IMG/VR virus record: IMGVR_UViG_3300009164_000132
Location: 1-44,496 of that record
Reading direction: 5' to 3' (one strand)
From: a virus
Length of the DNA stretch: 44,496 bases
Shown: piece after piece, positions 1-44,496 of the stretch
How positions within the stretch are numbered: the first letter of the stretch is position 1
Layout of the letters: the number at the start of each line of letters is the position of its first letter
Program-made: the position numbers and the translations under genes
The notes under the pieces: generated by a model
Databases searched by the model: none
Told to the model about the DNA's origin: nothing
Seen by the model: only the letters and a program-made list of their open reading frames with translations

Positions 1-72
1 AAGTCTCGTGAGCGTTATAGCTTTGGTTGGTCTGATCCACTAGGAATCTACGGTTCCCCAGGTTCAAGCTAA
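1..72 (+). CDS. C-terminal end of probable major capsid protein (partial)
   Basis: Only the last 23 codons are present, open from base 1 and ending at TAA 70-72. The visible tail contains RYSFGWSDPLGIYGSPG, which resembles, from memory, the C-terminus of phage major capsid proteins of the P22-coat-like kind found in aquatic podoviruses. Position supports this: it is followed at once by a strong terminator and then by a small virion gene, as expected for a highly expressed capsid gene. The capsid call is inference from a short tail and context; another abundant virion protein is possible. Confidence 0.55.
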   Translation, partial: KSRERYSFGWSDPLGIYGSPGSS

Positions 73-92
73 TTCAAACCTTGTAGTGAAGA

Positions 93-117
93 CCCCGCCC
101 AAAAAGCGGGGTTTTTT
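93..117 (+). terminator. Rho-independent terminator after the capsid gene
   Basis: A perfect GC-rich stem (CCCCGC 93-98 with GCGGGG 106-111), a 7-base loop rich in A, and a run of six T at 112-117. It lies 20 bases after the stop of the upstream partial gene and ahead of the promoter-like element at 132-160, so it separates capsid transcription from the following virion genes. Confidence 0.92.
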
Positions 118-131
118 ATTTTTAGAAACTG

Positions 132-160
132 TTGCACCCACCTTTAATTCGGTGTATAAA
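132..160 (+). promoter_or_regulatory. Sigma70-like promoter ahead of the virion operon
   Basis: TTGCAC (132-137) and TATAAA (155-160) are separated by exactly 17 bases, a good match to bacterial -35/-10 boxes. It sits between the terminator and the first complete gene. A direct repeat TGCACCCA overlaps the -35 box (133-140) and recurs at 193-200, possibly an operator. Use of host RNA polymerase here is inference. Confidence 0.6.
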
Positions 161-182
161 TATACTATCTGGGTAATTCCAG

Positions 183-224
183 CCTATTAAACTGCACCCA
201 GCAGACGATATACCGATTAATAGG
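183..224 (+). promoter_or_regulatory. Inverted repeat in the 5' leader
   Basis: CCTATTAA (183-190) and TTAATAGG (217-224) are perfectly complementary across 26 bases, in the untranslated leader of the 251-742 gene. It could form an mRNA stem that stabilises the transcript, or be a binding site. The AT-rich stem is only 8 bp, so function is uncertain. Confidence 0.4.
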
Positions 225-250
225 TTTAACTTGTATATAGGAGAACTCTC

Positions 251-742
251 ATGGGTTTAGCTTCACATTTAGGTCCTTGGCTACTCGGAACCGTTAAAAA
301 CACTACTGGTACTACTGCTGGCACAATCCGCAACATGGGCGCTACTATTTGCTCACAGTCATTTCCGATTGCTTACACAGACGTAACTGCTGGTACATAC
401 GCATTTACCCTACCTGCTGGCGCTCAGATTCTTGATGCTCAGTTCAACACTACTACTGCTTACGCTACTACCACCCCTACATACGCTTTGTTTGTAAACG
501 GTACGGCTATTAATACAGCGGCTAACGGTAGCGTGTTTACTAACACAGGTATTGTTAACCTTTTGTTAGGTAACAACAACGCTGCTGGTGCTACATTGTG
601 TGCTAACGTAGGCTCTACTGATGCGTTAATTACATTTACTCAAGCTAACGTAACAGCCACTTCTGGTGCTGGTGTGTTAACTGTGCGTTATGTAGTTCGC
701 CAATCTGACGGTACATACGTTCCTACAGCTCAGCAGGCTTAA
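251..742 (+). CDS. Small virion protein, possible capsid decoration protein
   Basis: 163 residues, start ATG preceded by AGGAGA at good spacing. The protein is rich in Thr, Ala, Asn and Gly with alternating hydrophobic residues, typical of a beta-rich virion protein, and has no signal peptide or membrane segment. It sits directly after the probable capsid gene with its own promoter and terminator, which suggests high copy number. I recall similar proteins starting MGLASHLGPWLLGTVK in uncultured aquatic phages without assigned function. Decoration or minor capsid protein is inferred from position only. Confidence 0.7.
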   Translation: MGLASHLGPWLLGTVKNTTGTTAGTIRNMGATICSQSFPIAYTDVTAGTYAFTLPAGAQILDAQFNTTTAYATTTPTYALFVNGTAINTAANGSVFTNTGIVNLLLGNNNAAGATLCANVGSTDALITFTQANVTATSGAGVLTVRYVVRQSDGTYVPTAQQA

Positions 743-751
743 TTAATCTTC

Positions 752-779
752 GGGGGTAGTACAAACCCTACCTCCTTTT
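752..779 (+). terminator. Probable terminator between two virion genes
   Basis: GGGGGTAG (752-759) pairs with CTACCTCC (768-775), 8 bp including one G-U pair, with an 8-base loop and TTTT at 776-779. It follows the stop of the 251-742 gene and precedes the ribosome-binding site of the next gene. The short T-run suggests partial termination, which would make the first gene more abundant than those downstream. Confidence 0.55.
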
Positions 780-798
780 CAACTTTAGGAGATTGATT

Positions 799-1092
799 AT
801 GATGCAGACAGACGTAAAAAGTGCGCACCTTAGCGCAGCTGGCTCTTACTATGTAGGTCGAACACGACTAAAGGGTATTGTTGTATCCCCAAAAATAAGC
901 ACGTCGGTAACATTTGAAATCCGAGACGGTAGCGCCACAGCCGCCGTTCTCTACACAATGGACTTAGCTGGCAACAGTAATCCAAATACTTTTTACGTTC
1001 AAGTTCCTGGCGAAGGTGTTTTGGCTTCTACAGGTTTGTATTTAACGACAAGTGTTGGCACTGTTACTGGTATTACTGTGTTTTATGGCTAA
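799..1092 (+). CDS. Small phage virion-associated protein, unknown function
   Basis: 97 residues from ATG 799, chosen because AGGAG (787-791) lies 7 bases upstream; an upstream in-frame TTG (793) has no such site. The sequence alternates beta-prone and polar residues with the pattern VTFEIRDG...AVLYTMDLAG...FYVQVPGEGVL, which suggests a small beta-sandwich. No catalytic motif or membrane segment. It overlaps the next gene by 8 bases. Similar short proteins next to capsid genes occur in aquatic phages; the role is unknown, probably structural. Confidence 0.65.
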   Translation: MMQTDVKSAHLSAAGSYYVGRTRLKGIVVSPKISTSVTFEIRDGSATAAVLYTMDLAGNSNPNTFYVQVPGEGVLASTGLYLTTSVGTVTGITVFYG

Positions 1093-1339
1093 GAAGACCC
1101 CTTCTCTCTCAATTGGTAGAGGAGAAAAGCTCCCTGTTTCTAAGGGGGCTGGTCTGACGGCTAAAGGTCGTGCTAAGTACAATGCAGCAACTGGGAGTAA
1201 TTTAAAAGCTCCTCAACCCCAAGGTGGATCTAGAAAAAAATCCTTCTGCGCCCGTATGTCTGGAATGCCAGGTCCGATGAAAGACGAAAATGGCAAACCA
1301 ACAAGAAAGGCAGCCTCATTAAAGAGGTGGAAATGTTAA
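1085..1339 (+). CDS. Small basic phage protein with SFCARMSGM motif (DUF6321-like)
   Basis: 84 residues. The start at ATG 1085 gives MAKKTPSLSIGRG and overlaps the preceding stop by 8 bases, so translation is probably coupled. Features seen: a GLTAKGRAKYNAATGSNLKAP segment, a KKSFCARMSGM motif, and a C-terminal KRWKC. This combination is conserved among small phage proteins that I recall as DUF6321 or hypothetical, common beside structural genes of T7-like and aquatic phages. Very basic, so nucleic-acid contact or capsid packing is conceivable. Function not established. Confidence 0.7.
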   Translation: MAKKTPSLSIGRGEKLPVSKGAGLTAKGRAKYNAATGSNLKAPQPQGGSRKKSFCARMSGMPGPMKDENGKPTRKAASLKRWKC

Positions 1340-1569
1340 ACATGATGGAACTTTGGACAGGTGGGTTAACTATATTTGTAGCCCTAATTGGATATATCAT
1401 GCACGAAAAGTTTGCAGAACTTGGTCGTATTGGTATTTTGTTAAACAAAACAAGAGAAGAGGTAGCCCGTGATAACGTTACTAAAGCAGAAGTTGATCGC
1501 ATTATGGAACACATTGATTCAAGGTTTAACAAACTTGAAGGCAAAATTGACCAGCTTATTCAAAAGTAA
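1333..1569 (+). CDS. Small membrane protein with C-terminal coiled coil
   Basis: 78 residues from ATG 1333, which has AGAGG (1323-1327) upstream and overlaps the previous stop; GTG 1327 and ATG 1342 are alternatives. One hydrophobic segment (about residues 8-23) is followed by a charged heptad-like helix ending HIDSRFNKLEGKIDQLIQK. This layout resembles XhlA/type-II-holin-associated proteins and the 20057-20323 protein of the lysis region. It lies among virion genes, so a lysis role is uncertain; a membrane-interacting virion or accessory lysis protein is possible. Confidence 0.6.
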   Translation: MLNMMELWTGGLTIFVALIGYIMHEKFAELGRIGILLNKTREEVARDNVTKAEVDRIMEHIDSRFNKLEGKIDQLIQK

Positions 1570-1572
1570 ATA

Positions 1573-2193
1573 ATGCCAAGCAAATCTAAAGCGCAACACA
1601 ATTTGATGGCAGCAGTTGCCCATAACAAGGCATTTGCTAAAAAAGTAGGTATTCCACAATCCGTGGGTAAAGAGTTTAACGATGCCGATAAGGGCAAAAA
1701 ATTTAGGAGTGGTGGAATGGCTAAAAAAGAAATGCACTCTGAGAAATCAGAAATGAAAATGGACAAAGCCCAAGATAAGGCAATGATTCAAAAAGCTTTT
1801 AGACAGCACGATATGCAAGAGCATAAAGGCGGTAAAGGCACAACTTTAAAACTAGCTAAAGGTGGTATGGATATGAAAAAGAAATCAGTAAACCCAGCAA
1901 TGGCAATGATGGCTGCTCGTGCTATGCGCACTCCAGCTGCTCCAGCTATGAAACCGCCTATGGCTGCTCCTATGGCTCCTCCTACTGCCCCTATGGGCAT
2001 GGGCATGAAAAGTGGTGGTCGCACTCCTCCTAAAGGCGATCATCCTGTTCAAAAGCAAGCTAAACATGGCGCTAAAATAATTAAGATGGCATCTGGCGGT
2101 TTAGCAGCTGGTCATAAATCAGCTAATGGATGTGCTGTAAAAGGTCTTACTAAAGGTAAGCAAGTTAAAATGAGATCTGGTGGAATGTGCTAA
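1573..2193 (+). CDS. DUF3008-like basic protein with GG motif repeats
   Basis: 206 residues. The N-terminus (MPSKSKAQHNLMAAVAHN, then FAKKVGIPQSVGKEF...ADKGKKF) matches the DUF3008 pattern as I know it. The rest is low-complexity: Lys/Met-rich with short SGG, KGG and SGGL units, an Ala/Pro/Met-rich tract at about 110-142, and a C-terminal ANGCAVKGLTKG motif. No enzyme motif. The next gene starts directly after its stop. The C-terminal motif recurs in the next protein and, in variant form, at 4374-4571. Probably a virion-associated or nucleic-acid-contacting protein; function unknown. Confidence 0.65.
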   Translation: MPSKSKAQHNLMAAVAHNKAFAKKVGIPQSVGKEFNDADKGKKFRSGGMAKKEMHSEKSEMKMDKAQDKAMIQKAFRQHDMQEHKGGKGTTLKLAKGGMDMKKKSVNPAMAMMAARAMRTPAAPAMKPPMAAPMAPPTAPMGMGMKSGGRTPPKGDHPVQKQAKHGAKIIKMASGGLAAGHKSANGCAVKGLTKGKQVKMRSGGMC

Positions 2194-2610
2194 ATGCCAA
2201 TTGATCCTATAGATCCTTCTAAAAAAACTGGCGGTAATGGGAACGAGAAATATACTCCTCCCAAGGAAAAGTTTGGTCTTAGCGATTACGATAAAGCAGC
2301 GGAAAAAGTGAAACAAGAAAACGAAAAAGCCAAAGCTGATGCACATAAAATGGCAGAAGAGCAAAGAGCAAAAGTTAAAGCTGAAAGCCCACGCACTTAT
2401 GCCGAAAGACTGCAAGATATGGGCAGACTACCTAAACCTAGCGGTGGCGGTAGTGGCGGTGGAGCAGGTGGCGCTACAGACATGAAATTTATGAAAGGTA
2501 TTGGTAATAAACCAGACCCAACATACAAAAAAGGTGGCAAAGTATCTGCTGCCTCTAAAAGAGCTGATGGATGTTGTGTTAAAGGCAAAACAAGAGGAAG
2601 AATGATATGA
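2194..2610 (+). CDS. Small phage protein with C-terminal ADGCCVKGKTRG motif
   Basis: 138 residues, starting immediately after the preceding stop. The N-terminal half is a charged helix (about residues 28-70), followed by a Gly/Ser linker (GGGSGGGAGG), a YKKGGKV unit and the C-terminal KRADGCCVKGKTRGRMI. The last motif is shared with the gene before, and I recall it as recurrent at the C-termini of proteins in uncultured aquatic phages. Its stop overlaps the next start (ATGA at 2607). No known function; a small structural or assembly factor is a reasonable guess. Confidence 0.6.
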   Translation: MPIDPIDPSKKTGGNGNEKYTPPKEKFGLSDYDKAAEKVKQENEKAKADAHKMAEEQRAKVKAESPRTYAERLQDMGRLPKPSGGGSGGGAGGATDMKFMKGIGNKPDPTYKKGGKVSAASKRADGCCVKGKTRGRMI

Positions 2611-2969
2611 GAGCTTCTCGTGGTATGGGTGATATATCCCCTTCCAAAATGCCTAAGGGAATTAAAAAAGCCCGTAGGGATGATACCGACTTTACTCAAT
2701 TTGCCAAAGGTGGAAAGATTAAACACTCTGGCCCTATCCAAGTATCCAAAGTGCCTGGAAGCATGGCTCCTATTGTTAAAGGAATGTTAGCTAAACCAGG
2801 AAAATTAACCGCTGCCGATATGTTTGCCAAGGGTGGTTTGTATGAAAATATTCATAAAAAGCAAGCTCGTATTAAAGCTGGCTCTGGTGAAAAGATGCGT
2901 AAGCCTGGGTCTAAAGGTGCGCCTACTAAAGCGGACTTTATTAAATCTGCTAAAACTGCGAAAAAATAA
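2607..2969 (+). CDS. Small basic phage protein, unknown (SPSKMPK / KMRKPGSKGAPT type)
   Basis: 120 residues, coupled to both neighbours (ATGA upstream, TAATG downstream). Very basic. It contains SPSKMPKG near the N-terminus, two FAKGG units (about 31-36 and 73-77) and a C-terminal IKAGSGEKMRKPGSKGAPT segment that I recognise from many uncultured aquatic podoviruses without assigned function. No membrane segment or catalytic motif. Position between small basic proteins and the head-tail adaptor argues for a head-tail junction or DNA-contact role; this is inference. Confidence 0.65.
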   Translation: MRASRGMGDISPSKMPKGIKKARRDDTDFTQFAKGGKIKHSGPIQVSKVPGSMAPIVKGMLAKPGKLTAADMFAKGGLYENIHKKQARIKAGSGEKMRKPGSKGAPTKADFIKSAKTAKK

Positions 2970-3931
2970 TGGCATACACTTCTGGAACAACAGTATTTAA
3001 CCTAGACCTTACCGAGCTAGTCGAGGAAGCGTTTGAGCGCTGTGGTTCGCAGATGCGTTCTGGATATGATTTAAAGACTGCTAGACGGTCTTTAAATTTA
3101 ATGAGCATTGAATGGGCTAACCGTGGTATTAACCTTTGGACTGTAGAAGAAGTATCTATTCCTTTGGTTACTGGTCAAGGTGTTTATGCCATTCCTGCTG
3201 ACACTATTGATATTTTAGATTTAGAAACACGGACAAGTAATGCAAGTACATCTAATCAAACTGACATTAATTTGTCTCGTATATCTGAGTCTACTTACGC
3301 TACTATTCCTAATAAACTGACCACAGGCAGACCTGTACAAGTCTATTACAACCGCCAGTCTGGTAACGATGATGTGTCAAATACCATTTATTTGGCAGCT
3401 AACATTAGCGCTACAGACACCTCAATTACTTTGGCTACTACTGACGGATCGGTAGTAAACATTAGGTCTACTGGTTTTATTAAGATTGATAATGAAACTA
3501 TTGCTTACACAAACTTAGTAGGCAACGTGCTTACTAACTGCTGGCGTGGTCAAAACGGTACTACCGCAGCTGCTCACACAATTGGCACTCCTCCAAACTA
3601 CAAGTACATTACCATCCAATATTTACCATGCGTAAATCTCTGGCCTACCCCCGATTCAGGCGGTGGTCCATACACATTGGTCTACTGGCGTATGCGTAGG
3701 GTGCAAGATGCTGGTACTGGCGTAAACATTCAAGATGTGCCATTCCGCTTTATTAACTGCATGGCAGCTGGTTTAGCTTACTTTTTAAGCGTTAAATTGC
3801 AGGGAATGACATCAGAACGGGTAATGTTCCTTAAAAGCGATTACGAAGAACAGTTTGATCTTGCAGCGCAAGAAGATAGAGAAACTGCTCCAGTTCGCTG
3901 GGTTCCTCGCAATCTGTTTTATGCAAGGTAA
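2969..3931 (+). CDS. Head-tail adaptor-like protein (P22 gp4 / T7 gp11 type)
   Basis: 320 residues. The N-terminal helix pattern (DLTELVEEAFERCG...GYDLKTARRSLNLMSIEWANRGINLW) is typical of the tail adaptor that binds below the portal in short-tailed phages. It is followed by beta-rich sequence and a C-terminal helix ending VRWVPRNLFYAR. Residues about 148-211 carry an inserted module with KIDNETIAYT and RGQNGTTAAAHT, which also occurs in the nozzle protein at 21317-23716. Start TAATG overlaps the previous stop. The adaptor role is inferred from fold-type sequence pattern and neighbours. Confidence 0.72.
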   Translation: MAYTSGTTVFNLDLTELVEEAFERCGSQMRSGYDLKTARRSLNLMSIEWANRGINLWTVEEVSIPLVTGQGVYAIPADTIDILDLETRTSNASTSNQTDINLSRISESTYATIPNKLTTGRPVQVYYNRQSGNDDVSNTIYLAANISATDTSITLATTDGSVVNIRSTGFIKIDNETIAYTNLVGNVLTNCWRGQNGTTAAAHTIGTPPNYKYITIQYLPCVNLWPTPDSGGGPYTLVYWRMRRVQDAGTGVNIQDVPFRFINCMAAGLAYFLSVKLQGMTSERVMFLKSDYEEQFDLAAQEDRETAPVRWVPRNLFYAR

Positions 3932-3934
3932 GTA

Positions 3935-4363
3935 ATGCCATCAAATTTTGCTTCTGGCAAGTATTCAATTGCCGAATGTGACAGATGTGGTCAACGGTTT
4001 AAGTTAGTCCAGCTTAAAAAGCTGACTATTAAAACTAAGCAGGTCAGTATTAAAGTATGTCCAGAGTGCTGGGAACCAGATCAGCCTCAGTTGCAATTGG
4101 GTATGTATCCAGTTAATGACCCCCAGGCAGTACGGGAGCCAAGACCTGATACTAGTTATTACGCTTCTGGACAGAGTGGTTTACAGACCCAAAATGGTAA
4201 CGGTGTTAGTACAAGCCAAAACGGTTATCAAGAGGGTGGTAGTAGAGTCTTTCAATGGGGCTGGGGTCCTGTTGGCGGTGCAAGTCAATTTGATAGCGTT
4301 TTAACTCCAAATTACTTGATTGCAGTAGGACAAGTCGGTACAGTAACGATAACAGTAACTTAA
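3935..4363 (+). CDS. Zinc-ribbon virion-associated protein
   Basis: 142 residues. Two CxxC knuckles, C15-x2-C18 and C42-x2-C45, form a probable zinc ribbon, followed by PDQPQLQLGMYPVNDPQA and RPDTSYYASG. The C-terminal half ends in a beta-type stretch after QWGWGPVGG. I recall this arrangement from aquatic podoviruses, immediately after the adaptor gene. The start follows AAGGTAAG at suitable spacing. Zinc binding is predicted from the cysteines; function is unknown, probably a tail or head-completion accessory. Confidence 0.7.
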   Translation: MPSNFASGKYSIAECDRCGQRFKLVQLKKLTIKTKQVSIKVCPECWEPDQPQLQLGMYPVNDPQAVREPRPDTSYYASGQSGLQTQNGNGVSTSQNGYQEGGSRVFQWGWGPVGGASQFDSVLTPNYLIAVGQVGTVTITVT

Positions 4364-4373
4364 GGAGTTAATT

Positions 4374-4571
4374 ATGTCATTCAAAAAAGGCGCAAACGGT
4401 ATTGAATCTAAAGGCAAAACTAAGGGTACAAACCTTGGTGATAGCGGTCCAACCGCCCCAATTCAACATGGTGGCAAAAAAACTGGTGGCATTACAGGCA
4501 TGAAAGCTAGAGCTGTAGGTCGTAACATGGCTCGTGCAATGCTCCAGAAATCAGCAGGAAGAGGTCGATAA
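4374..4571 (+). CDS. Very small basic phage protein
   Basis: 65 residues, with AAGGAG just upstream of ATG 4374. Rich in Lys, Gly, Arg and Thr. It carries ANGIESKGKTKGT, a variant of the C-terminal motif of the 1573-2193 and 2194-2610 proteins, and a C-terminal helix with MKARAVGRNMARAMLQK. The helix resembles small proteins near adaptor genes in aquatic phages. Too short for a fold assignment; possibly a nucleic-acid-binding or junction peptide. Confidence 0.6.
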   Translation: MSFKKGANGIESKGKTKGTNLGDSGPTAPIQHGGKKTGGITGMKARAVGRNMARAMLQKSAGRGR

Positions 4572-4573
4572 TT

Positions 4574-4909
4574 ATGGCTAAGAACGATTTTCCAAAAACA
4601 GAAACCAAAAACGGTTTTATGGCTTTAGGTCATGCCAAAGAAAACAAACCAGCTAGTGCTTATACAGGGTTTAAATATCCATCTGGCGGTGGTAAAGACA
4701 TTGGTATTTACAAACAACCAATGCCTAACCCAAACGGCACAGAGCATGAATCTGTAGCTATGGCTGGTAATGGTTTAGAAAAAAACAATATCTCTGTAGG
4801 TGGCGTAAGCAAAGGCAACTACCCCAAAGAAAACCAATGCGGTGTTGGTGAAATGCGTGGTTATGGAGCTGCTACCAAAGGTCGTAAAATTAGCGGCAAA
4901 ATGGGCTAA
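4574..4909 (+). CDS. Small phage protein, unknown
   Basis: 111 residues, starting 2 bases after the preceding stop. Polar, rich in Gly, Lys and Asn, with no hydrophobic core that would suggest a membrane segment. The C-terminus MRGYGAATKGRKISGKMG resembles the tails of other small aquatic-phage proteins I recall next to adaptor genes. The next gene follows within 2 bases. Nothing in the sequence identifies a function; location implies assembly or virion association. Confidence 0.6.
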   Translation: MAKNDFPKTETKNGFMALGHAKENKPASAYTGFKYPSGGGKDIGIYKQPMPNPNGTEHESVAMAGNGLEKNNISVGGVSKGNYPKENQCGVGEMRGYGAATKGRKISGKMG

Positions 4910-4911
4910 AC

Positions 4912-5847
4912 ATGAATTATGTACAGTTGTACCAGGCAATACAGGACTATTCTGAGAATACTGAATCTCTATTTTTGGAGAATATTCCTACGTTTGTTAT
5001 GCAAGCAGAGGAGCGCATCTATAACACGGTGCAATTTCCTGCTTTAAGAAGAAACGTAACTGGTACATTGACATCTGGAAACAAGTATCTTTCTCTGCCA
5101 TTAGACTTTTTGTCTACTTATTCATTGGCAGTAGTAGATGCAAGCAATAACTACACTTACTTGCTTAACAAAGATGTTAACTTTATTCGTGAGGCTTACC
5201 CAAATACCAACGCAGCTTACAACGGATTGCCTAAATATTACGCACTATTTGGTCCACAATACACGCTTTCTAATGAGCTTTCAGCCATTATGGGACCAAC
5301 CCCAGATGCTAATTACACGGTAGAACTGCATTACTTCTTCTACCCAGCATCTATCGTACAAGGCGGTGTATCAACTTACACAACCCTAGTAGGGGGCGCA
5401 CTATATACCACAGGCGTATACAGCAATGTAGCCCTTACTGGAGGCTCTGGAACTGGAGCTACGGCTACGATTACCGTGGTTAATCAAGTTATTACTGGAG
5501 TTACGATTACCAATCCTGGTAGTTTCTATGTTGTTGGAGACATCTTAAGTATTTCAGCTGCTTCAATTGGCGCTGGTACTGGTGCTGGATTCTCTATTAC
5601 TGTGTCTGACGTTACCAACGATGACGGCACAAGCTGGCTTGGTGATAACTATGACCCAATTTTGTTCTATGGTGCAATGCGGGAAGCCATGCTTTTTATG
5701 AAGGGCGAACAAGATTTAATTAAATATTACGAAGATAAGTACCAAGAGGCTGTTGGACAAGCCAAACGTCTTGGCGATGGTCTTGAGCGTGGCGATGCGT
5801 ATCGTGATGGTCAGCTTAAATTAGACGTTAGCGGAAGGCGCTCCTAA
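4912..5847 (+). CDS. Second phage adaptor-type protein with inserted beta module
   Basis: 311 residues. The N-terminus (LYQAIQDYSENTE...IPTFVMQAEERIYNTVQFPALRRN) and C-terminus (WLGDNYDPILFYGAMREAMLFMKGEQDL...YEDKYQEA...LGDGLERGDAYRDGQ) match a widespread phage connector/adaptor-like family found in many short- and long-tailed phages. Between them, residues about 151-234 form a Gly/Thr/Val-rich beta module with GVTITNPGS.Y.VGD that looks inserted. It probably contributes to the head-tail connection. The TAATG junction couples it to the next gene. Family assignment is from memory of sequence pattern. Confidence 0.7.
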   Translation: MNYVQLYQAIQDYSENTESLFLENIPTFVMQAEERIYNTVQFPALRRNVTGTLTSGNKYLSLPLDFLSTYSLAVVDASNNYTYLLNKDVNFIREAYPNTNAAYNGLPKYYALFGPQYTLSNELSAIMGPTPDANYTVELHYFFYPASIVQGGVSTYTTLVGGALYTTGVYSNVALTGGSGTGATATITVVNQVITGVTITNPGSFYVVGDILSISAASIGAGTGAGFSITVSDVTNDDGTSWLGDNYDPILFYGAMREAMLFMKGEQDLIKYYEDKYQEAVGQAKRLGDGLERGDAYRDGQLKLDVSGRRS

Positions 5848-6272
5848 TGACTATTCAGCAAGGTCAATGCACAGTTTTTAAAAAAAACTGCTTAAGTGGA
5901 TTAGAAAACTTTGCAGTAGGAACAACCTATGTTTACAAGATTGCCCTGTACACCGCTAACGCTAATCTTTCTTATGAAACATTAACATATTCAGCTACCA
6001 ATGAAATCACGGGAACAGGGTATACAGCAGGTGGAAATACCTTAGTTGTTATCCCTCCAGCTAGTAGCGATCAGACCGCTTATGTATCGTTTGCACCATC
6101 CACTTGGACTGGTGCTTCCTTTACTTGTAGGGGTGCTTTAATCTACAATAGTACGACAAGTGCCGCTGTAGCTGTTTTAGATTTTGGGTCAGATAAAACA
6201 ACAACTAACACCTTTACGATAACTTTTCCAACGGCAAACGCAACAAGTGCCATTATCAGATTTAGCCAATAG
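5847..6272 (+). CDS. Phage virion protein, beta-rich, unknown
   Basis: 141 residues, start coupled by TAATG. Opens MTIQQGQCTVFKKNCLSGLENF, then YKIALYTANANL, GTGYTAGGNTL and RGALIYNST...AVAVLDFGSDKTT. This series is a recurrent small virion protein pattern in tailed phages of aquatic and proteobacterial hosts. The alternating polar/hydrophobic residues suggest a single beta domain. It lies between an adaptor-type gene and the fibre cassette, so tail or fibre attachment is plausible. No enzyme motif. Confidence 0.68.
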   Translation: MTIQQGQCTVFKKNCLSGLENFAVGTTYVYKIALYTANANLSYETLTYSATNEITGTGYTAGGNTLVVIPPASSDQTAYVSFAPSTWTGASFTCRGALIYNSTTSAAVAVLDFGSDKTTTNTFTITFPTANATSAIIRFSQ

Positions 6273-6280
6273 GAGTAATT

Positions 6281-6874
6281 ATGAGTGCAGAAATAACAAA
6301 AATGTCCGATAACTTTGGTGGATCAGCCTCCTTTGGCGGTGGTTCTGTTGAAACTGTTGGTCTAGAAGGTGTATACGTTGCTACCTGCTTTGATGCAGAC
6401 GGCAATGAAAAATGGTCAGATACCATTAAAAACTTAACTACCAACGTAGGTCGTGCCAATTTAATGAATTCTTACTTTGGTAATACTGGCGGTGGTGCAA
6501 TTGTTATGGGTCTAGGAGGCGCAAATGGCTCTAGTACGTTTACTCCAGCTTATGCTGATACTCAGTCTAGCCATGCTGGTTGGTACGAAGTTGGCGGTGC
6601 TAATGCCCCAACCTACTCTGGAACCCGTAAAACTCCAAGTTTCTCAGCATCAACGACAGCGAATCCTTCCGTTTTGTCAACCAGCGCTGCGGTGGTGTTT
6701 AGCATGACTGGTTCTGGAACTGTATACGGCGCATTTATTAACGTAGGTGGTTCAACTACCATTGATAGCACAACAGGCGTTTTGTTCAGTATTGGTGCAT
6801 TTACGGCTGGTTCTAAGACTGTAACGTCTGGCGATACAATAAATGTGACTTACACGCTGTCGGCTGCTGGCTAA
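6281..6874 (+). CDS. Phage structural protein, unknown
   Basis: 197 residues with AGGAG before ATG 6281. An N-terminal segment GVYVATCFDADGNEKWSDTIKNLTTNVGRANLMNSYF resembles a common phage virion protein whose N-terminus carries this conserved stretch, followed by a divergent Ser/Thr/Gly-rich beta domain. The start of the conserved part (residue about 28) is preceded by a Gly/Ser-rich leader. Likely part of the tail or baseplate-like structure upstream of the receptor-binding genes. Assignment is by pattern memory and position. Confidence 0.65.
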   Translation: MSAEITKMSDNFGGSASFGGGSVETVGLEGVYVATCFDADGNEKWSDTIKNLTTNVGRANLMNSYFGNTGGGAIVMGLGGANGSSTFTPAYADTQSSHAGWYEVGGANAPTYSGTRKTPSFSASTTANPSVLSTSAAVVFSMTGSGTVYGAFINVGGSTTIDSTTGVLFSIGAFTAGSKTVTSGDTINVTYTLSAAG

Positions 6875-6884
6875 GGAGCTTTAA

Positions 6885-7463
6885 ATGGCTCTCCAGTTAA
6901 GAGATAGGGTACTAGAAACCGCCTCGGCTCCTGGCACGGGTACTGTTACCTTGCTGGGCGCTTCGCTTGGCTATCAGTCTTTTAATACAGCATTAACATC
7001 AGGCTCTACAACTTATTACACAATTGCTGATCTAGGTGGCGCAAACTGGGAAGTGGGTCTTGGGACTTTTACTTCTCCAAACCAGCTGGTTCGTAATACT
7101 GTTTTATCTTCTAGCAACTCTGGTTCTACAGTTAATTTTAGTACTGGTACGCAAAACGTATTTATTACTTATCCGTCTTCGCAGTCTGTATATGAGGATG
7201 CTTCTGGTAACGTGTCTCCGCTTGGGACTATTGCTTCGGGAGTTTGGAATGCTACTGCAATTACTACGGCTTATGGTGGTACTGGGCTTACTTCCTATAC
7301 TGCTGGTGATCTACCCTATTACACTTCTGGTACTGCTCTGTCTAAACTGGCTATTGGAACCAACGGGTATGTCCTTACATCAAACGGTACAGCTCCAGTC
7401 TGGTCAGCAAATACGGCAGCAACGGCAGACGATGCGTACTTCTTATCCTTTATGATGGGCTAA
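6885..7463 (+). CDS. Tail fibre-like protein with GGTG linker motif
   Basis: 192 residues, AAGGAG upstream. Residues 1-100 contain RDRVLETASAPGTGTVTLLGA, YYTIADLGGANWEVGLGTF and RNTVLSSSNSGSTVNFS, a familiar fibre head domain. This is followed by GTIASGVWNATAITTAYGGTGLTSYTAGDL and NGYVLTSNGTAPVWS, the linker repeats common in phage tail fibres. The C-terminus ends AYFLSFMMG. Probably a short fibre or fibre base bound to the tail. First gene of the receptor-binding cassette. Confidence 0.72.
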   Translation: MALQLRDRVLETASAPGTGTVTLLGASLGYQSFNTALTSGSTTYYTIADLGGANWEVGLGTFTSPNQLVRNTVLSSSNSGSTVNFSTGTQNVFITYPSSQSVYEDASGNVSPLGTIASGVWNATAITTAYGGTGLTSYTAGDLPYYTSGTALSKLAIGTNGYVLTSNGTAPVWSANTAATADDAYFLSFMMG

Positions 7464-7464
7464 T

Positions 7465-7791
7465 ATGGCAACTTATTCAAATAACTCGTATGCGGTAAAG
7501 AACGTCAGCACGTCTGGCTCAACTGCTATTTCTTCGATTGCTTCTGGTACTGTTGCGGTATCAAGCCTTATCTTGGCAAACACAGGTGCAAGCCCAATTA
7601 CAGTTAGTGCCTACATTACCCGTAGCTCTGTGAACTACTATTTGGTCTATCAAGCTACTGTGCCTGTAGGTGGCTCACTTGAAGCAATTCAAGGCAACCG
7701 TGTTGTAATGAAAACTAGCGATTCACTAACTGTTGTTTCTAGTACAGCTTCTTCTTGTGATGCGTTTGTTTCTGCTTTGACTGCGACCTAA
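7465..7791 (+). CDS. Small beta-sandwich virion protein
   Basis: 108 residues, beginning one base after the previous stop. The sequence is strongly beta-patterned and Ser/Thr/Val-rich (VAVSSLILANTGASPITVSAYITRS and SLTVVSSTASS), with no Cys cluster or membrane helix. This resembles a small virion protein commonly found near fibre genes in aquatic phages. It probably decorates or connects fibres; no enzyme signature is present. Confidence 0.62.
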   Translation: MATYSNNSYAVKNVSTSGSTAISSIASGTVAVSSLILANTGASPITVSAYITRSSVNYYLVYQATVPVGGSLEAIQGNRVVMKTSDSLTVVSSTASSCDAFVSALTAT

Positions 7792-7792
7792 T

Positions 7793-9232
7793 ATGCCATA
7801 CATCGGTAATACAGTTCAGAATCAGGGCTTTGCCCCAGCTATTGATTACTTTAGCGGTAATGGCGTAACTGTAACTTTTACTCTGTCTCGTAACATAGCT
7901 TCTGTGGCGCAGATCATTTGCGCTATTGATAACGTCATTCAGAACCCAAGCACAGCTTTTACTGTATCTGGTAATGCAATTACGTTTACATCTGCTCCGC
8001 TATCTGGCACAAACAACATCTGGGTTGAGTACACTAGCCTTATTACTACTTACGCTGCTATCTCTCAAGACCCATCCGTTATTGGTGACATTACTGCATC
8101 TGGTGGTTACTTAGCCACTGGTGACTTTGGTAACTCTTATATTGATGGAGTTATTGTTGATTACGTTACAGGTGCAGCTCGTTTGACTACAGGTCCATTA
8201 GATGACATGATTTTCTATCATGGTGGTTCGTCTAGCCGTTCTGCAATGATGGACTTGTATTACGCTGGTGGCGCTAAGATTTACGGTACTACTGCATTAA
8301 CTATTCCTGTTGGTACAACTGCTGAAAGACCTGGCACACCAGCTGCTGGAATGATGAGGTTTAATACAACAACTGGTAATCCAGAATGGTATAACGCAAC
8401 GTATACAACTTGGGTTAATTTTGCTGATAGCGCTCCTTATGCTATTGATTATTTGGTTGTAGCTGGTGGTGGCGGTGGTGGCGGAACATATAGTTCAGGT
8501 GGCTATGTTGGAGGCGGCGGCGGCGGAGCTGGTGGGTATATTGCGACTACATATACAGCGGCGGGAGGGACAGCTTATACAGTAACTGTAGGCGCTGGTG
8601 GCGCTGGCGGTAGTTCATCTGGATCACCAACAAATGGCTCTCAAGGAACAAGTTCTGTTTTTTCTTCTTCCACTGCAATTGGTGGCGGCGGCGGTGGTAA
8701 TGGAAGTAATACATTTAATGGTGGTTCTGGTGGCTCTGGCGGCGGTGGTTCTGGCTATAGCGGGTTGGGTGGAGCTGGAACTTCTGGACAAGGTAACACT
8801 GGCGGTAATGGTCAATCAGGTGGAAATTATCCAGCAGGTGGAGGTGGTGGCGCTGCCGCTGCTGGTGGAAATGCGACTACTTCTGTTGCTGGTAGCGGGG
8901 GCAATGGTTTAAATTGGCAGTCTCTTGGAACTTACTACGCTGGTGGCGGAGGCGGCGGTCTATATAACACAACAAGTAATTTTGGAACAGGTGGTGCTGG
9001 TGGTGGCGGTAATGGTGCTGGAACTGGATCACTTGGTTCAAACGCAACTGCTAATACAGGCGGTGGAGGCGGCGGTGCTGGCATGAACTCAAGCGGAACA
9101 AACGGTAATGGAGGTTCTGGAATTGTTATTATTCGCTACTCAGGCGCACAACGTGGTACTGGCGGTACAGTTACTTCTGCTGGTGGATACACTTATCACA
9201 CCTTTACATCATCTGGTACATATACAGCTTAA
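7793..9232 (+). CDS. Glycine-rich tail fibre / adhesin
   Basis: 479 residues. The N-terminal module (MPYIGN...DYFSGNGVTVTFTLS...VIQNPS) is shared with the 10309-11388 protein. A middle region carries IPVGTTAERPGTPAAGMMRFNTTTGNPEWYN, a known fibre motif. From about residue 224 it becomes a Gly-rich domain with many runs of 4-8 Gly separated by short polar segments, ending GGSGIVIIRYSG and GGYTYHTFTSSG. Gly-rich fibre tips of this sort form polyglycine-helix sandwiches in some phage adhesins, so this is a likely receptor-binding tip. DNA near both ends of the Gly-rich domain repeats exactly in the 11598-12470 gene. Confidence 0.78.
   Translation: MPYIGNTVQNQGFAPAIDYFSGNGVTVTFTLSRNIASVAQIICAIDNVIQNPSTAFTVSGNAITFTSAPLSGTNNIWVEYTSLITTYAAISQDPSVIGDITASGGYLATGDFGNSYIDGVIVDYVTGAARLTTGPLDDMIFYHGGSSSRSAMMDLYYAGGAKIYGTTALTIPVGTTAERPGTPAAGMMRFNTTTGNPEWYNATYTTWVNFADSAPYAIDYLVVAGGGGGGGTYSSGGYVGGGGGGAGGYIATTYTAAGGTAYTVTVGAGGAGGSSSGSPTNGSQGTSSVFSSSTAIGGGGGGNGSNTFNGGSGGSGGGGSGYSGLGGAGTSGQGNTGGNGQSGGNYPAGGGGGAAAAGGNATTSVAGSGGNGLNWQSLGTYYAGGGGGGLYNTTSNFGTGGAGGGGNGAGTGSLGSNATANTGGGGGGAGMNSSGTNGNGGSGIVIIRYSGAQRGTGGTVTSAGGYTYHTFTSSGTYTA
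8516..8544 (+). repeat. 29-bp direct repeat, copy A1 (partner 11796-11824)
   Basis: An identical 29-base stretch occurs at 8516-8544 and 11796-11824, at the start of the Gly-rich domains of two fibre genes. The spacing is 3,280 bases. Such identity is more than the shared protein motif requires and could support homologous exchange or deletion. Confidence 0.85.
9180..9208 (+). repeat. 29-bp direct repeat, copy B1 (partner 12418-12446)
   Basis: A second identical 29-base stretch occurs at 9180-9208 and 12418-12446, encoding the C-terminal GGYTYHTFT end of the two Gly-rich fibres. Together with the 8516/11796 pair it brackets the variable Gly-rich domains of both genes. Confidence 0.85.
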
Positions 9233-9241
9233 GGAGAAAAC

Positions 9242-9541
9242 ATGGGACATTTTGCAAAAGTAGTTGACGGTAAAGTTACACAAGTGATTGTGGCTGAACC
9301 TGATTTCTTTCAAACATTTGTAGATTCAAGCCCTGGTGAATGGATTCAAACATCCTATAACACCATTGGCAATCAGCATACTCAAGGCGGTACACCATTG
9401 CGTGGTAACTACGCTGGTATTGGCTACACATACGACAGAGAAAACGATGTGTTTATTGCTCCAAAACCAGCTGATGACGCTACACTAAATACAGATACAT
9501 GGCTATGGGAAGTTCCTGTAGTTGAAGAACCACAAGGCTAA
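9242..9541 (+). CDS. Small phage protein of the fibre cassette
   Basis: 99 residues with AAGGAG upstream. Opens MGHFAKVVDGKVTQVIVAE, then EWIQTSYNT, GNYAGIGYTYDRENDVFIAPKP and TWLWEVPV. This matches a small phage protein familiar from cyanophages and other aquatic phages, found among virion genes. It appears to be a compact beta domain with conserved Trp and Tyr residues. No assigned function; probably a fibre-associated virion component. Confidence 0.7.
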   Translation: MGHFAKVVDGKVTQVIVAEPDFFQTFVDSSPGEWIQTSYNTIGNQHTQGGTPLRGNYAGIGYTYDRENDVFIAPKPADDATLNTDTWLWEVPVVEEPQG

Positions 9542-9543
9542 AA

Positions 9544-10146
9544 ATGGCTATCTCCACGATAAACCAAGCTGGCTTAAACGCTCCGTTAACGCTGACTGCG
9601 CCTGTATTGGGAACTCCTGCGTCTGTAACGCTAACTAATGCTACTGGATTACCTTTAACTACTGGTGTGACTGGTACATTGCCTGTAGCTAATGGCGGTA
9701 CTGGATTAACTGTTGGCGGCCCAGCTTTTTATGTATATTTAGCTTCAACTCAAACAGGAGTTGGTTCAAGCACTTGGACAAAAGTAAATTTTGATACTGA
9801 AGTGTTTGATACTAATAATAACTTTACAAGTGGTAGATTTACTCCAACAGTTGCTGGTTATTATCAAATAAACGGAGCTATTTATGTAGGTACTGGTGGT
9901 GGAGCTATTTCAGCAAGATGCCAAATTTATAAAAACGGTTCTCAATATGCGAGTGGAAGTTGGCTATATAACGGTGGCAACAATGTTACTACAGACTCTA
10001 CATCGGTTGTAAGTAGTCTAATTTATTTTAACGGTTCTACGGATTATGTAGAGCTATATGGGTTTGGTCAAAATAACGCATCAACTCAATTTGCTGGTTC
10101 GCAAAATTACACATACTTCAATGGTTGTTTAATGAGGGTTGCATAA
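9544..10146 (+). CDS. C1q-like jelly-roll fibre protein (copy 1)
   Basis: 200 residues. An N-terminal fibre linker (TGVTGTLPVANGGTGLTVGGPAF) leads into a C1q/TNF-like domain from about residue 60: TKVNFDTEVFDTNNNF, RFTPTVAGYYQINGAIYV, IYKNGSQYA, LIYFNGSTDYVELYGFGQN and a final FNGCLMR. C1q-type trimeric jelly rolls are common ligand-binding heads on phage fibres. Two further copies occur at 12686-13249 and 13249-13755. Likely receptor or glycan binding; specificity cannot be read from sequence. Confidence 0.8.
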   Translation: MAISTINQAGLNAPLTLTAPVLGTPASVTLTNATGLPLTTGVTGTLPVANGGTGLTVGGPAFYVYLASTQTGVGSSTWTKVNFDTEVFDTNNNFTSGRFTPTVAGYYQINGAIYVGTGGGAISARCQIYKNGSQYASGSWLYNGGNNVTTDSTSVVSSLIYFNGSTDYVELYGFGQNNASTQFAGSQNYTYFNGCLMRVA

Positions 10147-10307
10147 TGTTATACGACAAAATTAAAACAATTTACCCAAGTCTTGAAGATAAAGATTTTT
10201 GGACTGTTATTGAATTGCGTAACGATTCAGACGGCAAAGGCGATTACATTGCTAAATGGGAACACCCAACTTTAGAACGACCAACCGAAGAACAGCTAGC
10301 AGACTAA
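10146..10307 (+). CDS. XkdW-like small phage protein
   Basis: 53 residues from ATG 10146, which overlaps the previous stop (TAATG); a longer frame from 10125 would overlap the upstream gene further and lacks support. The sequence contains LYDKIKTIYP, LRNDSDGKGDYIAKWEHPTLERPTEEQL, matching the small XkdW-type prophage/phage protein that accompanies fibre genes. No enzymatic motif. It may be a fibre chaperone or attachment factor; the role of the family is not settled. Confidence 0.72.
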   Translation: MLYDKIKTIYPSLEDKDFWTVIELRNDSDGKGDYIAKWEHPTLERPTEEQLAD

Positions 10308-10308
10308 T

Positions 10309-11388
10309 ATGCCATACATCGGAAACCCCATATACCAATCGGCTTTTGTTACCGACCAATTCTCTGGTGACGGCTCTACTACGGCCTACACAATGTCGGT
10401 GGCTCCTGCTGGGGTTACTAACGTCTTAGTTGCGGTTTCTGGTGTACTACAAGACCCATCTACTTATGGTGTAGTTGGTAACACACTTACTTTCTCAACT
10501 GCTCCCCCATCGGGTACAGGCAATATCTCATGCCGCTATCTTGGCGTTCCAGTAACAGGCGTAACAACCACAGCATACAGAACCGTAACTGAGTTTACAG
10601 CTACTGCATCACAGACTACATTCACCCCTCCTAGCTACACCGTAGGTTTTATTAACGTTTATTTGAATGGTGTGCTTTTAGGTTCTGCTGACTATACTGC
10701 TACTAACGGAACTACTGTTGTTCTTGCTACGGGCGCTGCGGCTGGTAATCTGGTTACTGTAGAGTCTTTCCAAATCAGTTCTGTAGCTAACGCTATCTCA
10801 AACTCGGCTGGTGCTATTAACTTAGCTGGTACTTTGATTTCTGGTGTATTGCCTGTTGCTAATGGCGGTACTGGGGTAACTACTTCTACTGGTACGGGTT
10901 CTGTTGTTTTAAGCGCAGCCCCTACGCTAACTGGGCAAGCCACAATACCAACTATTAATTTAACTGGTGGTCAAATTGCATTTCCAGCAACCCAAGCTGC
11001 TTCGTCTAATGCTAATACGCTTGATGATTATGAAGAAGGCACTTGGACACCTGTAGATGGTTCTGGTGCTGGGTTAACGTTTAGCGTATCAGGAGCTAAC
11101 TACGTCAAAGTTGGAACTTTAGTATTTATAAATGCTTATTTTAGTTACCCAGGTAATAGTAATGCTGGATCTGCTGTGCTTGGTGGGCTTCCTTTTTCAA
11201 CAGCTACTGGGCAAAATTATAGTTATCTGTTTGGTAGAAACGCCAATAGCGTAAATTTAGTATGGCAAGTTAACCAATCATCTACTAATGCTCAAGCTAA
11301 TACTTTTAATACAAGCACTTTACCAACTAACGCAAATCTAAGCGGTAGTTATATTTTATGTAGTGGTTGTTACATTGCTGCATCTTAA
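10309..11388 (+). CDS. Modular tail fibre protein
   Basis: 359 residues, one base after the previous stop. The N-terminal module (MPYIGN...TDQFSGDGSTTAYTMS...VSGVLQDPSTYGVVGNTLTFS) is the same type as in the 7793-9232 fibre. A second beta repeat (TEFTATASQTTFTPPSY...VYLNGVLL) and GVLPVANGGTGVTTSTGTGSV linkers follow. The C-terminal part starts QAASSNANTLDDYEEGTWTP, a well-known fibre-tip motif, and ends in a distinct domain. Domain order indicates a receptor-binding fibre assembled from exchangeable parts. Confidence 0.78.
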   Translation: MPYIGNPIYQSAFVTDQFSGDGSTTAYTMSVAPAGVTNVLVAVSGVLQDPSTYGVVGNTLTFSTAPPSGTGNISCRYLGVPVTGVTTTAYRTVTEFTATASQTTFTPPSYTVGFINVYLNGVLLGSADYTATNGTTVVLATGAAAGNLVTVESFQISSVANAISNSAGAINLAGTLISGVLPVANGGTGVTTSTGTGSVVLSAAPTLTGQATIPTINLTGGQIAFPATQAASSNANTLDDYEEGTWTPVDGSGAGLTFSVSGANYVKVGTLVFINAYFSYPGNSNAGSAVLGGLPFSTATGQNYSYLFGRNANSVNLVWQVNQSSTNAQANTFNTSTLPTNANLSGSYILCSGCYIAAS

Positions 11389-11397
11389 GGAAAAATT

Positions 11398-11598
11398 ATG
11401 TTAGAAAAACAAATCACAATCGACAAAATTGAAGTAGTAGAAAATGACATTGTTCAAGTGCGTCAGGCTACAACTATCCTTGAAGATGGCAAAGAACTAA
11501 GTAAAAGTTATCACCGCTGGACGCTTTCTAAAGGCGATGACATCTCTGAGCAAGACGTTAAAGTACAGGCTGTATGCAACGCAGTTTGGGGTGAATAA
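11398..11598 (+). CDS. Small fibre-cassette protein, unknown
   Basis: 66 residues with AAGGA upstream of ATG 11398. Acidic and polar: EKQITIDKIEVVENDIVQVRQATTILEDGKEL, then SYHRWTLSKGDDI and VQAVCNAVW. I recall near-identical small proteins paired with fibre genes in other aquatic phages. The stop overlaps the next fibre gene start (TAATG), so the two are probably translated together. Possibly a fibre assembly factor; unproven. Confidence 0.65.
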   Translation: MLEKQITIDKIEVVENDIVQVRQATTILEDGKELSKSYHRWTLSKGDDISEQDVKVQAVCNAVWGE

Positions 11599-12470
11599 TG
11601 ACACAAGCAGCTAACTTAGGCGCTCTTGGTACTAACGTAAATTCGTCTGGTCAGGTTTCTTTGACTGCTGGTGTTAGTGGAGTATTGCCTGTTGCCAACG
11701 GCGGTTTAGGCACATCTAATTATTTTGTTGATTATTTAGTTGTAGCTGGAGGTGGCGGAGGTGGTTCTGCTATTGGGGCTGTTTACTACGGCGGTGGCGG
11801 CGGCGGAGCTGGTGGGTATATTGCTAATTCTATGGTGGTTACTACGGGCAATAAATATGGAGCTTCTCCTGGCGCTGGCGGAGCTGGTGGTACAGGTGGT
11901 ACTCGTGGAAGCACAGGTTCAAATAGCACTTTTTCATCTGGAAACATATCTGCTTCTGGTGGTGGAGGCGGAGGTTCGTATACATCAGGTCAGCAAAGTG
12001 GTGGTTCAGGTGGTTCAGGTGGTGGCGCTCGTCCAGGAGGTGATGGTGGCGTTTCTGTAGTTGGACAAGGAAACACAGGTGGTGGCGCTCCAGATGGCGG
12101 TGGCGGCGGTGGTGGAGGAGCTGGTGCAGTTGGTTCTACTAATGGCGGAACAAATAATGGCGGTGCTGGTGGAGTTGGACTTCAATGGCTAAACGGTACT
12201 TATTACGCTGGCGGTGGCGGTGGTGGTTATTACAGCTCTGGAACTAACGGTGCTGGTGGTAATGGTGGCGGTGGTAGTGGCGCTGTTGGTTCAGCTAACA
12301 CAGGTGGTGGCGGTGGCGGTGGACCTTCTAACGTTGCTGGTTATGCTGGTGGTTCTGGAATAGTTATCGTCCGTTATTTAGGTTCTCAACGGGGTACAGG
12401 AGGGGATATTAGCTCTTCTGGTGGATACACTTATCACACCTTTACAACTAGCGGTGTATTTACAGCTTAA
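11598..12470 (+). CDS. Glycine-rich tail fibre / adhesin (second copy)
   Basis: 290 residues. A short N-terminal linker (GVSGVLPVANGGLGTSNYF) leads directly into a Gly-rich domain (DYLVVAGGGGGG...GGGGGGAGGYIAN...) and ends GGSGIVIVRYLG and GGYTYHTFTTSG. The Gly-rich part parallels that of the 7793-9232 protein, including two exact 29-base DNA repeats, but the large N-terminal head module is absent. Likely an alternative or accessory receptor-binding tip. The intergenic bases after both Gly-rich genes are also similar. Confidence 0.76.
   Translation: MTQAANLGALGTNVNSSGQVSLTAGVSGVLPVANGGLGTSNYFVDYLVVAGGGGGGSAIGAVYYGGGGGGAGGYIANSMVVTTGNKYGASPGAGGAGGTGGTRGSTGSNSTFSSGNISASGGGGGGSYTSGQQSGGSGGSGGGARPGGDGGVSVVGQGNTGGGAPDGGGGGGGGAGAVGSTNGGTNNGGAGGVGLQWLNGTYYAGGGGGGYYSSGTNGAGGNGGGGSGAVGSANTGGGGGGGPSNVAGYAGGSGIVIVRYLGSQRGTGGDISSSGGYTYHTFTTSGVFTA
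11796..11824 (+). repeat. 29-bp direct repeat, copy A2
   Basis: Exact match to 8516-8544, at the start of the second Gly-rich domain. Flanking bases differ on both sides, so the identity is bounded. Confidence 0.85.
12418..12446 (+). repeat. 29-bp direct repeat, copy B2
   Basis: Exact match to 9180-9208, near the 3' end of the second Gly-rich fibre gene. Confidence 0.85.
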
Positions 12471-12479
12471 GGATAAATC

Positions 12480-12689
12480 ATGGCTCTAACTAAAGTCCAA
12501 AGTGCAATGATCGGTGGGGGCAGCTCTGTAGCGTTTGCTCCAGAAGTACCTATTTATTTAAACACCCAGACAATCTCTACTTCTTACGCTATTCCTGCGG
12601 GGTCTTCGGCTATGTCTGTCGGGCCAATTACGATTGCAAGCGGTGTTACTGTGACGATCCCTAGCGGATCGAGATGGGCAATTTTATGA
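12480..12689 (+). CDS. Short fibre-linker protein
   Basis: 69 residues, start preceded by AAGGATAA. Opens MALTKVQSAMIGGG and ends PITIASGVTVTIPSGSRWAIL, a common segment at the end of phage fibre heads, here as an independent very short protein. Its stop overlaps the next start (ATGA at 12686). It may be a free-standing fibre base, or the remnant of a longer fibre whose C-terminal domain is now in the next gene. Length and content support a real gene. Confidence 0.62.
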   Translation: MALTKVQSAMIGGGSSVAFAPEVPIYLNTQTISTSYAIPAGSSAMSVGPITIASGVTVTIPSGSRWAIL

Positions 12690-13249
12690 GTTCTATTAGC
12701 ATCCTTGGCGATACTTCAGGTTCGGTATTACTGCAAGCCCCAGCCGTTGCTGGTAGCCCTACGCTTACTTTGCCGACTACTACTGGTACTTTGGCTATTA
12801 ATGGCCCAGCTTTTAGTGCATACGCAACTACAACTTATCAAAGCCTTGCTCAGAACACTTACACAAAGGTTACTTTTGATGCAGAAGTTTACGATACAAA
12901 CAACAACTATGCTTCAAACAGATTTACACCAACTGTTGCTGGATATTACACAATTACGAGCAAACTTCTTTTTGATGCTGCAGTAAGTAAAAACTATGCG
13001 TTTTCTAATTCAATATACAAAAATGGAACAGAATACGATTTTGTTACTAATGTTTATTTTTTTAACAATCAAACAAATACTGCAACAATACTAGCAACAA
13101 CAACTTTGTATATGAATGGAACAACTGATTATGTAGAAATTTACGCATATCAATATGACTACACATCAGGTGCCAGTATTAATGGTATTCGTGGAAATGC
13201 GACTACAAAGTATTCTACATTTACTGGCTATATGGTTAGGGGCGCATAA
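12686..13249 (+). CDS. C1q-like jelly-roll fibre protein (copy 2)
   Basis: 187 residues from ATG 12686, chosen because it overlaps the upstream stop as ATGA and gives the typical SSISILGDTSGSVLLQAP start; ATG 12674 would add 4 residues. N-terminal VAGSPTLTLPTTTGTLA is a known fibre linker. The C1q-like domain follows: FDAEVYDTNNNYASNRF, TPTVAGYYTI, SIYKNGTEYD, LYMNGTTDYVEIYAYQ and a final TGYMVRGA. A paralogue of 9544-10146 and 13249-13755, presumably with different ligand loops. Confidence 0.78.
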   Translation: MSSISILGDTSGSVLLQAPAVAGSPTLTLPTTTGTLAINGPAFSAYATTTYQSLAQNTYTKVTFDAEVYDTNNNYASNRFTPTVAGYYTITSKLLFDAAVSKNYAFSNSIYKNGTEYDFVTNVYFFNNQTNTATILATTTLYMNGTTDYVEIYAYQYDYTSGASINGIRGNATTKYSTFTGYMVRGA

Positions 13250-13755
13250 TGACAACAACAATCAATGCCTCAACCTCGTCTGGTCTGGTAGTTACTCCAG
13301 ATAACAGCGGCAACGTATTGCTTCAATATAACGGGCAAAGTGCGCCAGCTTTCTTTGCTTACGCTACAACAAATCAAACTGTAACTGCAAGTAGTGATAC
13401 AAAAATATTATTTGATACAGAACAATTTGACACAAACAACAATTTTGCTTCTAACCGTTTTACACCCACTGTTGCTGGCTATTATCAAATAAGTTGTTCA
13501 ATTGCCATTACAAATGCGGTAACTGGATATGCTGCTTTATACCCTTGGAAAAATGGGTCAAGATATGGGCAATTTGCAGAGGTTACTTTAACAACTGCGT
13601 CTTACAATTCTGTTGGTAATAGTATGTTGATATATTTTAACGGAACTACAGACTACCTTGAAATGTACCTAAATGCTGGAAATGCCGCAGTAATATACGG
13701 AACTTCTCCACAAATATTTACATATTTCTCTGGCTGTCTTTTGAGGGGCGCATAA
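13249..13755 (+). CDS. C1q-like jelly-roll fibre protein (copy 3)
   Basis: 168 residues, start coupled by TAATG. N-terminal SSGLVVTPDNSGNVLLQYNGQSAPAF is a fibre linker; the C1q-like domain shows FDTEQFDTNNNFASNRF, TPTVAGYYQISCSI, LYPWKNGSRYG, LIYFNGTTDYLEMYL and FSGCLLRGA. The core strands are close to those of copies 1 and 2 while loops differ, as expected for duplicated ligand-binding heads that diverged at the receptor surface. Confidence 0.8.
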   Translation: MTTTINASTSSGLVVTPDNSGNVLLQYNGQSAPAFFAYATTNQTVTASSDTKILFDTEQFDTNNNFASNRFTPTVAGYYQISCSIAITNAVTGYAALYPWKNGSRYGQFAEVTLTTASYNSVGNSMLIYFNGTTDYLEMYLNAGNAAVIYGTSPQIFTYFSGCLLRGA

Positions 13756-14216
13756 TGGCTTTAATTCTAAGTGGCGATACTGGCCCATCTTTTGTACAAA
13801 GCGCTGCAATGCCTACGGGGTCTGTGATTCAGACTGTTACTAACACAACCACTTCTCAAGTATCTACATCAAGCACATCATTTGTATCTGCTACTTTAGC
13901 GGTGTCAATTACCCCAACTAGTTCTTCCAATAAAGTTTTTGTTATTGTTAATACTACTGCACAAGGCAGCACAACAAATAGCTTGTATTACACAATTTAT
14001 CGTGGGGCAACAAATTTAGGTGGAGCATCATTAGGTATGGCATTGTTTAGTAATGGCAATGGTAATGAGTTTCCATTTGGTATGTCTTATTTGGATTCAC
14101 CTAATTCCACTTCTTCCACAACATATACTGTATATTTTAGAACAAATACTGGTTCTGTTTTTATGGGTGAAAACAATGTGGTTACTTCAATTACTGCTAT
14201 GGAAATTAAAGGATAA
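13755..14216 (+). CDS. Small beta-domain fibre-tip protein
   Basis: 153 residues, TAATG-coupled. Contains MPTGSVIQTVTNTTTSQVSTSSTSFVSATLAVSITPTSSSNKVFVIV, YTIYRGATNLG, GMSYLDSPNSTSSTTYTVYFR and a final TAMEIKG. This is a familiar small jelly-roll-like domain at the ends of phage fibres, here as an autonomous gene with a short N-terminal segment (LILSGDTGPSF). Likely another receptor-binding or fibre-capping subunit. Confidence 0.72.
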   Translation: MALILSGDTGPSFVQSAAMPTGSVIQTVTNTTTSQVSTSSTSFVSATLAVSITPTSSSNKVFVIVNTTAQGSTTNSLYYTIYRGATNLGGASLGMALFSNGNGNEFPFGMSYLDSPNSTSSTTYTVYFRTNTGSVFMGENNVVTSITAMEIKG

Positions 14217-14219
14217 CCC

Positions 14220-14948
14220 GTGTTCGGAATCTCAGCCTTTGCTCAATCGCCTTTTGCTGCATTAGGTGGCAATGCGTACCCAATGACGGTGACTGAGAGC
14301 TTTAACCTGTCTGACGTTTATGCCGTTCAAATGGCTTTTAGCGGGATTATTGCTGATTCTATAGCTTTGGCTGATAGCGATGGCGGTGGCACAACGTTTG
14401 ATTTCTTCTTAACCGATGCCGAGACATTCTCTTTAGATGATGCAGCGCAAGGTAATTGGTCTGGTGCAAGGGCGCTGGCAGAATCTTTTACTCTGACAGA
14501 TGCAGAAGTCGGGCAGATAGACTTTAATCCTACCGATGCCGAAACTGTAACCTTTACAGATGAGTATGCTGGAACTGGTAATTTCCCTAAAACTAACGCT
14601 GATACCGTTACATTCGCTGATGTCTGGGCAGCCAATGCTAACTTTGTAGGGGCTTTAGCAGACAGCATTACCTTTACAGATACCGAGGCTGCTACGGTTT
14701 CCTTTGTAGGAGCAGTCCTAGAGTCATTTAGCCTTACTGATGCCTGGGCAGCGCAAGTTAACTTTAAACCTACAGTAGCAGAATTAATTACATTCTTAGA
14801 AACCCAAATAGCCTATGGCTGGTTTAAAATCAACGATGACCAGTCAATTACATGGAACGCATTAAACAATAGTCAAAGCATTACTTGGAGTGATGTAAGT
14901 GATGACCAAACTCCAAATTGGACTCAAATTAACAATAGTCAATTTTAA
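14220..14948 (+). CDS. Tandem-repeat beta protein of the fibre cassette
   Basis: 242 residues with a GTG start at 14220, preceded by AAGGA at about 7 bases; ATG 14283 is an in-frame alternative, but the residues before it (FGISAFAQSPFAALGG) look like a conserved N-terminus. Residues about 22-195 consist of eight or nine degenerate units of roughly 20-22 residues built on ESFxLTDAxAxxxxF. The C-terminal 40 residues switch to short Trp repeats (QSITW, QTPNW). Probably a fibrous virion component. No enzyme motif. Confidence 0.68.
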   Translation: MFGISAFAQSPFAALGGNAYPMTVTESFNLSDVYAVQMAFSGIIADSIALADSDGGGTTFDFFLTDAETFSLDDAAQGNWSGARALAESFTLTDAEVGQIDFNPTDAETVTFTDEYAGTGNFPKTNADTVTFADVWAANANFVGALADSITFTDTEAATVSFVGAVLESFSLTDAWAAQVNFKPTVAELITFLETQIAYGWFKINDDQSITWNALNNSQSITWSDVSDDQTPNWTQINNSQF

Positions 14949-14957
14949 GGAATCACT

Positions 14958-15734
14958 ATGGCTTCTACCTATTCACCATCGCTTAAATTAGAGCTTATCG
15001 GTGCTGGAGACCAGTCTGGTACATGGGGCAGCACAACCAATAACAACTTGGGAATCCTCCTAGAACAAGCCATTACTGGCGTTCAACCGATTACCATGTC
15101 TAATGCAGACTATGTTCTAACAAGTTTTAACGGCACGGCTGATGAAGCCCGCAATCAAGTTTTAGTCATTTCTGGTACAAACTCTGCTATTCGGCAAGTC
15201 GTAGCCCCATTAGTAGAGAAGACTTATATCATCTCTAACCAAACTACAGGCGGTTTTGCCATTACCATTGGCGGCACTACAGGTGTAGCAGTTACCATTC
15301 CCAACGGAATTACCGCCCAAGTATTTTGTAACGGCACTAACTTCTACTCTTCCCAGACTGGCTCTGCGGGTAACTTTTACGTTAACGGAACATTGTTAGT
15401 TGGAGGGGCGCAGACCAATACGACTAGTCTTAGCGTAGGAACTACTCTAGCCGTTACTGGCGCTACTACCTTGGCTGCTGCAACTGGAACCACTATTACC
15501 GCATCTACCCAGTTTGTTGGTCCAGGAACAGGTCTTACAGGCACAGGCGCTTCCTTTACCGCAGGTAACGCTACCTTGGCTGCAAGTGCCACCCAGTTAC
15601 TAGGTGCTAACTGGACAGTTTTAGAATCTGCTGGATACCTCTATTTCCGCTATGGGGGGGTCAATAAGATGCGATTAGATTCAACTGGCAACCTAGTCTG
15701 TACAGGTAACGTAACCGCTTACGGAACAATCTAA
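14958..15734 (+). CDS. Phage tail fibre-type protein
   Basis: 258 residues, AAGGA upstream. The N-terminus (MASTYSPSLKLELIGAGDQSG, TWGSTTNNNLGILLEQAITG) and NQTTGGFAITIGGTTG followed by VTIPNGITAQVFCNGTN are characteristic of a widespread phage fibre protein. C-terminal TLAVTGATTL and YLYFRYGGVNKMRLDSTGNL segments are trimeric fibre-shaft type. It contains a run of seven G at 15654-15660. Its stop overlaps the start of the radical SAM gene (TAATG), linking fibre synthesis to that cassette. Confidence 0.78.
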   Translation: MASTYSPSLKLELIGAGDQSGTWGSTTNNNLGILLEQAITGVQPITMSNADYVLTSFNGTADEARNQVLVISGTNSAIRQVVAPLVEKTYIISNQTTGGFAITIGGTTGVAVTIPNGITAQVFCNGTNFYSSQTGSAGNFYVNGTLLVGGAQTNTTSLSVGTTLAVTGATTLAAATGTTITASTQFVGPGTGLTGTGASFTAGNATLAASATQLLGANWTVLESAGYLYFRYGGVNKMRLDSTGNLVCTGNVTAYGTI

Positions 15735-17176
15735 TGCTCTTTGAGATACACGCTGAACGCAGCGCTAACGAGAAGAAGGTCTTCTTCTACGATAACGAAA
15801 CAAACGTTCTAAAAGGGGCAGATGGTACTGTATTTAAGTTTCCTGACGATCAGATGCCAACAGTAGATAACAAGCCTTTTGTGCCGTTTGACAAAGACCA
15901 CCCACTTAAAAAGTCTAAGAACATTGGTTTACTTAAAATCCAGTTAGGCTTGGGATGTAACTATTCCTGCGACTATTGCTCCCAAAAGTTTGTAGAGCGT
16001 TCAGACTCAACCTCCCCTAAAGACATTAGCGCTTTCTTAGAAAAGATGGAAAAGCTCCACTTTGTTGAAGAAAACGGCTTAAAGGTAGAGTTCTGGGGCG
16101 GTGAGCCATTGGTTTATTGGAAAACCCTCAAACCTTTGGCAGAAGCTATCCAGGCTAAGTTTGAGCATTGGGAAAAGAAACCCCAGTTCTCCATTATTAC
16201 CAACGGATCTATCCTGACTGAAGAGATCATTGACTGGCTAATGATGATGGACTTTACTGTCTCTATCTCTCATGATGGTCCTGGGCAGTCTGTCCGTGGT
16301 CCAGATCCTTTTGATGACCCAGTTAAGAAAGAATTAATCCTTGGCTTTTACCGCCAGATGACCCGTCTCAAAAAGGGTATCAGTTTTAACTCTATGCTGT
16401 CCCGCAACAATAAGAGCCGTAAAGAGATCTCTGACTGGTTTAGAGAACTAACAGGCGATCCTAATATCTCATTAGGCGAAGGCGGTATCGTGGATGCTTA
16501 CGATGAGGATGGCATTACTAACTCCCTACAAAGCCTTCAGGATCACTTTGAGTTCCGTAGAACAGCGTTTGCTGACATCTTCTCTACCGATGGTGACATT
16601 GCTTTTAAGATGCAATTAGACAAGATTAACAACTTTACTGGTGCGGTTTTATCCCGTCAGAATTCTAAATATCTAGGGCAAAAATGCGGCATGGACAATG
16701 AACACGTTCTAGCCGTAGACCTCAAAGGTAACGTCTTAACCTGCCAGAATGTCAGCGCAGTAGAGACTTCTAAGAACGGTGAATCTCATTTGGGTGGCAC
16801 TTTAGATGACTATGACAATGTAGAGATCAAGACCTCTACCCATTGGTCTAGCCGTAAAGAATGTTCTTCCTGCCCAGTTCTTCACCTCTGTAAGGGCGCT
16901 TGTATGTTCCTAGACAAGAAGTTCTGGGACATCTCCTGCGCCAATGCGTACTCAGATAACGTGGCTTTATTTGCTCTTGCAATGCACAAAATGACAGGTT
17001 ACATTCCTACATTGATTAAGAATGATGCGTTGCCATTAGAGCGTCAAGATGTATTTGGAACAATCTATGAGCATAAAGAAACCCCTAAAAGGGTTATTCC
17101 AATTAAGGTAGTCAGCGAGATTGTGGCTAAGATTGATGATGTAGAAATCTATGGAAAATCGAGGGTAGCAGCATGA
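15734..17176 (+). CDS. Radical SAM enzyme with SPASM domain (peptide-maturase-like)
   Basis: 480 residues. The radical SAM site is C75-x3-C79-x2-C82, with GGEP at 122-125 and ITNG at 155-158. The C-terminal SPASM pattern is complete: C318, G332-x4-C337, C377-x2-C380-x5-C386-x3-C390 and C402, enough for two auxiliary iron-sulfur clusters. Enzymes of this architecture (anSMEs and thioether-forming RiPP maturases) modify Cys, Ser or other residues in peptides and proteins. The start overlaps the upstream fibre stop, and the stop overlaps the start of the Asn-Cys-rich protein (ATGA at 17173). That neighbour is the obvious candidate substrate; this is inference. A sulfatase-maturase role is less likely because no sulfatase is nearby. 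Confidence 0.9.
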   Translation: MLFEIHAERSANEKKVFFYDNETNVLKGADGTVFKFPDDQMPTVDNKPFVPFDKDHPLKKSKNIGLLKIQLGLGCNYSCDYCSQKFVERSDSTSPKDISAFLEKMEKLHFVEENGLKVEFWGGEPLVYWKTLKPLAEAIQAKFEHWEKKPQFSIITNGSILTEEIIDWLMMMDFTVSISHDGPGQSVRGPDPFDDPVKKELILGFYRQMTRLKKGISFNSMLSRNNKSRKEISDWFRELTGDPNISLGEGGIVDAYDEDGITNSLQSLQDHFEFRRTAFADIFSTDGDIAFKMQLDKINNFTGAVLSRQNSKYLGQKCGMDNEHVLAVDLKGNVLTCQNVSAVETSKNGESHLGGTLDDYDNVEIKTSTHWSSRKECSSCPVLHLCKGACMFLDKKFWDISCANAYSDNVALFALAMHKMTGYIPTLIKNDALPLERQDVFGTIYEHKETPKRVIPIKVVSEIVAKIDDVEIYGKSRVAA

Positions 17177-18039
17177 CATTACCATCTTCAGGACCAATAG
17201 CAATTAGTGCTATCAACGTAGAAGTTGGACAGGCTTCTACCTACTCCAATAACTTGCAATTTCTAAACACCTTAATACTTACCCCACCAGCTACGCCTAA
17301 TTTAAGTGCTTTCTATGGATTAACGTATTACCTCAAAACTGCGCCAGGAAATTGCGATAATGGTAACTGCGCAACAAACTGTAACTGCGGAAACATCCAA
17401 TGTTCTAACTGCCTATACGGGGGTACGGTCAATTGCAGTACAGACCAGACTCAATCATGGTTACAGACTAACTGTAACTGCGCCTGTACTTATAACTGCG
17501 TGGCTACTGCTACCACTTATAACTGCAACTGTAACTGTGCTTGCTCTAAGATTATCTGCACCAAGCTCTATGAGATTGGCATGATGCCTTATGACATCTT
17601 CGTTGCTGACCAGGCCTATGGTGAATGGCTCAAGACTAATGACCGCATCGTTTACCGTGGCTACATTAAATGGGCTAGAAACGTTACCGCTTGGATTGAT
17701 GGTGGTGGACCAGACTTTATGATCTGGATCAGAGATGAGGCTACCCGTAAGCGCAAACAGAAAGAAGCAGCTACCAAATGGGCATATAAGATTGCTACTC
17801 CTTGGTCTCAGCATATGGCTTACCTCATGGGGGCTACTAAGTCTGATAACGATATGGGTCGTACCATTATGAAAATTGGTAGACCTATCTGTAAGCTGGT
17901 ATTCCTATTGCCTAAGAAGCGTGTAGTGCCTGACTTTGTTGCTACTTGGACTATGTGGGCGCTATTCTTCTTTAGCTATTACACCGCCAAAGCAAACTTA
18001 AACATCAAAGGTATTTCATGGAAAACACAGAAAGCATAG
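17173..18039 (+). CDS. Tail-type protein with Asn-Cys-rich insert and C-terminal membrane segment
   Basis: 288 residues in three parts. Residues 1-50 (MTLPSSGPIAISAINVE...ATPNLSAFYGL) match the N-terminal attachment domain of many phage/prophage fibre-like proteins. Residues 60-129 hold 16 Cys, 12 of them preceded by Asn, with TNCNCAC and YNCNCNCAC units. Residues 130-288 (TKLYEIGMMPYDIFVADQAYGEWL, GYIKWARNVTAWIDG, ATPWSQHMAYLMGA) are a domain I recall from proteins of aquatic phages, ending in a hydrophobic segment at about 253-272. I predict that the middle part is post-translationally modified by the adjacent radical SAM enzyme and hydroxylases. Metal binding or a disulfide mesh are alternatives. 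Confidence 0.85.
   Translation: MTLPSSGPIAISAINVEVGQASTYSNNLQFLNTLILTPPATPNLSAFYGLTYYLKTAPGNCDNGNCATNCNCGNIQCSNCLYGGTVNCSTDQTQSWLQTNCNCACTYNCVATATTYNCNCNCACSKIICTKLYEIGMMPYDIFVADQAYGEWLKTNDRIVYRGYIKWARNVTAWIDGGGPDFMIWIRDEATRKRKQKEAATKWAYKIATPWSQHMAYLMGATKSDNDMGRTIMKIGRPICKLVFLLPKKRVVPDFVATWTMWALFFFSYYTAKANLNIKGISWKTQKA
17350..17559 (+). repeat. Asn-Cys-rich coding repeat region
   Basis: Encodes residues 60-129 of the preceding entry. The 11-base unit AACTGTAACTG occurs exactly at 17377-17387, 17470-17480 and 17527-17537, each coding Asn-Cys-Asn-Cys. Shorter AAYTGY units fill the rest. The pattern suggests growth by local duplication, with the Asn-Cys pair as the selected unit. Confidence 0.85.
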
Positions 18040-18353
18040 TCCCTGTAGCAGAGTACACAAGGATGGAAGATACCGAGCTGTATCGTCAGCACGTTATCCA
18101 TTTCTTTGATACCCAGCTTGGGCATGACATTGTTACGATGTCACCAGATAAAAAAGTTAAGCTTTTCAAGATGTTATCAGAGTATTCTGATGTATTGCGT
18201 GAACTATTGCACGATGGTATTCCGCTAATTGAACACGTTCTAGGCAACTCCTGGAACATGAATGGTGATGTAACTCAGGCACATGAAATGATTCGTCAAT
18301 ATGAGGCATGGAAAAATGCACCAAAAGCTGAAGACGAAGTTCAACAACCTTGA
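18018..18353 (+). CDS. Small protein of unknown function in the radical SAM/hydroxylase cassette
   Basis: 111 residues. ATG 18018 is preceded by AAAGG and lies inside the end of the upstream gene (22-base overlap). It overlaps the next gene by 38 bases, so all are probably co-translated. The sequence is acidic and mostly helical, with His residues (YRQHVIHFFDTQLGHDI, LLHDGIPLIEHVLGNSW) and no Cys. I do not recognise the family. Conservation of its position with the modifying enzymes would suggest an adaptor or accessory role, but nothing in the sequence proves this. Confidence 0.7.
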   Translation: MENTESIVPVAEYTRMEDTELYRQHVIHFFDTQLGHDIVTMSPDKKVKLFKMLSEYSDVLRELLHDGIPLIEHVLGNSWNMNGDVTQAHEMIRQYEAWKNAPKAEDEVQQP

Positions 18354-18831
18354 GTTTTTTGCGATGGGCAAGCAAGTATCCTATGGCGGTGCTATAGAGT
18401 ATTTTGACGTTGATATTGACCCATTGTCAGTTATCAAAGTTATTCCGCCTAGATATGTCAAAGACTTCTATTTGTCTATGATGCAGATTAATCAAGCCAT
18501 CCCTCCCCATACCGATAGCGAGATTAAGACCACGATTAACTTCTATGTAAAGACTAAGCCTTGCAGGACAGTCTTTTATGAAACCAAGCCAGAGTTCTCT
18601 ATATCCCAAATAGAAAGCCAGACTAACGGCTACGTTTTTGACCCTGATGGGTTAACAGAGGTTAGTTCGTTTGTAGCTGAAGTTGGCGATGCCTGGTGCT
18701 TAGATGTAACTAACCCTCATGCTGTAGAACCTATTAATGGTTTAGATGAAAGAGTGGCAATCTGCATGGGGACACCTAAATACAATTACGAGCAAGTCTG
18801 CAGGATGCTGGCTGAAACTGGGCATATCTAA
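18316..18831 (+). CDS. 2-oxoglutarate/Fe(II) dioxygenase-like protein
   Basis: 171 residues from ATG 18316; ATG 18301 and ATG 18364 are alternatives, and the first has no clear ribosome-binding site. The motif set fits a double-stranded beta-helix dioxygenase: H65-x-D67 (in IPPHTDSE), distal H135 (in TNPHAVEP) and R146 eleven residues later, a usual 2-oxoglutarate-binding position. Such enzymes hydroxylate protein side chains or small molecules using O2. Placement directly before an Asp/Asn hydroxylase-like gene and after a radical SAM/Cys-rich pair suggests a protein-modifying role. TAATG joins it to the next gene. Confidence 0.72.
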   Translation: MHQKLKTKFNNLEFFAMGKQVSYGGAIEYFDVDIDPLSVIKVIPPRYVKDFYLSMMQINQAIPPHTDSEIKTTINFYVKTKPCRTVFYETKPEFSISQIESQTNGYVFDPDGLTEVSSFVAEVGDAWCLDVTNPHAVEPINGLDERVAICMGTPKYNYEQVCRMLAETGHI

Positions 18832-19592
18832 TGTTTTACGAAGAGCTAGACTTTCTTAAGTTTGACATTGATGCCTTACGGGAAGAGGTCAAGCGTAGCG
18901 TATTTCCGCTTGGCAATCAGGTTATTCAGGGTGAGGAATACGAGACTCCTCAGTATCAAGGCTTTGGTGGCTGGAGTCTGTTATCCCGTACTGGTGATTG
19001 GCAGGATGGCTTTGAGTTCTATCAAGGCGCTGATAAGGCTGACATTAATATGAAAGCCATGAAGTATCTAAACATAGCCCATTCAATGGAATATAAGAAG
19101 CCTACCCAAGCTTGTGTAGGTGAGATTAAAAATATCTTAGATCAAATTGCCAAGCTAGGCTTAACACCCAGAAGAGCCAGAGTGACTTGTCTAAAGGCGC
19201 ATTGCAAGTCATTAGTGCATACCGATGGTGAGCTTACAGAATACATAGCCAGGATTCATATCCCTTTATTTACTAATAAGAGGTGCCTGTTTATTTCCGA
19301 TGGTACAAACCTACACATGGAAGCTGGCAAAGCCTATATGGTATGGGTAAACAACTGGCATCAGATTCGTAACGATTCGGATGAAGACCGTTATCACATC
19401 ATTATGGATGCGTATGACACCCAGAAAATTACCCAGAATTTTCAATACAATGGAAGCATAGAACAGCTTGAAGACTATGCCATCCAGTTTAGAAAAACAA
19501 TGGAAGAGACTGTTTTGGATGCAGATGATTTAGCCAGAATTGAATCTATGAGACAAAAATACGTTACAAAAGGTTTAAGACAAAGTGCTTAA
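18831..19592 (+). CDS. Aspartyl/asparaginyl beta-hydroxylase-like protein
   Basis: 253 residues. The Asp/Asn beta-hydroxylase signature lies at residues 115-194: RARVTCLKAHCKSLVH, H130-x-D132, RIHIPLFTNK, GKAYMVWVNNWH with distal H177, N181, then DRYHIIMDAYD with R187. These are the iron ligands and 2-oxoglutarate-binding positions of that family. The N-terminal 100 residues are family-specific and the last 50 form a charged helix. Enzymes of this type hydroxylate Asp or Asn in proteins and, in the lantibiotic cinnamycin (CinX), a RiPP residue by a related 2OG reaction. Asn residues of the Asn-Cys-rich protein are plausible targets; unproven. Confidence 0.82.
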   Translation: MFYEELDFLKFDIDALREEVKRSVFPLGNQVIQGEEYETPQYQGFGGWSLLSRTGDWQDGFEFYQGADKADINMKAMKYLNIAHSMEYKKPTQACVGEIKNILDQIAKLGLTPRRARVTCLKAHCKSLVHTDGELTEYIARIHIPLFTNKRCLFISDGTNLHMEAGKAYMVWVNNWHQIRNDSDEDRYHIIMDAYDTQKITQNFQYNGSIEQLEDYAIQFRKTMEETVLDADDLARIESMRQKYVTKGLRQSA

Positions 19593-19600
19593 AGTGAATT

Positions 19601-20056
19601 ATGGCAGATCCATTAGGACTTACCGAGGGGGTAAAGGGGCTTAGTGCTGGCTTAGATGGCAGCAGAGAAGCCGCTAAATCTATCTCTAAACAGATAGAAA
19701 ATGTACAACAAGATGCAGTAGATGTAGCCCAACAAAAAGCTCAAGAAAGACGTAGGGCAGCTAGAGAAGCAGAGTTTAGAAAAGAAAAAGCGTTAATTAA
19801 AGCGCTTGAATCTTGGAAACATAAGAAGCAAATCTCCGATGAGGAGGCTGATTTAAAGATTAAGTTTGTTAAGCAGTACGGTGCTAAAGAATGGGAAGCA
19901 GTATTAAAGATTAAGTTAGATATTGAGAACATGGAACGTAAAGCCAACGAAGAGTTCCAGCATGATCTTAAAGATGTAAGGCGGGTGCAGTTTTATTGTT
20001 TTGTTGCTGCGTTGATTGTGACGCTGTGGCTTAAGTTTATTTTAGGAGCATTTTAA
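19601..20056 (+). CDS. Coiled-coil protein with C-terminal membrane anchor
   Basis: 151 residues. A long charged helix (about residues 20-125, rich in Ala, Lys, Glu, Arg) is followed by a hydrophobic segment at about 130-149 ending at the C-terminus, predicting a tail-anchored coiled coil. It directly precedes two more small membrane proteins and the endolysin, so a lysis or membrane role is likely. No lipobox or signal peptide is seen, so an o-spanin is excluded; an inner-membrane lysis accessory remains possible. Confidence 0.65.
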   Translation: MADPLGLTEGVKGLSAGLDGSREAAKSISKQIENVQQDAVDVAQQKAQERRRAAREAEFRKEKALIKALESWKHKKQISDEEADLKIKFVKQYGAKEWEAVLKIKLDIENMERKANEEFQHDLKDVRRVQFYCFVAALIVTLWLKFILGAF

Positions 20057-20323
20057 ATGAATATCCAAGATATTTTAAAAGCGGTATTGCCGATTGTTGT
20101 AGCGTGTTTAGCTTGGTTATTAGGTCAAGTATCAGACTTTTCTACACGACTTACCAAAATTGAAGGACAGATGCCAGCTTTAATTACCAAAGAAAATGTG
20201 CCAACTGATTCTCCACTTTCTGCTGAAGCAAGGCATAGGCTTAAAGAAGAAGTTTATAAAGATATTCATCAATTACAAGTTAAAGTACAGTTACTTGAAG
20301 AACGAGAGAAAGCGAGAAAATAA
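20057..20323 (+). CDS. Small membrane protein of the lysis region
   Basis: 88 residues starting right after the previous stop. A hydrophobic helix at about 5-22 is followed by a linker (ITKENVPTDSPLSAEARHRL) and a C-terminal coiled coil (DIHQLQVKVQLLEEREKARK). The N-in anchor plus periplasmic-type coiled coil recalls i-spanins and type-II holin partners. TAATG joins it to the holin-like gene. The architecture resembles the 1333-1569 protein. Precise role not determinable. Confidence 0.66.
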   Translation: MNIQDILKAVLPIVVACLAWLLGQVSDFSTRLTKIEGQMPALITKENVPTDSPLSAEARHRLKEEVYKDIHQLQVKVQLLEEREKARK

Positions 20324-20733
20324 TGTTTCCACTAGGCGCACTAATAGATATTGGCGGTAAGATTTTAGATAAAGTCTTTCCTGATCCTGCACAAGCAGAA
20401 CAAGCAAAACTCAAACTACTTGAGATGCAACAGAATGGCGAGCTGGCTCAAATTGCAGCAGATACTGCAGAGCAACAAGAGCTTACTAAAAGACAGCAAG
20501 CTGATATGGCTTCTGACTCTACGTTATCCAAGAACATTAGACCAGCCACCCTTGTATTTATTTTGGTTGTCTACTCTACCTTTGCTATGATGTCCGCTTG
20601 GGATATAGAAGTAAACAACAACTATGTAGAACTACTAGGTCAATGGGGTATGTTGATTATGTCGTTTTACTTTGGCGGTCGCACCCTTGAAAAGATTATG
20701 GATATGAAGAGAGCAAAAGATGAGTCTAAGTAA
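20323..20733 (+). CDS. Holin of the 3TM (GTA-type) family
   Basis: 136 residues. The pattern DPAQAEQAKLKLLEMQQNGELAQ followed by a Gln/Ala-rich helix and NIRPATLVFILVVYSTF matches the GTA_holin_3TM family (PF11351) as I know it. Two clear hydrophobic segments are visible at about 74-91 and 103-118, plus a weaker amphipathic segment at the N-terminus. Holins make lesions in the inner membrane that release the endolysin. The next gene, an endolysin, starts 14 bases before its stop, the expected pairing. Confidence 0.78.
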   Translation: MFPLGALIDIGGKILDKVFPDPAQAEQAKLKLLEMQQNGELAQIAADTAEQQELTKRQQADMASDSTLSKNIRPATLVFILVVYSTFAMMSAWDIEVNNNYVELLGQWGMLIMSFYFGGRTLEKIMDMKRAKDESK

Positions 20734-21310
20734 CGCACTTAATGCCCTTGGTATTGATCCTAAATGGGAAGAACCATTACAGGCTACCTTTGATAAGTAT
20801 GAGATTAATACGCCAAAGCGCCAGGCTGCGTTTATTGGTCAATGCTCCCATGAGTCTGGGAACTTCAAGACGTTAGAAGAGAACCTTCATTACAAAGCTG
20901 AATCCTTGATGAAAGTCTGGCCTAGCCGTTTTCCAGATATGGACACCGCCAGCAAATACGCTAATAATCCACAGATGATAGCCAATAAGGTTTACTCTGG
21001 ACGTATGGGAAATACGGAAGATGGAGATGGCTGGAAGTACCACGGAAGAGGTCTTATCCAGCTAACTGGCAAGGATAACTATGAGCGATGCGGATCTAGT
21101 ATGGGTGTGGATCTTGTCGGGGATCCTGATCGGTTACTTGATCCTGAATATGCGACTTTAAGCGCTGGCTGGTTTTGGAATAAACATGGTCTAAACGAGT
21201 TGGCAGATGCTCAAGAACATGGCATTATTACAAAACGGATTAATGGTGGAACTATTGGTCTGGATGATCGTATTGCCAAAACAACCAAGGCTTTAGAAGC
21301 TCTAGGGTAA
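20720..21310 (+). CDS. GH19-type endolysin (chitinase-class lysozyme)
   Basis: 196 residues. GH19 features: AAFIGQCSHESGNFKTLEENLHY with candidate catalytic E45 and E53/E54, ESLMKVWPSRFP, YANNPQMIANKVYSGRMGN, GDGWKYHGRGLIQLTGKDNYERCG, GDPDRLLDPEYA and RINGG. Phage GH19 enzymes cleave peptidoglycan glycan strands. No signal peptide is evident, so export depends on the overlapping upstream holin. Length is normal for a single-domain phage GH19 endolysin without a cell-wall-binding domain, which fits a Gram-negative host. Confidence 0.9.
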   Translation: MSLSNALNALGIDPKWEEPLQATFDKYEINTPKRQAAFIGQCSHESGNFKTLEENLHYKAESLMKVWPSRFPDMDTASKYANNPQMIANKVYSGRMGNTEDGDGWKYHGRGLIQLTGKDNYERCGSSMGVDLVGDPDRLLDPEYATLSAGWFWNKHGLNELADAQEHGIITKRINGGTIGLDDRIAKTTKALEALG

Positions 21311-21316
21311 ACCCGT

Positions 21317-23716
21317 ATGCCATTACAAAAATTAGCATTTAGACCTGGTGTAAACAGGGAAGGTACTAACTACTCCAATGAGGGTGGTTACTACGACTGT
21401 GACAACATTCGTTTTCGTTCTGGAAACCCAGAGAAAATTGGAGGATGGACACGGTATTCAAATGAGACTTTTTTAGGTACTTGCCGTTCTTTATGGAATT
21501 GGGTAGATTTATCCAGCAATAACTTTATTGGCGTTGGAACCAGCAAAAAGTATTACATTGAAAAGGGCGGTAATTATTATGACGTTACCCCTTTTCTTTT
21601 AAATAGTTCTAGCTCAACCACTACGACCCTAACAGCCAATCCTTTTGTTGCTGTAGCTGGATCTGCCATCATTACTGTTACTGATACAGTCAGCGGACTT
21701 GTGCCAAGTAAAGGTGACTACGTTATTTTTACCAGCACGGCTACTGTAGGCGGCTTGACCATTAGTGGTGAATACACAGTAACCGAAGTTTTAACTGGTA
21801 TTTCTTACCAGATTACAGCTTCTACTACGGCATCTACCAGCGGTACTGGAGGCGGTACAGTAACTGCCCAGTATGAGTATCCTATTGGCTTAGATAATGC
21901 AGCTTCTGCCACAGGTTGGAGCGCTGGTGCATGGTCTCCTACCGTTCCTGTTACTTTGGCAGCCAATCCTATTGCATCTGCTTTTAGCACCTTAAACGGC
22001 ACAATTACTTCTGGTTCTACCAGCATTGTATTAACTTCAGGTACTACATTCCCTAACTCTGGGGTAATTAAGATTGATAACGAGCTAATTGCCTACACCA
22101 CCAAGTCTGTTAATACCTTATCAGGGTTAACCCGTGGATACAACAGCACTACTGCAGCAGCTCATACAACTGGGGCAAATGTAGGTTGCGGTACTTATAC
22201 TGTTTCTTACACAGCCCACGGGCTTTCTGCTGGCAACTATGTGTCTTTGGCTGTTAGTGCAGCGGTAGACGGCATTATTGCCGATGACTTTGTATCTACC
22301 TTTACAATTGCCAACGTAACCACTAACGCATTTACTATCAATTTAGATGGTGGAATAGGCGATATTATCTCTACCTCTGCTGCATCTGGAGGCGGTACGG
22401 TAGTAGCTTATCCTCAATTTGGTACTCGTGGCTGGGGAGCAGCTGCTTCTACTGGGGTAGCTAACCAGTTACGCCTTTGGTCAGCTGACAATTATGGTCA
22501 AAACCTTGTTTTAGCGCCCCGTGGAGGCGGTATATTCTATTGGGAAGCGGCTTCTGGCGTAGCAGTAAGAGCTAAATATTTATCTACCTTATCTACTGCT
22601 GCTGGATATGCTGGGACTTATGTTCCTACTCAAACCAATCAAATAGTTTCTTCTGCTATTCAGCGTTTTGTAATTGCATTTGGAGCTAACGGATACACAT
22701 CTGGCACTCCTAATACTTCTTTTAACCCTATGCTGGTTCGTTGGTCAGACCAGGCTAATCCATATGAATGGGTTCCCGCAGTTACTAACCAATCAGGTGA
22801 GTTTGCACTAACAAATGGCTCTTACATTATGTGCGCTAGAGCAACCCGTCAAGAGATCTTGGTTTGGACTGATTCAGCCATTTACTCTATGCAATACCTT
22901 GGCGCTCCTTATGTCTGGGGATTCCAGGTTTTGATGGATAACATTTCAATCATCTCTCCTAACGCAGCTATTACAGTTAACAATGTTACTTACTGGATGG
23001 GTCGGGATAAGTTCTATATGTATTCAGGTAACGTCCAAACCTTGAACTGCACCATCCGTCAATACATCTTTGAAGATCTAAACCAAGACCAAGGTTATCA
23101 AGTTTTTGCTGGATTAAACGAGGGGTATAACGAAGTTTGGTGGTTCTATGTAAGCCAGTCTAGCGGTGGTACAACTGTGGATAAATACGTTGTTTACAAT
23201 TACTTGGATAACGTTTGGTACTATGGATCTATGGCAAGAACAGCTTGGCTAGAGACTGGATTACAACCTTTTCCAATTGCTACAGACTATAACAATCGCA
23301 TCCTTAACCATGAAGATGGAGTTGACGATGTATCAGGGTTAACCCCACTACCTATTGATGCTTATGTGCAGTCTTCTGATTTTGACATTGGTGATGGACA
23401 CAACTTCGGTTTTGTGTGGCGTATATTGCCTGACGTTAACTTTAACGGCTCTGATACTAACCAGCCATTTGTAACTATGACGGTTAAGCCACGGGTTAAC
23501 TCAGGAACTCCTTATGGAACGGCTAATAACCCACAAGTAACCAGCCAAGATAACTTTGCCTCTAGGCACGTTTACAACATTCAAGAGTTTACTGGTCAGG
23601 TCTATACCCGTTTACGAGGTAGGCAACTAGCCTTTAGAATTGAATCTAACAGCCTGGGAGTAGCATGGCAACTGGGTAATCCTCGTATTGATATTCGTCC
23701 AGACGGAAGAAGATGA
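21317..23716 (+). CDS. Tail nozzle / stabilisation protein (P22 gp10-like)
   Basis: 799 residues. The N-terminus (MPLQKLAFRPGVNREGTNYSNEGGYYDCDNIRFR) and GNPEKIGGWTRY are hallmarks of the podoviral tail nozzle family. Later conserved parts include QRFVIAFGANGY, RWSDQANPYEW, ATRQEILVWTDSAIYSMQYLG and the C-terminal FRIESNSLGVAWQLGNPRIDIRPDGRR. It is longer than P22 gp10; the extra length comes from beta modules at about residues 95-370, one of which (KIDNELIAYT, RGYNSTTAAAHT) is shared with the adaptor at 2969-3931. It seals and extends the short tail. The stop overlaps the next start. Confidence 0.82.
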   Translation: MPLQKLAFRPGVNREGTNYSNEGGYYDCDNIRFRSGNPEKIGGWTRYSNETFLGTCRSLWNWVDLSSNNFIGVGTSKKYYIEKGGNYYDVTPFLLNSSSSTTTTLTANPFVAVAGSAIITVTDTVSGLVPSKGDYVIFTSTATVGGLTISGEYTVTEVLTGISYQITASTTASTSGTGGGTVTAQYEYPIGLDNAASATGWSAGAWSPTVPVTLAANPIASAFSTLNGTITSGSTSIVLTSGTTFPNSGVIKIDNELIAYTTKSVNTLSGLTRGYNSTTAAAHTTGANVGCGTYTVSYTAHGLSAGNYVSLAVSAAVDGIIADDFVSTFTIANVTTNAFTINLDGGIGDIISTSAASGGGTVVAYPQFGTRGWGAAASTGVANQLRLWSADNYGQNLVLAPRGGGIFYWEAASGVAVRAKYLSTLSTAAGYAGTYVPTQTNQIVSSAIQRFVIAFGANGYTSGTPNTSFNPMLVRWSDQANPYEWVPAVTNQSGEFALTNGSYIMCARATRQEILVWTDSAIYSMQYLGAPYVWGFQVLMDNISIISPNAAITVNNVTYWMGRDKFYMYSGNVQTLNCTIRQYIFEDLNQDQGYQVFAGLNEGYNEVWWFYVSQSSGGTTVDKYVVYNYLDNVWYYGSMARTAWLETGLQPFPIATDYNNRILNHEDGVDDVSGLTPLPIDAYVQSSDFDIGDGHNFGFVWRILPDVNFNGSDTNQPFVTMTVKPRVNSGTPYGTANNPQVTSQDNFASRHVYNIQEFTGQVYTRLRGRQLAFRIESNSLGVAWQLGNPRIDIRPDGRR

Positions 23717-24009
23717 CATATAACGCACCTTTACGCCCATCAAAAGCACCTAACTTACCAAGTGCTACGATTAATGCTCCACAGCAGTATCAGGAACAAC
23801 TGAATAACGCTCTTCGTCTTTATTTTAACCAGATAGATAACTTTACTCAGGCAGCTGCAATTCCAATGTCTGGCATTACAGCTAACAGACCTTTATCCAC
23901 AACAAACATACCGCTTGCAATAGGGCAGTATTACTATGACACTACGCTAGATAGACCAATTTGGTGGAACGGTACAGTATGGAAAAAAGCTGACGGAACG
24001 ACTGTTTAA
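23713..24009 (+). CDS. Small phage protein next to the nozzle gene
   Basis: 98 residues, ATGA-coupled to the nozzle gene. Contains APLRPSKAPNLPSA, QYQEQLNNALRLYFNQIDNF and a C-terminal beta motif (YYDTTLDRPIWWNGTVWKKADGTTV), a combination recurrent after nozzle genes in aquatic podoviruses. The last motif is like a fibre base segment, so it may be a short tail tip or needle attachment protein. Function unproven. Confidence 0.68.
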   Translation: MTYNAPLRPSKAPNLPSATINAPQQYQEQLNNALRLYFNQIDNFTQAAAIPMSGITANRPLSTTNIPLAIGQYYYDTTLDRPIWWNGTVWKKADGTTV

Positions 24010-24047
24010 ATGATAAACTTAGCACAAAATAACCTCAAAGGTAGTTT

Positions 24048-26357
24048 ATGAGCCTTCACCACATTGCAAAGCACCTAAAAGAACAGGGTCGTGGATCAGA
24101 CGATATGCTGGTTCACATGACTTCTGGTGAATTTAAGGCAATGCAACAGCTGGCTAGAGCGCATGGCAAGTCCCTTACAATAAACCCTTCAACAGGTCTT
24201 CCAGAAGCTGGAATGCTAAAAACCATATTGCCTATGGCATTAGGTGCAGCTGCAGCAGCATCAGGCCAATGGTGGGCAATTCCTGCAGCAATGGCTCTTT
24301 CTGCTGGTGGTACTTATGCCATGACAGGCAGTTTGCAACAAGGTCTTATGGCTGGTTTATCTGCTTGGTCTGGTGGCTCATTGGCTACTGGATTGGCTGA
24401 AGCTGGCGCAGGAACTCTTGCAACCCAAGGCGGTGAAGCTGCAGCGGAAGAATTTGCTAAACAACAAGCAGCATCAGTAGCTACGGAACAAGCTACAGCC
24501 CTTACTTCCCAAGAAGTTGCAAGAAAAAGTGCAGAAGAGATTGCAAAAAGTCAAATTGGCAATATGGGTAATTTGACAGCAGAGCAAGTTACTAACATGA
24601 CTAACAATTTAACTAGTGCTAACGCTGCTGATGTAGTTAGAGGTGCTGGTGCTGCTAATGCAGCTATGGGATCTGGCACAGCCAATAATATGCTTCAAGG
24701 TGCAACTAGCCTTTCTGGATGGGGTACTGCTATTAGTGCAAACCCAGGAGCAGCTCTTGGTGCAGGAACTTCGTTATTAGCTGGGTCTAGTGGTTTATTT
24801 AATAGAAATTCTGGTTCTGCGCCTGGAACAACAGGTCAAAAGAATCCTTTTGGGATGAAAGAAATTCCACGGGATGCAGATGGCAAACCTATTTTTTATG
24901 CTTCTGTTCCAGAACAACCTAACCCAGCTTATCAACCAGTCTATCGTGACTATGTAAAGAACCCATATACCTCAGCAGCTGAGGGTGGTGTAATGAAGAT
25001 GGCTGAAGGTGGTTTAGCTGGTCAAATAAATTTACAAGGTCAATTTAACTTTCCTGGTATGCAAAACCAAGCCCAAAGCGCTAATGGTTATACACCAGCT
25101 GGCGGTCAACCTTGGGGTGGAGCGCAATATTCACAACAGCCACAAGGCGGTCTAGGTCCTTTTGCTACCAATCAACAAAGACAAACAGGTTCAAGTTTGC
25201 CTAATCAAGCACCATTTGCAACCATAGCAGGTAGTGAACCTACTGTTCAAGCAATGACCCTTCCTTACAATTCACCATCTGTAACTAATGAAGTAAAACC
25301 AGGCGGTTTAAGTGGCATGGTAGATCAACAGATGGGCTTTAACTCTCCGTTAAACCCACAGAACATGACTACTTTTGCTACTGGTGGCGTAGCTGGCTAC
25401 AAAGGTAGTACAGATTACGGAAGCATGATTAGAAGTGCAGATGAAATGCAACAAGGTTTAGAAACTGCAACTAGACGTAAACCTTTGCAATATGACATTC
25501 CAGATGTAGGCATTTACACGCCAGATGCAGAAACTAGAAACATGGATTCTATGGCTGCCACTCTCCATTACTTAGGAAAAACTGGTGCGGTTCTTCCTAA
25601 AGGATTAAGTGGTATTAAGAAAACTGGTGCTTTGGGTGCAATTACCCATACTCCAGCTGCTCAACAAGCTCAAGAAGCTGCTGCTGCTCAAAAATCTAAA
25701 GAAGCAATTGCCAAAGATTCAGAAAGCAAAGATGCTAAAGAAGGCGGTTTAATGCGTTACGCTGAAGGTGGCGAAACAAAAGATTCCCATATTTACAAGC
25801 CATCTTATACAGACTATAAAGCTCTTCCATACAACATTCAAAGTGCTATGCAAGCTTACAATGCACAAGCTCCAGCTGGATTACCACAGACTATGCCAGC
25901 AGTTGGTAGCCAAGGATATGCAATTGATCCATTGTTAATGAGAGGATCTCCAGCTTACGTTGCAAATGAAGCTAAATTAGCTGCACAAAGAGCAGAAGAA
26001 GAAAGACTGGCTCAACTAGCAAGTGCCGCATTTCAGCCAAATTATGCTGGCGGTGGATTAACAGGTTATGCTCATGGTGGTCACTTAGGTGGTTACTCTG
26101 ATGGTGGTCGTTTGCTTAGAGGTCCTGGTGATGGCGTAAGCGATTCAATCCCAGCTACCATTAATGGCAAACAGCCAGCCCGTTTAGCAGAAGGTGAATT
26201 TGTAATACCAGCCCGTATTGTTTCTGAACTTGGTAACGGATCAACAGATGCTGGAGCCAAGCGTTTATATGCGATGATGGATCGTATCAAAGCAAAAAGA
26301 GCCAAGACAAAGAATATTGCAGCAAACACGAAAGCGTATAAATACCTACCAGCATGA
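24048..26357 (+). CDS. Internal virion (ejection-type) protein with AxGG motifs
   Basis: 769 residues, AAAGGTAG upstream. N-terminal RGSDDMLVHMTSGEFKAMQQLA, then an Ala/Gly-rich hydrophobic stretch (about 58-115) that could contact membranes, a Gln/Asn-rich middle, and several (Y/M/F)AxGG units: MAEGGL, FATGGV, YAEGGE, YAHGGH, YSDGGR. The C-terminal block (GPGDGVSDSIPATINGKQPARLAEGEFVIPARIV, GNGSTDAGAKRLYAMM) is a widely conserved ending in internal virion or tape-measure-like phage proteins. In a short-tailed phage an ejected core protein fits best. The stop overlaps the GNAT gene start. Confidence 0.75.
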   Translation: MSLHHIAKHLKEQGRGSDDMLVHMTSGEFKAMQQLARAHGKSLTINPSTGLPEAGMLKTILPMALGAAAAASGQWWAIPAAMALSAGGTYAMTGSLQQGLMAGLSAWSGGSLATGLAEAGAGTLATQGGEAAAEEFAKQQAASVATEQATALTSQEVARKSAEEIAKSQIGNMGNLTAEQVTNMTNNLTSANAADVVRGAGAANAAMGSGTANNMLQGATSLSGWGTAISANPGAALGAGTSLLAGSSGLFNRNSGSAPGTTGQKNPFGMKEIPRDADGKPIFYASVPEQPNPAYQPVYRDYVKNPYTSAAEGGVMKMAEGGLAGQINLQGQFNFPGMQNQAQSANGYTPAGGQPWGGAQYSQQPQGGLGPFATNQQRQTGSSLPNQAPFATIAGSEPTVQAMTLPYNSPSVTNEVKPGGLSGMVDQQMGFNSPLNPQNMTTFATGGVAGYKGSTDYGSMIRSADEMQQGLETATRRKPLQYDIPDVGIYTPDAETRNMDSMAATLHYLGKTGAVLPKGLSGIKKTGALGAITHTPAAQQAQEAAAAQKSKEAIAKDSESKDAKEGGLMRYAEGGETKDSHIYKPSYTDYKALPYNIQSAMQAYNAQAPAGLPQTMPAVGSQGYAIDPLLMRGSPAYVANEAKLAAQRAEEERLAQLASAAFQPNYAGGGLTGYAHGGHLGGYSDGGRLLRGPGDGVSDSIPATINGKQPARLAEGEFVIPARIVSELGNGSTDAGAKRLYAMMDRIKAKRAKTKNIAANTKAYKYLPA

Positions 26358-26800
26358 TTATTTATGAGGATGTGGACGGATTTAAGTTTGTAGACGAGTT
26401 TGAAAAACTCTTTCCAGAACATTATGAAGAGCTATGTGTAACAAAAGATTTCCCTTATGAGCCAGATTACGATGCTTATAAAAAGATGGCAGAAGCAGGA
26501 TTGTTGCGGTGCATTACTTGTAGGTCAGATGAAAGATTGATTGGTTACATTATTTTTACCATTCATCCTCACTTACATTACAAGTCTTGTATGACGGCAT
26601 TTGAAGATTTGTACTTTGTGACTAAAGAGTTTCGCAAAGGTAGAGTAGGGATTATGTTGTTTAAGTATGCTGAAAAGGTACTTAAAGAACGAGGAGTACA
26701 AAGAATTGTGATGCACACTAAAGTGCATTTAGATAATTCAAAGCTGTTTGAGTATTTAGGATACAAAATGACGGATAAAATATTTACAAAAATGTTGTAA
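26354..26800 (+). CDS. GNAT-family N-acetyltransferase-like protein
   Basis: 148 residues, ATGA-coupled to the previous gene. A GNAT fold is indicated by ERLIGYIIFTIHPHLHY (strands 2-3), EDLYFVTKEFRKGRVGIMLFKYAEKVLKERG (motif A, with an acetyl-CoA loop R-K-G-R-V-G at about 94-99) and HLDNSKLFEYLGYK (motif B). Acetyltransferase-like proteins of this sort recur among internal virion genes of T7-like and aquatic podoviruses, at the position of T7 gp13. It may be packaged and ejected, or act on a virion protein; substrate unknown. Confidence 0.8.
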   Translation: MIIYEDVDGFKFVDEFEKLFPEHYEELCVTKDFPYEPDYDAYKKMAEAGLLRCITCRSDERLIGYIIFTIHPHLHYKSCMTAFEDLYFVTKEFRKGRVGIMLFKYAEKVLKERGVQRIVMHTKVHLDNSKLFEYLGYKMTDKIFTKML

Positions 26801-26808
26801 GGAAGATT

Positions 26809-29007
26809 ATGAGCTACTCAAAACGCCAACTATATGCTTTGGGTGAACCCTTAGGGGATTCTGTTACCGTCAAAAAAGTTGGCGGTGGTCGGATCTATGG
26901 CGGTGGCGGTGGGGGTGGTGGTTCACCTGCCCCAGCAAGCCCTACTCAAACTAACGTAACTAATACCAATATTCCTGAATATGCACAGCCATATGTAGAG
27001 AATATGCTTAATGCTGCACAGGCTCAGATCTATAAGCCTGACATGACTGGTTTTAATCCGTATACACCTTACAGCAATAAACCAACTGACTATGTAGCTG
27101 GCTTTAGCCCATTACAACAACAAGCTCAAAGTAATGTTGCTAATATGCAGACCTCTCCTGGATTGGGTTTGTATCAAGGCTTATCAGCGTTATCAGGCGG
27201 TGCTTACGCAAATCAAGCTACTAGCCCTTCAGCTATGCAAGCGTACATGAATCCGTATTTAAACGCTTCTTTACAGCCACAATTAGCTGAAATCCAACGC
27301 CAATACGATATTACTGGCACTCAGCAAATGGGTAACGCTACTCGTGCTAATGCGTTTGGTGGATCTCGTGAAGCGTTAATGGCTGCTGAAAATCAACGTA
27401 ATGCTGGTCTTGCAAAGAACCAAGCTATTGGTCAAGGCTATAACAATGCGTTCCAAGCTGCTCAACAAGCTCAACAATTTGGCGCTAATTTGGGTCTTCA
27501 AGGTTATGGTCAAGCAGCTAATATGGCTGGTCAACAATTGGCTCAAGAACAAAGTATTGCCAATTTGCAAAACCAAATGGGCGCTCAACAGCAAGGTCAA
27601 CAACAAAACATTATCAATCAAGCTGTTCAAAACTACGCTACTGCACAACAATATCCATACCTCCAGTTAGGTATGCTTAACTCCATGTTGCGTGGTCTGC
27701 CTATGCAACAGTCTTCTACCCAGATGTATCAAGCTGCTCCTAGTACTGTTTCCCAATTAGGCGGTTTAGGTATTGCTGGTTTAGGTGGCGCTGCTATGTA
27801 TAACGCAGCAAAAGGTGGTGCTAAAGGCGGTATGACTGAAGATATTGCTGGATACGCACCAGGCGGTGCTATTCCAATGACAAGCTACAGCGATCCACAG
27901 TTAGCTCAAGTACAAAGAAGCCCATACTCACAGCCACTAGATAAGCTATATGCTGGTGGTATATCAATGGATCGTGGCGATATTCGTAACAATCCACAGG
28001 CAATTAGAGCTATTTCTAGTGCTAACCAACCTCAACCTGCTATGCAACAACCTATGCCACCAATGGCTGGTTTAGAAAATGCACCCACAGGTGATGTAAT
28101 TCCACAGCAGTTTGCTAATGGTGGAATTATGGCTTACGCTGGCGAAGATGACAGCGATGTAAAAGTTCCTAGAACTAAATCAGGTAAATTAGACTTAGAG
28201 GCACTTCTTGCAGACAGAGTAGAAAGAGAAATGTCTAGAAAAGATACTGCGATGGCAGCTTATAAGCCATTGGCTGAAGCTCAAGCAGCAGATATAAAAC
28301 AACAAAGAGCTATGTTAATGCCTGAGTTTGCTACTCGTTTAGGTCTTGGAATGATGACTGCACCTTCTGGAGAAGCAGGAACTGAGCTTAATAAATTAGC
28401 TTCTAGCGTTGGTAGATCTGGTTTAGGCGCTGTTTCTGGAATGTCATCTAACCTTAAAGATATTCACGCTGGTCAGAAAGCTTTAGGTCAAGGCACTATT
28501 GAGGCAGCCAAAGCTGACCAAGCCCGTCAAGATGCGCTTACAGGCACTCTTGCTAATATTTATGGCACAACAGAAAACAAGAAAATTGGTCTTGCTCAAG
28601 TAAATGCCACTAAGGCATTGCAACTAAAATTACAAGAACAAGAACTATTTAGAAAAGCTTCTAGTGATTTTGCATCGGCTGTAGAAAAACGTTTAAATCA
28701 TCTCTTAACAGACTCAACTAAACAATTTGAATTCCAAGGCGAGGCAGGTCGTATAAAAGCTCAACAACAGGCTTATGCTGATGTTTGGGAAAAACAACCT
28801 CCTGGAATGAAGCTTATTTTACAAGCTGGATCAGACTATAATCCAGGAGCAGCAACAGCTCCAGTAGCAGCAGCTCCAGCAGTACCAGCAGTACCAGCAG
28901 CACCAGCAGGAAATAGAGCAATGCCAGCAGCACCAGCAGGTCAATTGCAGTGGGATCCTTCTGCAAATGGCGGAAGAGGTGCATTAGTAAACATTAGACC
29001 AAGTTAA
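26809..29007 (+). CDS. Internal virion protein, Gln/Ala-rich
   Basis: 732 residues, AAGGAAG upstream. Begins YSKRQLYALGEPLGDSVT, a Gly-rich RIYGGGGGGGGSPAPA, then NIPEYAQPYVENML and GFSPLQQQAQSNVANMQ. The middle (about 190-300) is a long Gln/Ala/Asn-rich helix, and the second half contains YAPGGAIPM, YAGGISM and FANGGIMAYAGED units and a Pro/Ala-rich C-terminus (about 620-720). This layout matches internal core proteins of aquatic podoviruses that I recall (T7 gp15-like position). Probably part of the ejected channel; no enzymatic motif. Confidence 0.74.
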   Translation: MSYSKRQLYALGEPLGDSVTVKKVGGGRIYGGGGGGGGSPAPASPTQTNVTNTNIPEYAQPYVENMLNAAQAQIYKPDMTGFNPYTPYSNKPTDYVAGFSPLQQQAQSNVANMQTSPGLGLYQGLSALSGGAYANQATSPSAMQAYMNPYLNASLQPQLAEIQRQYDITGTQQMGNATRANAFGGSREALMAAENQRNAGLAKNQAIGQGYNNAFQAAQQAQQFGANLGLQGYGQAANMAGQQLAQEQSIANLQNQMGAQQQGQQQNIINQAVQNYATAQQYPYLQLGMLNSMLRGLPMQQSSTQMYQAAPSTVSQLGGLGIAGLGGAAMYNAAKGGAKGGMTEDIAGYAPGGAIPMTSYSDPQLAQVQRSPYSQPLDKLYAGGISMDRGDIRNNPQAIRAISSANQPQPAMQQPMPPMAGLENAPTGDVIPQQFANGGIMAYAGEDDSDVKVPRTKSGKLDLEALLADRVEREMSRKDTAMAAYKPLAEAQAADIKQQRAMLMPEFATRLGLGMMTAPSGEAGTELNKLASSVGRSGLGAVSGMSSNLKDIHAGQKALGQGTIEAAKADQARQDALTGTLANIYGTTENKKIGLAQVNATKALQLKLQEQELFRKASSDFASAVEKRLNHLLTDSTKQFEFQGEAGRIKAQQQAYADVWEKQPPGMKLILQAGSDYNPGAATAPVAAAPAVPAVPAAPAGNRAMPAAPAGQLQWDPSANGGRGALVNIRPS

Positions 29008-29013
29008 AAATTT

Positions 29014-32000
29014 ATGCCGTCAGTCAACATACCATATGTTGGCGTAGTTGAGTTTCCTGACACGATGTCTTCTGATGAAATATCTAATGTCATTAAAACT
29101 CAAATTATGCCTAATGCGCCACAAGCAAATGTTGCTCCTGTGGCTGGTTCTACCAAAGTAGCTGACGTATTACAAAGATCAATATTTGGTCCAATTGATG
29201 CCATCATGCCAGGATCTAACCTGGCAAATGAACCAACCCCATCTATTGGTTCTTTGGCTAAAGGAATTAAATCATTATCTAATGTTCCTACCCAGTGGCA
29301 GTTATCTTCTCAATTAGAGTTAATTGAAGCTAACAAAAGAAAGTATGGGCAAAACTTTGAAAATGCTCCAGAAAAAGAAAAATCAGACATTCTTAATACA
29401 GTTAAGAAGGCTAGTGAGAATTTAAGTTATTTAGCGCAGTCTGGAGAAGATGTCAAAGCCATTGAACAAAAGTATGGCAAAGACCCATTATCCAAAAAGA
29501 TTGATGCTTTAGAACAAAAGCCAGAGTTTAAAAAAGCTACTGAATGGCAACAGGCTGGAATGATTGGCAAAGAATATCTTAAGAACATTGATGAGTTACC
29601 TTCTTATATTGCCAACGTAGGTCTAAGTAGTCTTCCACAGTCTATTGCTATGGCTGTAGCTGCCAGATTTGGTATGGCAGCTGGTCCAACAGGCGGTTTA
29701 ATTGTTGGCGGTGGCTCTTCTGCAATGATGGAATATGGTCAACAGTACGTTGAATTAAGAGAAAGAGGTTTTAACCACGAAGAAGCCAATAACAAGGCAA
29801 TGGTTAAGTCATCAATCATTGGTATGTTTGATGCAGCTTCTTTAAGGTCAGCTGGCAAAATTGCTGAAAAGATATTTGACAATACAGCTACCAAAGTTTG
29901 GAAAGAAACAGTCAAAGATGTTGCCAAAGAAATACCAAAGCAAGCTTCTTTAGGCGCTGCTGGTGAGGGATTAGGATCTTATGCAAGCAACCAGCCTGTT
30001 AATCCTAGAGCTGTATTAGAAGAAGCTATTGGTGAAGTATTTGGCGCTCCAGCAGAAGCAGCTGCAACTTATAAGAGTAAGAAAGCAGAAGCTGAACAAG
30101 TACCCCCCTCCCCCCCTCCTGCCCCACCAGCCGTTGTTCCAGCTCCTAATGCCCCTTCTGCCCCTCCTTCTGGTTTGGTAGACGAAAGTGATCTAGAAAC
30201 TTTTGTCCCACCTAATGCGCCACCATCAGCAACACCTGTTGCAGTAGTAGCACCTGTTGCAACAAGCGATTTAGAAACAAAAATAAATGATTGGGCTGCC
30301 AAAGCAGAAGCAACTGGCGAACCAAACACTAAAGAGTTAAATAAGATAGCTAAAGAATATGGCATTACTCCAGCAAAAGAGCCACAGCAAACACTTGGTC
30401 TTTTACTGGATAAGATGAGTGAACAGACCACTGAGTCTGTTGCTCCCCCAGCTGAAACTATTCCTCCCATTGATATGGGTGAGAACACAGAATATCGTAT
30501 TGTTAAAAATGACAATGGCTGGACGGCTGTATTGTTTGACAATGATGCCAACCAAATGGTTTCTGCAACAACATTCCCAACAGACAAGTTTGGGGATCAA
30601 GAAGGCAAACAAAAAGCTATTGAGTTTGCTCAATCTGAAGCTGAAAAAGCTGCTCCATATAACCAAGAAGCACCAGAAGAAGCTCCTTCTGAAGAAAAGC
30701 CTTCTATATTTGACCAAGTTAAGAATGGCGAATTTGCGGGAGAAGTTACAGCTGAAGATGCCCAACAAGCTATTGATAAGCTTGTAGAAGAAGACCAAGG
30801 CGATAAAGTAACTTGGGCAGCACCTCCTCCACTAACACCAGAAGAAATAGCTCAAAATAATCGTGATAGACAAGCTGCTCAACGTGCAGAAGCACAAGGG
30901 GAAACTGTTCCTACTGTAGCGCCAGAAGCTACTGGAGAAGCCCTATCTCCAGAAGCACAAGCCGATAAAGACTTGATGGATGCTTTGGGTGAGCTATCTT
31001 GGATGGCTAGTAAAAATACCCGTATGAATATGATGCCTGAGGATGAACAACGCCTCATGCCTACCCTTATTAAGCTTATGGATGCTGCTTTCCGTAAGGG
31101 TTATCACACCTTTAAGAAAGCCGCCAAATTTGTTCGTGACCTTATTAAACAAGCTTTTGGTAAAGATGTATCAGACAAAATTAATCTAAACCACCTTCAA
31201 GGTGCTTATATTGCTATGTCTGGCAACTATCCAGATAAAGCTACACCAATTGCTGAAGTGGCTGGTGTTAAGGCAATAGAAGAAATTGAAGTTGAAGAAG
31301 CTAAACCTGCTGGCAAGTTAGATTTAACCACTCCAGATGGCAAATACAACATTGCTTTGGTATTAGCTGACCATTTCTTAGAAGGTAATGCGTTCAGCAC
31401 CATTGTTGAAGCTCGTAAATTTATCTCTGAGTTGACTGGTGAGAAGATTGAAGCTGCCACCATGCAAGCCAAACAAGCTGATGAGGCGGTAGAAGTTGGT
31501 ATCGTATTGGCTGCGCAAGAGATTTCTCAGAATTCCAAGTCACCTACAGAGGCGTATGACAGATTAGTAGACTTGTACAACAGACAGCCTAACTTGGCGG
31601 TTCGTTCCTCTACCAGCGTTAGAGAACAGGCTTACTCTACCCCAGCTCCGTTAGCGTATGTTGCCAGCCAATTAGCTGGAATCAACCAAAATACCACTGT
31701 TTATGAGCCAACTGCTGGTAACGGGATGCTTTTGATTGCAGCCAACCCTAACATTGTTATAGTTAACGAGCTGAACTCTAGCCGTGCTGAAATGCTTAAA
31801 AGGGTTTTCCCTAAAGCTGAAGTTACTGTTGGTAATGCTTTAAAGCAAGAAGCAACTTTAGTAGACGTTGTTATTGAGAATCCTCCGTTTGGCTCTACTG
31901 GTGAAAACTTTGATATTGATGGGTTTAAAACCAGAGAAATAGACCATGCAATCGTAATGAAGTCTTTGCAGAACATGAAACCAAGTGGTAAGGCTGTCTT

Positions 32001-35000
32001 AATAATTGGCGGTGTTCGGGCTGAAGGCGAAGATGCTAGAAAAGAAGGTTATCGTTCAGCTGCGAAACGAAACTTCTTTGTTAATTTATACGACAAATAC
32101 AACGTAGTAGATCATTTTTCAGTGTCTGGTGATATGTATACCAAACAGGGAGCTAGTTACCCTGTAGATGTTATTGTGATTAATGGGGATGGCAAAGCAG
32201 AAAGAGCATTGCCAGCTGCGGAATTGCCACAACAAATCAATTCTTATGAAGAACTCAAGGAGAAATTAAATGCCAGCATGGTATCCAGAGCAAATGTCAG
32301 CCCCAGTGGGACTAACATCGGTAAACGTACCCCAGGGGGAGCTAACCAGGAAAATGTGGCTGGAAGCCCTAGCGGACAGGCTAGTAGACCTAGTGGAGGA
32401 GAGCAACAATCCACAGGAGCTGGCAAACCAAATGTGCCAACAAATGGGGCTGGCATCAGTGGAAGACCCGAATCAACTGGGGCAGGTACTGGTGAAAAAC
32501 AACCTAAACCTGCTAACAAACCTGACAATGCTCCAGAGGGAAGTACCGTTCCCAGCGCAGGTAAGCCAAAGCAACCCCCTAGCGGAAAAGGCGCTGAAGG
32601 AAACAAGCCTGGAGGAGTGGGTGGAACTAGCGTTGTCAGTGGAGAACGCATCCAGTCTCGACTAAATGATCGTAGAGGCAAGGAAGAAGTTACCGAAGGT
32701 CAAGTTCCTTATCAACCTAAGTCAAAAGCTAACTCTGTTGGTACGCTTGTACCAGGTGGTATGGCTCAATCCATTAGGGAATCCCTGGACAAAGTTGAAG
32801 CGCAAGTTGGTGACATTGATGAATATGTATCAAAAGAGCTTAAGTTTACTAAGGATGAACTGTTTAATAACTTTTCAGCCGAGCAAATTGACTCTTTAGC
32901 ACTGTCTATTTTCAACGCAGATGCTGGTCAAGGTTTCATTATTGGCGATCAAACTGGTGTTGGTAAAGGTCGTGTAGTGGCTGCAATGATTAAATACGCA
33001 TTGAAAAATGATCGTATTCCTATTTTTGTAACGCAATTCCCTAATCTGTTCTCCGATATGATCCGTGACTTGGATGATATTGGCATGACTAAAGAGCTTG
33101 CATTGGATACTACTGATCCTAAGATCTTTATGACCAACGTAGATCAGAAAGTTCCTTACAAGTTAGTTAGAACTGTTAATGGAGAAAAGGTAGAGAAAGA
33201 ATTAACTTTAGAGCCATTCTCTACAGATAGACCTAAACAAAATGCCAAGATGAAAGAGTTGGCAGCCCAAGGTAATTTGGGTAATTACAAGGTTATCTTT
33301 ACAACTTACAAGCAATTACAGAACGTCAAAGGTAAAGCTACTGAACGTCAACGCTTTGTTCAAGCATTAGCCGATCAGAACTACCTTATCCTTGACGAAA
33401 GCCACAATGCTGGCGTAGCTGGCAAAGAAGGAACTGAAGGTCAACAAGAAGGTGGAGATCTTGGAGAAGGAGTAGTCAGCGAGATTATTGCTCCAAACAT
33501 TGGTTCGTTCATCCGTATGTTGGTTAATGATGCCTATGGCTCATTCTTCTCATCTGCTACCTATGCAAAACGTGCAGACATCATGGACTTGTATGCCAGC
33601 ACAGACATGAAGCTGGCGGTTAAAAAGATCTCTGACCTAGCTGAAGCCATCAAAAATGGTGGTATTCCAATGCAACAGATTGTTGCCAATATGCTTGCCA
33701 AGGTTGGTCAATACATTCGCAGAGAACGCACCTTTGCTGGGGTTTCATATAACACTGAAGAAACCAAAGTAAACAAAGAAACAGCAGAGAACATGGCTAC
33801 CTCAATGCGAGATATCCTGGCTTTTTCTCGTGCTGTAGGCATTGCTGGTAAGAAATTAGCGGGAAGTTTAGATACTTCTGGTGCGGTATTAGCCAAGAAA
33901 AAAGATAGAGTCAATGTTGAAACAGTCAATTTTGGCTCAACAATGCACAACTTGATTGACCAGATGTTGCTTTCTTTGAAAGCCCAAAGCTCTGTAGATC
34001 ATGCAATATCAAGGTTAAAAGCTGGTGAAAAGGTAGTTCTTACTGTGTCTAACACAATGGGTTCTTTCCTTGAAAGTTATTCAGATGAAATGGAACTCAA
34101 AAAGGGTGATCCAATTAATCTGAATTTTTCAAACCTTTACCTAAAGTATTTGAAGAAACAAAGACAAGTCACCATTAAGTATCCAGCTAAGAATGGCAAT
34201 CCATCTTACAAAGAAGTGCGTGATTTAACTGATGAGGAACTTGGGCCTGAATTAACTGTTGCCTATAACGCTATTGTTAAATTCATTCAAAACGCAGGAT
34301 TTGAAGATGCTCCTGTATCTCCAATTGACTATATGCACTACAAGTTACGTCAAGCTGGGTTTAAAACTGGCGAGATTACAGGTAGAAATATTGGTATCAA
34401 TTACTCTGGTGCAACAGAGGCTTCAATACCTACGCTGCAAGCTATTAAAAATACTACCAAAACCAAGTACGAAGCTATTACTAAGTTTAATGGTGGTGAA
34501 TTTGACGTATTGATTTTGAATCAAGCTGGCTCTACTGGCTTGTCTTTACACGCCTCTGAGAACTTTAAAGATCAACGCAAACGCCATATGATTATTGTTC
34601 AGGCTGAAAAGAACATTGATACCCATATGCAGATGCTAGGTCGTGTTCACAGAACTGGTCAAATCATTCCTCCTGCTTACTCACAGATGATGGCTGACAT
34701 CCCTGCTGAGATGCGCCCAGCTGCCATTTTGCTTAAAAAGATGGCATCACTGAACGCAAATACTACAGCTTCCCGTAAGTCTGCCGTGACTGCGGAAGGT
34801 GCTGTGGACTTTATGAATGACTATGGCGGTCAGGTAGCCAATGAGTTGCTGGCTGATAACCCAGACTTGCATGAATCTTTGGGTGGCGATAATGCGTTCC
34901 CAGTTAAAGAAAACTCTAGCGAAGCTACCGAAGAAGATGTCCGTAAGCTGACTGGCTATATTCCTATCCTGCCTATTAAAGAGCAAGAAGAGTTCTACAA

Positions 35001-38000
35001 AGACCTAACAGAACGATATAAAGAGTTGCTAGATCGTGAGATCAGCATGGGGACTAACAAGCTTGAAGCAAAAGCACTGGACATCAATGCAAAAACATTA
35101 AGCTCTACCCCAATTACCGAGAACAAAGGTGACTCATTATTTGCTCAACCAGCATTTATGGAATTAATTGAGGCTGATCGTACTGTTAAGCCAATGAGTT
35201 CTGAAGAAGTTATTGAGGCTGCCAAGAAAAATTTGGATGGCAAATCTCCAGGTCAGCTGTCTTTGGAGCAAAGAGATGCTCTGACAGCAAAGATGAGAGC
35301 TTATACTGCCGAAAGAATAGAACTAGAAGTAGAAAAGAAATCAGATGAGGTTCGTTTATCTACTGTCAGGGGTCAGTTAAACCTACAGGAAACCCATATT
35401 GATTCTATTTTAAGAACTTACACAGTTGGCAAGTTTGTCACCCTTACTAATGAGTTAGGTGTGGCTTTAACTGGTGCAATCATTGATGTTAAAAATGTAG
35501 GCAAAACCAAGAACCCAGCTGCTGGTACTGACTGGAAGATGACTTTTGCCTTGGCTAATGGTGATGCTAGGTCAATTACTTTGCCATTCTCACAGATTGG
35601 TAAGCAATACAAGTTAGAAACTGTATCAAGCACCAATACCTTTAACTACGAAACTCAACAGTTTGAGGACATTCCTGTTATCAAACAGTTTGATATGGGT
35701 TCACAGATCAGACGTGAAAAGCGTTGGATGGTAACTGGAAACATCCTTGCTGGCTTTGCAGCGGTTAAAAACAAGGGTCAGATTACCAACTTCAAAGACA
35801 ACGAAGGCTATGAACGTCAAGGTATCTTGATGCCTCGTGCCTACGACTTTGCCAAAGAACAGAAAGATGCGCCTGTAGAGATTGCAACGGCTGACAATGC
35901 CATGCGTTTCCTTGATGAGATTGGTGGAACAATCACTTCAGAAGATGGCATATTGCGGATTACCAAGTCTAGCTATGGAAACCAATACCAATTTAACGTC
36001 CCAAGCTCTAAGAAAGAAGGCGGTACATACTTCCTAGACAGAAGGCTGACTGACATTCTGGGTGACTTCTACAAGTCTGGCAGCACTATGTATGCCAGGG
36101 GAACTGCAGAAGAAGCTAGAAAAGCTATTGATGTCATCCTCAATAAGCGCCAAGAGACTTTAGTTACCAAGGACAATAAAGAAAGAGCCAAAAAGCTTTT
36201 TGCTCCAGAGCCTTTGGAAAACATTGTTCCTCGCAAGAAGACTACAAAACAAATCTTTGACAGCAGGGTCAGAAATGAAATTATTGCTGAACAGCGTAAG
36301 TTAAATGCACAGGAAAGAAAGCTAAAACGTCAAATAATCAATGGTGAAGTAACCCTTGATGCCCAGCGTGAGATGACTTTCATTGATGAAAGAACCAAAG
36401 AGCTTGAAGAAAACTTAGAAGCCATCAAAGATAAAACCCCACCAGATGCGTTATCAGTGCATCAACGGGCTGAAAGAGCTTTACGGGATGGCGAGATTAG
36501 CCAAGACGTATTCAATGTTATCCATTGGATGTGGAATAACTCTCCTGCTCTGTTGACTGGTTTAAAACTGCAAATTAGAAAACCAACTTCTAAGGAAGAA
36601 GGGGCAACGGGTTCATTTAACCCATTAGATCGTTTAGTTCGTTTGTATAAGGGAACAGAAGGGGTAACTGACCCAGAGACTGCCCGTCACGAATTAACCC
36701 ACACTCTTGAACAGATGATGACCCCACAGGTCAGGAAGCTAATTGTTCAGCAGTGGGCAAAAGAAACTAAAAAAGCTATTAAGAACAATACTGATCCTGC
36801 TTCTCAGGATTACTTCCAAGCCATCAATGATTACATGGCTAACCCAACTAAGGCAAATTACGAAAAAGTAAGGGAGCTAGTAAAAGATTTAAACCTCTAT
36901 CAATACGCTAACCCATCAGATTACTGGGCGGTTAATGCCGAGAAGCTCATGGCTATGAAGATGGGGACTGCTTGGAATCGTTTTGTATTGGCGGTTAAGA
37001 AGCTATTTGAAGGCATGAAATCTTTATTTGGCTTTGACAATCAATACATCCTATACAAAACCTTTGATGATTTGATGAAGGGCAAGACACCAAGGATGGA
37101 TTACGAATCCTTGAAGCACTTCTTTGATATGACAGGTCCGTCAAATGAGTTGTTGTTCAATATTGCCGATGATGTGAAATTGCTCGATAAGATTGGAGTT
37201 GAGCAACCTCCAGTGCATACCAACAATACTGTCCAAGACTACCTCATGGGCGGTTATCAAACGGCTAAGAACATCAAAACCAGAATATTGGAATCCCCAA
37301 GAAACCTGATTCCTGGTGCAGTGACTGGCATAGACAAGCTGGCATTAGGATTCCGAGTTAAAGCAACTGACTTTACAGCAGGTCTGGCAGCTGAAGATGC
37401 TGTTAGATATGACAGAGAGCTGTTAGATGGCGAAGGTCGTGCTGTTGCTTCTATCGCAGCAGACCAGCAGTTAAAGGCTAACCACATTGCTACTCAAGTA
37501 GTTACTTTAGGCAAGTTGGCATTTGACTCAGTTAATCAGATGTTTAAAGCTACAGAAGACAAGAACTCTACTGGTAAGATCATTCAGCTTGCCCATGAAT
37601 TTGGCAAAGAAGTAGGTGTTAAACACGCTTTTAGGGTAATCAATGGTTACTTTGAAGCCAAGCGTTCACGCAGCATTGTGAATGAATACCTCAAGCGCCA
37701 AGGTGAACTTGAAACATTAAAGACAGAAGCTTTAGACCCAGACTTGCCTCCAGATCGTCAGTTGGCGTTGACAGTTGCAATTCAAAACGCCCAAGAAAAC
37801 TTTGAAGGCATTGATATTGCTCGTCAGAAAGTTAACCTTAAAGATACTGAGATTGACGATCTAATAGCTTTAGAAAAGAAATATCCTGTTCTTAGAGAGA
37901 TGATGGATATTTGGAATGATGTAAGCCGAAACATGGTCAACATGATGGAGTTTGGCAAGATTATTAGCAAACAAACTGCTGATATGTATCGCAAGATTGA

Positions 38001-40065
38001 TGACTATGTGCCTTGGCAGCGAATCCAACCAGAAGATATTAGCCAAGATCCTAGTAAGCCTACATTCTTCTATGGTGCTAAAGGTGTCCGTAACGTCTCC
38101 AGGGAGCATAAATTTAAGCCAGGTGAAGTTGAGTTGGCATTAAACAATGTCCTGGACAACATGGTTAATCATGTCGTTTTGACCTCTAGAAACGTCATTA
38201 AGAACTACGCTGCTAATCGTATTGCATCTGAATATGGTGAGCGCAATGAAAAAGGTAAGCTTAAAGTCTATCCAAAAGAAGACTTTGCTCGTGGCATCGT
38301 CAAAATTCTGGTAAATGGTCGCAAGATCAATATCCGCATCGTAGATCCATTGATTGCTCAAGCCGTGATTGGCATGGAAAGCATGAACATTCCTTTAATG
38401 GGATTGATGGGCTTTGGCGCACAGACCCTGCGTAGAACCATTACTTACTCTGGAGTATTCCAGTTAAGACAGTTGTTTATGGATATTCCAAGCACCATCC
38501 TTGTTACTGGTGTTAGAAACCCATTAAGCTTTTATGGCTCGGTATTTGGGTCTTTCGTTAAGTCTTTAAACAACAATGACCCAGTAGTGAAGATACTTAA
38601 GGCGCATGGCATTGGCAATATCTATTCCAGCTCTAGAACTTCAATGCAGTATTACGACCAAACCATTGGTTTGTTAAATGGATCAAAGCTGCAACAGACT
38701 ATTTCTTTGTTAGAGAAGATTGGCGATGCCTCCGACATGGCTCCTCGCAGAGCTACTTATCTGCGTGTAATGAAAGAAACTAAAGGGGATCAGCGTAAAG
38801 CCCTGTTAGCTTCTGCCAATGTGATTAACTGGGATAAAAAGGGTTCGTCCAAAGTTGCCCAGACTTTAGCCCACTCTATCTCCTTTATGAACGCATTTGC
38901 CCAACAGATTGACGTTCTGTCCCAAGCTTTACTAGAACCTGTTGCCTATGGGGTAGAAAAGACTACAGGTGCTAAAGTAAAAAGCGTTAGCGGTGGTCTA
39001 AAAGGTCAAGCTCGTACAGAAGCTATTGAGCGTTTAGCTACGGCAATTGCCTGTATGCAGATTGGTATGCTGATGTATCTGTTTGCCATTGGTGATGATG
39101 AGGAATACCAAAGGTTAGATGACCAGACCAAGATGCGTAACTTCTTTGTCCCAAGAAAGTTAATGAAACAGATTGGCTATGACCATTCATTGCTTATTCC
39201 TTTGACAACGACTGCTGGATACCTAGTTAAAGCTATCCCTGAGATGACTTACAACAGGATCATTACCCAAGGCACTAAGAATGAAGTTGATGCAACCCGC
39301 TTCTGGAAAGCTCTTAGACATGGCGGTATTGATGCCCTGTTAGGACCTCTGGCTTCTGGTCCAGTGCCAACAGTGTTCAAGCCATTTGTTGAGATTGGTA
39401 TCAACCATAACTTCTTTACTGGCGGTAAGGTAGTTCCTGAAAGCATGAAGCACCTAGAAGCTTATAGACAATACAATGCCAATGTCTCCCAGTTAGGAAA
39501 ATGGTTAAGCGCTGCCACCCAAGTTCCATTTACAGGCAAAAAAGATGACAAGGGTGAGCTTGTAGAAGGTAGCAAAAAACGAATTCTTAGCCCAATTGAG
39601 GCTGACCATTTAGCTCGTGGCTTGTTTGGCTCTGTCGCTGGCTTAACTATGTGGATGAGTGATCTTCTGTCTAGCAATAAGCCAACTAAGGAAGAACGCA
39701 ACAATCCTCTCTATGGCTCGTTTGTAGCTCCAGAAGTTCCTCGTGGCAGGGAAGATCTTTTCTATGACCTTAAAGCACGTTCTGACGTTGCTATGACTAC
39801 CTTTAAGACAGAGATGAAGAACATGAACCCAACACAAGGTAAGAAGTGGTTTGAGGCTAACAAAGGTCTTATCCAGGCTAATGGATTTACTCAGTCAGCT
39901 GGCGCATCTCTTAATGCAATTACTGGTCAGATCCGTAGGATTGAGGACTTGCCAGAAAAAGAGATGTCTGCTCAAGAAAAGCGCAAAGAAATCAACTTCT
40001 TAAAAGGTAAAAAAGAAGAGATTTTGCAAGACACTATTAGATTCCGTCTCAAAGCTGGATTGTAA
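29014..40065 (+). CDS. Giant polyvalent virion protein: methyltransferase, helicase, zincin and LPD38-like domains
   Basis: 3,683 residues. In order: N-terminal VVEFPDTMSSDEIS segment; hydrophobic Gly/Ala helices (about 195-350); Pro-rich linker (about 363-395); N6-adenine methyltransferase-like domain with EPTAGNGM (about 898-905) and NPPF 956-959; Pro/Gly linker (about 1090-1220); strawberry-notch-like superfamily 2 helicase with Walker A TGVGKG 1314-1319, DESH 1461-1464 and GRVHRTGQ 1876-1883; metallopeptidase-type HELTH 2559-2563; and an LPD38-like C-terminus (from about 2990). Such polyvalent proteins are carried in virions or conjugative elements and delivered with DNA to overcome host defences. 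Its place as last internal virion gene matches T7 gp16. The reading frame is intact throughout. Confidence 0.85.
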   Translation: MPSVNIPYVGVVEFPDTMSSDEISNVIKTQIMPNAPQANVAPVAGSTKVADVLQRSIFGPIDAIMPGSNLANEPTPSIGSLAKGIKSLSNVPTQWQLSSQLELIEANKRKYGQNFENAPEKEKSDILNTVKKASENLSYLAQSGEDVKAIEQKYGKDPLSKKIDALEQKPEFKKATEWQQAGMIGKEYLKNIDELPSYIANVGLSSLPQSIAMAVAARFGMAAGPTGGLIVGGGSSAMMEYGQQYVELRERGFNHEEANNKAMVKSSIIGMFDAASLRSAGKIAEKIFDNTATKVWKETVKDVAKEIPKQASLGAAGEGLGSYASNQPVNPRAVLEEAIGEVFGAPAEAAATYKSKKAEAEQVPPSPPPAPPAVVPAPNAPSAPPSGLVDESDLETFVPPNAPPSATPVAVVAPVATSDLETKINDWAAKAEATGEPNTKELNKIAKEYGITPAKEPQQTLGLLLDKMSEQTTESVAPPAETIPPIDMGENTEYRIVKNDNGWTAVLFDNDANQMVSATTFPTDKFGDQEGKQKAIEFAQSEAEKAAPYNQEAPEEAPSEEKPSIFDQVKNGEFAGEVTAEDAQQAIDKLVEEDQGDKVTWAAPPPLTPEEIAQNNRDRQAAQRAEAQGETVPTVAPEATGEALSPEAQADKDLMDALGELSWMASKNTRMNMMPEDEQRLMPTLIKLMDAAFRKGYHTFKKAAKFVRDLIKQAFGKDVSDKINLNHLQGAYIAMSGNYPDKATPIAEVAGVKAIEEIEVEEAKPAGKLDLTTPDGKYNIALVLADHFLEGNAFSTIVEARKFISELTGEKIEAATMQAKQADEAVEVGIVLAAQEISQNSKSPTEAYDRLVDLYNRQPNLAVRSSTSVREQAYSTPAPLAYVASQLAGINQNTTVYEPTAGNGMLLIAANPNIVIVNELNSSRAEMLKRVFPKAEVTVGNALKQEATLVDVVIENPPFGSTGENFDIDGFKTREIDHAIVMKSLQNMKPSGKAVLIIGGVRAEGEDARKEGYRSAAKRNFFVNLYDKYNVVDHFSVSGDMYTKQGASYPVDVIVINGDGKAERALPAAELPQQINSYEELKEKLNASMVSRANVSPSGTNIGKRTPGGANQENVAGSPSGQASRPSGGEQQSTGAGKPNVPTNGAGISGRPESTGAGTGEKQPKPANKPDNAPEGSTVPSAGKPKQPPSGKGAEGNKPGGVGGTSVVSGERIQSRLNDRRGKEEVTEGQVPYQPKSKANSVGTLVPGGMAQSIRESLDKVEAQVGDIDEYVSKELKFTKDELFNNFSAEQIDSLALSIFNADAGQGFIIGDQTGVGKGRVVAAMIKYALKNDRIPIFVTQFPNLFSDMIRDLDDIGMTKELALDTTDPKIFMTNVDQKVPYKLVRTVNGEKVEKELTLEPFSTDRPKQNAKMKELAAQGNLGNYKVIFTTYKQLQNVKGKATERQRFVQALADQNYLILDESHNAGVAGKEGTEGQQEGGDLGEGVVSEIIAPNIGSFIRMLVNDAYGSFFSSATYAKRADIMDLYASTDMKLAVKKISDLAEAIKNGGIPMQQIVANMLAKVGQYIRRERTFAGVSYNTEETKVNKETAENMATSMRDILAFSRAVGIAGKKLAGSLDTSGAVLAKKKDRVNVETVNFGSTMHNLIDQMLLSLKAQSSVDHAISRLKAGEKVVLTVSNTMGSFLESYSDEMELKKGDPINLNFSNLYLKYLKKQRQVTIKYPAKNGNPSYKEVRDLTDEELGPELTVAYNAIVKFIQNAGFEDAPVSPIDYMHYKLRQAGFKTGEITGRNIGINYSGATEASIPTLQAIKNTTKTKYEAITKFNGGEFDVLILNQAGSTGLSLHASENFKDQRKRHMIIVQAEKNIDTHMQMLGRVHRTGQIIPPAYSQMMADIPAEMRPAAILLKKMASLNANTTASRKSAVTAEGAVDFMNDYGGQVANELLADNPDLHESLGGDNAFPVKENSSEATEEDVRKLTGYIPILPIKEQEEFYKDLTERYKELLDREISMGTNKLEAKALDINAKTLSSTPITENKGDSLFAQPAFMELIEADRTVKPMSSEEVIEAAKKNLDGKSPGQLSLEQRDALTAKMRAYTAERIELEVEKKSDEVRLSTVRGQLNLQETHIDSILRTYTVGKFVTLTNELGVALTGAIIDVKNVGKTKNPAAGTDWKMTFALANGDARSITLPFSQIGKQYKLETVSSTNTFNYETQQFEDIPVIKQFDMGSQIRREKRWMVTGNILAGFAAVKNKGQITNFKDNEGYERQGILMPRAYDFAKEQKDAPVEIATADNAMRFLDEIGGTITSEDGILRITKSSYGNQYQFNVPSSKKEGGTYFLDRRLTDILGDFYKSGSTMYARGTAEEARKAIDVILNKRQETLVTKDNKERAKKLFAPEPLENIVPRKKTTKQIFDSRVRNEIIAEQRKLNAQERKLKRQIINGEVTLDAQREMTFIDERTKELEENLEAIKDKTPPDALSVHQRAERALRDGEISQDVFNVIHWMWNNSPALLTGLKLQIRKPTSKEEGATGSFNPLDRLVRLYKGTEGVTDPETARHELTHTLEQMMTPQVRKLIVQQWAKETKKAIKNNTDPASQDYFQAINDYMANPTKANYEKVRELVKDLNLYQYANPSDYWAVNAEKLMAMKMGTAWNRFVLAVKKLFEGMKSLFGFDNQYILYKTFDDLMKGKTPRMDYESLKHFFDMTGPSNELLFNIADDVKLLDKIGVEQPPVHTNNTVQDYLMGGYQTAKNIKTRILESPRNLIPGAVTGIDKLALGFRVKATDFTAGLAAEDAVRYDRELLDGEGRAVASIAADQQLKANHIATQVVTLGKLAFDSVNQMFKATEDKNSTGKIIQLAHEFGKEVGVKHAFRVINGYFEAKRSRSIVNEYLKRQGELETLKTEALDPDLPPDRQLALTVAIQNAQENFEGIDIARQKVNLKDTEIDDLIALEKKYPVLREMMDIWNDVSRNMVNMMEFGKIISKQTADMYRKIDDYVPWQRIQPEDISQDPSKPTFFYGAKGVRNVSREHKFKPGEVELALNNVLDNMVNHVVLTSRNVIKNYAANRIASEYGERNEKGKLKVYPKEDFARGIVKILVNGRKINIRIVDPLIAQAVIGMESMNIPLMGLMGFGAQTLRRTITYSGVFQLRQLFMDIPSTILVTGVRNPLSFYGSVFGSFVKSLNNNDPVVKILKAHGIGNIYSSSRTSMQYYDQTIGLLNGSKLQQTISLLEKIGDASDMAPRRATYLRVMKETKGDQRKALLASANVINWDKKGSSKVAQTLAHSISFMNAFAQQIDVLSQALLEPVAYGVEKTTGAKVKSVSGGLKGQARTEAIERLATAIACMQIGMLMYLFAIGDDEEYQRLDDQTKMRNFFVPRKLMKQIGYDHSLLIPLTTTAGYLVKAIPEMTYNRIITQGTKNEVDATRFWKALRHGGIDALLGPLASGPVPTVFKPFVEIGINHNFFTGGKVVPESMKHLEAYRQYNANVSQLGKWLSAATQVPFTGKKDDKGELVEGSKKRILSPIEADHLARGLFGSVAGLTMWMSDLLSSNKPTKEERNNPLYGSFVAPEVPRGREDLFYDLKARSDVAMTTFKTEMKNMNPTQGKKWFEANKGLIQANGFTQSAGASLNAITGQIRRIEDLPEKEMSAQEKRKEINFLKGKKEEILQDTIRFRLKAGL

Positions 40066-40069
40066 AAAA

Positions 40070-40094
40070 AGGGGTAGTTTTTTAGGCTACCCCT
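40070..40094 (-). terminator. Terminator for the reverse-strand resolvase gene
   Basis: AGGGGTAG (40070-40077) pairs perfectly with CTACCCCT (40087-40094) around a 9-base loop. On the reverse strand the stem is followed by a run of seven T (A-run 40063-40069), so it is oriented to stop transcription from the 40125-40463 gene before it enters the giant gene. Confidence 0.8.
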
Positions 40095-40107
40095 ATGAGG
40101 ACGTGAA

Positions 40108-40131
40108 GGAGCATAGCTCCGTCTTCATTTT
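40108..40131 (+). terminator. Possible forward terminator of the virion operon
   Basis: GGAGC (40108-40112) and GCTCC (40116-40120) form a tight hairpin with a 3-base loop; TTTT follows at 40128-40131. The weak T-run makes forward termination uncertain, but the position between convergent genes is right. Confidence 0.45.
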
Positions 40132-40463
40132 ATATCTATTTTTACCATTCCTTTTACTTCGTCAGAAAAAATAAATGTTGGTAAAAAACACCTATCGTTT
40201 ACCCTTAGAGCATCTGCCAGACCATCCAATCCAGACTTGATTGCTGCAACCATGTTATCGGCATCCCTATGGCGTTTATCAGGGGGATAGAAGGTTATAT
40301 CCAACTTTATCTTTGGATCGCTTGTAGCCGCTAATTTAGCCTCCAAAGCCAATGCCCAGCAGGTATGGCGGTAGGTCTTCTTGTACTTGGCTTTCTTAGC
40401 CCAATGCAAGGCTGCGTTAGGGGATAACTCCTTTGGAGGCCAGGGCAAAATAACTGTTTTCAT
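40125..40463 (-). CDS. rusA: RusA-type Holliday junction resolvase
   Basis: 112 residues from the ATG at 40463, chosen because MKTVILPWPPKELSPNAALHWAKK is the usual RusA N-terminus; an upstream in-frame ATG (40499) would overlap the promoter of the divergent operon. Family features: RHRDADNMVAAIKSGLDGLADALRVNDR with D67, D69, K76, D80 and D90, giving the conserved acidic active site. RusA dimers cut Holliday junctions and help resolve phage DNA before packaging. It is the only reverse-strand gene of the window and is flanked by a dedicated terminator. Confidence 0.88.
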   Translation of the reverse strand: MKTVILPWPPKELSPNAALHWAKKAKYKKTYRHTCWALALEAKLAATSDPKIKLDITFYPPDKRHRDADNMVAAIKSGLDGLADALRVNDRCFLPTFIFSDEVKGMVKIDIK

Positions 40464-40492
40464 AGTAGATGAATTAATATGGGTACGACCTA

Positions 40493-40521
40493 TTGACATG
40501 GGTATAACTCTGAGAGATACT
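40493..40521 (+). promoter_or_regulatory. Sigma70-like promoter for the recombination operon
   Basis: A perfect TTGACA (40493-40498) is followed after 17 bases by GATACT (40516-40521), 4 of 6 matches to the -10 consensus. Transcription would start about 20 bases before the ribosome-binding site (GGGAG) of the gene at 40552. A direct repeat ATGGGTA at 40479-40485 and 40498-40504 brackets the -35 box and could be an operator. Confidence 0.75.
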
Positions 40522-40551
40522 TTAACTCAGTTTACTGCTAGGGAGAACTAA

Positions 40552-41427
40552 ATGAAGCTAACTAATAAATTTAACATTCCACAGACATTCGTTAATGTCT
40601 TAGAAAGACCAACTTACTCCAAAGGTAAGGCTAATCTGTCTGTTACTCAGTTGATTAACAGTCCCAAGATTGTTGCCCTGACCAAGAAGTACGATGAAGA
40701 TATTGAGCAGGATGTAGCCGACATGGTTTGGTCATTGTTTGGCTCTGCCGTCCATAACATCCTAGAACATGGCAAGGATGAGAACCACATAGTCGAGCAA
40801 CGCATCCATGCCGAGTTAGAAGGGTGGCATATTAGCGGTGCGGTAGACCTACAGGTCAACCATGAGGGCGGTGTATCCATCAAAGACTACAAAACCACCA
40901 GTGTTTGGGCGGTAATGAATGAGAAGATTGAATGGGAATACCAACTCAACATCTACGCTTGGCTAGTGGAAAAGGTTCGGCAGATGCCTGTTACCGATCT
41001 AGGCATTGTGGCTATCCTGCGTGACTGGAAAGCTAGAGAAGTAGAAACCAAGGAAGGCTACCCTGAAGCCCCAATCAAGGAAGTGCCTATTACCTTGTGG
41101 ACTATGGAAGAAAGGGAAGAGTTCATTAAAGCTCGTATCTCTGTTCATTCAGCTTGTGAATTTGCTTTAGAAACTGATGCAGACTTGCCTGAATGTACTT
41201 CTGAAGAGATGTGGGAAAAGCCACCAGTTTGGGCTATTAAGAAGATTGGCGGTAAAAGGGCGCACTCACTATACCAAACGGCAGAAGAGGCTAATCAAGC
41301 CATCTTTCCACTAGGTAGTGCCTATGAAATAGAAGTACGCAAAGGCGAAAGAACTCGTTGTGCAAGCTATTGCCCTGTTAGTCAATGGTGCAATCAATAT
41401 CAAAATTACTTGAAGGAACAAGCATGA
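40552..41427 (+). CDS. RecB/Cas4-family nuclease with Cys cluster
   Basis: 291 residues with GGGAG upstream. The PD-(D/E)XK nuclease core is visible: GSAVH with H68, GAVDLQ with D99, SIKDYKTTS with D112 and K114, and WEYQLNIYAWL with Q131 and Y135. C-terminal C270, C274 and C280 plus upstream C215 could bind an Fe-S cluster as in AddB and Cas4. Such phage exonucleases resect DNA ends for the single-strand annealing protein encoded next. The stop overlaps the next start (ATGA at 41424). Confidence 0.82.
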   Translation: MKLTNKFNIPQTFVNVLERPTYSKGKANLSVTQLINSPKIVALTKKYDEDIEQDVADMVWSLFGSAVHNILEHGKDENHIVEQRIHAELEGWHISGAVDLQVNHEGGVSIKDYKTTSVWAVMNEKIEWEYQLNIYAWLVEKVRQMPVTDLGIVAILRDWKAREVETKEGYPEAPIKEVPITLWTMEEREEFIKARISVHSACEFALETDADLPECTSEEMWEKPPVWAIKKIGGKRAHSLYQTAEEANQAIFPLGSAYEIEVRKGERTRCASYCPVSQWCNQYQNYLKEQA

Positions 41428-42128
41428 AAACATATGCTGAATTAAAGAAAATCAATGTTAATGAGCATACAGAGAAGAAGGGATCACTAACCTATCTTTC
41501 TTGGGCATGGGCAGTGGATCAGTTGTTAATGAATGATCCTGATGCCACATGGGTGTTTGAGCCACCTGTTGAATACAATCAAACCATGATGGTTCGTTGC
41601 AAGGTTTTTGCGTTTGGCAAAGAAATGCAAATGCACTTAGCCGTTATGGATAATCGTAACAATGCAATCGTCAATCCTGATGCTCGTAAGATCTCCGATG
41701 CACAGATGCGTTGCCTAGCTAAGTGTATTGCTTGCTTTGGCATAGGTCTTTACATTTACGCAGGTGAGGATCTTCCTGAAGAAGATGAGCCAGTAAAAAA
41801 ACCTAAAGATACATTCCCTAATGGAACACCAATTTCAAAGCCAAACTCCCCAGTCTTTACTGTGGAAAAGAAACCAATCGTAGGTCAAAAGGGCGAGTTT
41901 CAAATTGTTGCCCCTGCCAAACCTGATGGCGATCCTGCAGACTGGCTTGCTTTAATCAAGACTTCCTCACATATGTTGCTAGACCTATGCTCTAGCGATG
42001 CCGATGTAATGACAATCTTCAAGAAGAATAAAGCCCTTTTTGATGTTGTCAAAACAACAGACCCTGATTTCTTTAAAGAGATGATGGTCAAATTTACCGA
42101 AACCAAAAACAAATTTGAAAAGGAGTAA
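41424..42128 (+). CDS. Sak-type single-strand annealing protein (DUF1071)
   Basis: 234 residues from ATG 41424, overlapping the nuclease stop; a longer frame from 41385 is less likely. Conserved DUF1071/Sak motifs: SLTYLSWAWAVDQLL (21-35), DPDATW, AVMDNRNNAI and QMRCLAKCIACFGIGLYIYAGEDLP (about 94-118). The C-terminal half is a Lys/Pro linker and a helical tail. Annealing proteins of this type pair complementary single strands and work with a partner exonuclease and SSB, both adjacent here, as in lambda Red-like systems. Confidence 0.88.
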   Translation: MKTYAELKKINVNEHTEKKGSLTYLSWAWAVDQLLMNDPDATWVFEPPVEYNQTMMVRCKVFAFGKEMQMHLAVMDNRNNAIVNPDARKISDAQMRCLAKCIACFGIGLYIYAGEDLPEEDEPVKKPKDTFPNGTPISKPNSPVFTVEKKPIVGQKGEFQIVAPAKPDGDPADWLALIKTSSHMLLDLCSSDADVMTIFKKNKALFDVVKTTDPDFFKEMMVKFTETKNKFEKE

Positions 42129-42130
42129 TC

Positions 42131-42406
42131 ATGGGTTACGACAAACCATACGAACCAAAACCGAACACTGGCAGTCTGTTCAAAAACACCTTTAAAAAAG
42201 ATGGTGACAAACAACCAAACCTTAGAGGTGACATTCACCTTGATAAGACATTCCTTATTAACATGATGGATCAATCTAAAGGTCCATTGGTCAAGCTATC
42301 TATCAGTGCTTGGTCAGGCGAATCACCAAAGGTCGGCAAGTTCTTGACTTTAAATATTGGTGAACCATATGTTAAACCATCGCAAGATGATGATCTTCCA
42401 TACTAA
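42131..42406 (+). CDS. Small SSB-like DNA-binding protein
   Basis: 91 residues with AGGAG upstream. Opens YDKPYEPKPNTGSLFKNTFKKDGDKQPNLRGDIHL, contains VKLSISAWSGESPKVGKFLTLNIG, consistent with a short OB-like fold, and ends QDDDLPY. The acidic tip with Pro and an aromatic end resembles the C-terminal peptide of bacterial SSB (DDDIPF), which recruits repair proteins. Shorter than bacterial SSB, normal for phage versions. Operon position after Sak supports a single-strand DNA role. Confidence 0.72.
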   Translation: MGYDKPYEPKPNTGSLFKNTFKKDGDKQPNLRGDIHLDKTFLINMMDQSKGPLVKLSISAWSGESPKVGKFLTLNIGEPYVKPSQDDDLPY

Positions 42407-42415
42407 GGGGCTGAC

Positions 42416-42748
42416 ATGACTATTTTTAAATCAAAACTTAAACAAGTTAGCCAAGAAATTATCAAAAAACGTGGCAGACCAGTAGGTTCTTCTAAAAAAC
42501 CAAAAATATTTAAAGATGTTCATCCTGAAACATTGATGGATACCTTAAAAAAGTGGGATGAAATGGAAGCCCAGCCAGTACAAACTGATTGGGAAACTAT
42601 TGCCAAGAAACAAGAAGAACGGCTTAGTGCTTACATATCAGAGAATGAAGAATTGGCAAAGATCTGCATTATGCGCTGGGAAGAGATTCAGCATCTTAAA
42701 TACCTAGTAAAGTATTTGGAAGGCAGACATGAAGACACTTCAGTTTGA
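42416..42748 (+). CDS. Small protein with AT-hook-like motif
   Basis: 110 residues. Residues 17-30 (KKRGRPVGSSKKPK) match an AT-hook, which binds the minor groove of AT-rich DNA. The rest is a long helix with charged residues, probably coiled coil (about 65-105). It overlaps the next gene by 20 bases. A DNA-architecture or regulatory role in the early operon is plausible; no closer family is recognised. Confidence 0.65.
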   Translation: MTIFKSKLKQVSQEIIKKRGRPVGSSKKPKIFKDVHPETLMDTLKKWDEMEAQPVQTDWETIAKKQEERLSAYISENEELAKICIMRWEEIQHLKYLVKYLEGRHEDTSV

Positions 42749-43151
42749 AGCCGTCAAAGTAGCCCTAAAGCAGGATAAGACAGGCTATGTCCTGACCTTA
42801 TCTCTGCACCCAGACGAGATCCCAGAAGACTTACTTCGGGATTTTGTTGGGGCTAGATACCAAGCCGTCCTTGTCAGAATGGATGGCAATGAGAACCCAA
42901 TGGATAAAGCCCAAGAGTTTGCAGGAGACAGGGCTATTCGGATTGCAGGGTTACTTTGCCGAGATCCTAAGTTCTGGAAGTTCTTACATTCTGATGATCG
43001 CATCTTTGACGAGGACATGGAAGAAGCCACTGAATGGGTGCGTAGCTATCTCAATATCCCATCTAGGGCAGATCTTAAAACAAATCGGGAAGCACAAATC
43101 CTATTGGACAGACTACACAGAGAGTATACGGAATGGACACAAAAAAACTAA
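42729..43151 (+). CDS. Conserved-type phage protein of the replication operon, unknown
   Basis: 140 residues. ATG 42729 lies within the end of the previous gene. Contains YVLTLSLHPDEIPEDLLRDFVGARYQAVLVRMD, followed by AGLLCRDPKFWKFL and a charged C-terminal helix. I recall this set from small proteins of phage replication operons without assigned function. No catalytic motif can be named. The next gene overlaps it by 19 bases, which indicates coupled translation. Confidence 0.68.
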   Translation: MKTLQFEAVKVALKQDKTGYVLTLSLHPDEIPEDLLRDFVGARYQAVLVRMDGNENPMDKAQEFAGDRAIRIAGLLCRDPKFWKFLHSDDRIFDEDMEEATEWVRSYLNIPSRADLKTNREAQILLDRLHREYTEWTQKN

Positions 43152-43414
43152 TACCTTATTCGGTGTATTTACCAGAGGAACACCATATAAAGCTCAAGCA
43201 GTTTGCCAAAGAAAGAAAGGCATCCGAGTTAATTCGTGATGCCATTGGTATGTTGGTAGATGGCACAGATGTATTTAATACTGGCTACAACAAAGGTATC
43301 CAGGATGCTGCAAAAATTATTTACAACTGCCAGGAAGCTCAAATGATTGCCATTAAAGGCAGGGATATGGGGGATGTTCTATCTGAGTTAATAGAGGAAC
43401 TTGTAAAAAAATGA
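43133..43414 (+). CDS. Ribbon-helix-helix-like small protein
   Basis: 93 residues. Residues 7-43 (IPYSVYLPEEHHIKLKQFAKERKASELIRDAIGMLV) have the beta-strand, helix, helix pattern of Arc/MetJ-type DNA-binding proteins. The remaining half is helical. It could be a transcriptional repressor acting at the early promoter, whose ATGGGTA direct repeat is a candidate operator; this is speculative. The next gene overlaps by 4 bases. Confidence 0.62.
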   Translation: MDTKKLIPYSVYLPEEHHIKLKQFAKERKASELIRDAIGMLVDGTDVFNTGYNKGIQDAAKIIYNCQEAQMIAIKGRDMGDVLSELIEELVKK

Positions 43415-43767
43415 ACAGGTATGAAATTTCTTTTTATGAGGTTAGAACGCATTTAGTTACTTATGAAGTATTGGCTACCAATCAAGAGAAAGCTATTAAA
43501 AAAGCTTCTAAATGCCATAAAAATGCCAAGCCAATTGAAGATCAGATGATTGATGTTGAAGCTGGCAAGATGTTTAAGTGTTATTTGACGGAAACCAAAG
43601 TTAAGATGCCGTCTAAAAAGAAAGTTTCATACGGCTACGATAGCGAAGAACCAAGCTATGAATATTCCCATGTAGCCTGTCCGTCATACCCCAATTGCGA
43701 TATTGATCCTAATGGGTGTAGGTTGGATATGGGTAACGATGTTGAAGAATACGGAATGAGGGATTAA
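43411..43767 (+). CDS. Small protein with C-terminal Cys motif, unknown
   Basis: 118 residues, ATGA-coupled. The N-terminal half (YEISFYEVRTHLVTYEVLATNQEKAIKKA) looks like a small alpha-beta domain. The C-terminus has C90-x5-C96-x6-C103 within ACPSYPNCDIDPNGCR, then GNDVEEYGMRD. I recall this ending as conserved in other phages. Cys spacing suggests metal binding with another ligand; function unknown. Confidence 0.64.
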   Translation: MNRYEISFYEVRTHLVTYEVLATNQEKAIKKASKCHKNAKPIEDQMIDVEAGKMFKCYLTETKVKMPSKKKVSYGYDSEEPSYEYSHVACPSYPNCDIDPNGCRLDMGNDVEEYGMRD

Positions 43768-43995
43768 ATGAATAAAGAACCATTAACAGGTGCTGAGTTG
43801 GGATACGCTTTGATGGAGTTTATTGCCACTTTAGAAGGCACACCAGTGCAGGGAGTCTTGGCTGCGTTAAGCGTGGTCACAGCAACAATAGCTTGTGAAG
43901 CTGGCTATGAAGAAGAGAAAGCTGTTTATGCTTTCCGTAAATCTTACGGGGAAGCCAAACGCAGGATTGAGAAATTAAAAAAGGAACTTAACTAA
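43768..43995 (+). CDS. Small helical protein, unknown
   Basis: 75 residues, starting directly after the previous stop. Helical, with one moderately hydrophobic stretch (VLAALSVVTATIACEAGY, about 30-47) and a charged C-terminal helix (AKRRIEKLKKELN). The hydrophobic part is short and contains Glu, so a membrane anchor is doubtful. TAATG joins it to the next gene. No family is recognised. Confidence 0.6.
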   Translation: MNKEPLTGAELGYALMEFIATLEGTPVQGVLAALSVVTATIACEAGYEEEKAVYAFRKSYGEAKRRIEKLKKELN

Positions 43996-44168
43996 TGAAC
44001 GAGCAAGACCTAAGAGATTGCTTTGCCTTTATGTTGACAGTTGGTTTTGCCATGAAAGGAGAAGTAAACCCCAAAGCAATTTGGGAAATAGCCGATCTAA
44101 TGGTGGAAGCCAGAGACCAGAAACACACTGCAGGATTGCCTCCTATTAAAAGGAGAACCAAAAAATGA
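43995..44168 (+). CDS. Very short phage gene, unknown
   Basis: 57 residues from ATG 43995, coupled by TAATG to the previous stop, ending TGA 44166-44168. The protein begins MNEQDLRDCFAFMLTVGFAM and ends with a basic IKRRTKK tail; KAIWEIADLMVEARDQ is a probable amphipathic helix. The overlap with both neighbours and correct phage-type spacing argue for a real gene. Function cannot be assigned. Confidence 0.6.
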   Translation: MNEQDLRDCFAFMLTVGFAMKGEVNPKAIWEIADLMVEARDQKHTAGLPPIKRRTKK

Positions 44169-44323
44169 GAAAGGTAAGCATACGAACAGTTGAAAATACT
44201 ATTGGGCTGGCACGTAGTGTCGCTAATGGAACAACCAAGTTTCCTTTTATGGGTTATTGCGCAGACCTGATGGAAAAAATGTTAGAAGAGATTAAACAGG
44301 CAAGAAAGGCACAAGAGAAATGA
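44165..44323 (+). CDS. Very short phage gene, unknown
   Basis: 52 residues from ATG 44165, overlapping the upstream stop (ATGA), ending TGA 44321-44323 and overlapping the next start. The protein is basic and helical (RKVSIRTVENTIGLARSVA ... DLMEKMLEEIKQARKA). No motif is recognised. Continuous coupling with neighbours supports translation. Confidence 0.58.
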   Translation: MRKVSIRTVENTIGLARSVANGTTKFPFMGYCADLMEKMLEEIKQARKAQEK

Positions 44324-44496
44324 GGATAGACCTGACAGTCCATGAAATGTTGGTCTGTCAAACTCTAGGTGTCTTAAGAAGAAGCTCTGCTATGGGCAAT
44401 GTCAAAGATCAACAAATGGGCGATCAAAGTCCTTGGAACATTGATATTGATGGGGTTATTGGCGAGATGTGCGTAGCCAAGCACTTCAATGTATTC
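44320..44496 (+). CDS. N-terminal part of a phage protein (partial)
   Basis: 59 codons from ATG 44320, open to the window end. Visible: MRIDLTVHEMLVCQTLGVLRR and SPWNIDIDGVIGEMCVAKHF. The W-N-I-D-I-x-G-x-I-G-E pattern resembles, from memory, small phage proteins of replication modules whose Glu and following residues recall nuclease-type folds. The truncated length prevents a firm call. Confidence 0.6.
   Translation, partial: MRIDLTVHEMLVCQTLGVLRRSSAMGNVKDQQMGDQSPWNIDIDGVIGEMCVAKHFNVF

Follow-up and report, generated by a model that had tools for sequence, protein, structure and literature searches.

A radical SAM/SPASM enzyme paired with Asn-Cys tracts of phage tail proteins: a probable virion protein-maturation module

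We propose, with a probability of roughly three in four, that five tightly packed genes in the window (the whole 44,496-nucleotide stretch of viral DNA analysed here) act together to mature a protein of the phage tail, and that in this module a radical SAM/SPASM enzyme would bridge a Cys-rich tract covalently. The cassette encodes the SPASM enzyme, a Cys-tract protein, a small helical protein, an HxD protein and an Asp/Asn beta-hydroxylase. An initial annotation made from the sequence had located all five genes, and these positions hold, with one refinement to the start of the HxD gene. The enzyme gene shares one base with the upstream tail-fibre-like gene (TAATG), and its stop overlaps the start of the Cys-tract gene (ATGA). 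The features are as follows.

14958..15734, + strand: upstream tail-fibre-like protein, 258 aa (phrog_31104, E 2e-13; phrog_12796 tail fibre, E 1e-8)
15734..17176, + strand: radical SAM/SPASM enzyme, 480 aa, phrog_1802 family (PF04055, E 4e-10; phrog_1802, E 3.5e-63; TIGR04085 over cut-off)
16685..16939, + strand: SPASM domain, seven Cys from C318 to C402 (TIGR04085; invariant Cys)
17173..18039, + strand: Cys-tract protein, 288 aa, likely substrate (homologue adjacent in 78/80 loci)
17353..17559, + strand: Asn-Cys tract, residues 61-129, 16 Cys (composition; pLDDT about 35)
17545..18036, + strand: "SKIIC" helical domain, residues 125-288, C-terminal in the Cys-tract protein (pLDDT >80, mostly >90)
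18018..18353, + strand: small conserved protein, 111 aa (profile search of enzyme loci)
18316..18831, + strand: HxD...H...R cupin-fold (2OG-Fe(II) oxygenase-like) protein, about 171 aa (invariant residues, AlphaFold, fold neighbours)
18831..19592, + strand: Asp/Asn beta-hydroxylase (AspH) family protein, 253 aa (PF05118, E 1.5e-10; HxD, H and R invariant)

The enzyme is a member of the radical SAM superfamily (PF04055, 40.5 bits against a cut-off of 29.5), with its CX3CX2C motif at C75/C79/C82, and of the SPASM subfamily (TIGR04085, 35.1 bits against a cut-off of 27), with the seven-Cys pattern C318-x13-GX4C337 and C377X2C380X5C386X3C390...C402. All of these cluster and SPASM Cys are invariant in 12 relatives, Achromobacter phage JWF among them, which bears out the full SPASM pattern that had been read from the sequence. 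The family is encoded on more than 540 viral contigs and at 90 bacterial-genome loci. Its best NCBIfam match is PapB (NF047865, E 6e-24), followed by QhpD (TIGR03906), with scores that fall far below the equivalog cut-offs of both families (84.8 vs 340 bits and 78.5 vs 453 bits, respectively). QhpD/PeaB genes rank top when plasmids are searched with the enzyme, over 70% of the length, and its PDB relatives include 5wgg, which we take to be CteB.

The 69 residues from 61 to 129 of the neighbouring protein contain 16 Cys and 11 Asn-Cys pairs; the 12 pairs originally reported are reached when N60 is counted. Shuffling these same residues yields a mean of 3.0 pairs and a maximum of 9, and the rest of the window's translated proteins average 0.47% Cys, with at most 5 in any 69-residue stretch. 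Comparison with homologues of this protein shows 392 identical, 375 synonymous and 152 replaced Cys codons; judged by these codons, the Cys of the tract are under selection at the protein level, and a DNA-repeat artefact was rejected in view of the synonymous differences. The residue preceding 926 tract Cys in window-type proteins is N in 715 cases, A in 98, Q in 60, D in 45 and another residue in 8, and C-terminal tracts give a similar series, with N first (263), followed by A (54), D (36) and C (24). The tract of the window protein is predicted to be disordered. The EGF-type hydroxylation consensus CX[DN]X4[FY]XCXC was considered and rejected: its spacing, by eye, fits part of the tract, but its D/N position is not kept. 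The SKIIC domain that follows the tract ends in hydrophobic helices, and PDB searches with this domain, by sequence and by fold, gave no credible match.

To assess the association between enzyme and tract, we considered both directions. Starting from the enzyme, 78 of the 80 loci examined (67-81% identity) encode a tract protein beside it or close by, and the other two stop at a contig edge; where at least 4.7 kb of downstream sequence is available, the Cys protein is present in 61/61 loci, AspH in 61/61 and the HxD protein in 60/61. Starting from the tract, a blind DNA scan with a 21-base CNCNCNC pattern, counted for proteins that end in the tract and are followed by 3 kb of sequence, found the enzyme family nearby and on the same strand in 37 of 38 cases. 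By the strict pattern, the tract is missing at 12 of 80 bacterial-genome loci that have enough flank; about five of these hold variant tracts and the rest none, and some are probably decayed prophages or distant members of the family. Regular occurrence of the enzyme without a Cys-rich partner had been named at the outset as evidence against the proposal; it was examined, and the pairing of enzyme and tract stood.

The SKIIC domain provides a natural control. In phage proteins that come without the enzyme, it also follows a segment of Gly, Pro, Arg or Hint type, and it terminates DUF4815 and other phage structural proteins. Where one of these segments replaces the Cys tract, 0 of 70 loci carry the enzyme family (two contain other radical-SAM proteins, as weak matches at 34 bits), and 40 such records searched whole contain no member of it, whereas all six SKIIC loci with a Cys tract have the enzyme. 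Because the enzyme is thus present with the tract and absent without it, we regard tract and enzyme as a functional pair. Indeed, the core unit is narrower and more widely distributed than the initial annotation had suggested, consisting of enzyme and tract only and recurring, on tail proteins that are unrelated, in many phages and prophages. The tract is carried by at least three unrelated tail-protein families, and 176 tract proteins compared outside the tract form three large clusters and six singletons. It usually occupies the extreme C-terminus, sometimes ahead of a Hint domain, of proteins of about 80-600 aa inside tail operons, several of which match tail-fibre PHROGs; for the window protein itself, the link to the tail lies only in its position among tail genes and in the SKIIC domain that it has in common with phage structural proteins. 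We also considered an auxiliary metabolic gene unrelated to structure, and rejected it on the grounds that the enzyme gene lies in a tail operon and tracks the tract.

A profile of the small 111-aa protein finds it in 58 of 69 enzyme loci vs none of the 70 enzyme-less SKIIC loci; the unassigned small protein of the initial annotation is therefore a conserved protein of enzyme loci and no stray ORF, and our guess is that it serves as an adaptor or chaperone. In the HxD protein, H70, D72, H140 and R151 are invariant in 44 homologues, and its AlphaFold model (pLDDT 92.6) has cupin/DSBH fold neighbours in the PDB (E about 1e-4, TM 0.35-0.46), 2OG enzymes among them; MINA53 and NO66 are also neighbours. 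It has no match in Pfam. By sequence and model it has the features of a 2OG-Fe(II) oxygenase (DSBH, HxD...H, distal R), as had been recognised, with the start probably at 18316 rather than 18301 because homologues begin there. AspH belongs to the PF05118 family (41.6 bits, cut-off 22.6), its HxD, H and R being conserved in 53/53 homologues, in agreement with its first assignment as an Asp/Asn beta-hydroxylase-like protein. Both oxygenases are limited to one enzyme clade, that of the window; neither occurs at 80 genome loci or at 44 loci found through the tract. Since they are so confined, Asn hydroxylation is at most an add-on, and their link may be plain inheritance. Hence, of the original idea of a crosslinked and hydroxylated virion protein, the functional link between enzyme and tract in a tail-gene setting persists, but the oxygenases cannot be treated as a general part of it.

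In the pathway that we envisage, the substrate of the SPASM enzyme would be the [Asn/Asp/Ala/Gln]-Cys tract on the tail protein encoded next to it, a role that sequence evidence makes very probable, and the enzyme would introduce covalent bridges into this tract, which by itself is unstructured. The bridges would most likely join Cys sulfur to carbon of tract residues, as in QhpD and PapB. In the window clade, the two Fe(II)/2OG-type oxygenases would then probably hydroxylate residues of the Cys-tract protein, although we only slightly favour their acting on the same protein as the enzyme. This would give a tail fibre or other tail protein a distal tip or linker that is stiff and resists oxidation, where the bridged tract would take the place of the polyglycine, polyproline or Hint segments of relatives; that the tract protein is present in the virion as a tip is probable.

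The nature of the linkage is the main point on which other explanations compete. Thioether bridging is the likeliest chemistry, although unproven, because the best-matching characterised enzymes (QhpD, PapB and CteB) make Cys thioethers; by this analogy we give it an even chance. The reaction could be another one, since the enzyme scores below the equivalog cut-offs of all the thioether-forming families, and it may act on the tract to give a carbon-carbon link, epimerisation, Cys decarboxylation or dehydro residues, possibly so that the tip becomes sticky or binds metal. Cyclophanes and other links are among the products of SPASM enzymes, and an Asp-Cys repeat peptide accompanied by a SPASM enzyme is reported to have no known product (both PMC9062424; the peptide belongs to cluster 59). 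This alternative is a tentative but serious one, against which stand the thioether chemistry of the best-scoring families and PDB relatives and the fixed Cys of the tract, whose partner varies only among N, A, Q and D.

Alternating CxC strings serve as metal-binding elements elsewhere, and virion proteins are oxidised outside the cell, so that a plain disulfide or metal-binding (Fe-S, Zn, Cu) tail tip without covalent maturation, with the enzyme modifying something else, might be considered; it is unlikely, as it leaves unexplained both the nearly constant presence of the enzyme beside tracts on unrelated tail proteins (37/38) and its absence where the SKIIC domain has no tract. A role outside the virion, with phages carrying the tract protein as a RiPP-like secreted toxin or as the precursor of a bacteriocin, seems to us quite unlikely. 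The gene logic (precursor, SPASM enzyme and oxygenases) does resemble that of RiPP clusters, and the hydrophobic helices at the end of the SKIIC domain could be read in this way, but the carriers are tail-fibre-like proteins of 90-600 aa within tail operons, DUF4815 and other phage structural proteins end in the same domain, and no transporter or peptidase was seen near the tract protein. Nor does the cassette resemble a RiPP system in the strict sense, with a short leader-bearing precursor cut to a small peptide: the likely substrate has 288 aa, no leader peptide was recognised on it, and no protease was found among the five genes. The size of this substrate and its lack of a recognised leader and a dedicated protease also count against the maturation module proposed here. 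Inherited synteny of functionally untied genes is suggested by the window-type cassette being a single enzyme clade, but is highly improbable: across the tree, the order of the genes, their distance (overlapping in some cases, about 4 kb at most) and the carrier all vary, and the tract is still paired with the enzyme, on contigs that span 4 to 357 kb.

Taken more broadly, we consider it somewhat probable that covalent maturation of the tract represents a widespread, undescribed form of virion maturation, in which tail tips of Asn-Cys repeats are crosslinked by a radical-SAM maturase and some lineages add several oxygenases, a desaturase-like diiron protein and a B12 radical-SAM enzyme. A literature search on radical-SAM enzymes with phage tails, Hint domains, virion crosslinks and Cys-rich tail proteins, which covered few subscription papers and preprints, found no description of such a system, and a deep-learning RiPP/phage paper (PMC11118758) does not treat radical-SAM enzymes. 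If the proposal is true, virions hold radical-SAM-made covalent bridges, peptide-maturation chemistry reaches beyond small natural products into the structural proteins of viruses, and the view of how tail tips gain stiffness, stability or receptor contact changes. The large phage family phrog_1802, now described only as "radical SAM domain-containing", gains a testable function, and hundreds of natural substrates become available whose repeats follow a simple rule, with the cultured Achromobacter phage JWF (enzyme gene gp030) and prophages of harmless water bacteria, Limnohabitans and Thalassobacter among the hosts, as experimental entry points.

Several known systems share parts of this arrangement. 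The PapB-type ranthipeptide maturases provide the enzyme's best NCBIfam match, and PapB forms repeated Cys-to-Asp thioethers in substrates with a CX3D motif; these substrates are short peptide natural products, in contrast to the alternating NC of a large protein. In the QhpD/PeaB system, as in the cassette, a SPASM enzyme is clustered with a protein-sized, Cys-rich substrate, QhpC (the quinohemoprotein amine dehydrogenase gamma subunit), which becomes part of a larger assembly, as would the tract protein. QhpD forms three Cys-to-Asp/Glu thioethers in this protein-sized substrate, and a second oxygenase acts on the same substrate (PMC7876137), as the oxygenases of the cassette may do. However, QhpD/PeaB is a bacterial periplasmic enzyme system whose three enzyme-made bridges sit at set positions and follow no alternating repeat, and it has an N-terminal leader and a dedicated protease. 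The "Asp-Cys" repeat RiPP of PMC9062424 (cluster 59), likened here by its description, likewise places a SPASM enzyme beside a peptide with up to six Asp-Cys, but its three genes include a recombinase and the peptide is not described as a tail protein. The polyglycine tip of S16 gp38 differs in being held by backbone hydrogen bonds, with no enzyme and no Cys, but, like the proposed product, it is a stiff segment of low sequence complexity with which a tail fibre ends distally (PMC6851490); in relatives, the SKIIC domain of the window protein itself follows Gly-rich segments comparable to the polyglycine tips of phage adhesins.

The enzyme encoded at 15734-17176 has 480 residues, with a radical SAM domain and a complete SPASM domain bearing seven Cys, and is assigned to phrog_1802 (E 3.5e-63). 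Its best matches among NCBI families are the PapB, QhpD, geopeptide, CcpM and Nif11-type maturases, all scoring well under the equivalog cut-offs; its sequence relatives in the PDB are 8vpo, 5wgg and anaerobic sulfatase maturases, and a plasmid search returned chiefly quinohemoprotein amine dehydrogenase maturation genes (23-24% identity over 70% of the length). These matches place it in a separate SPASM family, closest to protein- or peptide-modifying, often thioether-forming, enzymes.

The genes at ~2.9 to 29 kb of the 44,496-base virus record include structural and lysis genes, with matches to virion, tail-fibre, GTA-type holin, GH19 lysin, virion structural protein and ejection protein families, and within this block lies a tightly packed cassette of five genes. 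The start codon of the enzyme gene overlaps the stop codon of a tail-fibre-like gene (TAATG), that of the neighbouring tract-protein gene overlaps the enzyme's own stop codon (ATGA), and the cassette genes further 3' likewise overlap. Because start and stop codons are shared, the enzyme and the tract protein are probably translated together. The same phage uses a glycine-rich segment in a tail-fibre-like protein (7793-9229, Gly_rich_2, PF21722), and its fibre region holds two adjoining similar proteins (12674-13755), of which the first weakly matches C1q; a polyvalent protein of 3683 aa (29014-40065) carries LPD38 and a Strawberry-notch type helicase (PF13871/PF13872).

Features of the tract protein (17173-18039)
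Residues 1-60: short N-terminal part
Residues 61-129: Cys tract, 16 Cys
Residues 125-288: SKIIC helical domain, named after its first residues

AlphaFold gives a pLDDT of ~35 for the tract and mostly >90 for the SKIIC domain. The composition of the tract is far from chance expectation, and its Cys codons vary synonymously, yet Cys is kept at the protein level. Across 62 different proteins of the window's type, tract Cys is preceded by N in 715 of 926 cases and by N, A, Q or D in 918, with spacings of 2 and 5 common; 61 different tracts, mainly from other carriers, follow a near-identical rule (N most often, followed in frequency by A, D and C). An odd tract in L042 (7021-8034, 28 Cys) repeats CACDC units in place of NC. 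With tracts removed, 176 carriers form three large clusters and six singletons, many matching tail-fibre families. The tract usually forms the very C-terminus; where a Hint domain follows, its first Cys comes directly after the tract, and a Hint that is active in self-cleavage would return the tract to the C-terminal position.

Searching IMG/VR with the enzyme yielded 80 close loci (67-81% identity), and a wider profile at least 547 relatives. A tract protein lies beside or near the enzyme in 78 of the 80, and the remaining two stop at a contig edge; with at least 4.7 kb downstream, the tract protein and AspH (an Asp/Asn beta-hydroxylase) are found in 61/61 and the HxD protein, a cupin-fold oxygenase-like protein, in 60/61. 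Since the contigs carrying these loci range from 4 to 357 kb, the comparison indicates that the cassette moves among very different phages. Enzyme relatives are also encoded at 90 loci of bacterial genomes, mostly of Alpha- and Betaproteobacteria. Of the 80 kept, 56 have an XCXCXC-tract protein near the enzyme, 12 further loci have <3 kb of sequence before it, and the last 12 include several with variant tracts by inspection (L111, L135, L140, L148, L159). The cultured siphovirus Achromobacter phage JWF (PMC3899368) encodes the enzyme at 44% identity, and its tail-fibre-like protein two genes upstream has NCNCDCNCNC immediately ahead of a Hint domain. Magnetospirillum and Sutterellaceae-type genomes (L135, L140, L156, L158, L159) have tandem or divergent radical-SAM genes, some near CSYCSYC or TTVNC repeats; these are probably sister systems with a different repeat.

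The association also holds when the search starts from the tract. A DNA scan for CNCNCNC, in which the enzyme was not used in any way, found at least 57 proteins with a tract no more than 40 residues from the C-terminus; among the matches listed, the enzyme is encoded on the same strand for 37 of the 38 C-terminal-tract proteins with at least 3 kb downstream. In 66 enzyme-free control loci (1350 ORFs), a looser tract pattern matched only two opposite-strand ORFs (SCSCSC, SCSCTC). The loci counted in these comparisons are related, and hence are not independent events. Short proteins ending in HTHxFxDDYST plus an NC tract (L245 11423-11662, L323 6394-6597, L254 2432-2635) adjoin radical-SAM genes that are more distant, a pairing that may be independent.

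The SKIIC domain, found in many phage proteins, provides a natural control. At 70 loci it is preceded by poly-Gly, poly-Pro, poly-Arg or Hint, and none of these has a member of the enzyme family within 8 kb; where a Cys tract precedes it in the same set, the enzyme is present (6/6; Fisher p 5e-9, inflated by relatedness). No enzyme-family member turned up in the 40 enzyme-free SKIIC records that were searched whole; two of them held only other radical-SAM proteins that matched weakly. The converse case is seen in window-type proteins that lack SKIIC (L085, L086, L261, L269, L284, L316, L348): their sequence stops at the tract or shortly beyond it, and the enzyme is nevertheless present. Because SKIIC without a tract lacks the enzyme and a tract without SKIIC has it, these comparisons indicate that the enzyme tracks the tract and not the SKIIC domain. 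In enzyme-free L410, L412 and L427, SKIIC lies immediately 3' of a Hint-like segment ending in VHN, which suggests that Hint and tract are alternative elements ahead of the same domain.

In the HxD protein, H70, D72, H140 and R151 are invariant (44 homologues); its structure model is confident, and the cupin/DSBH folds that it resembles, with modest TM-scores of 0.40-0.46, include those of the protein hydroxylases MINA53 and NO66. AspH belongs to PF05118, with HxD, H and R all invariant. Larger relatives add PF13759 oxygenases (62/80 close loci), FA_desaturase-type proteins (17/80), B12 radical-SAM proteins (20/80) and second HxD copies. The PF00487 fatty-acid-desaturase family membrane proteins inserted in L008 (9616-10317) and L016 (4889-5626) are odd, as a diiron enzyme adjoining a peptide maturase; in L059 a B12-binding radical-SAM protein (12775-14292) lies immediately 3' of AspH. 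HxD, AspH and the small protein of 111 aa were found in 0/80 genome loci, 0/44 enzyme-bearing tract-seeded loci (among the matches listed) and 0/70 SKIIC loci without the enzyme. As they are missing from these three sets, and window-type enzymes form a single clade, the distribution marks the three as a lineage-specific extension, tied to the combination of tract, SKIIC and enzyme.

Most likely, the enzyme, co-produced with the tail protein, would bind it and take hydrogen atoms from the residues that make up its disordered tract, and adjoining Cys sulfurs would close thioether bridges. In the window clade, the oxygenases would add hydroxyl groups to Asn/Asp or other residues, and the tract, once stiffened, would serve as a distal tip or linker. 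Tract modification and a virion role are proposed wholly on comparative evidence. A SPASM enzyme beside a repeated Asp-Cys motif has been noted, with no product (PMC9062424). A stiff low-complexity tip has a precedent in the polyglycine sandwich of S16 gp38 (PMC6851490). For the proposed enzyme-made bridging of the tract protein the precedent is QhpD/QhpC, in which the substrate is likewise of protein size: a SPASM enzyme forms three Cys-to-Asp/Glu bridges in it, and a flavin oxygenase is also at work in the complex (PMC7876137).
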